DNA from: Sulfurospirillaceae bacterium
GTDB taxonomy: Bacteria; Campylobacterota; Campylobacteria; Campylobacterales; Sulfurospirillaceae
Length of the DNA: 64,000 bases
Assembly: GCA_028684065.1 (NCBI GenBank)
Contig: JAQUGO010000003.1
Span: 184,171-248,170 of the forward strand
Direction: 5' to 3'
In this document: piece after piece, positions 1-64,000 of the stretch
Layout of the letters: every line of letters starts with the position of its first letter
Numbering within the stretch: position 1 is the stretch's first letter
Position numbers and translations under genes: made by a program
Notes under the pieces: generated by a model
Databases searched by the model: none
Seen by the model: only the letters and a program-made list of their open reading frames with translations
Told to the model about the DNA's origin: nothing

Positions 1-1
1 T

Positions 2-1534
2 TTTATTGTACTCAATCTTGGCATAACGGCTGTTATGATTAAAACAAGTAAATTTCAGCTTTTTCCTGATTTTGATTCAACACAGATTTTCGTTAGTGGC
101 AAAGTCAATATCAATAATGCCCTAGATGAAACGCAAAGTATCGTTGGTAAAGTCGAAGAGATTTTATTAAAAACGCTCAATAAAGAGGAAGTTTCCTCGG
201 TTACCTCAACTTCGGGTTTTTTACTAGATGCCAAGTTTAAACCGCATATCGCTGAAAATAATTTTCAAATCTTCGTCAATCTCTACGAAGCCAAACCTAA
301 AAACTTTTTTGACCGCTTTATCAATCCTTACATTTCGCCTGAATATGATGATAGTGAGATGAAACGAGGAAGAACGGCACGAGAGATTCTTAAAGACATG
401 AAGGTTGCACTCAAGGATATTGAAAATAGTGGCGACTTTGAAGAGTTTCAAGTGATTATTCCAGGGGCTGGTATCGTTAAGACAGACATTGATATTGCTT
501 TAAGTAGCGATGATGATGCACTACTGAAAGAGGCAATTGAGAGTTTGAGTGCCAAGGTAAAAACGATTAATGGTGTTTATAATGTCAGCCACAATCTCAT
601 TGAAGGGGAAAAAGAGCTTAAACTCATCGTCAATCACTACGGTCAATCATTGGGCTTTAATGAAAAAAGTATTTCCGCAATTTTACGTCCTTATTTTTTC
701 AAAGCAGAATCTTCTAAGATGTATTATGATGGAGAATTAATCCGCGTTAAGACACAAGAAAAGAAAAAAGATACTTTTGAAGCACTTTCATCCTTTTATA
801 TCACCATCCCTCAAACAGGTCAAAAAGTGCGTTTAACGGAAGTGGTAGATTTTGAAGAGAAACCCAGTTATGCAGACATTTACAAAGACAATGGTACGAA
901 AATCAGCTCTATTTTTGGCTCACTTACGAAGTCTATCATCACATCCTCTGCCTTTATGGAACAGATGAAACCAGAGTTTCAAAAATGGGAGAAAAAAGGC
1001 TTACATATAGAGATAAAAGGTGAGGAAAAAGAGAATCAAAAAGTGCAAATGGAGATGGCAGAGGCCGCTATTATGGCAATATTTTTAATTTTTATCGCGC
1101 TGATTTGGATGTTTGATTCACTCTTTTTGTCGCTCATTGTTTTGACCGTCATTCCACTGTCTGTTTTTGGAGCTATGTTAGGACATCTCATCATGGGGCT
1201 CAATCTTACCATGCCTAGTATGCTCGGTATCGTGGGACTTGCGGGTGTTGTAGTCAATGATGCCATCGTTATGATAGACTTTTTAAAGAAAGCAACCTCA
1301 GTTCAAGAAGCATTGGAGCTTGCCAAAACAAGGCTTCGTCCTATCTTCTTAACGTCAATTACAACCGTTTTTGGTTTAACGACGTTGATGTTCTTTGCAG
1401 ATGGACAATCGGTTATTTTACAACCGATGGCAATCTCTTTAGGCTTTGGTTTAGCGTGGTCGACATTGGTCAATCTCTTTTACTTACCAACCTTGTATGT
1501 ACTCTTAAAAAGGAAAAAATTGTATGCCAACTGA
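2..1534 (+). CDS. RND efflux transporter, C-terminal half (cut by window start)
   Basis: Inner-membrane RND-family pump of the AcrB/CzcA type, which exports small molecules or metals using the proton gradient. The frame is open to the window edge (FIVLNLGITAV precedes the first Met at 35), so only the C-terminal half is present. It starts at the end of a mid-protein membrane helix followed by the typical FPDFDSTQ segment. A periplasmic porter region runs to about residue 340, then a block of membrane helices follows (MAIFLIFIALIWMF and onwards) with the family signature GVVVNDAIVMIDFLKKA near residue 415. The end overlaps rmuC by 11 bases. The substrate cannot be told from this half. Family assignment is firm; a single-domain RND protein is an unlikely alternative. 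Confidence 0.85.
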   Translation, partial: FIVLNLGITAVMIKTSKFQLFPDFDSTQIFVSGKVNINNALDETQSIVGKVEEILLKTLNKEEVSSVTSTSGFLLDAKFKPHIAENNFQIFVNLYEAKPKNFFDRFINPYISPEYDDSEMKRGRTAREILKDMKVALKDIENSGDFEEFQVIIPGAGIVKTDIDIALSSDDDALLKEAIESLSAKVKTINGVYNVSHNLIEGEKELKLIVNHYGQSLGFNEKSISAILRPYFFKAESSKMYYDGELIRVKTQEKKKDTFEALSSFYITIPQTGQKVRLTEVVDFEEKPSYADIYKDNGTKISSIFGSLTKSIITSSAFMEQMKPEFQKWEKKGLHIEIKGEEKENQKVQMEMAEAAIMAIFLIFIALIWMFDSLFLSLIVLTVIPLSVFGAMLGHLIMGLNLTMPSMLGIVGLAGVVVNDAIVMIDFLKKATSVQEALELAKTRLRPIFLTSITTVFGLTTLMFFADGQSVILQPMAISLGFGLAWSTLVNLFYLPTLYVLLKRKKLYAN

Positions 1535-2813
1535 TATGATGATGCAAATAGCTGTTTTTATCGCTGTTTTAGTGATAGTTGTTGCTGTGATGGTGTGGAA
1601 TATTGTCGATAAAAAAGCGCAGATAGCACAAATGCAAGCCAAAAATGAACAATTGATGTCTGAAAATCTAGCATTAAACATGAAAAATGCACGCTTTGAA
1701 GCCGAACTCAACGCTCAAAAAGAGGGCAATCAAAAGCTCAAAGACGACCTTGATGAGCAAGGCAAAAAGCTTGAACTCAAACTCAATGCGATTATGGAGC
1801 AACATTTAGAGCATAAGCTTAAAAAATTGGATGAAACCTCTATCAAATCACTCGATACGCTCTTGAAGCCTTTTAAAGAGAACCTGGATAGTTTCAAAAA
1901 AAGTGTCGAAACCTCACAAGAATCAAGTATCAAAAAATTTGCCGAACTCTCCAAAGAGATCGAACTGGTTGCTCGCACGGGACTAAGCATCGGCAAAGAG
2001 GCTGAAAATCTCACTAAAGCGCTCAAAGGCAAAAAACAAAGTCAAGGTAGTTGGGGTGAGATGATTTTGGAGAGTGTTTTGGAATACTCAGGGCTTGTTA
2101 AAGGCGTACACTACGAAACGCAAGAAAGCTACAAAGATGAAGAGGGCAAAACTAAACGCCCTGATGTGGTTATCAAACTTCCACAGGAACGTACCATCAT
2201 CATCGACTCCAAAGTTTCGCTAAATAGCTACGATGAGTTTATCAGGGCTGAGAGTGACGAGGAAAAACTCATCGCTTCCAAAAGCCTAGCCAGTGCTTTT
2301 TTAGAACACATTAACACGCTTGATAGCAAAGACTATGCGCATTATAAGCACGGAACACTGCAATACGTCTTTATGTTCGTCCCGATTGAGGGGGCTTTCT
2401 CCGTTGCCATCCAACAAGACCCCAAACTCTACGAACACGCCCTTAAAAAACATATCGCCATCGTCACCCCTTCGACATTAACGATTTCATTACGCACGAT
2501 TTACCTCTACTGGCAAAGCGAACAATCCAGCACATTAGCCACTAAGCTTTTTGAAGAAGCAGGCAAAATGTACGACAAAATGACAGGTTTTGCCGAAAGC
2601 TTCAAAAAAGTAGGCACACAACTTCAAACCCTAAACGGCACCTACGACAACGCCCAAAAACAACTCACCGAAGGCAGTGGCAATCTTTTAGGACGCGTTG
2701 AAAACTTGAAAAAATTAGGCGCAAAAGCCACTAAAAATCTCAAAGATGCTAAGTTGGAGTATCAAGATTTTAGTGAAGACATCGCGGATGTAGCGTTGTT
2801 GGAAGAGAAATAA
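1524..2813 (+). CDS. rmuC: RmuC family protein (DNA recombination limiting factor)
   Basis: RmuC-family protein, thought to be a membrane-anchored nuclease-like factor that limits inversions at short inverted repeats. A hydrophobic helix at about residues 6-27 is followed by a long coiled coil (about 30-130) and then the RmuC domain, recognised by QGSWGEMILESVLEYSGL near 170, RPDVVIKLP, DSKVSLNSYDEF and FVPIEGAF. Its 429 residues fit the family. The start ATG at 1524 has a GGAAAAAATTGT leader and lies inside the end of the RND gene, so the two are probably co-transcribed. The stop codon is the left edge of a perfect palindrome shared with the convergent NnrS-like gene. Confidence 0.93.
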   Translation: MPTDMMMQIAVFIAVLVIVVAVMVWNIVDKKAQIAQMQAKNEQLMSENLALNMKNARFEAELNAQKEGNQKLKDDLDEQGKKLELKLNAIMEQHLEHKLKKLDETSIKSLDTLLKPFKENLDSFKKSVETSQESSIKKFAELSKEIELVARTGLSIGKEAENLTKALKGKKQSQGSWGEMILESVLEYSGLVKGVHYETQESYKDEEGKTKRPDVVIKLPQERTIIIDSKVSLNSYDEFIRAESDEEKLIASKSLASAFLEHINTLDSKDYAHYKHGTLQYVFMFVPIEGAFSVAIQQDPKLYEHALKKHIAIVTPSTLTISLRTIYLYWQSEQSSTLATKLFEEAGKMYDKMTGFAESFKKVGTQLQTLNGTYDNAQKQLTEGSGNLLGRVENLKKLGAKATKNLKDAKLEYQDFSEDIADVALLEEK

Positions 2814-2832
2814 GCGTTACATGTAACGCTTA
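2811..2832. terminator. Perfect 22-base palindrome between convergent genes (TTACATGTAA copy)
   Basis: The half-site TAAGCGTTACA is followed immediately by its exact reverse complement, giving a perfect 22-base dyad centred on the TTACATGTAA core at 2817-2826. The outer codons of the dyad are the stop codons of rmuC (2811-2813) and, on the other strand, of the NnrS-like gene (2830-2832). It probably acts as a two-way terminator hairpin, although no long T-run follows. Confidence 0.6.
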
Positions 2833-4029
2833 TTTCTCAAAGAGTATATGAATATAACGCTTTGACCACAATCCAAAAACTATCAACCAAAATGCCGCTG
2901 TGGACATGATAGCGTGGGGGTATCCATATTGAGGAAACAGTCCTGCAAATATTCGCAATAATGTCATTACTTGAATCAGTCCAAAAAGTGTAACCGCATA
3001 ACGGTCAGCTTTGGGTGTTCTTCCTGAATGTCCTAAAATTACGCGTGTACCAAATCCTATCAATACGGTCGTAAAGTATCCAATAGCAAATGCGTGAAGT
3101 GGTGCTTTTTCCATAAAAATAGGTGTTCCAAGTAGTATTGATATGTCTTGAATAACAAAGAGACCAAAGCCAATTGGTACCCACCAAATGGAAAGAAAGA
3201 GTACCCAAAGTATTGGCGGTGATTTTTTAAAGGGCAGTTTCCATTTAATAAGCTCATATGTTGTGATGAAAAAAAGTGCACCATCCGCTAGAAAAGCATT
3301 TATTGAAAAAGCATCTAAAATAACTTTTACTATCAATGCAGACAATATGAGCATAAGAAACGATTTACTTTTATTCATTACGTAACCTTGAATACTATTG
3401 GCAGCAAAAAATGGCATCATCTTTTGCGAGACAACAAGAACGATAAAAAAAGTGTATAGATAAAAACTAATTCCAAGCGCAAGTTTATAGGTTGGTACAA
3501 AAGCATCTGCCATAAAGAGTAATTGTCCTAAAATTCCATGTCCAAAGGCTATTAACATCCAAGAAGTGTCCTGTTTGTTGGTAACGGTACTTTTTCTTTG
3601 AAAATCAAATAGGACTAAACAAAGCTTAATATAGCCAAGAAAAATAAATAGCATTGGAATAATGAGCCATATTTGGGAGATAAATGAAAATACGATAAAG
3701 ACAATACCACCACCATTTATCAACCACGCTATAGGAAGATAAGTCGTTTGTGTCGCTACAGGACGCGAAAGATAACGTGGAAAGGTTGTCAATAAAAATC
3801 CAGCAAAGAACTGTGTAAATGCGATAAAAAGCATAGCATAGGCATGGTATAAACCAACACTTACATTTAAGTGAATAAACCCAGTATAACTTAGCCCTAT
3901 GAGACTGATTATCACGACACATTGCAATACCCCTGCAAAGAAAAAGAGACGGTGCGGTTGTGCAATTAGGTTTTGAAGAGCCGACGTTTTTGGTGGCTCT
4001 GGTGGGGTTAAACTACTGACAAAAACCAC
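2830..4029 (-). CDS. nnrS: NnrS family haem/copper-type membrane protein
   Basis: Polytopic membrane protein of the NnrS family, linked in other bacteria to nitric-oxide stress and denitrification. About 12 hydrophobic helices are visible, with conserved segments QPHRLFFFAGVLQ near the N-terminus and HAFAIGYFTTVLIGFGTRV followed by LGHSGRTPKA near residues 320-350; the histidines are the presumed metal or haem ligands. The start is uncertain: a GTG at 4029 has GAGGGG nine bases upstream, while the longer frame begins with another GTG at 4056. Either start overlaps the end of tpx, so the two genes are probably translated together. No denitrification genes are nearby, so the role here is open. 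Confidence 0.85.
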   Translation of the reverse strand: MVFVSSLTPPEPPKTSALQNLIAQPHRLFFFAGVLQCVVIISLIGLSYTGFIHLNVSVGLYHAYAMLFIAFTQFFAGFLLTTFPRYLSRPVATQTTYLPIAWLINGGGIVFIVFSFISQIWLIIPMLFIFLGYIKLCLVLFDFQRKSTVTNKQDTSWMLIAFGHGILGQLLFMADAFVPTYKLALGISFYLYTFFIVLVVSQKMMPFFAANSIQGYVMNKSKSFLMLILSALIVKVILDAFSINAFLADGALFFITTYELIKWKLPFKKSPPILWVLFLSIWWVPIGFGLFVIQDISILLGTPIFMEKAPLHAFAIGYFTTVLIGFGTRVILGHSGRTPKADRYAVTLFGLIQVMTLLRIFAGLFPQYGYPHAIMSTAAFWLIVFGLWSKRYIHILFEK

Positions 4030-4573
4030 AGCAACTCGCCCCTCTGTTAGCTGCACCGATAGCTGCTTCTAATGCTTCATTGTAGTTTGGCTCTTCGGTG
4101 ATTTCAGGTACAACTTGTTTGTACACAATTTTTCCATCTTTGCTAATAACAAATAATGCACGAGCACATAAACCAGCCAAAGCACCATCACTGATGAGCA
4201 TTCCATAAGCTTTTGCAAAGGATTGACTTCTAAAGTCACTTCCTATAGTAATATTTGTAATACCAGTGATATTACAAAATTTTGCAGCAGCAAAAGGGAG
4301 ATCCATCGAAACGATAATGGTGTCGATATTGTCATGGTTCGCGACTATTTGATTAAAGTGTCTAGCTTCTGCATCGCACACAGGAGTATCTAATGATGGT
4401 ACAACGATAATAAGTTGAGCTTTATTACTTTCTCCACCAATAGTTTTTTCTTGGAGATCTGGCGTAACCACTTTAATAATGGGTGCATTCTTTCCTAATT
4501 CTTGAAAGTTACCTTCTAGTTTTATAGGAGTTCCTTGAAACATTGTTTTGTCTACTTTTGCAGTAAAAATCAT
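4013..4573 (-). CDS. tpx: Thiol peroxidase (Tpx, atypical 2-Cys peroxiredoxin)
   Basis: Reduces peroxides using thioredoxin. The peroxidatic cysteine lies in PSLDTPVCDAEARHF (about residue 61) and the resolving cysteine in AAAKFCNITGI (about residue 95). The ATG at 4573 is chosen over the longer frame because AAAGGATTT lies just upstream and MIFTAKVDKTMFQGTPI matches the family N-terminus. At 186 residues it is longer than usual (165-170) because of a C-terminal tail ending GASCCGFCQ, which adds three cysteines that I do not know from ordinary Tpx proteins. It is divergent from the small DUF1737 gene and overlaps the NnrS-like gene downstream. Confidence 0.92.
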   Translation of the reverse strand: MIFTAKVDKTMFQGTPIKLEGNFQELGKNAPIIKVVTPDLQEKTIGGESNKAQLIIVVPSLDTPVCDAEARHFNQIVANHDNIDTIIVSMDLPFAAAKFCNITGITNITIGSDFRSQSFAKAYGMLISDGALAGLCARALFVISKDGKIVYKQVVPEITEEPNYNEALEAAIGAANRGASCCGFCQ

Positions 4574-4712
4574 ATAAATCCTTTCATTTTCTTTAGATAG
4601 GAGTAATTTTATCTGATTATAAAAATAAAAGTCTTGATTTAAATCTATAAAAGTAATAAAAATAGATTTCTTTGTTATACTCACTTTAGAAAAAAAGTTT
4701 TAAGGAATTAAA

Positions 4713-4901
4713 ATGACACAATATAAATTTTTAACAGGACCTGATGATTCAACGTTTTGTGCAAGAGTTACGGAGTTTTTGAATAACGGTTGGAAGCTTT
4801 ATGGTAATCCAACGATGAGTTTTGATGGTAAAATGATTATCGCTGGGCAAGCGATTATTAAAGAGGAGGCGGATAAAAGCGAAGCGTGTTGTTTAAAATA
4901 G
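4713..4901 (+). CDS. Small DUF1737-type protein
   Basis: A 62-residue cytoplasmic protein. The pattern QYKFLTGPDDSTFCARVTEF, then NGWKLYGNPTMSFDG, then AGQAIIK fits DUF1737 proteins, whose function is not known. It has a good leader (TTAAGGAATTAAA before ATG). The tail ends SEACCLK, a vicinal cysteine pair; the divergent tpx next door also ends in a CC-containing tail. A TATACT hexamer about 35 bases before the start may be its -10 box. The gene ends just before a palindromic TTACATGTAA element. Confidence 0.8.
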   Translation: MTQYKFLTGPDDSTFCARVTEFLNNGWKLYGNPTMSFDGKMIIAGQAIIKEEADKSEACCLK

Positions 4902-4919
4902 AGCTTTACATGTAACGCT
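4902..4919. terminator. Near-perfect palindrome with TTACATGTAA core between convergent genes
   Basis: AGC and GCT arms flank the TTACATGTAA core (4906-4915) with one mismatched pair, filling the 18 bases between the convergent DUF1737 and isochorismatase-like genes. Its position suggests a two-way terminator. The sequence is very close to the element at 2811. Confidence 0.5.
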
Positions 4920-5447
4920 TTATTGAGTTAGCTCAGATGTACTTTTTAGTTTGATATGCCCAAGAGTAGGTGTTAAATTTTCCCAGAGCCAATTGTGAAA
5001 GTCGATGAGTTGAACGGCTGTTGCATGAGGTCGATCGGCAGTTGTGTGAGCGTCTTTGATGACAGTCATGTCATAGTCTCGTGTCAGTGCGCCATGAATG
5101 GTTGCGTTGACACAAAAGTCGGTGGCGCAGCCACAGATGTAGAGTTCTGTAATGCCTAGTTTTTGTAAAAGGATTTCTAAATCTGTTTTATAAAAACTAT
5201 CATTGGCTGCTTTCTCGATACAATAATCATCTTTTTCTCGAAGCAAAGAGGGCAGAATATTCCACTCATCACGCCCACGAACTAAAAAATTCTCTTTTGT
5301 TCCATCGTGTTGAATGAAGATAACGGGTTTTTTTGTTTTTCTAAACAAAGTCGAGAGTTGGTTGATGTTTTGAATCACTTTTTCTGCTTCAAAGCGAGGG
5401 GTTTGAAACGATCCTACTTGCATATCGATGATAAGTAACGCTTCCAT
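4920..5447 (-). CDS. Isochorismatase-family cysteine hydrolase
   Basis: A 175-residue cytoplasmic hydrolase of the isochorismatase/nicotinamidase fold. The usual catalytic triad is visible: Asp in ALLIIDMQVGSF (about residue 8), Lys in CIEKAANDSFYKTDL (about 80), and Cys in CGCATDFCVNATIHGAL (about 115). The ATG at 5447 is preferred because it has AAAGGAAAG upstream and begins directly at the first beta strand; the longer frame runs into the neighbouring lipoprotein gene. It lies 10 bases after that gene, so they are probably one transcript. The substrate cannot be assigned; a nicotinamidase-like or other amide hydrolase is possible. Confidence 0.85.
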   Translation of the reverse strand: MEALLIIDMQVGSFQTPRFEAEKVIQNINQLSTLFRKTKKPVIFIQHDGTKENFLVRGRDEWNILPSLLREKDDYCIEKAANDSFYKTDLEILLQKLGITELYICGCATDFCVNATIHGALTRDYDMTVIKDAHTTADRPHATAVQLIDFHNWLWENLTPTLGHIKLKSTSELTQ

Positions 5448-5457
5448 GACTTTCCTT

Positions 5458-7458
5458 TTAATCGATACTCTCAAACAATTCAGGTCGGTATTCAAAGTGC
5501 ATGGTGTCGTAGTGGTACCATCTGCCGCCCCAGATAAAGCCATATTTTTCGAAGACATCGACGATTTTTTGTGGAATTTCATTTTTGTATTGGTAGGTCT
5601 TATCCCATCGCCAGTAGCTTGAAAATCGTGTATCTAAGTCGATGGCGATACCGTAACTGTGGGCACTAAGACGTGAAGTTCCTGCGATTTTTCGGTAGTA
5701 GTATGTTCCATCCACGTGCTTGAGGTACTTCATGTATTCCTCCGGCAAACTATCCAGTTCATCCGAGACTTTTTGCAGTTGGATAGCGGCATTTTCGTTT
5801 TGATTGAAGTAGATTTTTTTGCCTCCATGATGTGGAAGCCATGTGATATTGACAAGGTTTTTTTCAACATTTTTTTTGCCATCACCATAGAGTTTTTTAA
5901 AGAGGGCTTCATTTCTAAAGCGTCCCGCGTCATCATTGAGTGCAGGTGCGCTGATAGGGGTGAAGGCAGGGTATTTTTGTGAAAATTGGTCCTCTATATC
6001 TGCGTTATTAAGCATCTCATCAAAGGTTTTTATTTTTTTATCATCATAAGGTAAAGAGCTTCCATCATTAAAAAAAACTGTATTATCTCTTATGGAAGTA
6101 ATGCTTGGATATTTAAGGACTAAATTGCTTGTGATAGTATCTTTGGGTCTGATAAGAATGCCTTCAACACGGCTAACAAGTAAAGAGCTTTGCGGAACAT
6201 TAGGCTGGTTTTCCCCTACATGTAAATCTGAAATAATGGCTTTTCCAACAACATTGCGTCCTTCTTTGCCTTCTTCCATCGTTTTCACACCCCACATGTT
6301 GTGCATAACCATGGGTTTTCCATTCATCTCACCAGCGTAGAGCATAATGTGACCTTTAAGATAGATAAGGCTCAAAAAGGCAATGCCATTTTTCAAAATC
6401 ATCGTTTCTTTCTCCTGCGGGGATAAATCTTTAAGGCTAAGATAGTTACCAAAGCTTTTTTGCGCACGTGAATTGCGAGGTATCCAAACCCCAAATGGGG
6501 AGAGAAAATCACGTGTCATAGCGGAACAATCACGATTGGCTAAGTAGCCACCCCAACCATATTTTTCACCTAAAAGTCCTTTTGCAATTTCGTTCACACT
6601 GTTTTGCGTAAATACGAGAGGTACTTCTTTAGCGTACGATTTTGGGATAAAAAGGGAAATTTTTTGTGCTTCAAAAGAGGCATCGTGCGTATACATGTAA
6701 GCATAGTAAAAATCATCATCTTCGTTTTCTATAGGAAGAATCGCTCCTATCTTGGCATAGGTAATAAAGCGTTGTTTTTCGTTGTATAAAGGGATATTGT
6801 CTTTGGTTATGCTGATTTTTTTTGCATTCAACAACGATGTTCGCTCGGGTGCCTTAAGTGTTACAAAAGTCTGTGTTGGTAACCATCCTGAGGCAAAAGA
6901 ACTTTCTACAAAAGCCCATGCTCCATCTTTTGTATAGTGTGAGATGATGAGCGGTTCTGCAATATGAATACGTGAAGTTTGCAGATAATCAAATGGATAG
7001 CCTTCCCCTGGTAGCGTTGTCTTTTTGAAAAAAGGTTTATGGCTAGGAAGTGTTCGCATTTGTGCATTTTCAATCATAATCGCATGTGCATTAACACTGC
7101 CGTAAGCTTCAAAATTAGTACTTTCAATTAACGCATCAATCTCTGCATCGTCAATCAATTGGAGATTTTCACCGTAATAGCGTTTTTTTAAACTATATGA
7201 GCGGTTTGCCCAAAGTGCGTCATCTTTTTTGGTATTGAGATGGTTTCGAAACCATGGCGAATAGTAACGATAGGTAAAATCGTGTTGGGCTATTTCTTGG
7301 GGTACGATATTTTGCGCTAAAGAGCGGAGCGTTTGAGGGTAGGTTACAATTGTGTCAGAAGAGGGTTGTTGTATGTTGGGAGTAGGCTCTTTGGTGGAAC
7401 AGCCCACAAAAAAAAGAACGCTACATGTAAAGAGAAAGAGAGAACGAAATGTCATCAT
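5458..7458 (-). CDS. Lipoprotein with SH3 + NlpC/P60 + M15 D-Ala-D-Ala carboxypeptidase domains
   Basis: A 666-residue predicted cell-wall hydrolase. An N-terminal lipobox (LFFVGCSTKE, Cys about 20) gives a lipid anchor. An SH3-like region follows (about 130-270). The NlpC/P60 cysteine-peptidase domain comes next, with catalytic Cys in NRDCSAMTRDF (about 310) and His in YLKGHIMLYAG (about 365). The C-terminal half is an M15 VanY-like peptidase: RLSAHSYGIAIDLD near 605 and HYDTMHFEYRPELF at the end supply the zinc ligands and catalytic residues. It would therefore carry both an endopeptidase and a carboxypeptidase on one anchored chain. It is divergent from the helicase gene and precedes the isochorismatase-like gene by 10 bases. 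Confidence 0.88.
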   Translation of the reverse strand: MMTFRSLFLFTCSVLFFVGCSTKEPTPNIQQPSSDTIVTYPQTLRSLAQNIVPQEIAQHDFTYRYYSPWFRNHLNTKKDDALWANRSYSLKKRYYGENLQLIDDAEIDALIESTNFEAYGSVNAHAIMIENAQMRTLPSHKPFFKKTTLPGEGYPFDYLQTSRIHIAEPLIISHYTKDGAWAFVESSFASGWLPTQTFVTLKAPERTSLLNAKKISITKDNIPLYNEKQRFITYAKIGAILPIENEDDDFYYAYMYTHDASFEAQKISLFIPKSYAKEVPLVFTQNSVNEIAKGLLGEKYGWGGYLANRDCSAMTRDFLSPFGVWIPRNSRAQKSFGNYLSLKDLSPQEKETMILKNGIAFLSLIYLKGHIMLYAGEMNGKPMVMHNMWGVKTMEEGKEGRNVVGKAIISDLHVGENQPNVPQSSLLVSRVEGILIRPKDTITSNLVLKYPSITSIRDNTVFFNDGSSLPYDDKKIKTFDEMLNNADIEDQFSQKYPAFTPISAPALNDDAGRFRNEALFKKLYGDGKKNVEKNLVNITWLPHHGGKKIYFNQNENAAIQLQKVSDELDSLPEEYMKYLKHVDGTYYYRKIAGTSRLSAHSYGIAIDLDTRFSSYWRWDKTYQYKNEIPQKIVDVFEKYGFIWGGRWYHYDTMHFEYRPELFESID

Positions 7459-7512
7459 GAAAGCCTTTGGTTTTGTAAATGCTATAATACCAAAAACAAG
7501 ATAGGAAGCGTA

Positions 7513-8841
7513 TTGAATTTAGCTCAAAAAGTGATTGATATTTTAAAAAAGAACAATGTTTTATTAACGGGTGGCGCAGGTGTTGGCAAAAGCTATCTGG
7601 TTGGTGAAATCGTTTATGAGCTACGTACAAAAGGTAAGCAAGTCGTGGTGCTTGGAAGTACGGGTGTGAGTGCCGTGAATGTTGGCGGTCAAACCTTGCA
7701 CAGTTTTTTTGCGTTTGGCATATGCAATCACTTAGATGAGCTCAATCGACACGATAGATACGCAAAAGGACGATTGGCTGAAATCAAAAAAGTATTGACC
7801 CATTGTGATTTGTTGATTATTGATGAGATTAGTATGGTTTCAGCAGATTTACTCGATATGATTTATTATCGCTTACGTAATGCCAATTTTAAAGGAAGTG
7901 TCCTTTTTGTAGGTGATTTTTTTCAATTACCGCCTGTCAATAAAGCCAAAAATGATTCTTTGTGGGGTAGTTTTGAATATGCCTTTGAAAGTAGCTCTTG
8001 GAATGCTTTTGAACCTATTGTGATTGAACTTACCAAAACAAAACGCACTAATGATGAGTACTTTTTTGAAATCCTCAATAAAATCCGTTTAGGCTATTTA
8101 GATAGCGATACACTGGAGTATCTCATCTCTTTACGCGATAATAATGAAGTCTGGGAAGAAGATCCAACGGTGTTATTTGGGCGCAATAAGGAAGCGGAGA
8201 TGCTCAATGTCCATAAGCTCTCTCAAATTCCTAGTGAACCCATTGTTCTTAAAGCTAAAGAAAAAGTGCATGAACAAAGCTTACATGTCAACAAGATAGA
8301 AGGGTGGAAAAACGCTTTGCCCATTCCTGTGGATTTGACCCTTAAAATTGGCGCTAAAGTGCTTTTTTGTACCAATAAGTGGGGCAAATACTACAATGGT
8401 GAGCGAGGCGTTATTCGTGCCATAAGTGAGGAAGAGTTGATTGTTGAAAAAGGAGGAGAGCTTGTTAAGGTTGAGAGGCAAGAGTATACCTTGCATGAAA
8501 ATGTACTACTTGATAATGAAGTCAAAGAAAAGCCTTTGATTTCGATAGAACAATTTCCACTTAAACTCGCTTATGCCATTACCATTCATAAATCACAAGG
8601 GATGAGCATCGACTCATTGGTGTGTAACATCGACAATATCTTTGAAAAAAGCCAATTTTATGTGGCGATTAGTCGGGCAAGATACCCTAAAAATCTTTTA
8701 ATAGCATACAGTCGTGGGCAGATAGAGGCACACCTGAAACGGTGTGTACAAGTGAGTGAAAAGGTGCAAGCTTTTTATAAAGAGACAAAAGTGCTCAAGA
8801 TTGAAGAGCAGAAGAGTGATTCACTTTTTGGTGATATTTGA
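7513..8841 (+). CDS. Pif1/RecD-like superfamily 1 DNA helicase
   Basis: ATP-dependent DNA helicase of about 442 residues. Walker A is NVLLTGGAGVGKSYL near residue 20, Walker B is LLIIDEISMV near 105, then comes GDFFQLPPV, and the C-terminal helicase motif is AYAITIHKSQGMSIDS (about 358) followed by FYVAISRAR. These are the motifs of the Pif1/RecD branch. The frame is open upstream to 7333, but AGGAAG at 7503-7508 sits just before a TTG at 7513 that begins LAQKVIDILKKNNVLLTGG, so TTG is the likely start. Its in vivo target, such as G-quadruplex or replication-fork processing, is not evident. Confidence 0.88.
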   Translation: MNLAQKVIDILKKNNVLLTGGAGVGKSYLVGEIVYELRTKGKQVVVLGSTGVSAVNVGGQTLHSFFAFGICNHLDELNRHDRYAKGRLAEIKKVLTHCDLLIIDEISMVSADLLDMIYYRLRNANFKGSVLFVGDFFQLPPVNKAKNDSLWGSFEYAFESSSWNAFEPIVIELTKTKRTNDEYFFEILNKIRLGYLDSDTLEYLISLRDNNEVWEEDPTVLFGRNKEAEMLNVHKLSQIPSEPIVLKAKEKVHEQSLHVNKIEGWKNALPIPVDLTLKIGAKVLFCTNKWGKYYNGERGVIRAISEEELIVEKGGELVKVERQEYTLHENVLLDNEVKEKPLISIEQFPLKLAYAITIHKSQGMSIDSLVCNIDNIFEKSQFYVAISRARYPKNLLIAYSRGQIEAHLKRCVQVSEKVQAFYKETKVLKIEEQKSDSLFGDI

Positions 8842-8873
8842 CGATTTACATGCAACGAAAACAGGAGTAAGTC

Positions 8874-9377
8874 ATGAACATTGAACTTTCCTTTCAATCC
8901 TCAGGGATTAGTACCTATACGCAAGGCGATAAAGAGCTTAACAAAGATACAAAGATGAGTGGCAAAGAGATAACCAATGCCTATTTAGTGGAATATCAAC
9001 TCAAAATTTCTTCTAATTCGCAAGATAATTTCACAAAGCAAGTCGATACCTTTAGTTTAGCAGATATTGGATACAGTGGAAAAGCAATTGGTGATTTGAG
9101 CCAAGATGAGGCTAAAGCGCTTGTATCAGAAGATGGTTTTTTTGGTATTTCTCAAACCAGTGCGCGTATTGCAGATTTTGTGCTCAATGGTGCAGGTGAT
9201 GATGTTGAAAAACTAAAAGCGGGTCGTTCTGGCATGCTACAAGGTTTTAAAGAGGCAGAAGCACTTTGGGGTGAAAAATTACCAGAAATTAGTTATACTA
9301 CAATGCAAAAGGCATTGGAAAAGGTAGATGCAAAGTTAAATGCACTGGGTGTCAATGTCTTAGACTCTTTAGCATAA
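8874..9377 (+). CDS. Conserved hypothetical protein (DUF5610-like)
   Basis: A 167-residue soluble protein with no signal peptide or membrane segment. The C-terminal half, with SARIADFVLNGAGDD followed by LKAGRSGMLQGFKEAEALWG and ISYTTMQKAL, resembles a family sometimes labelled DUF5610 or hydrogenase-4 component G in Campylobacterota. That name is a poor guide, since no hydrogenase gene is near. It is followed after 8 bases by a FliL-like gene, and the pair is probably co-transcribed, which makes a surface or motility link possible. The resemblance is from memory and is not certain. Confidence 0.6.
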   Translation: MNIELSFQSSGISTYTQGDKELNKDTKMSGKEITNAYLVEYQLKISSNSQDNFTKQVDTFSLADIGYSGKAIGDLSQDEAKALVSEDGFFGISQTSARIADFVLNGAGDDVEKLKAGRSGMLQGFKEAEALWGEKLPEISYTTMQKALEKVDAKLNALGVNVLDSLA

Positions 9378-9385
9378 AGGTTAGT

Positions 9386-9865
9386 ATGAAACGTTTTTTA
9401 GGATTGATTTTATTCTTACATGTAAGCGTCTTTGCAGAAACTTTTGCACTTAATAATTTTCATACAAATGTCTTTTCAAAGGTTGATAAAAAACCCGTTG
9501 ATATCACGCTCAGCCTTATTTTTGAAGGGCGCGATGTTGAAGTGGAGCAGTATAAAATCATCGATTCACTTAATGTTGTGATCGGAAGTTATTACGCAGA
9601 AGATTTGGTTACATCTCGTGGTAAAGAGATTTTAAAGTCCACTCTTATAACCTATGCACGTAAAGCCTACAGTTTAGATATTGATGTGATTTATATGAAA
9701 GAGTTGACTGTGCGGATGAATCCAACGGTTAAAGAAATCGTTGATGCCCTCAAAAAAGAAGGTATGTTCAATAGTGCCCCGAGGCAGCAACAGCAAATAC
9801 CAAATCTTGCACCGCCGTTGCCGAGTAAAATTCCATTACCTGGGGAAAATCCTATTAACTTTTAA
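9386..9865 (+). CDS. Secreted FliL-like protein
   Basis: A 159-residue protein with a signal peptide (residues 1-17, LGLILFLHVSVFA then E). The central part has the layout of the FliL periplasmic domain: an IDSLNVVIGSYYAEDL stretch, then SRGKEILKSTLI, then a final strand VIYMKELTVRM, as in the stator-associated flagellar protein FliL. Unlike FliL it has a cleavable-looking signal rather than a lasting N-terminal anchor, and its C-terminus is rich in Gln and Pro. It may be a second, divergent FliL-type stator or surface protein. The signal-peptide coding region contains a TTACATGTAA copy. Confidence 0.55.
   Translation: MKRFLGLILFLHVSVFAETFALNNFHTNVFSKVDKKPVDITLSLIFEGRDVEVEQYKIIDSLNVVIGSYYAEDLVTSRGKEILKSTLITYARKAYSLDIDVIYMKELTVRMNPTVKEIVDALKKEGMFNSAPRQQQQIPNLAPPLPSKIPLPGENPINF
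9416..9425. repeat. TTACATGTAA copy
   Basis: Exact copy of the iterated palindrome, inside the signal-peptide coding region of the FliL-like gene, where it encodes Leu-His-Val. Confidence 0.9.
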
Positions 9866-10233
9866 TGATCATGTGAGGCACAACTATGGTTTGGATCGAT
9901 CTTAGCCGTTTTGCCTGCAAGAAAATCACGTAAGGCATCTTCAACAATGTCATTTTTATTATCAAAATAGACATCAATCCCAACGGCTAGAAACTTTTTA
10001 AGAGGTTCTCCACCAATACCGGAGACAACTAAAGTATCAGCACCTAAGGCTTGGATATTGGCCACGGCATTAGAACATCCTCCCGTTGTATGGCCTGGAT
10101 TTTTGTGGACGATGATATTTTTGACAATACCTTCTTCTACGACAATGGCAGTATAAAAGTTTGCTTTTCCAAAATGAGCCCCACGTTTTGCACTAATACC
10201 ATCTTCTTTGTTAGTTGGAAATATTATAGTCAT
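9862..10233 (-). CDS. NifX/NifB-type dinitrogenase cofactor-binding domain protein
   Basis: A 123-residue protein of the NifX/NafY/NifB C-terminal family (dinitrogenase iron-molybdenum cofactor-binding fold). The pattern is TIIFPTNKEDGISAKRGAHFGKANFYT at the N-terminus (shown here in two parts: TIIFPTNKED and AHFGKANF), then TGGCSNAVANIQALGADTLV, then GIGGEPLKKFLAVGIDVYF. A Cys/His-rich tail (HSCASHDH) could bind metal. No nif genes are in the window, and stand-alone members exist in many anaerobes with unknown metal-cluster roles. Its stop overlaps the end of the convergent FliL-like gene by 4 bases. Confidence 0.82.
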   Translation of the reverse strand: MTIIFPTNKEDGISAKRGAHFGKANFYTAIVVEEGIVKNIIVHKNPGHTTGGCSNAVANIQALGADTLVVSGIGGEPLKKFLAVGIDVYFDNKNDIVEDALRDFLAGKTAKIDPNHSCASHDH

Positions 10234-10310
10234 TTCTTATCCTTATTATTATTTTTAATGAATTTTATCACAGAAAAGATTAAAGCACTAAATAGAACTA
10301 ATAGAGATTA

Positions 10311-10319
10311 TGCTAAAAT
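10311..10319 (+). promoter_or_regulatory. Possible extended -10 box for the pilus locus
   Basis: TGCTAAAAT lies about 32 bases before the start of the LamG gene. Together with the A/T-rich upstream DNA it fits a sigma-70 extended -10 element; no convincing -35 hexamer is visible, which is common in Campylobacterota. All plus-strand pilus genes to 25928 overlap or are closely spaced, so this may drive the whole operon. Confidence 0.35.
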
Positions 10320-10350
10320 AGTTTAGTTTTAGAGCTTATGGAGTTATATT

Positions 10351-13300
10351 ATGAAAAAAAATAAAGCTTTTTTTAGTTTTTTGATTGCTTTTATTACTTT
10401 TTTTGTCTTTATAACTTCTTTGAACGCAGCAACCTATAATCTTTCAAATGGTGATAGACCACCTTGTAGTACAAGCTGGTCTGTAAGCGGTACAACGTAT
10501 ACATGTTCTAGTAATGGTAAAATCACTCTCTCTAATGGCGATAATGTTATTGCAAATTCTAATTCAACTTTATCAGCCAATAATGGTTTTAGTATTACAG
10601 GCTCAACTGTTGGAAGTGCATCTATCACTATTGATTTAGTTTCAACTTATGGTGATATGGATATCACAAGCTCTACCATTTTTGGTTCGTTACAAAGCAG
10701 TAGTGGCGTTATTACCTTAACAAATTCAAACATTACCAGTACAATTTCAACAGTTGGGAATGTAAATATTACTGGTGGAACAGTAACGGGTAAAGTAACT
10801 TCTACGAGCAATACAATCACTGCTAACAATACAAATCTCTTAGGTGGGGCCGTTGCTCAATCAGGCATCTCGATTAACAATTCCATAATAGCAGGTGATT
10901 TTTCATTAACATCGAATAATACCATAAGTTTAACGGGTGTAACAATGCAAAGTGGAAGTATCTCTTATGCTCAGACGGTTACAATTTCCAACAGTACTTT
11001 AGGGAGCATAGGTTCTCCAATTGATATTTATTCTAATGGGACAATCTCGGTACAAAATAGTTCGGTCGTTTATGGTGATTTAACGGCTGCAACATGGAGT
11101 ACGATTACTAAAGATGCAAGTAGTACCATTATCGGTAATTGTAATCCAGATCCTAATGGTGTCTGTACTTCAGTACCTATTATTGATTATCGGTTAGATG
11201 AAAAAATGGGAGTAACTTCTTTTGCTTCCCAGTCAAATACGACAATTTCTGGCTCCAAAATCTCAAATCTTATTAGCGGAAGTAGTGGAAAAATATGTCA
11301 AGCTATTTCTGTTCCATCGTCCACGGGTTCATCCATAGATAATGCATTTAATAGCAATATATCTCCAACTACTTTAGGCAATCAAGGAACAATTACTTTT
11401 TGGTACAAGTCAAATACAGCATGGAATAGTGGCTCAAGCATTAGGACACTTATAGATGCAACGGATAGTTCTAAATTTTTTTATTTAGTTTTGGGGTCAA
11501 ATGGGAGACTCTATGCTGGGCTTGAAAACAGTCAGGATACGAATTTTGAAACTTCTACCAATGCATACTCCTATGCGGCTGATACTTGGGTCCATATTAC
11601 GATGACGTATGAGCTTATAATGGGGAATTATAGCAGTAATATCAAACTATATATTAATGGTTCATTAGTACATACTTATAACTTTAACAATGCTAATAAT
11701 AGTATAGGGGCATCAAATACTATTTATTTTGGTGATAATCGTCTTACTTCGCCTATTGAATCGCCTGAGACAGGTGATTCTGCCAATGGATTGTTTGATG
11801 AAATCAAAATCTATAATACAAGCTTATCAAGTACAAAAATCGCCGCTATTTATGCTAATGAAAATGCGGGGAAAAATTATGACGGAACAACACGCGTATG
11901 TCCGGTTGACTTGGGGCCGCTTTTGCACTATACCTTTGATGAGTGTACCGTAGGTCAGTCTATCAGTACTATTAGCGATGTAACTGGAAATCATAATGAT
12001 GCAACGGGATATAATGGATTGACATGTGTAGCTACTGATACTGGCAAAGGAGCACAATTTGATGGTGTCAATGATTATGCAAAATCTAACAGTAATTATA
12101 GCTTTACGTATGATGTAGGTTATACGGTTTATTCTAGATTTTTGGTTGATAGCTGGACAGCAAGAAGGGCTTGGATACTTTATTTTGGTGTACCAGATGC
12201 AACACCAACATGTAATAATAATGGGATGCACTGGTTAATTAATGTTGGACCAAATGTGACCTGTGGCGAGACATTACCTTTAGGTACAACGCAATTTGGG
12301 GTATTTTGTGGTGCACAAGACCGATTTGTTTTATCAAACTCTAATCTTCAAACCTATATATCATTCGCTACAGTTTATGATGCGGTTACAAAAAAATTAA
12401 CAACTTATATGAATGGCATTAAAGTAAGTGAAGCAATATCATCAGGTAACCCGACTAGCGGAAATGCTCCTGTTTATTTAGGTCGTCCAGGACCAAGTTG
12501 GATGTGTGAATCTTATTTTAAAGGTATTATGGATGATGTCAAAATATATCCACGTACTCTTTCTGAAGATGAAATAAAACAACTTTTTACAGGGAGTGGA
12601 GCCTTTAGTGCTACTGATGATTCTCAAAAAACTGATTTTGTTTATGGAAAAATCAATACAAAAATTGTTTCAAAGACCTTTGATTTACGCATATTGGCTC
12701 GAGATGCCAATGACTTTACCGTTTACAAAGACGCAAATATCTCAAAAATTGAAGTTATCACATGCAATGATACCCCATGTACCGATTGGGCAACGACGAC
12801 AAGAGTTATCAATACAAAAAATTATACACCACCAAGTTACCTGAATATTTCGATGGCACAAGGTTATTCAGCGCTTGTCAATTTTTCTTTTGCAAAAGCT
12901 TATCAAAATCTTCGATTAAGAATTACGGGGACAGTTGATAATGCACAGACCTTTCAAACTTCTTTATCCAAAGATTCATTTGCAATTCGCCCCCAAAATT
13001 TTACGATGAGTCCATCTTCTGCACCGTATTACGCAGGAGAAAATTTGATGCTTACTTTTGGAGCTAAAGATAACTTAGGAAACAATACGACAGATTATAA
13101 TGAAAGCAAAAATAGTAGCTTTACGGTTGCTTCAGCTATCGGCAAAAGTGGTTGTAGCAATGGCGTTTTAGATGTAGCCAATTTTAGCTTTATAGATGGT
13201 CAAAAATTGGTCGTAGATACTAATTATTCAGAGGTGGGTGATGTCAATATTACTATAGCTGAAAAACTAGGAAGTGAGTTTGCTAAAATAGATGCACTTG

Positions 13301-14346
13301 ATACAAGTGACATCAATAGATTGATTACCCCAGCATCTTTAATGGTTACGCTCAAGCCTTATGAACTCAATATTACCGATGCAAATTTTACGGTTTCTAC
13401 CGGTAAAAGTTGGCTGTATGACGCTAATATAAGTGATATGTATGTGACGGCACATGCCACGGTTCAGGCCAATAATAAACAGCATAGCATTTTACAGAAT
13501 TTTACAGCTACATGTTACGCTCAGCCTGTTGATTTGACTTTTTATTATGATTCCAACAACACAAATACCCTTACCACTGTATCGTATGCTACCATCAATG
13601 GGCTCATGACAAGTTCCTTGAAGCAATTTAGCGATCTCAATAAAACAATGACCATTCCTTCAACTTCTTTTAGTACAGCAAGTGCCAGTGCAGATTATCG
13701 CTTTAATGTCGATAGAGCATACAATGTTCCTTTAAGTCCTATTGATATTGCACTTAAAGAGGTCAAAGTGACTTCAACCGCAGTTGCTAAAAATGAAAAC
13801 AATATGACGGTTAATCAATCCAAACGTTTTTATTATGGCAGAGTTAAAACGAAAGATATTGTTACGGATAAAACGATAGTACCGCATCTGTTACATGCAG
13901 AGGTTTATTCACCAACCCCTTTGAATGGATTTTATCAAAATACATTGAATTGGTATATCAATAGTGATGATGATGGAACGACAGTCTTTAACGACAATAA
14001 TTTTAGTGAAAATAAGGGTTTTTCTAATAACCAACCCTCCACATCAATAGCAGTTCAAAATACTGTGCCTCTTAGTGATGGTATTTTGAAATTTAACATC
14101 AACAATCTTTTAGGGGAACAAAGTTCAACCATCCATGTGGATATTCCGATGTGGCTGTGGAATAGTAATGTAGGTGAGTATAACAATAGTCTTGGCTCAA
14201 CCTGTGCCAACCATCCTTGTTTTAATTACAAATACATCAAAGATGTCGATAGCGTTGGCATTAAAAGTGGCATAACAAAAGGTTCAACGATCAGTAGTGA
14301 TTACAATGCAAGTTATCAAAAAAGCGGAGTGAAAACATTTCGATGA
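10351..14346 (+). CDS. Giant MshQ-like surface protein with beta-helix and two LamG domains
   Basis: A 1331-residue exported protein (signal peptide about 1-26, FFVFITSLNA then A). Residues about 30-270 are Ser/Thr/Asn-rich short repeats such as ISTVGNVNITGGTVTGKV, the look of a right-handed beta-helix. Two LamG/concanavalin-like modules follow, about 278-500 and 523-746, each ending in a FDEIKIYNTSLS or MDDVKIYPRTLS type segment. The rest, with SFAIRPQNFTMSPSS and AGENLMLTFGAKD, resembles the C-terminal region of MshQ in MSHA pilus loci. GGAG lies 7 bases before the ATG. It is the first gene of the pilus operon and its stop overlaps the next prepilin gene. It is likely a tip adhesin or surface lectin; the ligand is unknown. 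Confidence 0.8.
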   Translation: MKKNKAFFSFLIAFITFFVFITSLNAATYNLSNGDRPPCSTSWSVSGTTYTCSSNGKITLSNGDNVIANSNSTLSANNGFSITGSTVGSASITIDLVSTYGDMDITSSTIFGSLQSSSGVITLTNSNITSTISTVGNVNITGGTVTGKVTSTSNTITANNTNLLGGAVAQSGISINNSIIAGDFSLTSNNTISLTGVTMQSGSISYAQTVTISNSTLGSIGSPIDIYSNGTISVQNSSVVYGDLTAATWSTITKDASSTIIGNCNPDPNGVCTSVPIIDYRLDEKMGVTSFASQSNTTISGSKISNLISGSSGKICQAISVPSSTGSSIDNAFNSNISPTTLGNQGTITFWYKSNTAWNSGSSIRTLIDATDSSKFFYLVLGSNGRLYAGLENSQDTNFETSTNAYSYAADTWVHITMTYELIMGNYSSNIKLYINGSLVHTYNFNNANNSIGASNTIYFGDNRLTSPIESPETGDSANGLFDEIKIYNTSLSSTKIAAIYANENAGKNYDGTTRVCPVDLGPLLHYTFDECTVGQSISTISDVTGNHNDATGYNGLTCVATDTGKGAQFDGVNDYAKSNSNYSFTYDVGYTVYSRFLVDSWTARRAWILYFGVPDATPTCNNNGMHWLINVGPNVTCGETLPLGTTQFGVFCGAQDRFVLSNSNLQTYISFATVYDAVTKKLTTYMNGIKVSEAISSGNPTSGNAPVYLGRPGPSWMCESYFKGIMDDVKIYPRTLSEDEIKQLFTGSGAFSATDDSQKTDFVYGKINTKIVSKTFDLRILARDANDFTVYKDANISKIEVITCNDTPCTDWATTTRVINTKNYTPPSYLNISMAQGYSALVNFSFAKAYQNLRLRITGTVDNAQTFQTSLSKDSFAIRPQNFTMSPSSAPYYAGENLMLTFGAKDNLGNNTTDYNESKNSSFTVASAIGKSGCSNGVLDVANFSFIDGQKLVVDTNYSEVGDVNITIAEKLGSEFAKIDALDTSDINRLITPASLMVTLKPYELNITDANFTVSTGKSWLYDANISDMYVTAHATVQANNKQHSILQNFTATCYAQPVDLTFYYDSNNTNTLTTVSYATINGLMTSSLKQFSDLNKTMTIPSTSFSTASASADYRFNVDRAYNVPLSPIDIALKEVKVTSTAVAKNENNMTVNQSKRFYYGRVKTKDIVTDKTIVPHLLHAEVYSPTPLNGFYQNTLNWYINSDDDGTTVFNDNNFSENKGFSNNQPSTSIAVQNTVPLSDGILKFNINNLLGEQSSTIHVDIPMWLWNSNVGEYNNSLGSTCANHPCFNYKYIKDVDSVGIKSGITKGSTISSDYNASYQKSGVKTFR

Positions 14347-14978
14347 GAAAAGGATTGAGTCTTATTGAGTTGGTGTTTACAATCGTCATCATTGCTGTTG
14401 TTTTCATAGTCATACCTAAGATTGTTTTTGCTTTAAATAAAAGTGATGAATTTTCAATTAAGCAAGATGCTCTTTTTAATGGAATGACCTTAATGCAAAT
14501 GATAACGCATCTTTCATGGGATGAAAACAGTACCTCAAGCAACGATATCTTGCAAACAGCCAGTAGCAACTTTTCATGTAATAGTACACTGGGAAATTAT
14601 AGGATAGGTGGGTTTAGAGGCTCGCGTAATTGTGAAAATAACGTAAATGTTTTTGGCCCTTTAGGACATGAAGCATCAGAAGTTGATAAGTACCTTTACA
14701 ATGATATTGATGATTTTAATGCTATTGATTTTAATACCTCAAAATATCGCTTACATGTAGATGTAAAATACATTGCTGACACATTTGCCTACTCAGGGCA
14801 AAATGCAAAAATTACTTTAAATAACAACGCAATCCTTACATCAACCAATCTTAAATATATTGATATTAACATCAGCTATCAAGGCAATAAAACAGCATTA
14901 CATGGTAACACTATTTCCCAATTTTCTTTTGTATCTGCCAATATAGGCAAATTTTTTATCTCAAAAAGGGCGTGGTAA
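14343..14978 (+). CDS. Prepilin-like protein (minor pilin/pseudopilin)
   Basis: A 211-residue protein with a type IV prepilin signature at the extreme N-terminus: MRKG then LSLIELVFTIVIIAVVFIVI, with Glu at position +5 after the predicted cleavage Gly. It should be cut and methylated by a prepilin peptidase that is not in this window. The remainder is a variable globular domain with several cysteines. The ATG overlaps the stop of the LamG gene by 4 bases, so translation is coupled. It probably corresponds to an MshO/MshP- or GspH/J-like minor subunit; the exact match is not clear. Confidence 0.82.
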   Translation: MRKGLSLIELVFTIVIIAVVFIVIPKIVFALNKSDEFSIKQDALFNGMTLMQMITHLSWDENSTSSNDILQTASSNFSCNSTLGNYRIGGFRGSRNCENNVNVFGPLGHEASEVDKYLYNDIDDFNAIDFNTSKYRLHVDVKYIADTFAYSGQNAKITLNNNAILTSTNLKYIDINISYQGNKTALHGNTISQFSFVSANIGKFFISKRAW

Positions 14979-15916
14979 TGCAAAGAGGTTTTACGCTTAT
15001 CGAGCTTATTGTGACCATTGTTATCTTAGGTGTGCTTAGTGTTGGGACGTTTATTTCTTTAGAGCATCTCTATCTGCGTAGTGCCAAGTCTAAAGCTCTT
15101 AGTGAGCTCGCATATGAATCACAGATGATTGTTGATCAGATAGCTTCTTTGATGTACGATAGAATTCCAAGTTCTGCCATTGGTTATAATCCAACTACAC
15201 CACTTTTTCAGTCTATCTATCAAGTAGATACTAATTTTACAATTCTTGAATGGATTGGTGTTGCAAGTGAAGCACATAAGATGGGTGCTTACAGTGGCTT
15301 TGTTGATATGAATGCCTCAGATGGGGCAACCAAAAGACTCTCCTCTGTTGGTATTAGCGCGTTAGCTTTAAATACAATGATGACCAATAAGTTTGGTTCA
15401 GGTAGTTTAGCTAATATGGGGCTCGTCTTTGCAGGCAGTTTTGATGATGGCGCGATTTATTATTCAAATGAGTTTAATACGACATTTGGTTGGCATGGTA
15501 ACAGTGCTTCGAAGATTCTTACGTTTACAATTCCAATGGATGGTAATATCACAATAAGTGCGGTTAAGCCAAATGAGATTTATGAAAAGTATTATTTAGT
15601 GGACAGTGCTTATGCTGTAGCACGTGGAGGAAATATCAATAAACTAGCGACATGCATTACGGATCTGAATACGACGATAAGTGATAATACGTTCTTTTTA
15701 TTTTATGCGTATCATCCATGGCAGGGTGAAACATTTTGTGCCGATAGTGGCGTTGGTGGAAATAGTGCCGGGAAAGTGACCATACTTTCAAAAAATGTCG
15801 GTGGTTTTGAAGCAGGTGTTATCGATGGGACACTTTATTTTACGGTGAGTATGAATAAAGTCATTCGAGGAAGTGATAACAATGTAAGTATTTCAAAGCA
15901 AAAGGCGGTCTATTGA
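14978..15916 (+). CDS. Prepilin-like protein (minor pilin)
   Basis: A 312-residue prepilin-type protein: MQRG then FTLIELIVTIVILGVLSVGTF, a textbook class III/type IVa signal with Glu5. The long globular C-terminal part holds a cysteine pair near its end. The ATG at 14978 sits in a TAATG overlap with the previous stop, and the prepilin motif begins right after it, which decides the start over the upstream GTG at 14972. The size suggests a GspK/GspJ- or MshO-like minor pilin that could sit at the pilus tip with its neighbours. Confidence 0.82.
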   Translation: MQRGFTLIELIVTIVILGVLSVGTFISLEHLYLRSAKSKALSELAYESQMIVDQIASLMYDRIPSSAIGYNPTTPLFQSIYQVDTNFTILEWIGVASEAHKMGAYSGFVDMNASDGATKRLSSVGISALALNTMMTNKFGSGSLANMGLVFAGSFDDGAIYYSNEFNTTFGWHGNSASKILTFTIPMDGNITISAVKPNEIYEKYYLVDSAYAVARGGNINKLATCITDLNTTISDNTFFLFYAYHPWQGETFCADSGVGGNSAGKVTILSKNVGGFEAGVIDGTLYFTVSMNKVIRGSDNNVSISKQKAVY

Positions 15917-16365
15917 TGCGTAAAGGCTTTGGTTTGATTCAAGCATTGATTGTTATCGTAATGATCAGTGGCATAATGGCGATTGCAATGAAGTATGCCA
16001 CGCTTTCAGTTAAGCAAACCAGTGATGCATATGCAAAAGAGAGTGCAGAACTCTTTATGGATAGTGCCGTAGAATTGACTCTTCTGGCTATTAGTGGTCA
16101 AAATAGAGCTGTGAGTGGTTGTTTAAAAGATGTCAACATAACCTCAGCCGATGGACGTTATATGGCTGATGTTAATATTTCTACTTATTATCTTTTAGGT
16201 GAAAGTGTTGATTGTAGTTATTGTGGAAGCTTATGCACTCCTATCCAAACGGAAGAGTCGCATGGTATGGTAATGCTTGAAGTTGTTGTCGAAACTAACG
16301 CGACACATCCTAAAAATTTGGATAAACAGATACGACTTATACGAAGGACATTGCAACGCCCATGA
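15916..16365 (+). CDS. Prepilin-like protein with atypical motif
   Basis: A 149-residue protein starting MRKG then FGLIQALIVIVMISGIMAIAMKY. The leader and hydrophobic helix match prepilins, but the position usually held by Glu5 is Gln, as in GspK-type tip subunits that lack Glu5. Two to four cysteines (DCSYCGSLC) lie in the second half and could form disulfides. The ATG overlaps the previous stop in TGATG. Together with its neighbours this suggests a tip-complex pseudopilin. The Glu5 loss would normally place the subunit at the tip, since it cannot pair with the next N-terminus. Confidence 0.75.
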   Translation: MRKGFGLIQALIVIVMISGIMAIAMKYATLSVKQTSDAYAKESAELFMDSAVELTLLAISGQNRAVSGCLKDVNITSADGRYMADVNISTYYLLGESVDCSYCGSLCTPIQTEESHGMVMLEVVVETNATHPKNLDKQIRLIRRTLQRP

Positions 16366-16838
16366 AAACGATAAACAGACTAACAATAAAGCGTAGAGCT
16401 TTTAGCATGGTTGAGCTTATTTTTGTGATTGTAATTATGGGGATTTTGGCTAAAGTGGCCAGTAGTTATATGCCAGATAATAAACTTTTAAATGATACTA
16501 ATTTTGTAATCCAAATGATTAAAAAAACACAGCATAAAGCGATGGGATATGAAAATTATGTGTTTGGCAAAACTCAATTTTGGGATGATAATACAAGTGA
16601 TTTTAACCGTACATGTATTGCTTTTAATACATTTTTTTTGCAAAATATGGATACTAAAAATTATAATTTTGATGCATTACTAACACCAGAAAGTCCTAGT
16701 CTTTGTTTTGATAGTGATGGTCGTCCATACCGATTACAAGGGTTATTGTTTCAAAAGGTCGATATTAATGTTACATTTAATAACAAAACAAATACCATTT
16801 CAGTTTTACCATATTCTGGTTATGTTATAATCAAATAA
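16362..16838 (+). CDS. Prepilin-like protein (pilin subunit)
   Basis: A 158-residue prepilin-type protein. A longer basic leader (MKTINRLTIKRRA) precedes FSMVELIFVIVIMGILAKVAS, with cleavage expected after the Ala in place of the usual Gly and Glu5 present. One cysteine pair lies in the globular part (about residues 87 and 113). The start overlaps the previous stop by 4 bases. The helix sequence is close to that of the two pilins on the opposite strand at 25925-27234, but the rest differs, so it is likely another minor subunit. Confidence 0.8.
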   Translation: MKTINRLTIKRRAFSMVELIFVIVIMGILAKVASSYMPDNKLLNDTNFVIQMIKKTQHKAMGYENYVFGKTQFWDDNTSDFNRTCIAFNTFFLQNMDTKNYNFDALLTPESPSLCFDSDGRPYRLQGLLFQKVDINVTFNNKTNTISVLPYSGYVIIK

Positions 16839-16857
16839 AATACACTTGAGGTTACAT

Positions 16858-18348
16858 ATGCCAACACCTTCTTCTGTTTTGTATATTAGCCCGACACTCG
16901 ATTATAAAGCCTCTTTTGATGGTAAAGATTTTGAAGTCACAAAAAGCAAAAATACACTTATTGCATCACGTGTTTTTTATAATGATATTGTTATTCATAG
17001 TTTTAAAATCAATGCCAATACCAGTGATGAAGAATTACGTACCTTGGTTGAAATTAAGATGTATGAAGAGGCAGGCTTAGATGTTAATAAGCGATACAAA
17101 ATTGTTTATGTGAAAAAACGTCTTGATTTTGCTGATACAGTTCTAATAGAAGCGTTTGCTATTGATGCGGAAAATACAAAAGAGAGTTTAAGTAAGGTAC
17201 TCAAGCAAGAAAAATACATTGATTTTTTAGTGCTTCCTTTTTTAAGTTATGAAACACTCTACACGCATAAAGTTTTAGCACCCAAAAATGATCTTTTTGT
17301 TTATATTCACGAAAATGAAGCTTTTTTAGCACTTTATAAAGGGGGTGAATATATTGCCACAAAATCTATTTTTACCCTTAATGATATACTTAAAAAGCTC
17401 AAAAATGAAGCGATTGTTTTAGAGATTGAAGCGTTAGTCACCTTACTCTCAACTAAAGGACTTGATAGTACACAATACAGTCATGAAGAAACCTCTTTAG
17501 TAACAGCGTTACAAAATGTTTTTGTTGAACTTTTTACAAAAATAAACGACGTTTTATTACATAATCGAAGCGTGTATGGTTTTGATTATGCCGATAGAAT
17601 TTTTATGAGTGTGGCCAATGGTAGAGTTCGAGGACTGAGAGAATTTTTAATCTCTTTTGGCTATACAGATTCAGCATTGCATGACTTTAAATTAGTTAAA
17701 AATTGCAGTAATGAATATCCTATGGCGTGTATTTTAGCATCCTATGTATTTGATAAATTTGCACAAGCAGATATGCGCCACAATGTTACTTTCTTTGTAC
17801 GTCCTCCTCAATTTTTGAAAACACAAACGGGCAAATTGACTTTAAGCATTATCGCTGCGGCTTTTTTACTTTCTTTGTACCCTTTATACCTTTCTTTTAA
17901 TTTGCATTCTTTACAAGTGCAATTTGAGGAACTGACTTTACAAAATAATGCAATTAAAAAAAATGCTGCTACGTATAATGCACAATTACTCAAAATCAAG
18001 GCTTCTTTGCTAGAAGGACATCAACTTCAAGATGAACAAACAAAAAATTTAGAAAATATCACCCAAAGTATAGATGAGCTTTATGTTATGAAACAAGGGA
18101 CAAAGACCTATACAGATTTCATTGTTAAGATTAATCGTTTACTTAAAAGATATGCACTCATGGTTCGAAGTATTGAACAAAAAGGGTCAGATAAAATGAG
18201 CATTGAAGTTGTTGCTACACCTTCACAGCGTGATACCATTGCAAAATTTATGGAAGATCTTTTAAAAGAAGGATTTATTGGTGTAACTACCAATGAAATT
18301 CGCTCAGACAAAGAGCTTTATATCAGCAAAATTGAGATTGAGCGATGA
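16858..18348 (+). CDS. PilM/PilN-like (GspL-type) pilus assembly protein
   Basis: A 496-residue bitopic inner-membrane protein. The N-terminal cytoplasmic part (about 1-315) looks like an actin-fold PilM/MshI/GspL domain; one membrane helix follows (LTLSIIAAAFLLSLYPLYL, about 325-345); then a periplasmic coiled coil (about 350-415) and a PilN-like ferredoxin-fold tail. It would link the cytoplasmic ATPase to the periplasmic assembly. The ATG at 16858 has GAGG upstream, and the next gene overlaps its stop by 4 bases. The position just before a PilO-like gene supports the call, although sequence identity to named proteins is low. Confidence 0.65.
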   Translation: MPTPSSVLYISPTLDYKASFDGKDFEVTKSKNTLIASRVFYNDIVIHSFKINANTSDEELRTLVEIKMYEEAGLDVNKRYKIVYVKKRLDFADTVLIEAFAIDAENTKESLSKVLKQEKYIDFLVLPFLSYETLYTHKVLAPKNDLFVYIHENEAFLALYKGGEYIATKSIFTLNDILKKLKNEAIVLEIEALVTLLSTKGLDSTQYSHEETSLVTALQNVFVELFTKINDVLLHNRSVYGFDYADRIFMSVANGRVRGLREFLISFGYTDSALHDFKLVKNCSNEYPMACILASYVFDKFAQADMRHNVTFFVRPPQFLKTQTGKLTLSIIAAAFLLSLYPLYLSFNLHSLQVQFEELTLQNNAIKKNAATYNAQLLKIKASLLEGHQLQDEQTKNLENITQSIDELYVMKQGTKTYTDFIVKINRLLKRYALMVRSIEQKGSDKMSIEVVATPSQRDTIAKFMEDLLKEGFIGVTTNEIRSDKELYISKIEIER

Positions 18349-18953
18349 GTAAGTTTGAAAATTATCTTTTAAATGTAGATAAAAAACAAAAAATAATGAT
18401 TTACATTATAGTCATAATAGTGTTACTGTTTATAGTGAATTTTATCACAGTACCTATGCGAGAGGAACTAGATGGTTTAGAGAGTAATATTGCACGTGTG
18501 GAACAAAGTATTGCAAAAAATTCCGTTAATAGCTTGAAAAAAGAGATTGCCCTAAAATCAAAAGAACTTTTAAGTATCAATAATGAAATAGAAAAACAAA
18601 AAGAGATAAGTACGGGGTTACTTTCTAAATTATATACACTTAAATACGCCTTTTTTAATGAAAAAGAGTTTGCCAATTCGCTTGATGAAATGCTCAAAAA
18701 ATCACTGAATGCACACCTACGCATTGATTTTATAAAAAGTATCAATGTGCCCAAAGAAGATACAATGAAACTTCTTAAACATAAAAAAAGATTAGAAATT
18801 GGTGGAACAGGGGAGTATAAAGAGATTGTCAGTTTTATACATCATATCGAACAATTAGAAGCGGTTTTGAAATTTTCATCTATCCGAATAGAGTCTCTTA
18901 ATGAAACGGTCAAATTCTTACTCATTGTTGATATCTATGGAGTTGGGCTATGA
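18345..18953 (+). CDS. PilO/GspM-like pilus assembly protein
   Basis: A 202-residue bitopic protein: short cytoplasmic N-terminus, one membrane helix (IMIYIIVIIVLLFIVNFIT, about 17-35), a periplasmic coiled coil (about 40-90) and a ferredoxin-like domain. This is the build of PilO, GspM and MshJ. It overlaps the previous gene and the next by 4 bases each. It should pair with the GspL-like protein before it. The call rests on architecture and position and not on a unique motif. Confidence 0.65.
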   Translation: MSKFENYLLNVDKKQKIMIYIIVIIVLLFIVNFITVPMREELDGLESNIARVEQSIAKNSVNSLKKEIALKSKELLSINNEIEKQKEISTGLLSKLYTLKYAFFNEKEFANSLDEMLKKSLNAHLRIDFIKSINVPKEDTMKLLKHKKRLEIGGTGEYKEIVSFIHHIEQLEAVLKFSSIRIESLNETVKFLLIVDIYGVGL

Positions 18954-19345
18954 TCAAGATACTTCTTCCCCTTCTTCTGATGAATACACTCTTTGCTAGT
19001 AATCAAAGTGATGAACAATTAGATGCTTTGTTACAGTATCATCCTGCGCAACAATCGATAGTCATAGATTATAACCCCTTTACACATCAAAGTGCTTATA
19101 GCGCCGTGGTTAATAACAATGATAATACTAGCATTAAGAGTAAAAGAGCTTTGCATTTAGTGGCAATTATTAATCAAAAAGCATTTATTAATGGACAGTG
19201 GTATCGTGTAGGACAAAGTATTGATGGTCAAAAAATTATAAAAATTCATGAACAAAGTATTGAATTAAAAAAAGCTAATAGAACAACCATAGTAGGATTT
19301 GAAGAAGTACGTGAGCTTTTACATGTAAAGGATAGTCAAAAATGA
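18950..19345 (+). CDS. MshK/PilP-like periplasmic pilus protein
   Basis: A 131-residue secreted protein with a signal peptide (IKILLPLLLMNTLFA then S). The C-terminal part, ALHLVAIINQKAFINGQWYRVGQSIDG (split here as ALHLVAIINQKAFING and WYRVGQSIDG) then IKIHEQSIELKK, fits the HR-domain pattern of PilP, GspC and MshK. Those proteins contact the secretin. It lies directly before the secretin with a 4-base overlap. In the Campylobacter Cts locus a small protein (CtsR) holds the matching place. A TTACATGTAA copy lies near its 3' end. Confidence 0.62.
   Translation: MIKILLPLLLMNTLFASNQSDEQLDALLQYHPAQQSIVIDYNPFTHQSAYSAVVNNNDNTSIKSKRALHLVAIINQKAFINGQWYRVGQSIDGQKIIKIHEQSIELKKANRTTIVGFEEVRELLHVKDSQK
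19319..19328. repeat. TTACATGTAA copy
   Basis: Exact copy near the 3' end of the MshK-like gene, encoding Leu-His-Val. Confidence 0.9.
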
Positions 19346-20814
19346 GAATAATATTTGTTATTGTGAGTTTAATATGCATGGTCTCTTTTGCACAAGCAAA
19401 TTGTGAAACAAAATTTTTTACCTTTAGTGTGAAGCAAGAACAGGGTGATTCTGTCAGTATCCTTGACGTATTAGAAAATGTTGCACAAGAATGTAAAATG
19501 ACCTTAATTTTTGAAGATAGTAACGTTAAAGGAGCTGTTGAAAAGCAACTCAATTATATTAATGTGCATGATTTTTCATTAACGGAACTTTTAGATTTAC
19601 TTTTAGGTGATAACAATATTTTTTATGATTTATCTGATAATAAAAAAGTGCTCAAACTCTCTTACTTTAAAACCAAATCTTATTTTATTGATTATGTTAG
19701 TTTCTCTGAACGTAAAAATACGACCAGTAGAGTGATAAAGACAGGTTCGTCTTCTTCGAGTACAGGTTCTAGTGGAAGTTCAAGTAGTCGAGGAAGTGAT
19801 TCGACAACAATGGATTTTACTTCAGAGTTTAAGTTTTGGGACAAAATAGGAGCTGAAATTACCTCAATGATTTTTAGAGATGAAGATACTCAGCAAATCA
19901 ACAGTAAAGTTTTGATTAACCAAGATGCCGGTATGGTAACAATTACTGGGACAAAAAAGCAGCTTGAGCGAGCCGAAGAGTACCTTAAAACCGTGATGAA
20001 ACGTCTTCATAAAGAGATATTGGTAGAAGCTAAAATCTTTGAAGTAACGTACAGTTATGACAAGACTGATGGTGTTGATTGGAGCAAATTTGAATTAGGC
20101 ATTAGTGGTACATCCGATGCAACTCGTTCACGAACGGCAGGTGTTTTAGATAATACAACTTTTAGAAAACCAAATTATCTAGTAGGCTATAATTTTTCAA
20201 TGGAAGGCTTAGTCTCTTTCTTAAAAACACAAGGCGACCTCAAAGTTGTTTCAAACCCAAAAGTAATGACTCTAAATAATCAATCAGCGGTTATCAATGT
20301 GGGTACAGAAATTAATTATCGGTATGATACGGGAAGCACAACAACAGCCACAACAACAACACCTATTACAACGTATAACTATCAAGTTGGCTCAACTTTT
20401 GTGGGTATAACGCTTGATATTACACCACAAGTAACAGATGATAACTATATTATGCTCAAAATTAATCCTATTGTAAGTGAATTAGACCCTGATGGCAAAC
20501 ATATAGATACCACCACGGGGATTCCCTACTTAGCCCCTGATATTAAAATTAAGCAGCTCTCTTCAGTGGTCAAAGTAAAGGATGGCAACAAGGTTTTAGT
20601 GGGTGGCTTAATTGGTAAAAAAGAAACCAACAATGATACAAGTGTTCCAGGACTTTCATCCATTCCTCTGCTTGGTGAAGCTTTTAAAAGCAATAGTAAA
20701 ATCATTTCTAATAGTGAATTAATTATTGTCATTATTCCTCATATTGTTAATGGTACCAATACCCCTGACTTAAATCGTTTTGATGATGATGCTCTTTTCA
20801 AAGAGAAGCTATGA
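19342..20814 (+). CDS. Type II/IV secretin (MshL/GspD/CtsD-like outer-membrane channel)
   Basis: A 490-residue outer-membrane secretin with a signal peptide (FVIVSLICMVSFAQA). An N-terminal STN/N0-like domain (about 25-100) is followed by a Ser-rich low-complexity linker (about 135-155), an N-type domain (about 165-220) and the secretin barrel (about 225-475). Hallmarks are VVSNPKVMTLNNQSAVINVG and GGLIGKKETNNDTSVPGLSS then IPLLGEAF. The gate would release the pilus or let DNA or protein through. It overlaps both neighbours by 4 bases. Family assignment is firm; whether it serves adhesion, secretion or DNA uptake is inferred from context. Confidence 0.92.
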   Translation: MRIIFVIVSLICMVSFAQANCETKFFTFSVKQEQGDSVSILDVLENVAQECKMTLIFEDSNVKGAVEKQLNYINVHDFSLTELLDLLLGDNNIFYDLSDNKKVLKLSYFKTKSYFIDYVSFSERKNTTSRVIKTGSSSSSTGSSGSSSSRGSDSTTMDFTSEFKFWDKIGAEITSMIFRDEDTQQINSKVLINQDAGMVTITGTKKQLERAEEYLKTVMKRLHKEILVEAKIFEVTYSYDKTDGVDWSKFELGISGTSDATRSRTAGVLDNTTFRKPNYLVGYNFSMEGLVSFLKTQGDLKVVSNPKVMTLNNQSAVINVGTEINYRYDTGSTTTATTTTPITTYNYQVGSTFVGITLDITPQVTDDNYIMLKINPIVSELDPDGKHIDTTTGIPYLAPDIKIKQLSSVVKVKDGNKVLVGGLIGKKETNNDTSVPGLSSIPLLGEAFKSNSKIISNSELIIVIIPHIVNGTNTPDLNRFDDDALFKEKL

Positions 20815-21611
20815 GAGATTTTGATGCCGCAAAAGAGCTTTTTAAAGACACCATAAACACAGAATACTATTTTGATAGTATCAGTGCAGAAATTGCACGG
20901 AATAAAATTGAAGAAGCCATTCATGAACGTAATGCTCCTTTAATTTTTGTGATAGGTGACCCTGGTGTAGGCAAAAGCTATATATTACGAGTGATTAATG
21001 CACTTATCTCTCAAAGTCAATTAACTGTTTTTATCGACCATCCCTTTTTTGATAAACGTGATTTATTGAAGATGCTCTATGATGCAAAGGAATTGCCTTT
21101 TGATAAAGATATTAATTTTAATACACTCAAAGATGAATTACTAAAAGCTTATCAAGGTACTAATCATACGATTTTTATTGATGAAGCGCAGCTATTAAAT
21201 GAAGAACAATTTGAACTTATTCGTATTATGAGTGATACAAAAGTTTTTCAATTTGTACTTTCAATGCATAAAGAAGAAGGTGCTCTTATTTTGCAGAAAA
21301 AGCATTTTAAATCTCGTACAAAAATTGTTATTGAATATGGTAATTTAGAAGAAAATGAAATCTTGCGTTATATTCAGAGTTCTTTAGTCTCTCGTAACCA
21401 TGGTGAAATTGCCTCCATGTTCTCAAAAAATGAAGCAAAAATTATTGGTCGATATGCTAAAGGAAATTTTAGAACCATTAAAAAATTTCTTTATACTTTG
21501 ATGAAACTGCTTTCTTACGCTAAAAAGCACGGTTTATCCAAGTATCAAAAAATAAATAGTTGCCTTTTAACGATGGCTGCTTTAGATATAGGCTTAATCA
21601 ATGACAAATAG
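20811..21611 (+). CDS. ExeA/MshM/CtsP-like AAA ATPase
   Basis: A 266-residue AAA+ ATPase. Walker A is VIGDPGVGKSYIL (about residue 45), Walker B is TIFIDEAQLLNEEQFELI (about 120), and KSRTKIVIEYGNLEENEI near 165 is typical of the ExeA/GspA-MshM group. Unlike GspA it has no peptidoglycan-binding or membrane part. Members help secretin assembly. In Campylobacter the ATPase CtsP follows the secretin CtsD in the same order, which is why this gene is part of the Cts comparison. It overlaps the next gene by 11 bases. Confidence 0.82.
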   Translation: MRDFDAAKELFKDTINTEYYFDSISAEIARNKIEEAIHERNAPLIFVIGDPGVGKSYILRVINALISQSQLTVFIDHPFFDKRDLLKMLYDAKELPFDKDINFNTLKDELLKAYQGTNHTIFIDEAQLLNEEQFELIRIMSDTKVFQFVLSMHKEEGALILQKKHFKSRTKIVIEYGNLEENEILRYIQSSLVSRNHGEIASMFSKNEAKIIGRYAKGNFRTIKKFLYTLMKLLSYAKKHGLSKYQKINSCLLTMAALDIGLINDK

Positions 21612-22365
21612 TAGATTTGAAGATTTAGAAAGACGTTGCCAAAAAATTAAAAGAGCTAGAATTGCAAAAATAGTTCTTTTTTTTACATTTATTTCGTTTC
21701 TAGTGAGTGGTTATTTTTATATTAATAGTGCTAATTTTATTCTTGATAAAAGTACCATTGGTACTTTATCCACGGCACCTACAGCACTTATAGAAACTAA
21801 TACTAGTGTGCCGCAACAAAGTGATGAAAAAAATGAAACACAAATAACAGCAGAAGAAAATATAACACTGGATAATGAGAAACAGAGTTACGATACATTA
21901 CTACTTGCTCCTAAAATTAAAAATAATATGAAGCAATTACAATTACCTAGGGAAGAAAATATAGCATTAGCACCACCTATACGTAATCGTGAAGTTAAAG
22001 ATTTTACCCTTAATGATGAGCTCAAAGCACCTGGTGAACCTAAGACTGTCATCAATATGAGTGTGAAGTCGTTAGGAATGGAAGAATCATTATTGAAAAA
22101 TTTTCATTCTACAAGCACGTTTAAAACAGCATTTGAGCTAGCAAACTATTATTTTGATTCAAAAGAATATACCAAAGCTATTGTATGGGCAAAAGAGGCG
22201 AGTAAATTAGGACCAACATCTGAACAACCATGGCTTATTTATGCTAAATCAAAATTTCATTTGGGTGAGAAAGATGAGGCTATTCGTTCTCTTGAAATTT
22301 ATTTAGGGTACTCTAGTTCTAAAGAAGTTAAAGATCTTCTCAATTTTTATAAAGGACAGCAATGA
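21601..22365 (+). CDS. Membrane-anchored TPR protein (MshN-like)
   Basis: A 254-residue protein with one N-terminal membrane helix (AKIVLFFTFISFLVSGYFYI, about 22-42), a long polar, probably disordered linker (about 50-155), and a TPR-like C-terminus (FELANYYFDSKEYTKAIVWA, then LIYAKSKFHLGEKDEAIRSL). This build matches MshN, which also lies next to the MSHA ATPase. In Campylobacter the membrane protein CtsX has a similar slot between CtsP and CtsE. The function is probably scaffold or interaction within the assembly. Confidence 0.6.
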   Translation: MTNSRFEDLERRCQKIKRARIAKIVLFFTFISFLVSGYFYINSANFILDKSTIGTLSTAPTALIETNTSVPQQSDEKNETQITAEENITLDNEKQSYDTLLLAPKIKNNMKQLQLPREENIALAPPIRNREVKDFTLNDELKAPGEPKTVINMSVKSLGMEESLLKNFHSTSTFKTAFELANYYFDSKEYTKAIVWAKEASKLGPTSEQPWLIYAKSKFHLGEKDEAIRSLEIYLGYSSSKEVKDLLNFYKGQQ

Positions 22366-22904
22366 AACTTTTTTTACTATGTGTAGCATTCATTAATTAT
22401 ATGTATGCTTACTCGTACAATGATGTACTCAAAGATTATGAAGCTAAGCGGTTCGAAAAAGTGTGTAATGAGGGCTCAATTTTCTATATGCGCAATGATA
22501 AAAATGAAAACATACTAACAGCTATTGGTGATGCATGCGCAAGAGTTGATTCAATAAACCCTTTAGCAAGCATTGTGAAAAATCTTGTGACTACAAAAGA
22601 GTATCGCGAGAGTGGTTCTTATTTTGCGACATTGGTTTTGCAAAAAAAACTGATTTATCAATTCATGAACGATGATATTAATTTAAAAGAACTTCGTCTT
22701 CCACGTACAAATCATGTTTTATCGCGCGTCTTTGAAAACTTAGCAACGGATAATTATGCAGTTGTAGATAAGGGTCTTAGAAAAATCCAGATATCAACTC
22801 CTGATATGGATTATGTATTGTGGCTTTCCAATGATGATCCTAAAAAAGTCTATATTGATGAATATAAAAATGGCAAACTAATTCAAAGGCATTGGTACCT
22901 TTAA
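22362..22904 (+). CDS. Secreted protein of unknown function in pilus operon
   Basis: A 180-residue protein with a signal peptide (KLFLLCVAFINYMYA then Y). Two cysteines (VCNEGS and DACARV, about residues 32 and 57) may form a disulfide. The middle is helical, perhaps TPR-like, and the end is strand-rich (DYVLWLSNDDPKKVYIDEY). I do not recognise it. It is translationally coupled on both sides (4-base overlap before, TAATG overlap after), so it is an integral part of the pilus operon and a candidate lineage-specific component. Confidence 0.7.
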   Translation: MKLFLLCVAFINYMYAYSYNDVLKDYEAKRFEKVCNEGSIFYMRNDKNENILTAIGDACARVDSINPLASIVKNLVTTKEYRESGSYFATLVLQKKLIYQFMNDDINLKELRLPRTNHVLSRVFENLATDNYAVVDKGLRKIQISTPDMDYVLWLSNDDPKKVYIDEYKNGKLIQRHWYL

Positions 22905-24571
22905 TGTTACGACATAAAATTAGAATTGGTGACATCTTAGTTGAACGTGGTTATATCAGTGAAATACAACTTCAAGATGCATTACGTATCCAAAAAGAGA
23001 GTAATTTTACCAAAAAGTTAGGACAACTTTTTATAGATGATGGTTTAATTACACAAAGAGCATTTATTGAACTTTTAGCAACACAACTCAATATAGAATT
23101 TATTGATCTTTTTGGTGTAGAGATAGATTTTACATTAATGGCGACATTTCAAATTTCAATGCTCAAAAATGCAGATGCTATACCCTTTAAAGAAGATAAT
23201 GATTTTATACATATCGCTGTTGCTGATCCTCTCAATTATGATGCACTAGAGTTACTTGAACGTTCCATTGCGGTTAAACCTATTAAGCTTTATATTGCAT
23301 TACCTTCAGATATCGCACATGTTTTTGGAAGGCTTGAAATTATTTCTGTTACAAAAGCCATTGTTGCCAATATCAAAAGAGAAATTGCTTCTGGTTCTTA
23401 TCGTGCCGATAGTGAACAAAGCTCTATCATGCAATTGATTGAGCAGATTGTTAAAACAGCTATTTTTCATAATGCCAGTGATATTCATATTGAGCCATCA
23501 AGTTTTAATGTAACTGTTCGAACGCGTGTAGATGGAGTACTGCGTGAAAGTTTTGTTTTTGATTTAGATATTTATAATGCGTTATCCTCACGAATTAAGA
23601 TTTTAGGAAATTTAGATATTTCAGAAAAACGTCGCTCACAAGATGGACGTTTTTCGATGAAAGTTAAAAATTCTACTTATGATTTTAGACTTTCAACAGC
23701 ACCAACGATGTTTGGTGAGTCGATTGTTATGAGGATTTTAGATCAGCAAAAGATACTTCTAAAACTTGGTGAATTAGGCATGGAAGAATCTAATTTAAAA
23801 CTTTTTGATGAGCTTTTGAAATCACCTTATGGCATTATTTTTATCACCGGACCTACTGGTAGTGGTAAAACAACAACATTATATGCAGCACTTAATGAAA
23901 TTAAAAGTGTTGATAATAAAATGATTACGATAGAAGACCCTATCGAATATCAACTTCCTTTAGCGCAGCAAATCCAAATTAATGAGAAGATTCATTACTC
24001 GTTTGCAGAAGCTTTGCGCTCAATCTTACGACAAGATCCCGATGTTATCATGGTGGGCGAGGTTCGTGATGGTGAAACTCTCAACATTGCAGTGCAAGCG
24101 TCCTTGACAGGTCACTTGGTCTTTACAACATTGCATACCAATGATGCGCCAAGCGCTATTACTCGTATGATTCAGATGGGCTTGGAGTCCTATTTGATAG
24201 CTGACTCCTTAATTGGTGTCGTCGCACAACGATTGGTACGTAAAATCTGTCCTCATTGTAAAAAAGAATATCGTCCGCAAAAGAGTATCTTAGAAAAAAT
24301 CAAAGCACATCTTCCAGAAGAATTTCATTTTTATAAAGGTGAAGGATGTGCACGATGTTCTTTCACAGGCTATAATGGTAGAACAATGATTAGTGAGATT
24401 TTAAAAATTAGTGAAACCACATCACATATGATCTCTATCAATATGAATAAATATGAGATATCACGTAAAGCAGAAGAAAGTGGTGATTATGTGCCTATGT
24501 TTCTTGATGGCATTGCTAAAGCCCTTCGTGGTGAAACTACCATTGAAGAAGTGTTAAGAGTAGCGAAGTAA
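22904..24571 (+). CDS. Pilus/type II secretion assembly ATPase (GspE/PilB/MshE/CtsE-like)
   Basis: Hexameric cytoplasmic motor ATPase of 555 residues. It has an MshE-type N-terminal domain (about 1-150, starting IRIGDILVERGYISE), then Walker A TGPTGSGKTTTLYA near 315, an Asp box around MITIEDPIEYQL, Walker B QDPDVIMVGEVRDGET, a His box LVFTTLHTNDAP, and the tetracysteine zinc site CPHCKKEY with CARCSFTGYNGR. All motor motifs are intact. The ATG overlaps the previous stop in TTAATG, and the prior TTG at 22892 is not preferred. It drives polymerisation of the pilins in this locus. A PilT retraction ATPase is not present here. Confidence 0.94.
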   Translation: MLRHKIRIGDILVERGYISEIQLQDALRIQKESNFTKKLGQLFIDDGLITQRAFIELLATQLNIEFIDLFGVEIDFTLMATFQISMLKNADAIPFKEDNDFIHIAVADPLNYDALELLERSIAVKPIKLYIALPSDIAHVFGRLEIISVTKAIVANIKREIASGSYRADSEQSSIMQLIEQIVKTAIFHNASDIHIEPSSFNVTVRTRVDGVLRESFVFDLDIYNALSSRIKILGNLDISEKRRSQDGRFSMKVKNSTYDFRLSTAPTMFGESIVMRILDQQKILLKLGELGMEESNLKLFDELLKSPYGIIFITGPTGSGKTTTLYAALNEIKSVDNKMITIEDPIEYQLPLAQQIQINEKIHYSFAEALRSILRQDPDVIMVGEVRDGETLNIAVQASLTGHLVFTTLHTNDAPSAITRMIQMGLESYLIADSLIGVVAQRLVRKICPHCKKEYRPQKSILEKIKAHLPEEFHFYKGEGCARCSFTGYNGRTMISEILKISETTSHMISINMNKYEISRKAEESGDYVPMFLDGIAKALRGETTIEEVLRVAK

Positions 24572-24588
24572 CGATACGAAAGTGACTT

Positions 24589-25833
24589 ATGAAATATTTT
24601 GAAATTGAGTATATCTCAGCGGGAAATAGAGAAAAAATTATTATCCCTTCTGTGCATAAAATTGAAGCTATCAAAACATTTCAAGCCAAATCTTTAGGTT
24701 TTATGGTTAAAGCAGAAGAAATTAGTGAACCATTTACCTATAAAATTGAAGTAGCGAAAGTAAAACTTAAAACATTTTTAACAGCAAAGAAAATTCCTTT
24801 AGAACCTTATATCGCAGCATTACAACAAATTGCCGTAATGCTCAATGCAGGATTACCTATTAATACATGTTTAAAAGATGTGATTAAAACTTCGGATCAT
24901 AAGCGTCTTAAAGAGATTTTTTCAACGGTATTGTTAGAAGTAGAATCAGGTACGAGTATGTCTATATCAATGCAACAATTTAGGGATGAAGTTGGTAATA
25001 TCTCTATTGCAATGTTAGATTTAGGTGAAAAAACAGGTTCTCTTGATGAATCAATCAAAAAGCTAGCGGAAATTTTACAAGAAGTTCATGATAATCGCAT
25101 GAAGCTCAAAAAAGCAACACGTTATCCTATTACAGTTTTATTTGCCATGGTTATCGCTTTTTCTTTTGTGATTACCTTAGTTATCCCTCAGTTTCAAGCA
25201 ATGTTTGTTGAGTATCAAACAACACTTCCTTTCCCGACATTGGTATTGTTGTGGATAGAAGCAGCAATCCGTGAGTATGGTATCTTAGTATTAGCCGGTG
25301 CTGCATTGTTAAGTTTTATCCTTTCTATTGCGTATAAAAAAAGTGCTGCTTTTAAATTATTGTTTGATAAATATATGTTACATGTTTATATTGTGGGGAA
25401 AGTGATCTATTTATCGATGATAGGGCGGTTTATTTATGTCTTTGATCGCTTAGTAAGCTCAGGTATTCCTTTGGTTGAAGCTCTTAAGACGTCTATTGAT
25501 ATTGTTGAAAATAGTTATTTGCGCGAGCGTTTACGAGAGATTATCGATGCGATCGAAGAGGGTAAAAGTTTGACAGAGGGTTTTGATAGCACCAATCAGT
25601 TTGAAAGTATGATTATACAGATGATTAGTGCGGGGGAAACGAGTGGTTCACTAAATAATATGCTAGAAAAAATCACTACAATATACCGAAATAAATACAG
25701 CTATTTGGTTGACAATGTTTCTGTGATGATTGAGCCATTATTGATAGCAGGTATTGCAGGTTTTGTATTACTTCTTGCTCTTGGTATCTTCTTGCCTATG
25801 TGGTCTATTGCTGATGCTGTAGGAGGTATATGA
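24589..25833 (+). CDS. Inner-membrane platform protein (GspF/PilC/MshG/CtsF-like)
   Basis: A 414-residue polytopic protein with two GspF repeats (about 75-200 and 275-400). Conserved QQIAVMLNAGLPINTCL and GEKTGSLDESIKKLAEIL lie in the first, and DRLVSSGIPLVEALK and SAGETSGSLNNMLEKI in the second. Membrane helices fall near 180-205, 215-245 and 385-410. It turns ATPase motion into pilin extraction and lies 17 bases after the ATPase gene. Its stop overlaps the start of a 31-codon gene in TGATG. Confidence 0.93.
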   Translation: MKYFEIEYISAGNREKIIIPSVHKIEAIKTFQAKSLGFMVKAEEISEPFTYKIEVAKVKLKTFLTAKKIPLEPYIAALQQIAVMLNAGLPINTCLKDVIKTSDHKRLKEIFSTVLLEVESGTSMSISMQQFRDEVGNISIAMLDLGEKTGSLDESIKKLAEILQEVHDNRMKLKKATRYPITVLFAMVIAFSFVITLVIPQFQAMFVEYQTTLPFPTLVLLWIEAAIREYGILVLAGAALLSFILSIAYKKSAAFKLLFDKYMLHVYIVGKVIYLSMIGRFIYVFDRLVSSGIPLVEALKTSIDIVENSYLRERLREIIDAIEEGKSLTEGFDSTNQFESMIIQMISAGETSGSLNNMLEKITTIYRNKYSYLVDNVSVMIEPLLIAGIAGFVLLLALGIFLPMWSIADAVGGI

Positions 25834-25928
25834 TGGATATGGAATTTGGAACGATTGGTATTGCCGTTCTTAGCTCTATCATTTTGGGAGTAACCTTTTG
25901 GATTATTCACAAGATAACCAATATTTAG
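25833..25928 (+). CDS. 31-residue single-helix membrane peptide coupled to the platform gene
   Basis: A small open frame of 31 codons: MDMEFGTIGIAVLSS then IILGVTFWIIHKITNI. It has a canonical AGGAGG at 25821-25826, six bases before the ATG, one of the best ribosome sites in the window, and the start overlaps the platform gene's stop (TGATG). The peptide is one hydrophobic helix with a basic C-terminus. I do not know a named homologue. It is probably a small stabiliser of the pilus platform. Its stop overlaps the stop of the convergent pilin gene. Confidence 0.7.
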   Translation: MDMEFGTIGIAVLSSIILGVTFWIIHKITNI

Positions 25929-26530
25929 TTACATGTAAAGGTTAATGTATAGTTTGGTGTTGCCGTTCCTGTAATATCAATGAGTTGAATATCGCCTGCA
26001 AAAAATATTTTACCATTGATACTGTCGACACATGATGTTTTGGGTGGGAGAATGTATGAGAGATAGACCCAAAAGTCATTTTTATCAGGTTTACCTGTTA
26101 TATCACCATTGGGTGCTTTTGTGTCAAATTTTACCCCAATATCTTTATTTGAAGCAGGACCAGTAAAGACAGTTGCATTGTAATCTGTTGCACTGAGTGT
26201 TGCAATTTTTGCAAAGCCATCAGCATCTTTTTTGAGTAAGGCTCCAAAGACTTTATTGTTGGCACTTAAATCACTAGGATAGCCTACACTATTGAGGGCA
26301 GATGATGATTGATTGGTTCCCCATGTGAAGCTATTCTCATTGATGCTCCACTCACCATGCGCTGTTTCTATCGCTGTAGAGACAGCAGAGATAGTAGCTA
26401 TCTCTGCTGTCTTCTTAGCGCCATCACTCACACCACTTAACTTTGGAAGACCCACCGCTGCTAATATGCCAATAATGACAATCACAAATATGAGTTCAAC
26501 CATCGTAAAAGCGGAGTGTTTTATTGACAT
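25925..26530 (-). CDS. Type IV pilin-like protein (major pilin candidate)
   Basis: A 201-residue prepilin: leader MSIKHSA, then FTMVELIFVIVIIGILAAVGL and PKLSGVSDGAKK, a typical type IVa/MshA-like N-terminus with Glu5. Cysteines near residue 168 and at the C-terminus (TFTCN) could form the D-region disulfide. It lies on the opposite strand to the assembly operon, after a second, interrupted pilin gene of the same type, and the pair looks like a duplicated major pilin. It converges on the 31-codon gene with overlapping stops. Confidence 0.85.
   Translation of the reverse strand: MSIKHSAFTMVELIFVIVIIGILAAVGLPKLSGVSDGAKKTAEIATISAVSTAIETAHGEWSINENSFTWGTNQSSSALNSVGYPSDLSANNKVFGALLKKDADGFAKIATLSATDYNATVFTGPASNKDIGVKFDTKAPNGDITGKPDKNDFWVYLSYILPPKTSCVDSINGKIFFAGDIQLIDITGTATPNYTLTFTCN
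25929..25938. repeat. TTACATGTAA copy
   Basis: Exact copy inside the last codons of the pilin gene and directly after the stop of the small plus-strand gene; it may also weaken read-through between the convergent units. Confidence 0.9.
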
Positions 26531-26547
26531 AATAATTATCTTAGCTA

Positions 26548-27234
26548 TTAATTAGGCGCTGAAAAACTTCCAGCTGTTCCTGTACCATTAGAAAGATTAA
26601 CTTTAATAGCTGTTACTGCAACAGGATCTGTACCATTAACATCTAAAAGTTTAACAGATTGTGCTGCAACAATAACACTTGCAACGGTGCCACTTGTAAC
26701 GGTGCTACTTGTAACATTAATATCAGATGAATTTGGATTAAAGACCCAAAAGTCATTTCTATCAGGTTTACCTGCGATATCATTATTGGTTGCATCTGTT
26801 GGGATACTTAATCCACTAGTAGCATTGGATGCTTCACCTTTAATGAGAAGAATATCATTTGAAGCATTGTCATCTGTTCCAATTTTTGCTTCAGTAGCGG
26901 CAGAGGCATAACCAACAATCGTAAATTTTTCACCTTTGTCCATAATGGTTTTAAGAACTTTGTGCGCTGTATTAATGTCTGTATAAGTAGATGCTGTACT
27001 AGCCCCACTAATGGCGGTATCATGTCATGTTACGTTAGTATCTTTGTAATCTTGTAAACGAAATTCTTTTGCAGCAACAATGGCGCCATCTAAACTTCCC
27101 ATTGCAGAGATTTCACTATTTGCTTTTGCATTATCTTTTACACCGCCAAATTTTGGTAACGCAGTAGCTGCCAAAATACCGATAATAACGATGACAAAGA
27201 TCAACTCTACCATTGTAAAACCACTTCTTCTCAT
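26548..27234 (-). pseudogene. Type IV pilin gene interrupted by in-frame TGA
   Basis: The N-terminus MRRSG then FTMVELIFVIVIIGILAATAL and PKFGGVKDNAKA is a full prepilin signal. The frame stops at TGA (27025-27027) after residue 69, yet the same frame stays open for about 159 more codons, through HDTAISGAS, MDKGEKFTIVGYAS and GKPDRNDFWVFNPN, to a stop at 26548. The last segment matches GKPDKNDFWVYLS in the intact pilin at 25925. In a rough alignment the TGA faces a Trp codon (NSFTWG in the intact protein versus TNVT-stop-H), so a single TGG to TGA change explains it. It could be a real nonsense mutation, a read error, or translational read-through. Confidence 0.82.
26677..26721. repeat. About three tandem 15-base repeats in the pilin pseudogene
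   Basis: Units ACTTGCAACGGTGCC, ACTTGTAACGGTGCT and the partial ACTTGTAACATTAAT follow one another. On the coding strand they give five-residue Ser/Thr/Val-rich units (VTSSTVTSGTVASV). The 15-base period keeps the reading frame. Confidence 0.7.
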
Positions 27235-27369
27235 ATTACTTCCTTAAATAAAATTTATAATTATTTTACCATAACATGCTTAAATCAAAAGTAACACTTT
27301 TATCATTTTACCTTTCATTATGGACGTTTTGACTATAATGTCACCATACAATTTTTCTTTAGGAAACAA

Positions 27370-29397
27370 ATGCCTCTTAGTCGACTTAATCATGAACAAC
27401 ATCTCGCTGCTACAGCCCCTAGTGGGCACAATCTTATCATAGCCAGTGCAGGAACAGGAAAAACTTCTACCATTGTTGCAAGAATTGCTTCTTTGATTCA
27501 TCAAGGAATTGAGCCTTCTCGTATTTTACTTTTAACGTTTACCAATAAAGCAGCCGCTGAGATGATAGAACGGATTAGTTTATTTTTTGGTAAAGCAATA
27601 ACATCGCAGATAGAAGCAGGTACTTTTCATGCGGTTAGTTACCGTCTTTTAAAAAAAATGGGCTATAAAATTGTTCTTAAACAGCCTAAAGATTTAAAAA
27701 TTTTGCTTAAAACCATTGTTGAACGACGTCGATTTGACCATATAGACTCTTCCGTTAAGCCTTATGGTGCGGCGTATTTGTATGATATTTTTTCACTTTA
27801 CCAAAACAGTACCGTGACGCAGAGTTTTTCTGAGTGGTTAGAAGCCAATGATAGTGAACATGGTGTTTATTTTGACATGTACGAAGATATCTTTGAAGAG
27901 TTTCATGAGCTCAAAAGAGAGTTTGGTTATGTGGATTTTAACGATTTATTAATTTTAATGCGTGAAGCTTTAAATAAAGATGAGACCCTTATTTTTTCTG
28001 AAATTTTGATTGATGAGTATCAAGACACTAATACCTTGCAAGGTTCACTCATTGATGCATTTAAGTCAAAATCACTTTTTTGTGTAGGAGATTACGACCA
28101 GAGCATTTATGCGTTTAATGGGGCCAATATCGATATTATTGGCTCTTTTGGCACACATTATAAAGATGCTAACGTATTTACTCTCAATAAAAATTATCGC
28201 TCTTCTCATAAAATTCTTTCACTCGCCAATCGTGTGATCGAGCATAACCCAAGGCTGTACGATAAACGTTTGGAAGTAACACGAGAAGGGAACTTTGAGT
28301 CTCCAAAACTTTTGATTTACGAAGAGCTTTTTTACCAATACCAAGCCATATCATCGCTTATTAGAGTCTCTGCTAACGCACATCAGGATATTGCTGTTAT
28401 CTTTCGTAACAATTCTAGTGCCGATGGTATCGAGGCTACATTAAGAGAACAAGGTATCGCATGCAAACGCAAAGGTGGCGTGAGTTTTTTTGATTCCTAT
28501 GAAGTTAAAGCAATGCTTGATTTAATTAGTGTGGTAGTCAACCCTAAAGATATGATGGCCTTTATCCATGTTTTTGAATACGCCAAAGGTGTTGGTAGTG
28601 CATTGTCGAAAGAGCTTTTTGATGCACTTTTTAAGTTGGGTGAGGGCAATATTTTTCAAGGCTTTTTCCATCCTAAAGAGGTAGATGAGCTTTTTAAAAA
28701 ACGTCCTAAAAACCATCAATTAGGGCTTTTTGATGAGATTAATGATCTTGGAAGTGTGAGTCGTTTTTATAATCTTGGTTTTGAAGAAACTTTTTTGTCT
28801 AACCCTATTTTAAAACATCCTAAATTAACGTTAGAAGGTGCAAAATTTCTGTATCATTTTTATAAATTTATGAAGCATACCAGTCGTATCAAGCAACCTC
28901 AATCTTTAGTGAATCATGTGCTAAGTTCGGAAGTTTTCAGCGCCATTGCCGAAATGTTATCCATCAAGCGTTCAACAAAAAAAGATGGGGGTATTGATGA
29001 AAGTGTCAAGCAAGAGGCTAGGGCTCGTATCTTTAGAAAAGGACACTTACTCAAAGATTTAGCCAGTGGGTATGCTTCAAATGAGCGTTTTTTAAATGCA
29101 CTGACACTGGGAAGCAATGAAATGAGCGAAGGCGAAGGTGTCAATTTGCTAAGCATTCATGCAAGCAAAGGCTTGGAGTTTAAAGAAGTGTATGTGATTG
29201 ACTTGATGGATGGACGATTTCCCAATCGAAAGTTGATGCAAAAGGGTGGAAGCTTGGAAGAGGAGAGGCGCCTTTTTTACGTGGCAACTACACGAGCCAA
29301 AGATTTACTTTATCTTTCCTACGCCAAATATGATAAAATCAAAAAAATACCTTATGTGCATTCGCCTTTTTTAGTAGAAGCTGGATTGGTTAATTAG
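27370..29397 (+). CDS. UvrD/Rep-family ATP-dependent DNA helicase
   Basis: A 675-residue superfamily 1A helicase. Visible motifs are the Q motif LNHEQHLAA, Walker A IIASAGTGKTSTIVARI (about residue 30), LLLTFTNKAAAEMIERI, Walker B ILIDEYQDTN (about 215), VGDYDQSIYAFNGA, NYRSSHKIL, SIHASKGLEFKEVYVI (about 595) and FYVATTRAKDLLYLSYA. All helicase motifs are intact. It unwinds DNA in repair and replication restart. A TATAAT hexamer lies about 35 bases upstream, with AGGAAAC before the ATG. It could be called Rep, UvrD or PcrA; I cannot separate these by eye. Confidence 0.93.
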   Translation: MPLSRLNHEQHLAATAPSGHNLIIASAGTGKTSTIVARIASLIHQGIEPSRILLLTFTNKAAAEMIERISLFFGKAITSQIEAGTFHAVSYRLLKKMGYKIVLKQPKDLKILLKTIVERRRFDHIDSSVKPYGAAYLYDIFSLYQNSTVTQSFSEWLEANDSEHGVYFDMYEDIFEEFHELKREFGYVDFNDLLILMREALNKDETLIFSEILIDEYQDTNTLQGSLIDAFKSKSLFCVGDYDQSIYAFNGANIDIIGSFGTHYKDANVFTLNKNYRSSHKILSLANRVIEHNPRLYDKRLEVTREGNFESPKLLIYEELFYQYQAISSLIRVSANAHQDIAVIFRNNSSADGIEATLREQGIACKRKGGVSFFDSYEVKAMLDLISVVVNPKDMMAFIHVFEYAKGVGSALSKELFDALFKLGEGNIFQGFFHPKEVDELFKKRPKNHQLGLFDEINDLGSVSRFYNLGFEETFLSNPILKHPKLTLEGAKFLYHFYKFMKHTSRIKQPQSLVNHVLSSEVFSAIAEMLSIKRSTKKDGGIDESVKQEARARIFRKGHLLKDLASGYASNERFLNALTLGSNEMSEGEGVNLLSIHASKGLEFKEVYVIDLMDGRFPNRKLMQKGGSLEEERRLFYVATTRAKDLLYLSYAKYDKIKKIPYVHSPFLVEAGLVN

Positions 29398-29465
29398 AGT
29401 TCTTTTTTAAAGTAAGCTACAAAAATAATGAGATAGAATAACTCTTATTTTATAAGGAGTTATTG

Positions 29466-29861
29466 ATGAAAAAAATAGGATTGATATTAGCGTTATTGAC
29501 TACTTTTGTATTTGCTGAACTATTACAAATGGATGTAAGTCCGGAATTTGTTAAAAGTGGTGTCAAAATTATTGATATACGAACGGAAGGTGAATGGAAA
29601 GAGTCAGGTATCGTTAAAAATTCTATTCCCATTACTTTTTTTGATGAGCAGGGCCATTATAACGCTGCCACATTTATAGAAGAATTGAACAAGCACGTCA
29701 AAAAAGATAAAGAATTTGCTCTTATTTGCCGTACAGGCAATCGCACTTCTGCAGTTTCTGATTTTCTTTCAAAACAGGGTTATAAAGTCATCAATCTAAA
29801 AGGTGGCGTTAAGAAACTTATGGCACAAGGTTATACACTAGAACCATACAATCCAAAGTAA
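29466..29861 (+). CDS. Periplasmic rhodanese-like protein
   Basis: A 131-residue secreted protein with a signal peptide ([16 protein letters not shown] then E) and a single rhodanese domain. The active-site loop is [17 protein letters not shown], with Cys near residue 98, so sulfur transfer or sulfur binding in the periplasm is plausible. [19 protein letters not shown] is the family N-terminal motif. The ATG at 29466 follows AGGAG; the TTG three bases before is less likely. It is followed after 5 bases by the DUF255 gene. Confidence 0.9.
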
Positions 29862-29866
29862 ATAAG

Positions 29867-31603
29867 ATGCACACAAATAAATTAATTCACGAAGATTCTC
29901 CCTACCTTCGTCAGCATGCACACAATCCTGTTGATTGGATGGCGTGGAATGAACAAGCACTTACTAAAGCTAAAGCAGAAAATAAACTGATTTTTCTCTC
30001 TATTGGTTATAGTACATGCCATTGGTGTCATGTAATGGAGCGTGAGACATTTGAAGATGACTACAGTGCTTCTATTTTAAATGAAGACTATATAAGTATC
30101 AAAATTGATCGTGAAGAAATGCCAGATTTAGATAAATATTATCAAGATGTACATTATTTGCTCAATAAACGAGCAGGTGGATGGCCATTGAGCATTATTA
30201 TGACACCTGACCAAAAAGTTATTTTTGCAGCTACCTATTTACCTCCCAAGAGTGCACATAATCGTATGGGTTTTTGTGATTTGATAACATTTATAAAAGA
30301 TAAATTTCATAATGCCTTTGAGGAAGTTCAAAAAAGTGCCAATAGTATTGAAGCTGCTATTAAGCATTATGAAAAAAGTTTTGAATCGTACGATACCCTT
30401 GAAAAAGATGCAATTATTGACCGCTATGTTACTAATGTAAAACAAAGTTATGATGATACATCAAAAGGTATTGGGCAAGCTCCAAAATTTCCTCATGCCT
30501 CTACATGGAATGCACTGTTAGATATTTATATAAAGACGGGCAATCTTCAAGCACTCTATATGAGTGAAGATGCATTGGAAGCGATGGCGAAAGGTGGTAT
30601 CAACGACCAAATCGAGGGTGGCTTTTACCGTTATAGTGTCGATGAGAGTTGGGTGATTCCTCATTTTGAAAAGATGCTTTATACCAATGCTGAGCTGATA
30701 GAAGTGTATGCCAAACTTTACACGATTACACAAAAGCCTTTTTTTAAAGAAGTTATTGAAAAAACTATTCATGCAATGGACGAACGATTTTTAAAAGAGG
30801 GCATGTACTTAAGTGCTAGCGATGCTGATAGTGAAGGCGAAGAGGGAAAATATTTTGTTTTTGGTTATAACCAAGCCAAAGAGGCGCTTATAAATAGAGG
30901 CTTTAGTGAAGTTGAAACAAAAGAAGTGATGGACGCTTTTGGTATCACAAAATTTGGCAATTTTGAGCATCAAACGACCAATCCAGTGCTTACTTCTCAC
31001 ACTAAACCTTCTCGTTTAAATGAAGCTATTGTTATCTTAAAAGAAGAACGTCAAAAAGTGGCGTATCCTTTTATCGACACCAAAATATTGACCGCTTGGA
31101 ATGCGTTGATGGTGACGGCGTTATTTGAGGCAAATATGGTTGATAAAGCTTCACATGTCCTGGACACATTACTGACATCTTTACATATCAATGGTATTTT
31201 ATACCATCAAGTTGTTTTAGGTAATAGTTTAAAAGTTGAAGGTCTATTAGAAGATTATGCTTTCTTCATTGAGGCTTTACTCAAAGGCTTCGTGTGTACA
31301 CAAAATACAACCTATTTAAAACTTGCAAAACAGTTATCACAAGAAGCTGAAGCAAAATTTTATAAAGAAGAGATATGGTATCTCTCAGATAAAGCCTTCA
31401 AAGCAAAAGCTGTTCTGGAAGATAACAGCTATAAAAGTCCTCTTTCAACGATGATTAAAAATCTTTTTGAATTGGCAAAACTTGAGGATAATAAAGTATT
31501 GTTTATGCGTGCAAAAAGTATGTTGGAGAGTTTTGGTGTAAGTATTCAAAAGTATGCACATGCCTATCCAGAAGCTATAAGGGCAATTATACTTTACATG
31601 TAA
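29867..31603 (+). CDS. DUF255/YyaL-type thioredoxin-fold protein
   Basis: A 578-residue cytoplasmic protein of the YyaL/SPATA20 family. The N-terminal thioredoxin-like domain begins [19 protein letters not shown] then [10 protein letters not shown], with [16 protein letters not shown] carrying the CxxC pair near residue 47 and [14 protein letters not shown] after it. An (alpha/alpha)6-barrel follows (about 175-570; [20 protein letters not shown], then [11 protein letters not shown] and [15 protein letters not shown]). Family members are often about 650-700 residues, so this one is compact at the C-terminus. The biochemical role of the family is unclear. The stop lies inside a TTACATGTAA copy. 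Confidence 0.88.
31594..31603. repeat. TTACATGTAA copy at a stop codon
   Basis: Exact copy; its last three bases are the TAA stop of the DUF255 gene, extended to a 12-base dyad by flanking T and A. Confidence 0.9.
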
Positions 31604-31630
31604 AACTATTTTGTAGATGATATATCATTT

Positions 31631-31942
31631 TTATTTTTGGTCGATTTTATCTTTTAAAAGTGAAAATGATTTTTTAAGTGTTGACATTCTCTCTTCAATT
31701 TTTTTGACAGCAGTCTCCAACGTATAGCCTTCATCAAGTAGTTCTTTAATCAAAATAATTTTTTTTATATTGATATAATCAAATTTTCGAGTACCTCCTT
31801 CTTTTGTGCAAGCAGAAGTAATAATTTTTTTATCTTCCCAGTATCGAAGCCTTCTTTGAGGAATACCAGTAACATCAGAGACATCACCAATCGTTACCAA
31901 GAGTTGAGATACGAGTTTTGGATCAAATAAGTCTTCAATCAT
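31631..31942 (-). CDS. MerR-family transcriptional regulator
   Basis: A 103-residue regulator. The winged-helix region TIGDVSDVTGIPQRRLRYWEDKK then GGTRKFDYINIKKIILIKEL is MerR-like, followed by a short coiled dimerisation helix. There is no effector domain or cysteine cluster, so the signal is not evident. It has AGGAAATACTA before the ATG and is divergent from the isochorismatase-fold gene at 32059; the space between holds two copies of a 17-base dyad. HspR was considered, but the recognition helix and the lack of its tail argue against it. Confidence 0.85.
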   Translation of the reverse strand: MIEDLFDPKLVSQLLVTIGDVSDVTGIPQRRLRYWEDKKIITSACTKEGGTRKFDYINIKKIILIKELLDEGYTLETAVKKIEERMSTLKKSFSLLKDKIDQK

Positions 31943-31977
31943 TAGTATTTCCTGTTTTTTGATTTATTATAGAATTA

Positions 31978-32045
31978 TTGTAGTTAATTTACAATTAAGG
32001 ATGATTAGTTTATGATTTCATCAATAAATTGTAACTAATCTACAT
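31978..32045. promoter_or_regulatory. Paired operator-like dyads between divergent genes
   Basis: TTGTAGTTAATTTACAA at 31978-31994 and TTGTAACTAATCTACAT at 32029-32045 share TTGTA and TACA ends with a 7-base centre. Their midpoints are 51 bases apart, close to five helical turns. An added 8-base inverted repeat, GATTAGTT (32003-32010) and AACTAATC (32033-32040), links them. They are likely sites for the adjacent MerR regulator, controlling both genes. Confidence 0.55.
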
Positions 32046-32058
32046 TAAAGGATAATTA

Positions 32059-32727
32059 ATGACTAAAATTGTATTAATATTGACAATATTGCTGATACAA
32101 CTCTATGCAAAGGATGAAAATATGGGAGTATTAGATATTAAAAAGAGTGCCTTAGTGCTTATAGAATATCAAAATGAGTGGCTAGCAGAGAATAGTAAGT
32201 TGCAATTTCTTATGAAAGATAAAAAGCAATTTCTACGTTCACAAGAAAATTCAAAACGAATTTTAGAGCATGCTATAAATATAGGAATGCATGTTGTTCA
32301 CGTTCCTTTTATTGTAAGTGATGATTACAAGGAATTAGGAAAGGGAGCAAAATTTGGGCTTCGTTTAGCAATTCAAAAAGCACAAACATGGCAAGGTGAA
32401 AGCAAAAATTTTCATAAAGATTTTTTACCAATGAATAATGAATTGATTGTCGGTGGAAGAATTGGGGCAAGTGGATTTGCAGGTTCTAACTTAGATGCAT
32501 TATTGAAAAATAATGATATCAATACACTTTTTATTATTGGATATGCAACCAATGTTTGTGTTGAATCAACCATGAGAGAAGCCCATGACAAAGGCTATAA
32601 TACACATGTTATTAGTGATGCAACTAGCGCATTTACCCAAGAAGAAAAAGAGTTTTTTGAAAAGTATATTGTTCATCATTTTGGTAAATCATTAACAACA
32701 GAGGCATTTTTATCTTATAGTCATTAA
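32059..32727 (+). CDS. Exported isochorismatase-fold protein with altered catalytic residues
   Basis: A 222-residue protein with a probable signal peptide (KIVLILTILLIQLYA then K), unusual for this family. The isochorismatase fold is clear: ALVLIEYQNEWL near residue 35, GRIGASGFAGSNLDALL near 140, and FIIGYATNVCVESTMREA with Cys near 170. The usual Asp is Glu (IEYQ) and the usual Lys appears as Arg (GGRIG), while Cys is kept, so activity may differ or be lost. It is divergent from the MerR gene and likely under its control. It is followed by a strong TTACATGTAA hairpin. Confidence 0.78.
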   Translation: MTKIVLILTILLIQLYAKDENMGVLDIKKSALVLIEYQNEWLAENSKLQFLMKDKKQFLRSQENSKRILEHAINIGMHVVHVPFIVSDDYKELGKGAKFGLRLAIQKAQTWQGESKNFHKDFLPMNNELIVGGRIGASGFAGSNLDALLKNNDINTLFIIGYATNVCVESTMREAHDKGYNTHVISDATSAFTQEEKEFFEKYIVHHFGKSLTTEAFLSYSH

Positions 32728-32735
32728 ATATTAGG

Positions 32736-32765
32736 TTACATGTAAGGAAAAATCCTTACATGTAA
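32736..32765. terminator. Hairpin of two inverted TTACATGTAA copies (two-way terminator)
   Basis: TTACATGTAAGG, a 6-base AAAAAT loop, then CCTTACATGTAA: a perfect 12-bp stem between the convergent isochorismatase-fold gene and htpG. On the plus strand AAACTATTTTT follows. Both copies (32736-32745, 32756-32765) are exact. Confidence 0.75.
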
Positions 32766-32773
32766 AACTATTT

Positions 32774-34645
32774 TTAAAGTGCTTTAGCGATAAATTTATT
32801 CAAACGTTTCGCGAAAGCTGCAGTATTTTCAATCTTCATTCCTTCTTGAAGTTTAGCTTGGTCAAGAAGTAAGAAAGCGACATCATTAAGCTCTAGCAGA
32901 TCAGATTTTACACTTAGTTTTTTGAAAATTTCATGCTCCGGGTTGATCTCTAAGATCGGCTTAACGGTTGGAAGATTGTCTTGTCCCATTTGTTTGAGCA
33001 TTTGTTGCATTTGAAAATCGGGGTCGTTTTTATCGTATACAAGGCATGAAGGAGAATCACTTAGACGGCTAGAGATTTTGACATCTTTCGTATCATCTTT
33101 AAGGATTTCTTTCATTTTGACTAAAATCTCTTTATACGTTTTCTCATCTTCTTCAACTTTTTCTTTATCTTCTTTGATTTCTTCATCAATGTCTGAGTTA
33201 TTGACCGGTTTGATTGGTGTTTTATCATATTCACCCACCATTGGGAAGACGATAGCATCGACTTCTTCATCTAACAGCAAGACTTCAATATCTTTGGCTT
33301 TAAATTGTTCAATCAATGGTGAATTACGAAGGATTCTTTCATTTTCACCCGTGATATAATAGATGCTTTTTTGGTCTTCTTTCATGCTTTCTTTGTACTC
33401 TTTAAGGCTGACAAGTCCATCACGTTTGCTTGATTTAAATAAAACAAGCTCTAATAGTGCTTCTTTGTTATCCCAGTCGTTGTAAAGTCCCTCTTTGATA
33501 ACACGGCCAAAGTTTTTGTAAAACTCTAAGTATTTTTCGCTCTCTTTTTCTTTTAGCCCTTTAAGTTCACCCAAGATTTTTTTAACAGAAGCTTTTTTAA
33601 TTGCTTCTAAAATTTTGTTTTGTTGCAAAATTTCACGGCTAACATTTAATGGTAAATCTTCCGCATCGATGATACCTTTGACAAAACGAAGGTAGGTAGG
33701 AAGCAACTCTTTTTCATCATCGGTGATAAAGACACGTTTAACGTAAAGTTTAACACCTGGTTTATAATCCATTCTAAAAAGGTCCATTGGTGGTGTTGTT
33801 GGAATGTAAAAAAGCGTGGTGTATTCGTATTTTCCCTCAGCTTTAGTGTGACTCCAAAGTAGTGGAGCTTCGCTATCATGAGAAATTTGTTTGTAAAAAT
33901 CTTTGTATTCATCATCTTTAATTTGGCTTTTTGAAAGTGTCCAAAGTGCACTGGCTTTATTGATTTGCTCGTTTTTAATTTCAGTGCTTTTTTCTTTACC
34001 TTCATCATCATACTCTTTAACTTCTTTATCCATAAAAATAGGGAATGGGATATGGTTTGAGTATTTTGTAATGATACTTTGGATGCGGTAAAACTCTAAA
34101 AATTCACCTTCATCCTCTTTTAAAAAGAGCGTAATAGATGTTCCATGTGTCTCTTTGCTAACGGGTGTAATGTCATACTCTGCACCTGCGGTTGAACTCC
34201 ACATGTAAGCATTTTCTTCACCTGCTTTACGGCTTGTAACTTCAATTTTATCAGCGACCATGAAGGCTGAGTAAAAACCAACACCAAATTGACCGATAAG
34301 ATTAGAATCTTTTTTAGTATCGCCTGTCAGGTTTTTCAAAAATGATTTGGTGCCACTTTTAGCAATGGTTCCAAGGTTCTCGATAAGCTCTTCTTCATTC
34401 ATACCAATACCTGTATCGCTAATGGTTAACGTTTTAGCCTCTTTATTAAACGCAATATCAATACGTGGCATGTACGAGAGTGCTTTGTATTTTTCATCGG
34501 TTAACGTTAGATAATTCAGTTTATCAAGCGCATCAGAAGAGTTTGAGATAAGCTCTCTTAAAAAAATCTCTTTGTTAGAGTAGAGTGAGTGAATCATCAG
34601 GTCTAAAAGCTGAGTGACTTCGGTTTGAAATTGATGTTTTGACAT
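32774..34645 (-). CDS. htpG: Molecular chaperone HtpG (Hsp90)
   Basis: A 623-residue cytosolic ATP-dependent chaperone. The GHKL ATPase domain has [16 protein letters not shown] near residue 27, [20 protein letters not shown] near 75-95 and [16 protein letters not shown] near 118. The middle domain has [12 protein letters not shown] near 330, and the C-terminal dimerisation domain follows. Length and motifs are normal. AAAGGATATAGT lies before the ATG. It follows crcB by about 98 bases, where a 12-base palindrome and a TTACATGTAA copy occur, so it may have its own heat-responsive promoter. Confidence 0.97.
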
Positions 34646-34677
34646 ACTATATCCTTTAGTTTTGTTTTGAATTGACG

Positions 34678-34697
34678 AAAGAGCTCTTTACATGTAA
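34678..34697. other. Overlapping palindromes upstream of htpG
   Basis: AAAGAGCTCTTT (34678-34689), a perfect 12-base dyad, overlaps an exact TTACATGTAA (34688-34697) about 33-52 bases before the htpG start. They lie where an operator or promoter would be. A further dyad, TTTGGACAATCCAAA (34718-34732), follows the crcB stop. The function is not proven. Confidence 0.4.
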
Positions 34698-34743
34698 GCA
34701 GTAAAACGCAGGAACTCTTTGGACAATCCAAAAAATTTCGCTG

Positions 34744-35130
34744 TTATTTTAGCAAAAAATTGATAATTTTAAAACCACTTCCAGCGGCTAGAATGGTTCC
34801 AATCACATTAAGAAGTGTATTGGAAAGTGCTAAAATAAGGCTTCCTTCATTGAAAAGCCAAAATGTTTCTAAAGCAAAAGTGGAATACGTTGTAAGCCCT
34901 CCAAGTAGACCTGTGGTAAGAAATGATTTCATGGGTGCTGAAAAGAGTGTTGTATGCATAAAGATAGCAAAGAGAGCACCTATAATAAAACTTCCTAAAA
35001 TATTGACACCTAAAGTACCAAAAGGGATAGCGTGAGGAAGGTGACGGTTGATTAAGCCATTTAAATAAGCTCTTAAAATAGAGCCTATAAATCCACCACT
35101 ACCGATTGCTAGAAGTGTTTGCCAGCTCAA
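34744..35130 (-). CDS. crcB: Fluoride channel CrcB (Fluc)
   Basis: A 128-residue inner-membrane fluoride exporter with four helices. Family motifs are GGFIGSILRAYLNG at the N-terminus, FGTLGVNILGSFIIG near residue 43 and TGLLGGLTTYSTFALE near 77 (the Phe-box and Thr/Ser fluoride path). The start is set at TTG 35130 because AAAGG lies seven bases before it and it matches the usual N-terminus; the ATG at 35145 has no ribosome site. Either start overlaps the end of the acyltransferase gene. No fluoride riboswitch was seen; it is the last gene of the ctpA-pur run. Confidence 0.92.
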   Translation of the reverse strand: MSWQTLLAIGSGGFIGSILRAYLNGLINRHLPHAIPFGTLGVNILGSFIIGALFAIFMHTTLFSAPMKSFLTTGLLGGLTTYSTFALETFWLFNEGSLILALSNTLLNVIGTILAAGSGFKIINFLLK

Positions 35131-35800
35131 TTTGTAACCTTTCATTCATTGAATTGTACATTTTTTCATACCATTGTTCATCTTCTTTAGGGTGAATAGG
35201 ATCAAGATAAATAATACGTACTTCGCCGTTATGGGCGTCAAGATTTTTTGAATCAAACACATAGCGGGCTCCCAGAATAATCGCAGGTTGAACAATCATA
35301 TTTAATTTTTCAGCCATAATCTTAGCACCACTTTGAAATTTAAGAAGTGTCGTTCCATCACCTCGAGTACCTTCTGGAAACATGGCAATGACTCGCCCTT
35401 CATTGATACGTTCTTGACTAACTTTAAGCATTTTAATAATAGAGCGTTTATCTTTACGGTCAATGGCAATCATCTTTGGAGCATTGATAATATGTCCAAA
35501 AAGAGGAATATCTTGTATCTCCTTTTTGGCTATCCAACATAAATCCTTAGGGTAAATAGCTTCAAAGGCAACGATATCAATAAGGCTTTGATGATTAAGC
35601 ACTAAAAGTGTTGCTTTTTCATCAGTATGACCTATCTGTGTAATTGAAAAACGCATTAAGAACATTTGCATTTTTGCCCATGTTTGGCGAATACGATATG
35701 TTGAATTTCTGAAAATATACATCAAGACGATCACGATAAGAACCGTTACTACAAATTCGATAATCGTGTAAATACCTCTAATTTTTGATAATATTTTCAT
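35099..35800 (-). CDS. plsC: 1-acyl-sn-glycerol-3-phosphate acyltransferase (PlsC-like)
   Basis: A 233-residue membrane acyltransferase that makes phosphatidate for phospholipid synthesis. A membrane helix at about 12-32 precedes the catalytic box LVLNHQSLIDIVAF (an NHxxxxD variant with Gln-Ser, near residue 73). The second box FPEGTRGDGTTLLKF is near 145, and VQPAIILGARYVF follows. The ATG at 35800 lies inside the end of the BatD-like gene (23-base overlap), and the 3' end overlaps crcB. The family is clear, though LPLAT members vary in substrate. Confidence 0.9.
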   Translation of the reverse strand: MKILSKIRGIYTIIEFVVTVLIVIVLMYIFRNSTYRIRQTWAKMQMFLMRFSITQIGHTDEKATLLVLNHQSLIDIVAFEAIYPKDLCWIAKKEIQDIPLFGHIINAPKMIAIDRKDKRSIIKMLKVSQERINEGRVIAMFPEGTRGDGTTLLKFQSGAKIMAEKLNMIVQPAIILGARYVFDSKNLDAHNGEVRIIYLDPIHPKEDEQWYEKMYNSMNERLQIELANTSSNR

Positions 35801-36881
35801 ATTGTGTCCATCCAATTTTTCCATCGGGAAGTAAGATTTTAACGTAGTTATCTCTTTCACCCAACTTTTCAACAGGCACGTTTTTAGCATTTGTAAAAAA
35901 AACAGTTGAGCGCTCAGTTGGAAGAATCATGACACTGCTATTTTCTTTGAGTTGAGCATGGTTTAAAGGGTTTTTATCTAAGAAAAAAAGTGTTAATAAA
36001 AGAAGGGTTAAGACAAGATAAAATAAATTTTTTCTACGTATAAAGATCACAAAAAAAACAAAAGCACCAACCGCATAGGCAATACTTTTATAAAATTCAA
36101 AAATACTTTCTTTAGGGTTAAGACCTAATTGTGTACTGATTTCATCATTTTCAGCAATCACAGGAAGAGAGATTTTAACAAATTTGTTTTTTGGTAGATC
36201 AAAATAGCTAAATTCGAATGTTTTTTGATAATTTGGCAAAATAGCGTAGTAATATATTTTTTGTGAGGTAGCATTCTCAGAAAAAGAATCAACACCATTT
36301 TTGGCGATACCACTTAAGATAAAATCTTTAAGGTTAGAGTTGACAGCATCAATTTCAAGAACAGTTATATTACTTTTATCGTCAAATGTCGTTGTTTTAT
36401 ATTTGTTGACAGTTAAGCTATCGGCAATAACATTACTAAATAAAGCATCTTTTTTAAGTTGTACACAATTGAGTTTAGGCAAAGAAATAGTCTGGCTCTC
36501 AAGGGGTATTTTATTTGAAAGTAGGCTTATCGTAATGGAGGGCAAACTAGCTGCACTTGAAGTGACTTTGAAATAGTATGTATTAAAATAGGTCCTATCC
36601 CCAGTTGTTTCCCATTTACTATTGGGGTTCATTATCTCTATATTTGTACTATTTGATGCTTGTATCATTACATCATCAAATGTTTGATTAGAAATAATTG
36701 CTTTTAATTTGATGGGGAAAACTTGTCCAACATAAACTTTTGAAGGTATCCCTTCATAGGAAACAAATAAAGATTTGGCTTGTCCTGGAAAAACACTACT
36801 GTCCATTGCACTGTTTTCTTCAGCTATTATTGAAGAAGACAGTACGAACAGTGCAATGAAAAAATGAAATATTTTTATCAT
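35778..36881 (-). CDS. BatD-like membrane protein with C-terminal SH3-like domain
   Basis: A 367-residue protein with a signal peptide (IKIFHFFIALFVLSSSIIA then E). The periplasmic part (about 25-250) has the KVYVGQVFPIKLKAII start seen in BatD/oxygen-tolerance type beta-sandwich proteins. Two close membrane helices follow (AYAVGAFVFFVIFI and LFYLVLTLLLLTLFFL, about 268-305). The end is a short SH3-like strand set (MILPTERSTVFFTN, then VKILLPDGKIGWTQYENI). No BatA/BatB genes are near. The role is unknown; it is between purQ and plsC in a minus-strand run with no gap for an own promoter. Confidence 0.7.
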   Translation of the reverse strand: MIKIFHFFIALFVLSSSIIAEENSAMDSSVFPGQAKSLFVSYEGIPSKVYVGQVFPIKLKAIISNQTFDDVMIQASNSTNIEIMNPNSKWETTGDRTYFNTYYFKVTSSAASLPSITISLLSNKIPLESQTISLPKLNCVQLKKDALFSNVIADSLTVNKYKTTTFDDKSNITVLEIDAVNSNLKDFILSGIAKNGVDSFSENATSQKIYYYAILPNYQKTFEFSYFDLPKNKFVKISLPVIAENDEISTQLGLNPKESIFEFYKSIAYAVGAFVFFVIFIRRKNLFYLVLTLLLLTLFFLDKNPLNHAQLKENSSVMILPTERSTVFFTNAKNVPVEKLGERDNYVKILLPDGKIGWTQYENIIKN

Positions 36882-36885
36882 GCGG

Positions 36886-37557
36886 TTAATTTATAAAACC
36901 TTCTAACATTTTTACACCATCATCCGAGCCCAAAATAGTCTCAATAGCACGTTCAGGGTGAGGCATAAGTCCAAATACATTCTTTGCTTTATTACAAATA
37001 CATGCAATGGCATCTACTGAACCATTAGGGTTTTCAGCACCACCCAATTCATCACAATAAGTAAGAAGAACTTGTTCATTAGCATAGAGTTGGTTCAATC
37101 CTTCTTGGTCAATGTAGTAACTACCTTCACCATGGGCAATAGGAACGTTAAGAAGTGAACCAACAGCACATTTTTTTAAAAATGTATTGTTATTGTTAAT
37201 TACTTTAAGATGTTGAAATTTAGAGATAAAATGAACATTTTCATTGCGTTTCATAGCCCCTGGTAACAGATGCGCTTCAAGAAGCATTTGAAAGCCATTA
37301 CAAATACCAAGAACACGTCCACCTGCATTGGCAAAGGCAATAACGGTTTTCATAATAGGTGAAAATTTAGCAATAGCAGCACTTCGTAAATAATCTCCAT
37401 GGCTAAAACCACCTGGAAGTACAACTAAATCAGTGCCTTGAGGTAACTGCTCTTCTTTGTGAAAAACCAATGTTACACTTTGTCCTAATTTTTCAAAAGC
37501 ATATTTGGTATCTATTTCACAGTTTGTTCCTGGAAATACAATGACGGCGACTAGCAT
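36886..37557 (-). CDS. purQ: Phosphoribosylformylglycinamidine synthase, glutaminase subunit PurQ
   Basis: A 223-residue class I glutamine amidotransferase that supplies ammonia to PurL in purine synthesis. The catalytic Cys lies in RVLGICNGFQMLLEAHLL (about residue 86) and the His and Glu in FGLMPHPERAIE near 200. VVLPGGFSHGDYLRSAA is the PurQ pattern. It overlaps purS by 7 bases, as is usual for the PurS-PurQ-PurL complex; purL is not in this window. Confidence 0.96.
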   Translation of the reverse strand: MLVAVIVFPGTNCEIDTKYAFEKLGQSVTLVFHKEEQLPQGTDLVVLPGGFSHGDYLRSAAIAKFSPIMKTVIAFANAGGRVLGICNGFQMLLEAHLLPGAMKRNENVHFISKFQHLKVINNNNTFLKKCAVGSLLNVPIAHGEGSYYIDQEGLNQLYANEQVLLTYCDELGGAENPNGSVDAIACICNKAKNVFGLMPHPERAIETILGSDDGVKMLEGFIN

Positions 37558-37796
37558 GTCGGAAACTCTATCGTATAGTTTTCAATAACAGTATTTGCCA
37601 AAAGCTCTTCACACATTGTTTCGACTCTTTGTTGAGCTGTATGGATATCAGAGGTATCTACGTCCAAAATAATTTGCTTTCCAATTCTAACATTATTAAC
37701 TTCGTTAAATTTTAATGATGTTAATGCGTGATGAACGGCTTTGCCTTGAGGGTCCAGAACACCATCTTTTAATTGAATATTTACGATAACTTTCAT
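37551..37796 (-). CDS. purS: Phosphoribosylformylglycinamidine synthase subunit PurS
   Basis: An 81-residue small subunit of the three-part FGAM synthase. The sequence KVIVNIQLKDGVLDPQGKAV then NNVRIGKQIILDVD and the C-terminal VIENYTIE are typical. It bridges PurQ and PurL for ammonia transfer. It is 15 bases after purC and overlaps purQ. Confidence 0.95.
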   Translation of the reverse strand: MKVIVNIQLKDGVLDPQGKAVHHALTSLKFNEVNNVRIGKQIILDVDTSDIHTAQQRVETMCEELLANTVIENYTIEFPTC

Positions 37797-37811
37797 GACT
37801 ACTTTTCCTTA

Positions 37812-38534
37812 TTAATGATTTAAAATACGTTTTAAGACTTCTTCATAAGCAATTTTGACATCACCCAAACCTTGTCTAAATCTATCTTTGTCCAATTTCT
37901 CATTGGTATCTATATCCCAAAAACGACAACTATCAGGGCTGATTTCATCAGCCAGTAAGATATTTCCTTCTTTGTCAGCACCAAATTCAACTTTAAAATC
38001 AACCAACTTTAATTTACGTTCAGCAAAAAAACTTTTCATTATACTATTGATTTCGCGACCCAGTCGTTTGAGTTCTTCAAGATCTGATTCACTTTTTACA
38101 AGGCTTAGCATTAAACAATGTTCGTCATTAAGTAAGGGATCACCTAATGTGTCATCTTTATAGTAAAACTCTACTAAAGTAAAAGGGAGAACTGTGCCAT
38201 CTTTGATGCCTAAACGTTTTGACAATGATCCTGTTGCAATGTTACGTACAACAACTTCAATAGGAATAATACTCACTTTCTTAACTAATTGATGAGTGTC
38301 ATCTAATGTTTTAACTAAGTGTGTTTTAATGCCGTGTTTTTCAAGAAGGTGAAAAAGTTGTGTGCTAATTTTACAATTAAGAGCACCTTTACCAGCTTCA
38401 TTACCTCTTTTTTCTGCATTAAATGCTGTTAGGTCATCTTTGAATTCTGATATTAAAAGATGTTCATCTTCTGTTAAGAAAAGCTTTTTTCCTTTTCCTT
38501 CGTATAATAGTGCACCTTTAGTCAAGTGATTCAC
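37812..38534 (-). CDS. purC: SAICAR synthetase PurC
   Basis: A 240-residue phosphoribosylaminoimidazole-succinocarboxamide synthase, which joins CAIR and aspartate with ATP. Signatures are [19 protein letters not shown] near the N-terminus, [19 protein letters not shown] near 92, [14 protein letters not shown] near 175 and [12 protein letters not shown] near 195. It starts only 5 bases after the ctpA stop, so it is most likely carried on the ctpA transcript. Confidence 0.97.
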
Positions 38535-38539
38535 CTCGA

Positions 38540-39859
38540 TTATTTTTTAATTGAAAGCACTTTGACGATATCAACAGCACTTTTGAGTTGTAAATCTTTC
38601 AATAGATTTTCACTACTAACGATCTCTTTATCAGCTGATTTTAAATTTTCTTTATTCTTCTTTTCTTTTGCTTTTTCTTGTGTGTCTTCTACTTTTTGTA
38701 ATTCACCTTCAAGATGTTTTTTGAGGTCTTTTTCTTTAAGGGCTTGCTCATTATTTTTATGTGGAACTTCACCTTGATACACAATAATATCAGGTGTAAC
38801 GCCTACGGCTTGAATGGTTCTACCACTTGGTAAATAATAGCGTGCTATTGTTAAACGTAAGGCTTCATCATCAACCACCGGTAAGACGGCTTGAACGCTT
38901 CCTTTTCCAAATGTTTTTTCGCCTATGATGACCGCACGTTTGTGATCTTGTAGCGAGCCACTCACGATTTCACTGGCACTTGCACTTCCTGCATTGACTA
39001 AAACAACTAAAGGGGTTTTTGTAATAGTGCCCGCTTTAGTAGCCGTATATTCCGCATTTTCTGAAGTGACACGCCCTTTTTGTGAAACGATGACACCATC
39101 ATCAACAAAGAGGTCGACTAAACCTACTGCTTGATTAAGAAGGCCTCCTGGATTGTTACGAAGGTCAAGGACAATGCCTTTAAGATTTTTATGTTTGCTA
39201 ATGGCTTCTTGTACGTCAGCTACAATGTTTTTATCAAAGCTTACAACACGTACATAAAGAATATTTTCATTTTCTATCATACGTGAATAGACTGATTCAA
39301 TTTTAATAATATCGCGAATAATTGTAATGATTAAAGGTTTGGTTTCGCCTTCTCTTACTAAAGTTAATTCAATTTTAGTTCCAGGTTTTCCTCTCATAAC
39401 GTTCACAGCTTCATCAATGGTCATATTTAACGTTGATTGCTGATTAATTTTAAGGATGATGTCACCAGCTTTAACACCTGCTTTATCTGCTGGAGTTCCT
39501 TCCATAGGCGCAATAACAGTTAAGGCGCCATCACGTTGACCTACCGTAATACCAAGTCCACCAAATTCGCCTTCCGTTTGAATCTTTAAATCTTTAAAAT
39601 GTTTTGCGTCAAGATACGATGAATGTGCATCAAGGTTTGTTAAAAGGCCTTCAACGGATTTTTTAACAATTTCATCAATACTAATATCATCAACATAATA
39701 TTTTTCAATGGTAGCGACGACACGTGTAAATTTTGCAAGGGAAGCAAGTCTGCTTTTATCATTATCACCATTCTCTGCAAAAAGGGTCGAACTAAGAAGT
39801 GTAGTAACTCCAACGAGTGTGGCTAAAAAGCCAATAGTAGCAAATTTTAAATGTTTCAT
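38540..39859 (-). CDS. ctpA: Carboxyl-terminal processing protease CtpA (S41)
   Basis: A 439-residue periplasmic serine protease. A signal or anchor helix ([19 protein letters not shown]) opens the protein. A PDZ domain with [20 protein letters not shown] spans about 95-175. The catalytic Ser is in [18 protein letters not shown] near 295 and the Lys in [14 protein letters not shown] near 320, with [15 protein letters not shown] before them. A charged, Lys/Glu-rich tail (about 385-425) is coiled. No clear ribosome site lies at the usual distance from the ATG. It heads the ctpA-purC-purS-purQ-BatD-plsC-crcB run. Confidence 0.95.
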
Positions 39860-39914
39860 GATAGGTGTTTTGACTCCCTGAAAATGGTGGTTCAGACTTG
39901 GGTGAAATCAATGC

Positions 39915-39947
39915 AGATAAGCACCTTTTATCTAGGGGGTGATTATA
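39915..39947 (-). promoter_or_regulatory. Possible ctpA -10 box and leader hairpin
   Basis: On the minus strand TATAAT (39942-39947) lies about 83-88 bases before the ctpA start. Just after it the leader can fold a 6-bp hairpin (39915-39920 with 39928-39933, AGATAA/TTATCT) with a 7-base loop. No good -35 hexamer is seen. Confidence 0.35.
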
Positions 39948-40063
39948 GTAAAGTTTCCCTAAAATTTGACTAAAGGGATAGAAATAAAAGTATGTTTTTT
40001 TCTCAAAAAAAGCTTTAATGATTTAAATCAGTTAACTATTATAGTATTATAAGACTAAATAAA

Positions 40064-40093
40064 CTTGACAGATAGTGACTAAAGTTATATAAT
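40064..40093 (+). promoter_or_regulatory. clpB promoter overlapping a HAIR-like HspR operator
   Basis: TTGACA (40065-40070) and TATAAT (40088-40093) are both full sigma-70 consensus hexamers with a 17-base spacer. The -35 is embedded in CTTGACA-N7-ACTAAAG (40064-40084), which keeps the layout of the HAIR inverted repeat CTTGAGT-N7-ACTCAAG with three changes. In Campylobacter and Helicobacter, HspR represses clpB and other chaperone genes through such sites. No hspR gene is in this window. Confidence 0.7.
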
Positions 40094-40117
40094 TGTTTCT
40101 AAAAAAAAGGAGAAACA

Positions 40118-42691
40118 ATGAACTCACTCTTTGAACAACTGACAAACCAAATGAGAGAAGCGATTGAAAGCTCAATTAGTCTAGCTCTTCATGCTAAGAA
40201 CTCTGAATCTACACTGCTGCATGTAGTTTGGGGATTAATAACCAATTCGGGCTCAATTCTCAATCAAGTGTTAAATAAAATGAATATTGATAAAACTGCG
40301 ATTGAGTTAGAAATAAAAAGTGAGGTAAAAAACTTACCAACTGTTTCTCAAATTACGAAGGAAAATATAAAAATTTCTAAAAACTTGGTTGATTCTCTAC
40401 AAAAGGCAGAGGGGTTAATGAAACAAAAAGGAGATACTTACCTTTCTGTTGACACGTGGTTACTCGCCAATCTTGAAAGTGATCCTCTTAAAAAGATTTT
40501 GAGTAAGTATCTTGATATCTCAGAATTTAAAAAGAATTTAGAAGCCCTAAGAGGTGGTAAAAAGATAGATAAACAAAGCAGCGATGAAAATCTTGAAGCC
40601 CTTGAAAAATACGGTATTAATCTGACTAAGTTGGCCAATGAAGGTAAACTTGACCCCGTAATTGGCCGTGATGAAGAAATTCACAGAATGATGCAAATTT
40701 TGATTCGTAAAACAAAAAATAATCCTATCTTAATAGGAGAGCCAGGAACTGGAAAAACGGCTATTGCTGAAGGATTAGCGCTTAAAATTGCCCATAACGA
40801 TGTACCCATTAGTTTGCAAAATAAAAGTGTTGTAGCCTTGGATATGAGCTCACTCATTGCTGGTGCAAAGTATCGTGGAGAGTTTGAAGATAGGCTTAAA
40901 GCGGTTATTGATGAAGTGAAAAAAAATGGGAATATCATTTTGTTTATTGATGAGATTCACACGATTGTAGGTGCTGGGGCAAGCGAGGGAAGTATGGATG
41001 CGGCCAATATTTTAAAGCCAGCTCTTGCTCGAGGTGAACTACATACCATTGGTGCAACGACACTGAAAGAGTACCGAAAGTATTTTGAAAAAGATACGGC
41101 TCTTCAAAGACGTTTTCAGCCTGTTAGTGTGAATGAACCGACCATTAATGAGGCATTGCAAATCTTAAGAGGTATTAAAGAAAGCCTTGAAGCGCACCAC
41201 CATGTAACGATTATGGATTCTGCACTAATTGCTGCTGCAAAGCTTAGTAGTCGTTATATTAGTGATCGATTTTTGCCCGATAAGGCGATTGACCTTATTG
41301 ATGAGGCTGCCGCTGAGCTTAAGATGCAAATTGAAAGTGAACCTACGGAGCTTAGTCGTGTTAAGCGAGTTATTAGTACATTAATGGTGGAAAAAGAAGC
41401 CTTATTAATGGAAAAAAACAAGAAAAATGAAGATCGTATTAAAGTGATAGAAAAAGAACTTAGCGATGCCAAAGAGAAGCGCAATGCACTCGAAATTCAG
41501 TTCGAAACGGAAAAAAGTGTTTTTAACGACATTGCTGCCATTAAAACAAAAGCAGAGGCACTCAGACGCGAAGCTGTAAATGCTAAAAAAAATAGTGACT
41601 TTAACAAAGCCGCTGAGATAGAGTATGGGAAGCTTCCAGAACTTGCTAAGCAAGAAGAGGAACTAAAAACTAAGTGGGAAAAAATGGTTCTTTCTGGAAC
41701 ACTTTTAAAAAATAGTGTTGATGAAGAGATGATAGCGACTATTGTCAGTAAATGGACAGGTATCCCTGTGAATAAAATGCTTCAAGGTGAAAAAACAAAA
41801 GTGTTAGCCGTGGAGGATTATCTTAGAAAAGAAGTTGTCGGTCAAGACGCGGCGATTAAAGCTATTGGCCGAGCTATTAAACGTAATAAAGCAGGGCTTA
41901 GTGAAAGTAACAAACCAATTGGTAGTTTTCTCTTTTTGGGGCCAACGGGAGTAGGTAAAACACAAAGTGCCAAAGCATTAGCTAACTTTTTGTTCGATAC
42001 CACAAAAGCATTGATTCGTTTTGATATGAGTGAATATATGGAAAAACATTCTGTTAGTCGTTTGGTAGGAGCACCTCCTGGTTATGTAGGTTACGATGAA
42101 GGTGGACAACTCACAGAAGCGGTGAGAAGAAAACCTTATAGTGTAGTGCTCTTTGATGAAATAGAAAAAGCACATCCTGACGTTTTCAACATTTTATTAC
42201 AAGTGCTTGATGATGGCCGTTTGACCGATAATAAAGGGGTGACAATTGATTTTAAAAACACCATTATTATCTTAACCTCTAACATTGCCAGTGGTAAAAT
42301 TATGGAGTATGAGGGGCAACAAAGAGAAGATGAAGTAATGAAAGAGCTCAAATTGCACTTTAAACCAGAATTTCTTAACCGCCTTGATGACATCGTCATC
42401 TTTAATCCACTAACGGAAGATGGACTAAGAGAAATTGTGACGATTATGTTTAAAGATATCCAAGTTAAACTTGCTGCAAAAGAGATAACAGCTGAGTTAA
42501 GTACGAAAGCAAAAGCTATCATTGCAGAAGCTGGCTTTGACCCAGTTTATGGTGCCAGACCGCTTAAGAGAGCGTTGTATGAGTTGGTCGAAGATAAATT
42601 AGCGGAGATGATTTTAGAAGAGCAGTTGCATGAGGGCGACAAAATCTTGATTGATGCCGATGGCGAGAACATTATGATTAAAAAAATCTAG
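40118..42691 (+). CDS. clpB: Disaggregase chaperone ClpB
   Basis: An 857-residue Hsp104-type ATPase that pulls proteins from aggregates with DnaK. An N-terminal Clp repeat domain (about 1-145), NBD1 with Walker [14 protein letters not shown] (about 207) and Walker [18 protein letters not shown], a coiled-coil middle domain (about 405-525), and NBD2 with Walker [16 protein letters not shown] (about 607) and [17 protein letters not shown] are all present. [16 protein letters not shown] is also normal. AAAGGAG lies 5 bases before the ATG. It has its own consensus promoter with an HspR-like site, and ends at a 36-base palindrome. Confidence 0.97.
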
Positions 42692-42697
42692 CGTTAA

Positions 42698-42733
42698 AAC
42701 TTCTTACATGTAAAGCTTTACATGTAAGAAGTT
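42698..42733. terminator. Perfect 36-base palindrome with two TTACATGTAA copies
   Basis: The left half, AACTTCTTACATGTAAAG, is followed at once by its exact reverse complement, so the dyad runs 42698-42733 with no break; it contains exact TTACATGTAA at 42704-42713 and 42718-42727. It fills the space between clpB and the convergent gene at 42738, and would form a strong hairpin or cruciform and act as a two-way terminator. Confidence 0.8.
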
Positions 42734-42737
42734 ATCT

Positions 42738-43160
42738 CTATTTACAATCTTTATTTTGAACAGAAAATTTAAAAAGTTCTTTGTTGTTTAAATCGAAAAA
42801 AACATAGACAAACGTAGCACCTTTTTGCAAAAGATAACGTATTTCAGAATCACCGCAAAGATAGTTACGATTATTTTCATAGGTTGTTTCTATAAGAGCT
42901 TGTTTATTTTCTTTAAGAAGCTTTTTGAGATGTTCATTATTGGAATCAATTCTATTACGGTATTCAATAACATTTTGAAGTGCAACGATATCAAATAAAG
43001 TCGTGTAATCATCTAACATAATAGGTAAATTATCTTTGGTACCATCTTTAATAATGGAGAGTACCTTTGGTATATCTTCTTCGTCTATATCATTAAAATC
43101 GGTCGTTTCGGCTGCAAATAATGTTGAAATAAGTGCTAAAATGGTTAAGATTTTTTTCAT
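42738..43160 (-). CDS. Small secreted protein of unknown function
   Basis: A 140-residue protein with a signal peptide (KKILTILALISTLFA then A). The mature part is helical and charged (IPKVLSIIKDGTKDNLPIML, then RNYLCGDSEIRYLLQKGATF and a final Cys in QNKDCK), with two cysteines that could pair. The layout EDIPKVLSIIKDG...TYENNRNYLCGD...LLQKGATFVYVF recalls small periplasmic pathway proteins, but I do not recognise it. It converges on clpB through the 36-base palindrome. Confidence 0.72.
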   Translation of the reverse strand: MKKILTILALISTLFAAETTDFNDIDEEDIPKVLSIIKDGTKDNLPIMLDDYTTLFDIVALQNVIEYRNRIDSNNEHLKKLLKENKQALIETTYENNRNYLCGDSEIRYLLQKGATFVYVFFDLNNKELFKFSVQNKDCK

Positions 43161-43222
43161 GCAATTCCTTTGAGCGAATTTTACAATAAAAAAATCAATT
43201 TTTTGACAGGAAAATTAAATTT

Positions 43223-43654
43223 ATGAGTTATTTTTTATGGTTTTCTGAACATTCTTTAAAACATCGCCAAATCATCCAAAAATTACTAACACAAAACTAT
43301 AACAAAGAAGCGATTATTGAGTATTTTAAATTTGAAAATATGCTTATTCATGAACCAGAGTTTTGCCTTCTTTATAAAGAGGGTAAAAAATGTCATGAAA
43401 GAGCGTATTTGAATTGTTATCTTTGTGCGTGTCCTTATTTTCGCTTTAATGATGCTGGAATTCGTGAAGAAAATGATTTAGTGATAAAGAGTGAATGTAT
43501 GATTCACTCCCGTAAAGCGTCTTATTTTGTGCATGAAAAAAGTGCACACTTAGATTGTTCTAAGTGTATTATTCCTCATACTAAGGTATTTGTTGATAAA
43601 CATTTTGATAGCGATTGGATGAAAATCATGAAAGCATGTGTACTACATCGCTAA
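43223..43654 (+). CDS. Cysteine-rich protein of unknown function
   Basis: A 143-residue cytoplasmic protein with nine cysteines. The core is KKCHERAYLNCYLCACPYF (CxxCxC), then KSECMIHSR and LDCSKCIIPHTKV (CxxC), and a last ACVLHR. Such spacing suggests binding of an iron-sulfur cluster or zinc. I cannot place it in a named family. The ATG has AGGAAAA about 10 bases upstream, and its last 12 bases overlap the convergent RraA-like gene. Confidence 0.7.
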   Translation: MSYFLWFSEHSLKHRQIIQKLLTQNYNKEAIIEYFKFENMLIHEPEFCLLYKEGKKCHERAYLNCYLCACPYFRFNDAGIREENDLVIKSECMIHSRKASYFVHEKSAHLDCSKCIIPHTKVFVDKHFDSDWMKIMKACVLHR

Positions 43655-44122
43655 AGGCTCTTTAGAAAGAATAATACCATCGCGATCAGCATACAAATAC
43701 TCTCCCTCATTAAAGCTAACGCCACCAAAATGAAGCGTTACATGTAAAACTCCCTCTTGGGATTGAATCGTCTTTTTGGGACATGTTCCGAGGGCAAAAA
43801 GTGCCACATCTATCTCTTTAGTATTTTTGGTATCTCTGACGTAGCCATTGATAATGATGCCAGCCCAATGATTGTCATGTGCCAATTTCATAAGATTATC
43901 GCCAACAACAGCGGTATAGCTTTCTTCAACATCGACTACAACGATTTTGCCATCGCCTTTTTGTTTTAAAAGTGCTACTAAGCTTTGATTGTTGCCTGGA
44001 AGCTTAATGGTAACGATTTGTCCCATAACTTTTTTGAGTCCGCCAAAAGAGTGTAAGATAGGTGCTAACACCTGAACATCATTGGGGTATTTATCGCAAA
44101 GGTCAGCTGTATAAAATTTCAT
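43643..44122 (-). CDS. RraA-like protein (HMG aldolase/RNase E regulator family)
   Basis: A 159-residue member of the RraA/4-hydroxy-4-methyl-2-oxoglutarate aldolase fold. Motifs are TADLCDKYPNDVQVL at the start, FGGLKKVMGQIVTIKL, then GDNLMKLAHDNHWAGIIING with YVRDTK (Arg-Asp metal/substrate pair), and a C-terminal YLYADRDGIIL. RraA inhibits RNase E in Escherichia coli, but Campylobacterota mainly use RNases J and Y, so an aldolase or oxaloacetate decarboxylase role is at least as likely. It is 11 bases after the tetraheme cytochrome gene. Confidence 0.85.
   Translation of the reverse strand: MKFYTADLCDKYPNDVQVLAPILHSFGGLKKVMGQIVTIKLPGNNQSLVALLKQKGDGKIVVVDVEESYTAVVGDNLMKLAHDNHWAGIIINGYVRDTKNTKEIDVALFALGTCPKKTIQSQEGVLHVTLHFGGVSFNEGEYLYADRDGIILSKEPLAM
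43738..43747. repeat. TTACATGTAA copy
   Basis: Exact copy inside the RraA-like gene, encoding Leu-His-Val on the minus strand. Confidence 0.9.
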
Positions 44123-44133
44123 TGTAACTCCTG

Positions 44134-44493
44134 TTATTTCAAGATTTGAATCAAAGTATTTTGTGTTGGGGAAGTGAATTGTTTTGGGGCTATAAAATCA
44201 GCTTTTTCTACGTGACATGCTGAACATGCCTTGATGGCTTGGTGCTCTTTGATATTGACATAAGCAAAAAATTTTTCTTTAGAGTGACAGGCAAAGCAGT
44301 CTTGCCCACAAAGACCTTTTTCGGAGGGTTTATTATGGCATGTGACGCACGTTTTAAGGATAAGGTGGTCTTTATTTTCAATAAGTGGGACGAGTTTGGG
44401 ATGACACTCTAAGCAACTGCCTCCACATGCATACGCTAAGCTGCTAAAAATAATAAAAAAGAGTATTAAAAAGAGAAAATTTTGTTGGTTCAC
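44134..44493 (-). CDS. Small tetraheme cytochrome c
   Basis: A 119-residue exported protein with a signal peptide (FLFLILFFIIFSSLAYA then C) and four CxxCH heme c motifs: CLECH, CVTCH, CFACH and CSACH. The small size and heme packing resemble periplasmic tetraheme carriers. Axial histidines beyond the CxxCH set are present (KDHL, KEHQAI). The start is GTG with GGAG five bases upstream. The partner reductase is not in the window. Confidence 0.9.
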   Translation of the reverse strand: MNQQNFLFLILFFIIFSSLAYACGGSCLECHPKLVPLIENKDHLILKTCVTCHNKPSEKGLCGQDCFACHSKEKFFAYVNIKEHQAIKACSACHVEKADFIAPKQFTSPTQNTLIQILK

Positions 44494-44577
44494 TCTGTCT
44501 CCGAAACTTTTTGTTAATTATACCTTCAATATGATTAAGATAAAATGCAAAATTACACAAATTTTGTAGGCAAATAG

Positions 44578-44985
44578 ATGAAAAAAGTAGTAACAGGCGT
44601 TGTTGGGAACGATATCCATGTGGTGGCCAATAGGCTCATCGATATCTCTTTACAAGCAAGAGGTTTTGAAGTATTTAACTTAGGTGTCAATACTTCGTTA
44701 GAAGAATTTATTGATGCAGTCGTGGAAACGGATGCCGATATTTTGCTTATTTCTTCACTTAATGGTGAAGCAGAGGGCTGGTGTAGGGATTTACAATTTT
44801 TACGCTCAGAATATTCACTTCGTGATGTTGTTTTTGTCATTGGTGGTAATTTAGCGGTTGGAGAAGCAAAGCAAAGTGATATTATTCCTAAATACCAATC
44901 GTATGGTTTTGATTTGGTTTTTCATCAGGTCGATTTAAATACAGGTTTAGATACGCTTGAAGCGTACATGAAAGAGCGCGCATGA
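44578..44985 (+). CDS. glmS: Glutamate (methylaspartate) mutase, B12-binding subunit S
   Basis: A 135-residue cobalamin-binding subunit (GlmS/MutS/MamA; not glucosamine synthase). VTGVVGNDIHVVANRLIDI holds the cofactor histidine that ligates cobalt; the usual DxHxxG reads DxHxxA here. ARGFEVFNLGVNTSLEEF, ILLISSLNGEAEGW (the SxL motif) and FVIGGNLAVGEAK (the GG motif) follow the family pattern. With subunit E it turns L-glutamate into (2S,3S)-3-methylaspartate by a radical shift. Its stop overlaps the E-subunit start. Confidence 0.92.
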   Translation: MKKVVTGVVGNDIHVVANRLIDISLQARGFEVFNLGVNTSLEEFIDAVVETDADILLISSLNGEAEGWCRDLQFLRSEYSLRDVVFVIGGNLAVGEAKQSDIIPKYQSYGFDLVFHQVDLNTGLDTLEAYMKERA

Positions 44986-46346
44986 GTTTATTGCAAAAAG
45001 AACGCGACATTATTACGCACAATGAATATGCCGATACCTTTGACTTTGACGAAATAGAGTCATTTATTAAAAACGCCCCTAAAGAGCTTTTTATTTCCCA
45101 TCATTTTAAAAAGCGTGATAAGCTATTAGTTCAACCTCGTGGAGGTTTTCCAACCTATAAAAAAATGTTTGCTTTATATGAAGAGTTTATGACTGCGGAT
45201 ATTGATGTACTTCCATTGACCATTGATAGTAATACACGCTTAAATGACTATGCGATGGCGCAAAAAATGCTCATACTTTCCGAAGAAAATGAGATGGATA
45301 TGCTCAATGGCTACCCGCTTGTCAATCACGGCTATCGTACCACACGTAAGATGGTGACACATTTTAATAAACCTGTGAGCCTTAGACATGGCACACCCGA
45401 TGCAAGACTTTTAGTAGAGACTGCTTTGGCTTCTGGTATTTTTGAAATCGAAGGTGGTCCTATAACTTATATGCTACCGTATTCTAAAAATTTCCCTTTG
45501 GATAAAGCTTTTTTGTATTGGAAGTACGTTGATAAAGTTTGTGCTAAATACTCAACCCTTAATGAACCCATCAACCGTGAATCTTTTGGCCCATTGACGG
45601 CAACGCTGGTGCCTCCGTGCATTGTCATCGTGATTCAATTGATTGAAATGCTTTTATCGATAGAAGAGGGCGTAAAGTCCTTTTCGGTGAGTTTTTCACA
45701 AAACGGCTCTATGATGCAAGATATTGTTACCGCCAATGTGCTTAAAAAACTAGCTCGTGTGTATGCCAACCAGTTTGGTGGAGAGGATGCTATTATTAAT
45801 CTTGTTTACCATCAGTGGATGGGAGCATTTCCTCGCGATAAAAACCTTTCCGATTCCCTTATCAATACCAATACCGTCATTGCCGCAATGGTAAGAGCCG
45901 ATAAAATCATCATCAAAACGCGTGATGAAGCTTTTGGTATTCCGACGATGCAGTGCAATGCCCAATCGGTTGCCAATACCAAATATACCCTTCGAACGCT
46001 CAAAGGGCTTCCAGTCATTCACGATGAAGCCGAGGAAGAAAATTTAGAACTTGAGGTTAGGGCGATTATGGAGGCTGTGTTTAACGACAGTGCTGATACT
46101 TTGTGGCGTAAGGTCTTTAATTCCATTAAAAATGGCATTATCGATGTACCGTTTTCACCGCATATCATCAATCATAATGCCGTTATCACGATTCGTGATG
46201 ATGAGGGAAACATTCGCATCATCGACAAAGGCGGGTTACCCCTTCCTGAGCGTTGCTTTGCTTATGAAAAATCAAAAGTCAATTTACCTCCAAGTCAAAC
46301 AGAGATTATCAATAAAATTATCCACGATATAGGGGCGATGCTATGA
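44982..46346 (+). CDS. glmE: Glutamate (methylaspartate) mutase, catalytic subunit E
   Basis: A 454-residue TIM-barrel subunit of B12-dependent glutamate mutase. Family patterns are LLVQPRGGFPTYKKMFALYE, LTIDSNTRLNDYAMAQKML, NGYPLVNHGYRTTRKMV, LRHGTPDARLLVETALASG and EGGPITYMLPYSKNFPL then FGPLTATLVPPCI. The active-site Arg and Glu residues that bind substrate appear kept (RGG, RHGTPDAR). The length is a little below the clostridial enzyme (about 483). It overlaps glmS and glmL by 4 bases each. Confidence 0.94.
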   Translation: MSLLQKERDIITHNEYADTFDFDEIESFIKNAPKELFISHHFKKRDKLLVQPRGGFPTYKKMFALYEEFMTADIDVLPLTIDSNTRLNDYAMAQKMLILSEENEMDMLNGYPLVNHGYRTTRKMVTHFNKPVSLRHGTPDARLLVETALASGIFEIEGGPITYMLPYSKNFPLDKAFLYWKYVDKVCAKYSTLNEPINRESFGPLTATLVPPCIVIVIQLIEMLLSIEEGVKSFSVSFSQNGSMMQDIVTANVLKKLARVYANQFGGEDAIINLVYHQWMGAFPRDKNLSDSLINTNTVIAAMVRADKIIIKTRDEAFGIPTMQCNAQSVANTKYTLRTLKGLPVIHDEAEEENLELEVRAIMEAVFNDSADTLWRKVFNSIKNGIIDVPFSPHIINHNAVITIRDDEGNIRIIDKGGLPLPERCFAYEKSKVNLPPSQTEIINKIIHDIGAML

Positions 46347-47533
46347 GTAAACTTTTAATTGATGTGGGTAGTACCTATTTTAAAGTTTGCCAGCAAAGCG
46401 GTATTAGCCAATATTTTCGTGATTTTAAAAAAGATATTTACGATGATTTGATTACCAAATGTGGTGATATATTTGCGCAATACAAAAAAGAAGATGTTTT
46501 TATCTGCTCATCTGCCAATGGTGGGCTTAGTACGCTGATTATTGGTTTGACCAATTCGTTTAGTTTAAAATTTGCTAAAAATATCGCTTTTAATTCGGGT
46601 ATTAATATCATTGATACGATTTTGTACAGCAAAATTGAAGAAACCAAGGCTCCGCTTGAGCTTGTGGATGTTGTCATTGTTGTGGGTGGCATTGATGGTA
46701 TTGGCAATGTTTTTGATGAAAAACTTTTCAAATACCTACAAAATGTGCAGTACAGCAACATTGTCTATGTAGGAACAAAGCAAGATGCCAATTATCTTAA
46801 AGAGCATCTTCCAGCCCTTAAAATACTAGGCAATATCATTACGGGTAAGTTACATGTAAACGAAGTGGAACTTAAAGAGTATCTGACAAACCTTTACCAA
46901 GCAGACATCGTGGGTAAAGAGGATATCAAACACCTTTATGAATTAACGTCCAATCAAATTTACTCCACACCTTATATCGTGAATCGTTCTTTGCCCTTTA
47001 TTGATGCCAATTTTGAAGTGGTCAATCCTTTTATTGTCGTGGACATTGGAGGCGCAACAACGGATATTCACTACAGTCGGGATTTAGTGCGTGACAATAT
47101 TTTGACGGAAAGCGAATATGACCGTTTAGTTTTTAAAAAATTAGGTGTTTATAAATCTCGGGAGACGCTCGTCTTTGCCGCTAAAAACAATGAGTTTGTT
47201 TATGAGTTGCTCGCATACTTAAATGTCACCGAAAATATTTTAGAAGAAGAGAGTGAAAAAGCTTTACGTATTTTAATGCAGCTTTCAATCTTTTTAGTTC
47301 TTTACAAAGTTTCAAGGCTTAGTTCTATGTATGTGACACTGCATTTAGAACTTTTAAAAACAGTTGTACTAACGGGGGGAATTACTAAAGTGCTCTCCTA
47401 CGAAGAAGTAGAATCCATCATCGTTTTCTTTTATAAAAAAGTCATGAATTTACATGCCATTCCAACCATTGTTATGGACTATAACTATGCTATCTGGACG
47501 CTGGGGATGAGCAATACTGAGACAAGGAGCTAA
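46343..47533 (+). CDS. glmL: MutL/GlmL-type ATPase (glutamate mutase reactivase family)
   Basis: A 396-residue ASKHA-fold ATPase found with glutamate mutase genes, thought to reactivate the B12 enzyme or aid assembly. N-terminal LLIDVGSTYFKVCQQS is the phosphate-1 loop, DVVIVVGGIDGI and ICSSANGGLSTLIIGL are the conserved segments, and FIVVDIGGATTDIHYS near residue 235 is the phosphate-2 loop. TVVLTGGITKVLSYEEV near 340 is the adenosine motif. It is one base before the ligase gene, so it is in the same operon. A TTACATGTAA copy lies inside it. Confidence 0.9.
   Translation: MSKLLIDVGSTYFKVCQQSGISQYFRDFKKDIYDDLITKCGDIFAQYKKEDVFICSSANGGLSTLIIGLTNSFSLKFAKNIAFNSGINIIDTILYSKIEETKAPLELVDVVIVVGGIDGIGNVFDEKLFKYLQNVQYSNIVYVGTKQDANYLKEHLPALKILGNIITGKLHVNEVELKEYLTNLYQADIVGKEDIKHLYELTSNQIYSTPYIVNRSLPFIDANFEVVNPFIVVDIGGATTDIHYSRDLVRDNILTESEYDRLVFKKLGVYKSRETLVFAAKNNEFVYELLAYLNVTENILEEESEKALRILMQLSIFLVLYKVSRLSSMYVTLHLELLKTVVLTGGITKVLSYEEVESIIVFFYKKVMNLHAIPTIVMDYNYAIWTLGMSNTETRS
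46850..46859. repeat. TTACATGTAA copy
   Basis: Exact copy inside glmL, encoding Leu-His-Val. Confidence 0.9.
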
Positions 47534-47534
47534 T

Positions 47535-49109
47535 ATGTCAATTAATTGTATCCGAACATTGATCGAAAAAACAAATGAAATTTGCCCTGATAAAATTGCT
47601 ATTATAGATGGAGCGAAGCAGTTAACGTATGCGACATTGTTTAAAAAAGTCAATCAAGTCGCACGTTATTTGAGCGAACTCAACCTTCCTGCAGGTGCTC
47701 GAATTGGTATTTATTCGTATAAAAATAGTGAACAAGTTATTGCTATCTTGGCTATTTTATCAACGGATTATATTTTTGTACCAATTTCAAGGTTTCTGAA
47801 ACCAGAGCAGGTTGAGCATATTATTGGTGATTGTGGAATTCAATGCATTATCACTGATAAAGCCAAAATCAAGAATATTGATGAGATACACTATACAGGA
47901 AGAATCATCACCTATGAAGCAAGTGAACGCGATATCGTATCGTTTGAAGAAATCTATAAATGTTGTAGTGATACCTTTACATGTAACGTTGGAGATTTTC
48001 AAAATGCAGCGATTACTTATAGTTTTGGCGTAACTGGTTTCCCTCGAGGCATTGTGATTACACATCGAAGTCTTATTGATAGTGCGCGTGTGGTATCGCA
48101 CTATCTTGGATTAAAAGAAAACGATGTTATTTCTGGAACGTTACCTTTTATCTTAGATTATGGTCTTAATCAAATTTTTTGCTCTATCTATAAAAATGCT
48201 ACGCTTGCCATTCATAGCTTAGTATTGCCTGCAGATTTTTTTAATCATCTTATTAACGATAAAATCACTATTTTACCTGTTATGCCACCGCATATTAAAC
48301 AAATGTTTGAAGGTGATACAAAGCGTATCCCACATCCTAAACTATTAGCCAATGTTCGCATCGTGACTTCATCGGGTGGGAAAATTACACCTAAGATGAT
48401 TACGGATATTGAAGAACATTACCCAAATGCTGAATTTTTTTCCATGCATGGGCTCACCGAGGCTTTTCGCTCAACGTATTTAGATCCAAGTCAGCTTAAA
48501 ATTCGTCCAAATTCCATCGGAAAGCCTATTCCTGGTGTAGAGATATATATCATCAATGAACAAGGTTTGGAATGTAAACCTCGTGAAATTGGTGAATTGA
48601 TACATAGAGGAGGGTATATTTATAAAGGTTATTGGAAATCGAAAGAGGATACTCAAAAACGTTTTCAAAGTATTAGAATATTAGATAAGATAGTGAATCT
48701 TGAAGGTGACTTAACAGATGAGATTGTCGTGTGTAGTGGTGATTATGTTTATAAAGACGAAGAAAATTATATCTATTTTGTTTCGCGTAAAGACGATATG
48801 ATCAAATCGTGTGGTTTTAGAATTAGCCCTTACGAGATTGAAAGTGTGGTGCACGATAGAATTGTAGAAATAGATCAATGTGCCGTCTTTTCAATTGAAA
48901 ATGAGAAAGTTGAAGAAGAAATAGTGATGGTCTATAGTGCCAAACGAGAACTCCCTAAAAATGAAATTATTTTTGAGTTGAAAAAACATTTACCTAACCA
49001 TATGATCCCCCATTTGATTGTATATCGAGAAAAATTGCCAATAACAAGTCCCAGTGAAGCAAAAATTGATAAAGAGGTTCTGAAAAAGTTTGTTTTAGAG
49101 CTACGTTAG
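47535..49109 (+). CDS. AMP-forming ligase (acyl-CoA synthetase/adenylation family)
   Basis: A 524-residue adenylate-forming enzyme. A3 reads TYSFGVTGFPRGIVITH (changed from the common SGTTGxPKG), A5 is MHGLTEAFRSTYLDP, the region near 395-420 has SGDYVYKDEENYIYF and SRKDDMIKSCGFRISPYEIE, and the A10 Lys is probably in SEAKIDKEVLKK. FVPISRFLKPEQVEHIIGDC and HGLTEAFRSTYL recall the ligases of exosortase A clusters. Placed after glutamate mutase, it may activate 3-methylaspartate or a derived acid, much as in some actinomycete pathways; this is inference. No carrier protein gene is nearby. Confidence 0.85.
   Translation: MSINCIRTLIEKTNEICPDKIAIIDGAKQLTYATLFKKVNQVARYLSELNLPAGARIGIYSYKNSEQVIAILAILSTDYIFVPISRFLKPEQVEHIIGDCGIQCIITDKAKIKNIDEIHYTGRIITYEASERDIVSFEEIYKCCSDTFTCNVGDFQNAAITYSFGVTGFPRGIVITHRSLIDSARVVSHYLGLKENDVISGTLPFILDYGLNQIFCSIYKNATLAIHSLVLPADFFNHLINDKITILPVMPPHIKQMFEGDTKRIPHPKLLANVRIVTSSGGKITPKMITDIEEHYPNAEFFSMHGLTEAFRSTYLDPSQLKIRPNSIGKPIPGVEIYIINEQGLECKPREIGELIHRGGYIYKGYWKSKEDTQKRFQSIRILDKIVNLEGDLTDEIVVCSGDYVYKDEENYIYFVSRKDDMIKSCGFRISPYEIESVVHDRIVEIDQCAVFSIENEKVEEEIVMVYSAKRELPKNEIIFELKKHLPNHMIPHLIVYREKLPITSPSEAKIDKEVLKKFVLELR
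47977..47986. repeat. TTACATGTAA copy
   Basis: Exact copy inside the ligase gene, in another frame (Thr-Cys-Asn). Confidence 0.9.
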
Positions 49110-49199
49110 GGCAGTGTGCTTAATTTAAGCTTATGCAATTTTAAGTAAAGGTAGGGTAAAATCCGTACCTTAAATTATTTTTTATAAGAAGGACTTTTA

Positions 49200-49334
49200 A
49201 TGAAAAGAACGTTCCAGCCACACAATACACCTAAAAAACGTACCCATGGCTTCAGAGTTAGAATGAAGACTAAAGGTGGACGTAAAGTTATTGCAGCACG
49301 TCGTGCTAAAGGAAGAAGAAGATTGGCCGTTTAA
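49200..49334 (+). CDS. rpmH: Ribosomal protein L34
   Basis: A 44-residue 50S subunit protein, [18 protein letters not shown] then [20 protein letters not shown] and RRRLAV. This is the full canonical sequence. GAAGGAC lies six bases before the ATG. It starts the conserved rpmH-rnpA-yidD-yidC-jag-mnmE operon. A TAAAAT hexamer about 38 bases upstream may be the -10 box. Its last codons seem to overlap the start of rnpA. Confidence 0.98.
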
Positions 49335-49657
49335 AGGATTATGAAACTCTCAAGGAAACACGAGAGTATTCATACATTTATAACAATGCTCAAAAGTGGC
49401 ACTGTGAAGGTGCCTTGGTTTTTTACCATAATGATACAAAAAAACATGTGGGGTTTACGGCTAGTAAAAAGGTTGGAAACGCTATTAAACGAAATTTAGC
49501 GAAGCGTAGGCTTCGTGCGATATTTCTTGAAATACAACCGAATTTATACGATGGTGTGTATGTTTTTGTAGCAAAAGAGAAGATGAATCATCTCTCATAC
49601 GAAGCTTTAAAAAAGGCAATCGTTTGGTCGATGAAAAAGTTAAATTGTATTAAATAA
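49322..49657 (+). CDS. rnpA: RNase P protein component (non-standard start)
   Basis: Protein subunit of RNase P, which matures tRNA 5' ends. The core [27 protein letters not shown] is certain (given here as [15 protein letters not shown] and [10 protein letters not shown]). In its frame there is no ATG/GTG/TTG until TTG 49415, which would cut off the N-terminal part. Yet the frame upstream encodes [20 protein letters not shown] then QKWHCEG, as expected for RnpA, and it opens just after 49309. The only start-like codon there is ATT at 49322, with AAGGA eight bases before, giving 111 residues, the normal size. The ATG at 49341 is out of frame. A base lost near 49341 is the alternative. Confidence 0.85.
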
Positions 49658-49989
49658 TGAAATATTTAGCACTTTTTATAATAAAGCTTTATCAGAAGTT
49701 TTTTACACTGATTGGCTATGGAAGTTGTAGGTATTATCCTACGTGTTCACAGTATGCGAAAGAGCAACTTCTGCACAACAGTATTTTTAAAGCTCTCTGG
49801 TATAGTTTTATTCGCATCTTAAAATGCAATCAATTGTTTGTGGGTGGAATAGATTACCCCATTGTCTCAAAAAAATTTGCATTATCTTCTACTCTACAAC
49901 CACATAAACCTCAGTGTATACCTATTTTTTTTTGGTTTTTTCCAAAAGATAAACAAAGTTTTTATGTCGTAAAAGCTTTTAAACTGTAG
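49657..49989 (+). CDS. yidD: Membrane protein insertion efficiency factor YidD
   Basis: A 110-residue small amphipathic protein that aids YidC-dependent insertion. IIKLYQKFFTLIGYGSCRYY and PTCSQYAKEQLLHNSIFKAL are the family motif with three cysteines. The C-terminal 30 residues (about 80-110) extend past the usual end, with an aromatic-rich PIFFWFFPKDKQSF. The ATG overlaps the rnpA stop (TAATG), and yidC follows after 16 bases. Confidence 0.93.
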   Translation: MKYLALFIIKLYQKFFTLIGYGSCRYYPTCSQYAKEQLLHNSIFKALWYSFIRILKCNQLFVGGIDYPIVSKKFALSSTLQPHKPQCIPIFFWFFPKDKQSFYVVKAFKL

Positions 49990-50005
49990 CAATAAAAGGA
50001 ATCAC

Positions 50006-51610
50006 GTGATAGATAAATTAAGTAGTCAGATGAGAATAATCCTCGCAACCGTCCTTGCATTTTTATTTTTTGCGGTGTACGATCACTATTTTATTCCCAA
50101 AAATATTCCTGAGGCCCAAACAACACAAGCGCTTACTGATAAAAAAGATGTGGCGCAAGGCACAAATGGGTCAATGGCACCATCAAGTTCCACAATGATT
50201 TCTTCTGCTGATGTTGCAACGGTAGCTCCCGTAACACAAGTTAAAGAAAATGAGATTATTGCAACGGTTAAATCAGCTTCATACGAGATGAAGATTGATA
50301 AGCTAGGAAGAATTGCAAAGTTTTATCTTTTAGAAGAAAAGTATAGAGACGATAAAGGTGAACAGTTACAACTCATCAACGTTGATCAAAATCTTTTACC
50401 ATTAGAAATTCGTTTTAGTGAAAAAGTTATCAATGAAGATGCTTTTGTTATGTCATACAGTGCTGATAAAAGTAATATAGATGTTGTTGATGGAGGTAGT
50501 AACCTTGTTTTGACACAAACACTTAATGGTATTATCGTCACTAAAACATTAACATTTTTCCCTTCAGGTAAATATGATTTACATGTAAAACTTAGCACAG
50601 CAAAAGATTATTTTATAAGTCCTGGCGTTCATTCTAGTGTTGCTGTTGATAGTTACACTTTTCATGGTGCTTTTATTAAAAAAGGTGATGATACTATTAA
50701 AACCATTAGTGATGGTGATGCCAAAGGTGATGAGCATTTTGCTGTTGCACGTATTGTTGCTGCCTCTGATAAATACTATACATCATTTTTCTATTCATTT
50801 GACAAAGGTTTAGATACCGTTGTTTCTGTTGGTAAAGAGAAAGCACCGCTTCTTTTTGTAAAAGGGAGTGATGATTTCAAAATTAGTGGTTATATTGGAC
50901 CTAAAGATCATAAATTACTTAAAGAAATCAGCCCAGAATTGACAGACGTTGTTGAATATGGCTTCTTTACATTTATCGCAAAACCACTTTTCTTATTGTT
51001 ATCTTATCTACACGGGCTTTTTGGTAACTGGGGTTGGGCAATTGTTGCTATGACTATCATGATTCGTTTGGTACTTTATCCTTTAACCTATAAAGGTATG
51101 GTATCAATGAATAAGCTTAAAGAGCTTTCTCCTAAGATTAAAGAGTTGCAGAAAAAGTATGGCGATGATAAACAAAAGCTCAATGCTCATATGATGGAAC
51201 TCTATAAAAAACACGGTGCCAATCCAATGGGTGGATGTTTGCCAATACTTTTACAAATCCCCGTATTTTTTGCTATTTATCGTGTTTTGCAAAATGCAAT
51301 TGAACTTAAAGGTGCGGCGTGGATTTTTTGGGTACATGATTTAGCAATTATGGATCCTTATTTTATTCTTCCTGTTGCAATGGGACTAACAATGTTTATT
51401 CATCAGCGTATTACCCCAACAACGATGACCGATCCTATGCAAGAAAAAATTATGAAGTTTTTACCTCTGATTTTTACATTTTTCTTTGTGACTTTCCCCG
51501 CAGGTTTAACACTTTATTGGTTTACAAATAACCTTGCATCAATTGTTCAGCAAACCTACGTTAATAAAATCTTTGCTAAAAAACGTGAAGAAGAAAAGGT
51601 TGAAAAATGA
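50006..51610 (+). CDS. yidC: Membrane protein insertase YidC
   Basis: A 534-residue inner-membrane insertase/chaperone of the Oxa1 family. The first helix (RIILATVLAFLFFAVYDHYF) is followed by the large periplasmic domain (about 40-320) and the five-helix core: GNWGWAIVAMTIMIRLVLYP, then LKELSPKIKELQKKYGDD and GGCLPILLQIPVFFAIYRVL. The conserved Arg in the core groove (MIRLVLYP) is present. The start is GTG, with AAAAGGA five bases before. The stop overlaps jag by 4 bases. Confidence 0.97.
   Translation: MIDKLSSQMRIILATVLAFLFFAVYDHYFIPKNIPEAQTTQALTDKKDVAQGTNGSMAPSSSTMISSADVATVAPVTQVKENEIIATVKSASYEMKIDKLGRIAKFYLLEEKYRDDKGEQLQLINVDQNLLPLEIRFSEKVINEDAFVMSYSADKSNIDVVDGGSNLVLTQTLNGIIVTKTLTFFPSGKYDLHVKLSTAKDYFISPGVHSSVAVDSYTFHGAFIKKGDDTIKTISDGDAKGDEHFAVARIVAASDKYYTSFFYSFDKGLDTVVSVGKEKAPLLFVKGSDDFKISGYIGPKDHKLLKEISPELTDVVEYGFFTFIAKPLFLLLSYLHGLFGNWGWAIVAMTIMIRLVLYPLTYKGMVSMNKLKELSPKIKELQKKYGDDKQKLNAHMMELYKKHGANPMGGCLPILLQIPVFFAIYRVLQNAIELKGAAWIFWVHDLAIMDPYFILPVAMGLTMFIHQRITPTTMTDPMQEKIMKFLPLIFTFFFVTFPAGLTLYWFTNNLASIVQQTYVNKIFAKKREEEKVEK
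50579..50588. repeat. TTACATGTAA copy
   Basis: Exact copy inside yidC, encoding Leu-His-Val-Lys in the periplasmic domain. Confidence 0.9.
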
Positions 51611-52572
51611 TCAAAGTCGAAGCAGCTACATTACAAGAAGCTTATTCAAAAGCAGCGAGTGAATTGTCATGTTCGGTTGTAGACCTCGATATTAATGTCC
51701 TTCAAAATGGCTCAAGTGGCTTTTTAGGGATGTTTAAAAAAATGGCTATTATTGAAGTGCAGCGTAAAGGTGCACCCAAAGAGCCTAAAGAATACAAAGA
51801 AAAAAAAGAGTTTCAGCAACCACGAAAACAAGAAGTCATGAATGAAACTCTGCCTTTATCGGATGAAAAGCGTAGTGAAAAAAGTCGTCGCAATAAAAAC
51901 AGACGTAATCGTAACAAAAATAAAGAACTAGCTAAAACATCTGAAGTTGCCGAAAAGCATCTTGAAATAGCTGAACCAAAAGAATCTTTACCGCCACGAC
52001 ATGAGCATAAAAAAGAGGTTATGGTAAAGCCAACTTTTAATGAAATGAAACACACCATTGTTTCTACTCCAATAGACCAAAATTTTCATCATGAAAAACG
52101 TGATATCAAAGAAGTGGTAGAAGAAGTCAGTGTTGAAGTTAAAAATCTTTTTAAGTACAGTTGTTTTAGTTTAGCTGAGCCTTTAGTGTCTAAATACAAT
52201 GATGATACTATTTTAATTGAATTTACAGGTGAAGATGCAGCTCTCTTAATTGGTAAAGAAGGGTATCGTTACAAGGCGCTTTCCTATTTACTATACAATT
52301 GGATTAATCTCAAATATGGCCTTAATATTCGACTTGAAATCGCAGAATTTTTAAAAAATCAAGAAGAAATGATCGAAAAATATTTACTTCCTGTTATGGA
52401 GCGTATCCGTAATAGTGGTAGAGGTCAAACAAAAATCCTTGATGGTGTATTGATTAAAATCGCTCTTGAGGCATTGCGTGAGCAATTTCCTGAAAAATAC
52501 GTTGGTATTAAGTCTGGAAAAGAGGGTGGTAAATTTATTGTTGTAAATGATTTTAATAGGAAAAACACATAG
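51607..52572 (+). CDS. jag: Jag/KhpB RNA-binding protein
   Basis: A 321-residue RNA-binding protein. A Jag N-terminal domain (about 1-52, KVEAATLQEAYSKAASEL then GSSGFLGMFKKMA) is joined by a basic, disordered linker (about 55-165, RSEKSRRNKNRRNRNKNKE) to a KH domain with LIGKEGYRYKALSYLLYN near 215 and an R3H-like end (LREQFPEKYVGIKSGKEGG). It often pairs with YidC and may bind mRNA or sRNA. Its TAG stop overlaps the proposed ATA start of mnmE. Confidence 0.92.
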   Translation: MIKVEAATLQEAYSKAASELSCSVVDLDINVLQNGSSGFLGMFKKMAIIEVQRKGAPKEPKEYKEKKEFQQPRKQEVMNETLPLSDEKRSEKSRRNKNRRNRNKNKELAKTSEVAEKHLEIAEPKESLPPRHEHKKEVMVKPTFNEMKHTIVSTPIDQNFHHEKRDIKEVVEEVSVEVKNLFKYSCFSLAEPLVSKYNDDTILIEFTGEDAALLIGKEGYRYKALSYLLYNWINLKYGLNIRLEIAEFLKNQEEMIEKYLLPVMERIRNSGRGQTKILDGVLIKIALEALREQFPEKYVGIKSGKEGGKFIVVNDFNRKNT

Positions 52573-53906
52573 ATACTATTGCTGCAATTGCTACAAGTTC
52601 TGGCATTGGGTCCATCGCCATCGTAAGGGTAAGTGGTCCTAATGCACTTTCACTTGCTCTTCAACTTTCACGTAAAGAAGTCATAATCCCAAGATTTGCA
52701 ACACTCTCTTTTCTGTATAATGCACAAAATGAACCTATTGATCAAGCTATTGTGATTTATTTTAAAGGTCCTCATAGTTTTACAGCAGAGGATGTTGTAG
52801 AATTTCAATGTCATGGTGGCTCAGTTGTTGCACATATGCTTTTAGAAACACTTATTCAAGCTGGAGCAAGATTAGCCAATCCTGGTGAATTTTCAAAACG
52901 TGCTTTTTTAAATGGTCGCATTGATTTAAGTGAAGCAGAAGCCATTGCAGCTTTAATAGAAACAAAAAGTGTGGATGCAGCTAAAATGCTTACACGTCAG
53001 CTTAAGGGTGAACTGAAAGATTTTGTCTTACATGTACGAACTCTTCTTATTGAAATATTAGCCTATATTGAAGTAAATATTGATTATGCTGAAGAAGATT
53101 TACCATTAGATATATTACGTGACATTGGAAAAAAAATTGATGTTTTAACGCAAGAGTTACACAAAACTTATGAAAGTTCAAAGCGTAGAAGTGGGCTTAT
53201 CAACGGATTTAGGATAGCTATTGTTGGAAAACCAAATGTAGGAAAAAGTTCATTACTTAATGCTATGTTAAATTTTGATAGGGCTATTATTAGTGATATA
53301 GCTGGAACTACACGTGATACGATTGAAGAAGAGATACGCATCGGTTCTCATTTGGTTAAAATTGTTGATACGGCTGGTATTCGTGAAGCGAAAGATTCGA
53401 TTGAAAAAATTGGTATTGAGCGTTCTATTTCAGCTATTGAAGAATCAGAAATTGTTGTTGCTATGTTTGATAATAGCAGAATTAATGACCATGAAGATAG
53501 TGAAATTTTGTCAATTTTAAATCAATATCGCGATTCGAAACATCTTATCTATGTACTCAATAAAACAGATTTAGACAACAAATTTGATACTTCAATTTTA
53601 TCGAGAAATTCCATTCGTTTGAGTTGTCATCATAGTGCTCAAAATGTCATAGAAAATATTGAATCAATACTTGATGCCACTTCTTCTGAAGATAGTGTAA
53701 TGTTAACGTCTACACGACAGCTTAATGCTGTGTATGAAGCTTATAAAAATACATGTGAAGCTTCTAAAATATTAAATGAAGGTGAATTAGAGCTTTTTGC
53801 ATTTCATATTAATAGTGCTATTGAAAGTATCTCTTCTATTACAACAGCGTTTGAAAGAGACGAAATTTTAGAAAAAATGTTTAGTAGTTTTTGCCTCGGG
53901 AAATAA
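52569..53906 (+). CDS. mnmE: tRNA modification GTPase MnmE (ATA start proposed)
   Basis: A 445-residue GTPase that, with MnmG, makes the cmnm5 modification on tRNA wobble uridines. The N-terminus DTIAAIATSSGIGSIAIVRV follows directly after an ATA codon at 52569, and no ATG/GTG/TTG is in frame before 52752, which would remove 61 residues of the folate-binding domain. AGGA lies seven bases before the ATA. G1 GKPNVGKSS (about 220), G2 TTRDT, G3 DTAGIR and G4 NKTD are intact and the C-terminus is FCLGK with the catalytic-tail Cys. The ATA overlaps the jag stop (ATAG). Confidence 0.92.
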   Translation: MDTIAAIATSSGIGSIAIVRVSGPNALSLALQLSRKEVIIPRFATLSFLYNAQNEPIDQAIVIYFKGPHSFTAEDVVEFQCHGGSVVAHMLLETLIQAGARLANPGEFSKRAFLNGRIDLSEAEAIAALIETKSVDAAKMLTRQLKGELKDFVLHVRTLLIEILAYIEVNIDYAEEDLPLDILRDIGKKIDVLTQELHKTYESSKRRSGLINGFRIAIVGKPNVGKSSLLNAMLNFDRAIISDIAGTTRDTIEEEIRIGSHLVKIVDTAGIREAKDSIEKIGIERSISAIEESEIVVAMFDNSRINDHEDSEILSILNQYRDSKHLIYVLNKTDLDNKFDTSILSRNSIRLSCHHSAQNVIENIESILDATSSEDSVMLTSTRQLNAVYEAYKNTCEASKILNEGELELFAFHINSAIESISSITTAFERDEILEKMFSSFCLGK

Positions 53907-53971
53907 TTAACGTATTTACGAATTATTTATTCCAATATGTTATGCTAAGACATACCAAATAAGGGATTTAA

Positions 53972-55135
53972 ATGTTCGATTCACTTCAAGATTTTATTAA
54001 AAAAGAGTCATCTTCTGGTATTGTTCTCATTCTTGTTACACTGCTTGCACTTATATTACAAAATAGCCATTTAACGGATTTTTATACAGATTTTTTGCAA
54101 ATACCTCTTCAAATAAGTTTTGGTGATTTTGGAATTGCTAAACCACTGTTGTTATGGGTTAATGATGGGTTAATGGCAATTTTTTTCTTTTTAGTGGGGC
54201 TTGAAGTTAAGCGAGAAATTTTAGAAGGTGAGCTGTCTTCAAAAGAACAAATTATATTACCTGCCGTTGCTGCATTAGGTGGCATGTTGGTCCCAGCATT
54301 AATTTTTATTTTTTTTAATTTTAATGATTCTTTTGCAATGAAAGGATGGGCAATTCCAACAGCGACAGATATTGCTTTCGCTCTTGGCATTCTTGGACTA
54401 CTAGGTTCTCGTGTTCCCTTGTCGTTGAAGATCTTTTTAATGGCTTTAGCGATTATTGATGATTTAGGTGCAATTATTATTATTGCATTGTTTTATACCT
54501 CTGAGTTGTCTTTATTTTCTATTAGTATTGCTGCTTTGTCACTGACAACACTCATCATAATGAATTATTTAGGTGTCATAAAAAAAGCCGCTTATATTTT
54601 AGTGGGTTTGGTGCTGTGGGTTAGTGTCTTAAAATCAGGCGTACATGCGACGATTGCAGGTGTTCTTTTAGCGTTTAGTATCCCTTTATATTCTTATACA
54701 AAGGAGAAACAAAAGTTTTCAATGCTTAAAGAGATGGAGCATGATTTGCACTATTGGGTAGCTTTTTTTGTTTTGCCACTTTTTGCATTTGTGAATGCGG
54801 GAGTCGATTTAAAAGGGTTAACACCTTCAACTTTAATAACAGATGTTCCCTTAGGCATTATGTTAGGACTTTTTTTAGGAAAACAGCTTGGCGTCTTTGG
54901 CTTTAGTTATCTTAGTATAAAATTAGGCATTGCTAAGTTGCCCAAAGAAAGTAATTTTAAACAGCTTTATGGTGTGGCTATTTTAACAGGTATTGGTTTT
55001 ACAATGAGCTTGTTTGTAGATTCACTGGCCTATAATGATACAGCGTTATTTCATTATGCTGATAAACTGTCGATTTTATTAGGTTCATTTCTTTCTGGAT
55101 TAGTTGGTTACCTTTATTTACGGAAATTTTTATAA
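53972..55135 (+). CDS. nhaA: Na+/H+ antiporter NhaA
   Basis: A 387-residue inner-membrane antiporter with about 12 helices. Key patterns are NDGLMAIFFFLVGLEVKREI near residue 65, PTATDIAFALGILGLLGS near 130 and ALAIIDDLGAIIIIALFYT near 160, with the Asp pair that binds sodium. VKREILEGELS forms the pH sensor region. The length and motifs are normal. It exports sodium and regulates internal pH, in line with a free-living, perhaps salt-exposed, life. Confidence 0.96.
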   Translation: MFDSLQDFIKKESSSGIVLILVTLLALILQNSHLTDFYTDFLQIPLQISFGDFGIAKPLLLWVNDGLMAIFFFLVGLEVKREILEGELSSKEQIILPAVAALGGMLVPALIFIFFNFNDSFAMKGWAIPTATDIAFALGILGLLGSRVPLSLKIFLMALAIIDDLGAIIIIALFYTSELSLFSISIAALSLTTLIIMNYLGVIKKAAYILVGLVLWVSVLKSGVHATIAGVLLAFSIPLYSYTKEKQKFSMLKEMEHDLHYWVAFFVLPLFAFVNAGVDLKGLTPSTLITDVPLGIMLGLFLGKQLGVFGFSYLSIKLGIAKLPKESNFKQLYGVAILTGIGFTMSLFVDSLAYNDTALFHYADKLSILLGSFLSGLVGYLYLRKFL

Positions 55136-55188
55136 AATTATAAGTTAAAAAGCACTAATATACTTTAAGAAAAGATTAAGGGGACAAG

Positions 55189-57765
55189 ATGCGGCATCTT
55201 AATTTGACAAAACGTCTTTTTTGGATTATCGCTTTTCTTGTTTTACTATCTAATAGCCTTGTCACTTTATATCTTTATCACAAATTTGAAACACTCTCTC
55301 AGAATAGGGCATATTCTAAAGCAAAGACATTGCAAGAATATTTTGTTTCAATGCGTTATGTCTACCATAAACAATTTCTTTCTAGTGGGCTAGATCTTAA
55401 TGATAGTACCATTGGTTTTCTGCCAGCACATGCTTCATCACATATTAGTGACGAATTTAAAAAACATTCAACACAGAATATTAGCATTCGTAATGTTTCG
55501 GACAATCCACGAAATGAAGATAATCGAGCAGATGCTTTAGAAAAGCAAGCGATTGACTACTTTACAGCACATCCTAATGAAAATGACAAGATGGATATTA
55601 TAAAGTCTCCTGGTAAGGATTTCTATTTTTTTGCTGCGCCTTTACGCATTGAAGCCTATTGTCTCGCATGCCATGGTAAAAAAAGTGAAGTTTTGCCCTA
55701 TATTGCAAAGCGTTATACAAATGCCTATAATTATAAACTTAACGATGTCCGAGGCATTACAAGTATTAAAATTCCTGTCTCACTCATTTTTAATGAAATA
55801 ATTGCAACATTTTGGCAAGAGATATTTTTTAGTTGGATGGTTATACTATGTTTATTGATTATCATGTATATTGCCATTAAAGAATTAACAAAGAATGATG
55901 TCAAGCAGAAAAAAGCTTTAGAAGAAGCAGTAGAAGAACGCACAGTAAAACTTGAGCATAAAAGTATTGAACTAGAGCATGCGTATGAACATCAAAAACA
56001 TCTTTATTCTATACTTCGGACGGTAGCTGATAGTAATCAAATACTGATTACTTCTCAAACATTAAATGCATTATTGGAAAAAACGGCTTTATGTTTATAC
56101 AGTAATGACTCTTTCTCTCATGTCAAAATTTCGCTTGTACAAAATAACGCTTTACATGTCATAGAAAGTTATGGGTTTGAAGAAGATAAAAAAGAAGTTA
56201 ATGAATTGGAAGTGTATGTCTTTGAACATAATACAACATTAAAATTTACGGAAATTACACCCCATATGCCAGAGAGTTGCAAAGAAAAATTTATCCAAAG
56301 AGGGATTACTGAACTGTATGTTACAGGATTAACCAGTGATAAATTTTCAAAATCTATTTTAGGTGTTTTAAGTGTGAGCACTTTTTTACCAGGTGGCTTT
56401 AGTCAAGAAGAACGAGATATGCTTGAGGAACTTGCAGGTGATATTGGGTTTGCTATTAATTCTTTTTTGCAAAAAGAAGACATTATTAAACTTTCTTATT
56501 ATGACCCTTTGACGAAACTTGCAAATCGCACAATGTTAACAGAACACGTTCGTATGGCAATAGTAGCAGCAAAAGAGAAAAAGAGCTTTGGTGCTTTATT
56601 GTTTATGGATTTGGATAATTTTAAATCCATTAATGATTTAAAAGGGCATAGTGCTGGTGATACATTATTGGTTTTAATGGCAGAACGTTTGGTACGTTTT
56701 AGTTCACAAAATAGTTTTATAGCGCGCTTTGGGGGCGATGAGTTTGCTTATTTGCTACCTTTTGCTGGGAATAATTCACAAGAAGCTGTACAAAATGCTG
56801 AAACAGTAGCAATGCAAATAACAGTTCTATTAAAAGAGCCTTTTGTTTTGGATAATCACCCTTTTTATCTAACGATAAGTATTGGTATTAGCATCTTAAA
56901 TGGAACAGAACAAGCTGATACACTTTTGAGTCGCGCTGATAGTGCAATGTATGCTGCTAAAGATGCGGGGAAAAATACTATTTGTTTTTTTGATGAAAAT
57001 ATTCAAAAAACGATGGAGGAAAAATCTTTTCTTCTTCATGAATTACGTGATGCTATTGATTTGCAACAGTTTAAATTGTATTACCAAAAACAAGTTGATA
57101 GTAAGGGTGAACCAATAGGTGTTGAAGCATTGGTGCGATGGATTCATCCTCAAAAAGGTTTAGTGTCTCCGTTAAGTTTTATTCCATTGTGTGAAGAATC
57201 TGGGCTGATGATTCCTTTAGGTTCATGGGTCATAAATCAAGCTATTGCACAAGCAAAAATATGGCAAGGAGATAGCGAAAAAGCACATTGGCGTATTTCT
57301 ATCAATGTGAGTGTTAAACAATTTGCTCATGAGAACTTTGTGCCATTCGTGAAAGAAACACTGATGCATTATGGAGTTAAACCACAACGCATTTGTTTAG
57401 AAATTACAGAAAGCGTATTGATTGGTGATATCAAGCTAACCTTGGCAAAAATTATGCAACTAAAAGATATGGGTATAACGTTTTCTATTGATGATTTTGG
57501 AACAGGATATTCAAGTCTACAGTATATGAAGCAATTGAGCTTAGATGAACTCAAAATTGATCAGTCATTTATTCGTGACTTACTGGTGCATAAAAGTGAT
57601 GCTTCTATTGTTGAAACCATGCTCTCTATTGGACAAAAACTGGGTATTATTGTGATTGCCGAAGGGGTTGAAACTCAAGAACAATTTGAATGTTTAAAAG
57701 CTATGGGATGCCTTTACTTTCAAGGTTATCTTTTTAGTAAACCTACAACAGTCGAAATGTTATAA
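55189..57765 (+). CDS. Heme c-sensing GGDEF-EAL protein (DUF3365 + GAF)
   Basis: An 858-residue membrane c-di-GMP protein. Two membrane helices (about 10-30 and 210-230) frame a periplasmic DUF3365/Tll0287-like sensor with one CxxCH motif (YCLACHGKKSE, about residue 165), so it likely carries covalent heme. A coiled coil and GAF domain follow (about 270-425). The GGDEF domain (about 435-600) keeps the GGDEF active site (FIARFGGDEFAYL), but the RxxD inhibitory site is not seen. The EAL domain (about 615-855) keeps GVEALVRW, LEITES, DDFGTGYSSLQYM and the closing Gln/Gly motif. Both synthesis and hydrolysis of c-di-GMP are possible; redox or NO sensing is inferred. Confidence 0.88.
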   Translation: MRHLNLTKRLFWIIAFLVLLSNSLVTLYLYHKFETLSQNRAYSKAKTLQEYFVSMRYVYHKQFLSSGLDLNDSTIGFLPAHASSHISDEFKKHSTQNISIRNVSDNPRNEDNRADALEKQAIDYFTAHPNENDKMDIIKSPGKDFYFFAAPLRIEAYCLACHGKKSEVLPYIAKRYTNAYNYKLNDVRGITSIKIPVSLIFNEIIATFWQEIFFSWMVILCLLIIMYIAIKELTKNDVKQKKALEEAVEERTVKLEHKSIELEHAYEHQKHLYSILRTVADSNQILITSQTLNALLEKTALCLYSNDSFSHVKISLVQNNALHVIESYGFEEDKKEVNELEVYVFEHNTTLKFTEITPHMPESCKEKFIQRGITELYVTGLTSDKFSKSILGVLSVSTFLPGGFSQEERDMLEELAGDIGFAINSFLQKEDIIKLSYYDPLTKLANRTMLTEHVRMAIVAAKEKKSFGALLFMDLDNFKSINDLKGHSAGDTLLVLMAERLVRFSSQNSFIARFGGDEFAYLLPFAGNNSQEAVQNAETVAMQITVLLKEPFVLDNHPFYLTISIGISILNGTEQADTLLSRADSAMYAAKDAGKNTICFFDENIQKTMEEKSFLLHELRDAIDLQQFKLYYQKQVDSKGEPIGVEALVRWIHPQKGLVSPLSFIPLCEESGLMIPLGSWVINQAIAQAKIWQGDSEKAHWRISINVSVKQFAHENFVPFVKETLMHYGVKPQRICLEITESVLIGDIKLTLAKIMQLKDMGITFSIDDFGTGYSSLQYMKQLSLDELKIDQSFIRDLLVHKSDASIVETMLSIGQKLGIIVIAEGVETQEQFECLKAMGCLYFQGYLFSKPTTVEML

Positions 57766-57769
57766 AGCT

Positions 57770-58285
57770 TTATTCTCTAACGATATCATATCCTTTAGGA
57801 ATATCCACATGAAACAGTGCATCATCCAAAAAAAGATTAGTTGACTGATGACTAAATAAAATCTCGACGGAATTATCGAGCTTATCACGATAGGTTATGC
57901 GTTCAATTGTCTCTTTAGTTGCATAAATAGTATAGGTTGTCTCCATATACTTTGTTGTGTAGAGATTGGCTGAAATTTCTTTTGCTTCTTGCAATAAAAG
58001 TGCAATATTAGGTGTATTCTCAAGAGTCGTAATAATGGCTTGTTCCAGTTCGGGTTCTAAAATAACCACTTTATTTCCATTAAAATAGATTTTTTTTGCT
58101 ACGGGTTTTTCATATATCCACAAAGCTTTTTTATCTTGAGTTGCATAAAATTGACCTTCATAGGAGATGGTTTTTTTCTGGTCATTGGTAACTTTTTGTG
58201 TAAAATCACTTTGTATCGTTTTAAAATTTTCAATTTTGGCAAAAAGTAGCACGGATAAACAAAGTAGTAAAGCAAAAGATTTCAT
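57770..58285 (-). CDS. lolA: Outer-membrane lipoprotein carrier LolA
   Basis: A 171-residue periplasmic chaperone that ferries lipoproteins from LolCDE. It has a signal peptide (SFALLLCLSVLLFA then K) and the LolA pattern FKTIQSDFTQKVTNDQKK, then KKALWIYEKPVAKKIYFNG and KVVILEPELEQAI. Two Trp/hydrophobic strands form the open barrel. It is divergent from secA and close to a LolC/E gene, and all three act in export to the outer membrane. Confidence 0.9.
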   Translation of the reverse strand: MKSFALLLCLSVLLFAKIENFKTIQSDFTQKVTNDQKKTISYEGQFYATQDKKALWIYEKPVAKKIYFNGNKVVILEPELEQAIITTLENTPNIALLLQEAKEISANLYTTKYMETTYTIYATKETIERITYRDKLDNSVEILFSHQSTNLFLDDALFHVDIPKGYDIVRE

Positions 58286-58406
58286 AAAATATTCCTTATC
58301 GCAAACAAGATGTGTAGTTTTATCAAATAGATAGTAAAAGTATGATAAAATCCTAAGCTTTAGTAGCTTAAATTTAAAAAGACAGATTATTTAGAGGGAA
58401 TTTCAC

Positions 58407-60992
58407 ATGATATTGAGTAATATTGTTAAAAAGATTTTTGGAACACAAAATGATAGGTTAGTTAAACAGCATGCTAATCGTGTTAAACAAATCAATGCAT
58501 TAGAGTCCAAGTATGAAGCCTTAAGTGATGATGCACTCAAAGAGGCCTTTGAAAACTTTAAACAAGAGATTCAAGAAGAAAAGAAGAGTTTAGATGCTAT
58601 TTTAAATGATGTTTTTGCTATCACTCGAGAAGTTAGTAAGCGAACAACTAGCATGAGGCATTTTGATGTGCAGATGATTGGTGGTTTAGTTTTACATGGT
58701 GGAAATATTGCTGAAATGAAGACAGGTGAGGGTAAAACACTGGTTGCAACGCTTCCTGTAGTCTTAAATGCAATGACAGGTAAAGGCGTTCATGTCGTTA
58801 CGGTTAATGATTATTTGGCGAAACGTGATGCAACTGATATGTCTCGAATTTATAATTTTTTAGGCCTTAGTGTTGGTGTTGTGACCAATGACTTGGAAAA
58901 TGATAGCGTGCGTAAGGCGCAATATGATTCAGATATCACCTATGGAACCAATAACGAATTTGGCTTTGATTATCTCCGTGATAATATGCGTTATTCATTG
59001 GATGAAAAGGTGCAACGTTTACACAATTACGTGATTGTTGATGAAGTTGACTCGATTTTAATTGACGAAGCACGAACACCACTTATTATTTCTGGGCCAG
59101 CTAATCGAACACTCGATGGCTATAAAATTGCTGATGGTGTTGCCGTTCAACTTAAGCGAGATGTTGATTTTAGCATTGATGAAAAAAATCGTTCCGTGAT
59201 GATTACAGAAATTGGAATTAGTAATGCGGAAAAACTATTTGGTGTTGATAATTTATACAGTTTAGAAAATGCTGTCTTTTCACATCACCTTGATCAAGCT
59301 TTAAAAGCACATTATTTGTTCGAAGTGGATGTTGATTATGTGGTTAAAGATGGTGAGATTATTATTGTTGATGAGTTTACAGGGCGATTAAGTGAAGGTA
59401 GACGCTTTAGCGAAGGCCTACATCAAGCACTGGAAGCTAAAGAAAATGTTGCTATCAAAGAAGAATCACAAACACTTGCAGATATTACTTTCCAAAATTA
59501 TTTCAGGCTCTATCAAAAGCTTGCAGGTATGACAGGTACAGCACAAACAGAAGCCACAGAGTTTGCTCAAATTTATAATCTTGACGTTATCTCTATTCCT
59601 ACCAATCTTCCAATGGTTCGTGAAGATATGAATGACCTTATCTATAAGACAGAAAAAGAAAAATTTGAAGCAGTTATAAAAGATATTAAACTATGCCATA
59701 CTAAAGGCCAGCCAGTCCTTGTAGGAACGGCTTCCATTGAAAAAAGCGAATTATTGCATGAGCTTTTAAAAAAAGAGAAAGTACCGCATTCAGTGCTGAA
59801 TGCAAAGAACCATGAAAAAGAGGCTCAAATTATTAAAGATGCAGGTGCTAAAGGCGCTGTAACGATTGCAACTAATATGGCTGGACGTGGTGTTGATATT
59901 AAGCTTGATGATGAAATTAAAGCCCTTGGAGGTCTTTATATCATAGGAACAGAGCGCCATGAAAGTAGGCGTATCGACAATCAATTGCGTGGTCGTTCAG
60001 GAAGACAAGGTGACAATGGAAGAAGCCGATTTTATTTAAGTTTAGAAGATAACTTGTTGAGAATCTTTGGTAGCGATAGAATTAAAGCAATTATGGAACG
60101 TTTAGGTATCGAGGAAGGCGAACATATCGAATCTAAAATGGTGACACGAGCGGTTGAAAATGCGCAGAAAAAAGTAGAGGCTATGCATTTTGAATCACGT
60201 AAACATCTTTTGGAGTATGATGATGTTGCTAACAAGCAGAGAAAAACAATTTACAACTTTAGAAATGACCTTCTTACTCCTTCTTATGAAATTGAGGATA
60301 AAATTAAAGAGATTCGCATTGAATTTGTAACAACACTTCTTTTAAAAGCTGAAATTTATGAAGGCATCAATGAAAGTGAATATGACATTGAAAAATTATG
60401 TGCTATTTTACGTGATGAGCTTTCAGAAACATTTGAAATGAGTGATTTAAAAGATTTAGAATTTAGTGCACTGAGAGATCAAATCATTAAACGTTTAGAG
60501 ACTACTTTTGATGAAAAAATGTCTGTTGTTGATGAGACGCAACGTAAAGAGATAGAGAGAATACTGTATCTTCAAGTGCTCGATAATACATGGCGAGCCC
60601 ATTTGTATCAAATGGATATTTTGAAAACAGGTATTGGACTTCGTGGTTATAACCAAAAAGATCCATTAACGGAATATAAAAAAGAGAGTTACAATCTTTT
60701 TATTGAGCTTGTTGAACAAATTAAGTTTGAAAGTTTCAGAACATTGCATATGGTGCAATTACGTGATAGTAAAGAAGAAGAGCAACAGCAACGCGCTATG
60801 GACGCTATGATTCGTAAGATGGAAGAGGCTAATGCCGGCGCAAAATTACAGCATGCAAGCATAACTGAAAGTGCTGATAATGAAGAAAAAGAGAAAAAAG
60901 TCCAACGTAATGAGCTCTGTCCATGTGGAAGTGGGAAAAAATATAAACAGTGCTGTGGAAAGAGTGGCCCTAAAAAAGGGATACTTGCATAA
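58407..60992 (+). CDS. secA: Preprotein translocase ATPase SecA
   Basis: An 861-residue motor for Sec export. [20 protein letters not shown] then [14 protein letters not shown] (Walker A, about residue 108), [16 protein letters not shown] (Walker B), the preprotein domain, [16 protein letters not shown] and [13 protein letters not shown] are all intact. The C-terminal zinc tail [17 protein letters not shown] is present and binds SecB or the ribosome. The ATG has GAGGG nine bases before. LolC/E follows after 10 bases. Confidence 0.98.
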
Positions 60993-61002
60993 AGAGTAGT
61001 AC

Positions 61003-62205
61003 GTGAATCGTAATCTTAGTTTTTATCTTGTCAAAAAGTATTTACGTTTTGATGCATCGCAGCCATTTATTACCGTTATTTCTGTACTCGCTTTTTTAGG
61101 CGTGGCTATTGGATTAACGGTTTTGATGGTTGCGATGGCTATTATGAATGGATTTGATAAAGAGTTTGAAAAAAAACTTTTCACGATGAATTATCCCCTT
61201 TCGATTTATTCACGTAGTTTTTCTCCTGTCAATCAGTCTGATTTAAATAAACTTATTGCAGAGTTTCCTCATTTAAAGTTTAGCCCCTATATTTCAACGC
61301 AAGTTATTATCAAAAAAGGTAATCGTCTCGAAGGTGGAATTCTTTTTGGTGTTAATTTTGATGAAGAAGCACAAATTAACAGTATTGTAAAAGAGAGTAT
61401 AGAGGGTAAAAATCTCGAAAAATATGATTTAATTGTAGGGAATGAAATCGAAAAAATTCACCAATTTAGCAAGGGTGAAAAAGCGACGTTAATTTTTACT
61501 AAAAATGATCCAGGGGGTATGAGTCTTATCCCAAAAATGAAGCGCTTTAATGTTCAAGGCTCATTTAAATCAGGCTTAATGGCGTATGATAAAAGTTACA
61601 TGTACACGACTCTTGAATCTTTGGCACAAGTATTACAATATGATGTAGGAAATTTTGATGGTATCCATATTTATTCGGATGAACCATTTGTTGATATCGA
61701 AAAAATTAGAAAAGTTTTACCTGATGATTTGGGCATTGTTGGGTGGTGGCAAATGAATGGTAACTTTTTTGCAGCACTTGCTTTAGAAAAGCGTGCCCTT
61801 TTTATTGTTTTAATGCTCATAATCTTAATCGCTTCATTAAATATTATCAGTTCTCTGATGATGACAGTTATGAATAGGCGCAAAGAAATTGCCTTACTTC
61901 TCTCTTTAGGTGCCTATAAAAAAGAGATTAAAAATACATTTTTTTATTTAGGTCTAGCGATTGGCGGAGGAGGGATGCTCTTTGGTATGATCCTTGGGTC
62001 TATTGTTCTGTTTATTTTGGGCTCATTTGATCTTATTAGTCTACCTGCAGATGTTTATGGTACGACCAAATTACCGCTTGATTTATCGATGTTAGATTTT
62101 GTGTTAATTGTATTAGGAACAAGCCTTATTGTCGGCCTGTCATCGTACTACCCAGCGTATAAAGCAACACAAATTAATGTCCTTGATACGCTGAGAAACG
62201 AGTAA
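61003..62205 (+). CDS. Lipoprotein-releasing ABC transporter permease (LolC/LolE)
   Basis: A 400-residue inner-membrane permease of the LolC/E FtsX-like family. An N-terminal helix (FITVISVLAFLGVAIGLTVL, about 23-50), a periplasmic domain (about 50-250) and three C-terminal helices (LFIVLMLIILIASLNIISSL, about 265; GLAIGGGGMLFGMILGSIVL; FVLIVLGTSLIVGLSS) are seen. ASLNIISSLMMTVMNRRKEI is the usual mechanotransmission site. The start is GTG, 10 bases after secA. Campylobacterota often carry one merged LolF-type subunit; a LolD gene is not nearby. Confidence 0.9.
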   Translation: MNRNLSFYLVKKYLRFDASQPFITVISVLAFLGVAIGLTVLMVAMAIMNGFDKEFEKKLFTMNYPLSIYSRSFSPVNQSDLNKLIAEFPHLKFSPYISTQVIIKKGNRLEGGILFGVNFDEEAQINSIVKESIEGKNLEKYDLIVGNEIEKIHQFSKGEKATLIFTKNDPGGMSLIPKMKRFNVQGSFKSGLMAYDKSYMYTTLESLAQVLQYDVGNFDGIHIYSDEPFVDIEKIRKVLPDDLGIVGWWQMNGNFFAALALEKRALFIVLMLIILIASLNIISSLMMTVMNRRKEIALLLSLGAYKKEIKNTFFYLGLAIGGGGMLFGMILGSIVLFILGSFDLISLPADVYGTTKLPLDLSMLDFVLIVLGTSLIVGLSSYYPAYKATQINVLDTLRNE

Positions 62206-62206
62206 G

Positions 62207-62608
62207 TTACATTAGCAATTCTGATGTAACATTAGTATTGTCTTCGACAATTTCTCTGAGTTTTCGAATCAATGTTTCTGAGTTTTCTCCATCATCCGGA
62301 TAGGTGACAATATTATCTTGTGCTTCTTGATCCAAAAAGTCTTGAATGCCTGAAAGTAATTCTGTGGCACCATTCCAATCTGTACCTGTCAGCATTACAA
62401 CATAGTGGTTTACGTGATTGAAAAGAGCATCTGTTCGACGTAAAATTCTTTGAAAAATTTCTAATGCATCAATCTCTTTTTTATCTTCTAATGTGAAAAA
62501 AATAAGAGAGAAGGGAGACTCTTCTTTGAGCCCAAATCGTTCTAATAGAGCGATATGATGATCAATAAGATTAGCAAGATTGATTTTGGAAAAAGTGATG
62601 CCTGACAT
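62207..62608 (-). CDS. Small degenerate GGDEF-like protein
   Basis: A 133-residue cytoplasmic protein. The pattern SPFSLIFFTLEDKKEIDALE then RILRRTDALFNHVNHYVVML and LTGTDWNGATELLSGIQDFL has the strand-helix order of a GGDEF domain but lacks the GGDEF site, so it should not make c-di-GMP; it may bind nucleotides or proteins. The ATG at 62608 has AGGAG seven bases upstream, better than the longer frame. It lies just after the ArsS-like kinase and converges on the LolC/E gene with one base between. Confidence 0.65.
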   Translation of the reverse strand: MSGITFSKINLANLIDHHIALLERFGLKEESPFSLIFFTLEDKKEIDALEIFQRILRRTDALFNHVNHYVVMLTGTDWNGATELLSGIQDFLDQEAQDNIVTYPDDGENSETLIRKLREIVEDNTNVTSELLM

Positions 62609-62652
62609 AAATTGCTCCTTATATAGCAAATAACTTTTATAAGAGGCAAAAG

Positions 62653-63912
62653 TTATTTGGATTGTTTTATGATGCTATTGTACTCTAATGCTTCGATATT
62701 TTCAAAGTTGAAATAATTATATCCTTCATTATGCTCATAGGTAAAATCAATTTGGTGAGCTTTAGTAATGTGATAAACGATATAAAGTCCTAATCCAAAG
62801 CTATGGTGAGATATTTTTTCTTGAACAAAAGGTTCTAAATAGTGTGATAATTCATATTTTAGAGGCTTTCCTTGACTAATAAATTCAATTTTAGATACAG
62901 TTGCTACAATTTTTATTTTTTGATCATTGGAATATTTGATACCATTATCGATAATATTTTTCATAGCCGTTGTAAAAAGCCTAAAGTCTACATGTAAGAC
63001 TAAATCATCTGCAATATCTAATTCAATTTGTGACAGTGGAATCATTGCAACATCAATGGCTTCATCAAGTAAGTCCACCAAGCGATAGGGTTTTACATTT
63101 TTAATGCCTTCACCAGACGTTATTTGTTCAATGGATGCAAATTCATTAATGAGTAATTCTAGCTTTTCAAAAGTGCCAATAAGTCGTTCTTTTTGTTTTC
63201 CCGCGTCAAGCATTTCCGCACTAATACGCCCTTTTGTAATAGGTGTTTTAAGTTCATGCATAATGTTGCGTAAAAAAAGTTGTCTAGAGTGATTCAGTTT
63301 ATTGATTTGTTCAACAGCATTATGAAAAGAATTAGAGACTTGAGAAATTTCATCTTCGCCATCGATTTTACAATTGATATCAAGGTCTCCTTTGGCAAAT
63401 CTATCCATTTGGCGTTTCAGTTTACGCAGTGGTTTAAGCTTTCGAATAGTTAAGATATAAGCAACAATAATAATCAGAAAAACTGCAGCAAAAATCATCT
63501 TAATTAAGTCGTAACGATAAGGCTGATAATCTTCATCTTTGAGAAGTAATGTCGTGTATTTTGTTTCTACAAGTAAGTAATGGTCACTATCGTACCTTAA
63601 AATAGCACTGGTTCCAATGCGATCACTAATTTTTTGAATGATTTGTGCATTCTTGATAATGTATTCTTTTGTAGGCTCATCAGAAATTTCTCGCATTCTA
63701 TAGCCTTGCACTTGCTTTTGTAGTTCGTCATTGGTGATGAAATTATTTAAATGGAAAAGGGTTGCACGTGCAATAATCGAGTATTTATTGTTGAGTTTTT
63801 CTGTATAACTTTGTTTATCGTATTCAAGCAAAAAGAGTAATGCTAAAAAAATACTGGCAATACTGATTGCAAAAATAAAGGTGATGCTGTAAAAGATAGA
63901 AGACTTTGTCAT
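62653..63912 (-). CDS. Sensor histidine kinase (ArsS-like)
   Basis: A 419-residue membrane kinase. Helices at about 8-30 and 136-158 frame a periplasmic sensor. A HAMP-like segment follows (RKLKPLRKLKRQMDRFAKGD, about 157-205). The His box MHELKTPITKGRI (about residue 217), N box NIIDNGIKYS and G box SFGLGLYIVYH are intact, although the DxGxG box is weak. The sequence pattern and the gene order (response regulator first) fit the ArsS kinase of acid-responsive ArsRS systems in Helicobacter and relatives; the signal here is unknown. The ATG overlaps the regulator stop by 4 bases. Confidence 0.85.
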   Translation of the reverse strand: MTKSSIFYSITFIFAISIASIFLALLFLLEYDKQSYTEKLNNKYSIIARATLFHLNNFITNDELQKQVQGYRMREISDEPTKEYIIKNAQIIQKISDRIGTSAILRYDSDHYLLVETKYTTLLLKDEDYQPYRYDLIKMIFAAVFLIIIVAYILTIRKLKPLRKLKRQMDRFAKGDLDINCKIDGEDEISQVSNSFHNAVEQINKLNHSRQLFLRNIMHELKTPITKGRISAEMLDAGKQKERLIGTFEKLELLINEFASIEQITSGEGIKNVKPYRLVDLLDEAIDVAMIPLSQIELDIADDLVLHVDFRLFTTAMKNIIDNGIKYSNDQKIKIVATVSKIEFISQGKPLKYELSHYLEPFVQEKISHHSFGLGLYIVYHITKAHQIDFTYEHNEGYNYFNFENIEALEYNSIIKQSK

Positions 63913-64000
63913 TGAAGAAACTTGTATCCTATGCCTCTAATTGCGTGTATATAGGTTGGTTCTTTAGGATTTTCACCTAGTTTATGACGAATCCTTCCAA
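63909..64000 (-). CDS. OmpR-family response regulator, C-terminal end (cut by window end)
   Basis: Only the last 29 codons are present: GRIRHKLGENPKEP then TYIHAIRGIGYKFLQ, the wing of a winged-helix DNA-binding domain of OmpR/PhoB regulators. Its TGA overlaps the kinase ATG (ATGA), so it is the partner regulator of the ArsS-like kinase, transcribed first. Confidence 0.88.
   Translation of the reverse strand, partial: GRIRHKLGENPKEPTYIHAIRGIGYKFLQ

Follow-up and report, generated by a model that had tools for sequence, protein, structure and literature searches.

A glutamate mutase operon with a dedicated AMP-forming ligase and an RraA-like fifth gene in Campylobacterales and marine Gammaproteobacteria

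Gene content and arrangement of the locus

The window, meaning here the whole 64-kb stretch of DNA that was analysed, carries a compact operon predicted to encode both subunits of a B12-dependent glutamate mutase, a GlmL-type ATPase and a protein with the fold of AMP-forming ligases, with an rraA-like gene nearby on the opposite strand (Table 1). A sequence-only reading of this DNA had listed the four operon genes, and its description of them is exact: according to the ORF list, glmS and glmE overlap by 4 bases, as do glmE and glmL, and a single base separates glmL from the ligase gene. That reading missed the rraA-like gene, which we count as the fifth member of the module, as well as the transfer of the module to Gammaproteobacteria and the erosion of adenylation motifs in the ligase.

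Table 1. Features of the locus, with coordinates in the window
Feature	Coordinates	Strand	Length	Description	Family model
rraA-like gene	43643-44122	-	159 aa	Divergent fifth member	PRK09372
Small c-type cytochrome-like ORF	44134-44493	-		Between rraA and glmS; weak cytochrome c matches below Pfam cut-offs	
glmS	44578-44985	+	135 aa	B12-binding small subunit of glutamate mutase	NF002612
glmE	44982-46346	+	454 aa	Catalytic subunit of glutamate mutase	PF06368
glmL	46343-47533	+	396 aa	Divergent MutL/GlmL-type ATPase, presumed mutase reactivator	PF13941
ligase	47535-49109	+	524 aa	AMP-forming ligase fold, VinN-like pocket	PF00501

The nearest relatives of the source organism are Sulfurospirillum and Sulfurospirillaceae MAGs. 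When the operon is compared across relatives, as had been proposed, the same four genes stand in the same order in 86 of the 87 complete loci, which come from both Campylobacterota and Gammaproteobacteria, and the median gap between operon genes is -4 bases. Given this constancy of order and spacing, the gene set is not the product of chance. Apparent losses of glmS, glmE or glmL from some loci were traced by tblastn to longer antisense ORFs or contig ends and are artefacts. The cytochrome-like ORF (cluster c21) is present only in some Sulfurospirillum-type loci and, given this restriction, probably lies outside the module.

An Rfam scan of positions 42500-50500 returned no match and no riboswitch. 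The ORF translations of the window showed neither a polyketide or peptide synthetase nor a further carrier protein or a decarboxylase, and the idea that a natural-product cluster lies in the window was rejected on this ground.

The mutase and its neighbouring ligase

Known settings of glutamate mutase are clostridial fermentation, a haloarchaeal cycle and a few actinomycete antibiotics. The GlmS protein of this locus exceeds the cut-off of the NCBIfam equivalog model NF002612 (161 bits against 110), stays below that of TIGR01501 (103 against 135.8) and finds its best PDB matches in the glutamate mutase S chains 1be1 and 1i9c. All 75 homologs keep the two cobalt-ligand positions of the DxH motif, D12 and H14, and the final glycine of the longer DxHxxG motif is alanine (A17) in the same 75, a conservative departure. 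GlmE is matched by Pfam MutE (PF06368, E=5e-119), falls just below the cut-off of TIGR01503 (379 bits against 390.1) and aligns over residues 18-433 with the clostridial enzyme in the PDB (6h9e/1cb7, E=6e-81). Its residues R53, R86, R135, E157, Y163, Y167, K312 and E316, which correspond to R66, R100, R149, E171, Y177, Y181, K326 and E330 of the clostridial enzyme, do not vary among the 85 homologs compared; in terms of the C. cochlearium structure, these positions are the arginine claw, the catalytic glutamate, two tyrosines, and the lysine and glutamate near the adenosyl group. GlmL matches Pfam MutL (PF13941, E=1.5e-26) and scores well below the NCBIfam GlmL cut-off; its DxGST, DIGGATTD and TGG motifs are invariant or nearly so among 93 homologs. 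The family and structure matches, together with the invariant GlmE residues, agree with the initial assignment, and GlmS and GlmE very probably form a genuine B12-dependent glutamate mutase that makes 3-methylaspartate.

The methylaspartate pathway, a catabolic route by which glutamate is fermented, and the haloarchaeal methylaspartate cycle begin with the same enzyme. However, methylaspartate ammonia-lyase, which the sequence-only reading had already called absent, was not found in the source genome (99.9% complete), none of 397 genomes from the order encodes a protein above the family cut-off, and no such gene was noticed in the operon across about 100 loci. Unless these genomes have an ammonia-lyase of an unrelated kind, a fermentative role is refuted for them, and we hold it to be very unlikely. 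A literature search on glutamate or methylaspartate mutase in Sulfurimonas, Arcobacter and other Campylobacterota found nothing relevant.

The product of the fourth gene is matched by PF00501 (E=2e-60). Its best NCBIfam model is TIGR03098, which describes exosortase A-associated ligases, at 435 bits and thus below the cut-off of 592, and it is a sister of these proteins, so the resemblance to them that had been noted from the letters alone is borne out. The suggested check for exosortase genes gave a different outcome: no exosortase (PF09721) was found in the source genome, in a search for which only one control genome was positive for the family.

When the pocket region is searched alone against all PDB sequences, VinN ranks first (3wv4, E=2e-15; also 3wvn). 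D230, F231, S299 and R331 of VinN align with D208, Y209, S280 and R312 of the ligase, all of which are invariant in 96 of 96 orthologs. The selectivity loop aligns without gaps and has the length of the shortened beta13-beta14 loop of VinN; K330 of VinN is not kept, its place being taken by F311, which is Phe in 95 of 96. VinN activates (2S,3S)-3-methylaspartate and transfers the product to a carrier protein (PMC11284099, PMC11253843), and F231, S299 and the short loop are its determinants for a beta-amino acid (PMC11253843). The TIGR03098 proteins of Aureimonas and Sinorhizobium keep the Asp and Arg, and have Ala/Thr where VinN and the ligase have Phe/Tyr and Ser; the positions for beta-amino-acid selectivity therefore look VinN-like here, unlike those of the nearest family. 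An AlphaFold model of the ligase (mean pLDDT 72.9) is of low confidence around the pocket, and Foldseek matches it best to general acyl-CoA ligases rather than to VinN, so the model neither supports nor refutes the likeness. From the aligned pocket residues we infer, with moderate confidence, that the ligase activates 3-methylaspartate.

The ATP-dependent half of such a reaction is less well marked. Across the family, the P-loop reads YSFGxxG as against the canonical YTSGSTG, with its Ser changed to Phe in 94 of 96 homologs, and the A10 lysine is replaced by Gln, Arg, Glu, Val or Leu in 35 of 96. This lysine serves adenylation, as K517 does in GrsA (PMC11253843, where the roles of K517 and K434 are given). 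Normal ATP-dependent activation is therefore not assured, and the ligase-fold protein could instead be a non-adenylating mutase partner with a binding, regulatory or acyl-transfer function, for example one that uses a ready-made adenylate or forms an amide. Such a role would suit the invariance, over 96 homologs, of the pocket, the A5 Glu, A7 Asp and A8 Arg nucleotide contacts and the A8 thiolation lysine (K424), as well as the retention of canonical YTSGSTG and NGK motifs by the nearest relatives in TIGR03098. However, the ligase in the window keeps its A10 lysine (Lys510), as do 61 of the 96 homologs, and the A5, A7 and A8 contacts to ATP/AMP would be needless for a mere binding protein. We consider a purely non-adenylating role rather unlikely. 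Judging by these conservation patterns, thioester transfer may be the better conserved half-reaction of the family.

Co-occurrence, transfer and the RraA-like fifth gene

GlmE is present in 90 of 399 genomes of the order, spread over 26 of 87 genera, and the ligase is likewise present in 90, of which 89 are common to both sets. The exceptions are one genome with the mutase only (G333) and another, 81% complete, with the ligase only (G186). Mutase and ligase are thus either both present or both absent in 397 of the 399 genomes (Fisher p ~1e-87, a value that overstates the number of events since the genomes are related and do not count as independent). In two genomes (G011 and G163), the ligase gene lies apart from glmE and both are retained; in three others (G225, G117 and G259), the two genes lie on different short contigs, possibly as a result of assembly breaks. 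This pattern bears on the alternative that an ordinary fatty-acid-CoA ligase happens to sit beside the mutase. The best named family of the ligase is indeed an acyl-CoA ligase of hypothetical function, but the agreement in presence extends to genomes in which the genes are unlinked, the ligase carries an amino-binding Asp at the A4 position, and the source genome encodes another protein, L005, that is of the long-chain fatty-acid-CoA ligase type. Chance adjacency is very unlikely.

The module, with the same gene order, also occurs in Colwellia, Thalassotalea, Neptuniibacter, Vibrio hannami, Halieaceae, Granulosicoccaceae and others. With TIGR03098 as the root of the ligase tree, the sequences from Gammaproteobacteria fall into a single group that is nested within Campylobacterota, next to MAGs of Sulfurimonas. 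Given that GlmE identity between Campylobacterota and Gammaproteobacteria reaches 92%, and that GlmE, ligase and RraA give concordant distance matrices (r 0.83-0.93), the module was transferred to marine Gammaproteobacteria as a unit.

The rraA-like gene follows the same distribution, being present in 88 of the 90 mutase genomes and in 6 of the 309 others. One of these six (G132) retains rraA and glmS together with a ligase remnant of 67 residues, and represents a decayed module. The gene lies within 1.5 kb of glmS in 64 of the 87 loci that hold all four operon genes, and the adjacency is seen in several unrelated flanking contexts. Its product exceeds the cut-off of PRK09372 (169 bits against 136) and matches solved RraA proteins over its full length (1q5x, E=5e-32), with a glycine loop that is altered relative to theirs. 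An R96-D97 pair is invariant in 67 of 67 homologs.

RNase E/G (PF10150) was not found in the source genome, in a search for which six control genomes were positive. Regulation of RNase E therefore cannot be the role of the RraA-like protein here, and this candidate function was excluded. In an RraA-fold aldolase/oxaloacetate decarboxylase, the counterparts of R96-D97 are R123, which is essential, and D124, which binds metal (PMC5065237). Aldolases of this fold can decarboxylate oxaloacetate, and a pyruvate aldolase function is assumed for most RraA homologs (PMC5065237). We predict that the RraA-like protein is a metal-dependent pyruvate-type aldolase or decarboxylase.

A reaction of this type would also allow a different use of the mutase product, in which methylaspartate is transaminated to 3-methyloxaloacetate, the RraA-type enzyme yields 2-oxobutyrate for isoleucine or propionyl-CoA, and the ligase is a side branch. 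The decarboxylase activity recorded for the fold and the invariant R96-D97 pair are consistent with such a route, as is a TyrB/AspC-type transaminase gene that adjoins rraA in 15 gammaproteobacterial loci. However, this transaminase type has no match in 397 Campylobacterales genomes (in a search without a positive control) and is at most accessory for that reason. The source genome also has the threonine ammonia-lyase IlvA, a normal source of 2-oxobutyrate, which together with the missing TyrB-type match weakens the idea of isoleucine rescue, and a tightly coupled ligase with an amino-acid pocket would be left unexplained. We judge the 2-oxobutyrate route to be unlikely.

A candidate pathway and its known counterparts

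Gene order, conserved residues, co-occurrence and transfer can be read from the sequences themselves; for the substrate and acceptor of the ligase, the RraA reaction and the product, we infer the following. The best explanation, to which we assign about an even chance, is a horizontally mobile five-gene module in which 3-methylaspartate is made and loaded onto a pantetheine thiol and to whose route the RraA-type enzyme contributes a step. Using adenosylcobalamin, GlmS and GlmE would convert L-glutamate to (2S,3S)-3-methylaspartate, and GlmL would reactivate the mutase. The ligase would bind this product as a beta-amino acid in its VinN-like pocket and hand the acyl group to a pantetheine thiol, either of CoA or of the general carrier AcpP, a step that would pull the otherwise unfavourable glutamate rearrangement forward. 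The RraA-type enzyme, probably a metal-dependent aldolase or decarboxylase, would act on a keto acid that is derived from the product or joined to it, and the end product would be a small metabolite. A more tentative possibility is that the mutase, an adenylation-impaired ligase and the RraA-type lyase work together on a 3-methylaspartyl thioester to build a new metabolite, perhaps one resembling a cofactor, and that the module has spread across phyla of marine and sulfur-cycle bacteria through some general advantage that it gives.

About one in four of the sampled Campylobacterales genomes carries mutase, dedicated ligase and RraA-type enzyme as a compact unit, and the module is kept together in many Campylobacterota associated with sulfur as well as in marine bacteria. 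It points to an undescribed B12-dependent product, and the RraA family gains a testable metabolic partner in a setting where its usual role cannot apply.

Clostridial glutamate mutase operons, in which the order is mutS-mutL-mutE, share with the present one the mutase subunits and a GlmL-type ATPase. The order here is S-E-L, and the ligase stands in place of methylaspartate ammonia-lyase. With the RraA family and the HMG/CHA aldolase-oxaloacetate decarboxylases, the fifth protein shares its full-length match and the R-D pair, whereas the altered glycine loop, the tie to a glutamate mutase operon and the lack of genomic RNase E set it apart. The exosortase A set (TIGR03098/TIGR03099) contains the closest named ligase family, and the GLTEAFRSTYLDP stretch and R312 are common to both. 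However, those ligases are encoded next to a carrier protein and a PLP decarboxylase, carry Ala and Thr at the positions of Tyr209 and Ser280, and retain a canonical P-loop and A10 Lys; the genome studied here has no exosortase.

Another close counterpart is the vicenistatin cassette of Streptomyces, which comprises the VinH/VinI mutase, the adenylation enzyme VinN, the ACP VinL and the decarboxylase VinO (PMC11284099, PMC11253843). The actinomycete parallel drawn in the sequence-only reading holds for the pocket and is otherwise incomplete. Glutamate mutase, an adenylating enzyme, the key pocket residues and the loop length are common to both systems, whereas the module here lacks a polyketide synthase-type carrier and a VinO-like decarboxylase. 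No dedicated second carrier was found in the source genome, whose sole short carrier is a 76-aa AcpP-like protein, and its only two VinO-fold proteins are LysA (L001, by NCBIfam match) and a 614-aa protein (L002) that, from its length and sequence, we take to be SpeA-like. GlmE is only about 30% identical to its homologs on Streptomyces plasmids. In turn, the module adds GlmL and the RraA-type partner and resides in Campylobacterota and marine Gammaproteobacteria. A cassette that combines a mutase with an adenylating enzyme was already known as a type; what is new is the co-occurrence of mutase and ligase, the RraA-type fifth member, which is an unexpected partner, and the transfer to Gammaproteobacteria, which gives the module a wide distribution.

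Decayed and interrupted modules

In one Arcobacteraceae-type genome (G132) the module is decayed: rraA and glmS are intact, while glmE and glmL have been deleted along with the greater part of the ligase gene, of which a remnant of 67 residues is left. A second genome (G163) has its operon split by a 4.5 kb insert of unrelated genes that parts glmE from glmL, yet it retains the full gene complement.

Coordinates of the features discussed
Feature	Location	Position (strand)
Pilus/secretion-like block	window	10351-26943
Small cytochrome-like ORF	window	44134-44493 (-)
Decayed module	L163 (G132)	C1:1600000-1612000
Operon interruption	L051 (G163)	11130-15652
Mutase-like cluster	L150 (Methylobacter sp. 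YRD-M1 plasmid)	4898-10258

A separate mutase-like cluster

The Methylobacter plasmid cluster, which differs from the module, encodes asparagine synthetase A, a B12-binding protein, a hypothetical protein, a GlmE homolog (31% identity) and an EamA transporter. Its product may be derived from methylaspartate, for example a 3-methylasparagine.

Neighbouring and other genes

A TyrB/AspC-type transaminase gene is convergent to rraA, in varying flanking contexts, at 15 gammaproteobacterial loci (L088, L103, L111 and 12 more). The window carries a block of genes that are pseudopilin-like or resemble type II secretion/MSHA-pilus genes; one end of this block encodes a surface protein of 1331 residues.

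The cytochrome-like ORF between rraA and glmS is limited to some Sulfurospirillum-type loci. Nearly all Arcobacteraceae-type loci (L048, L049, L055 and others) carry, after the ligase, one to three cytochrome c genes in tandem, each encoding 91 residues, and their remaining contents also differ from those of Sulfurospirillum loci.
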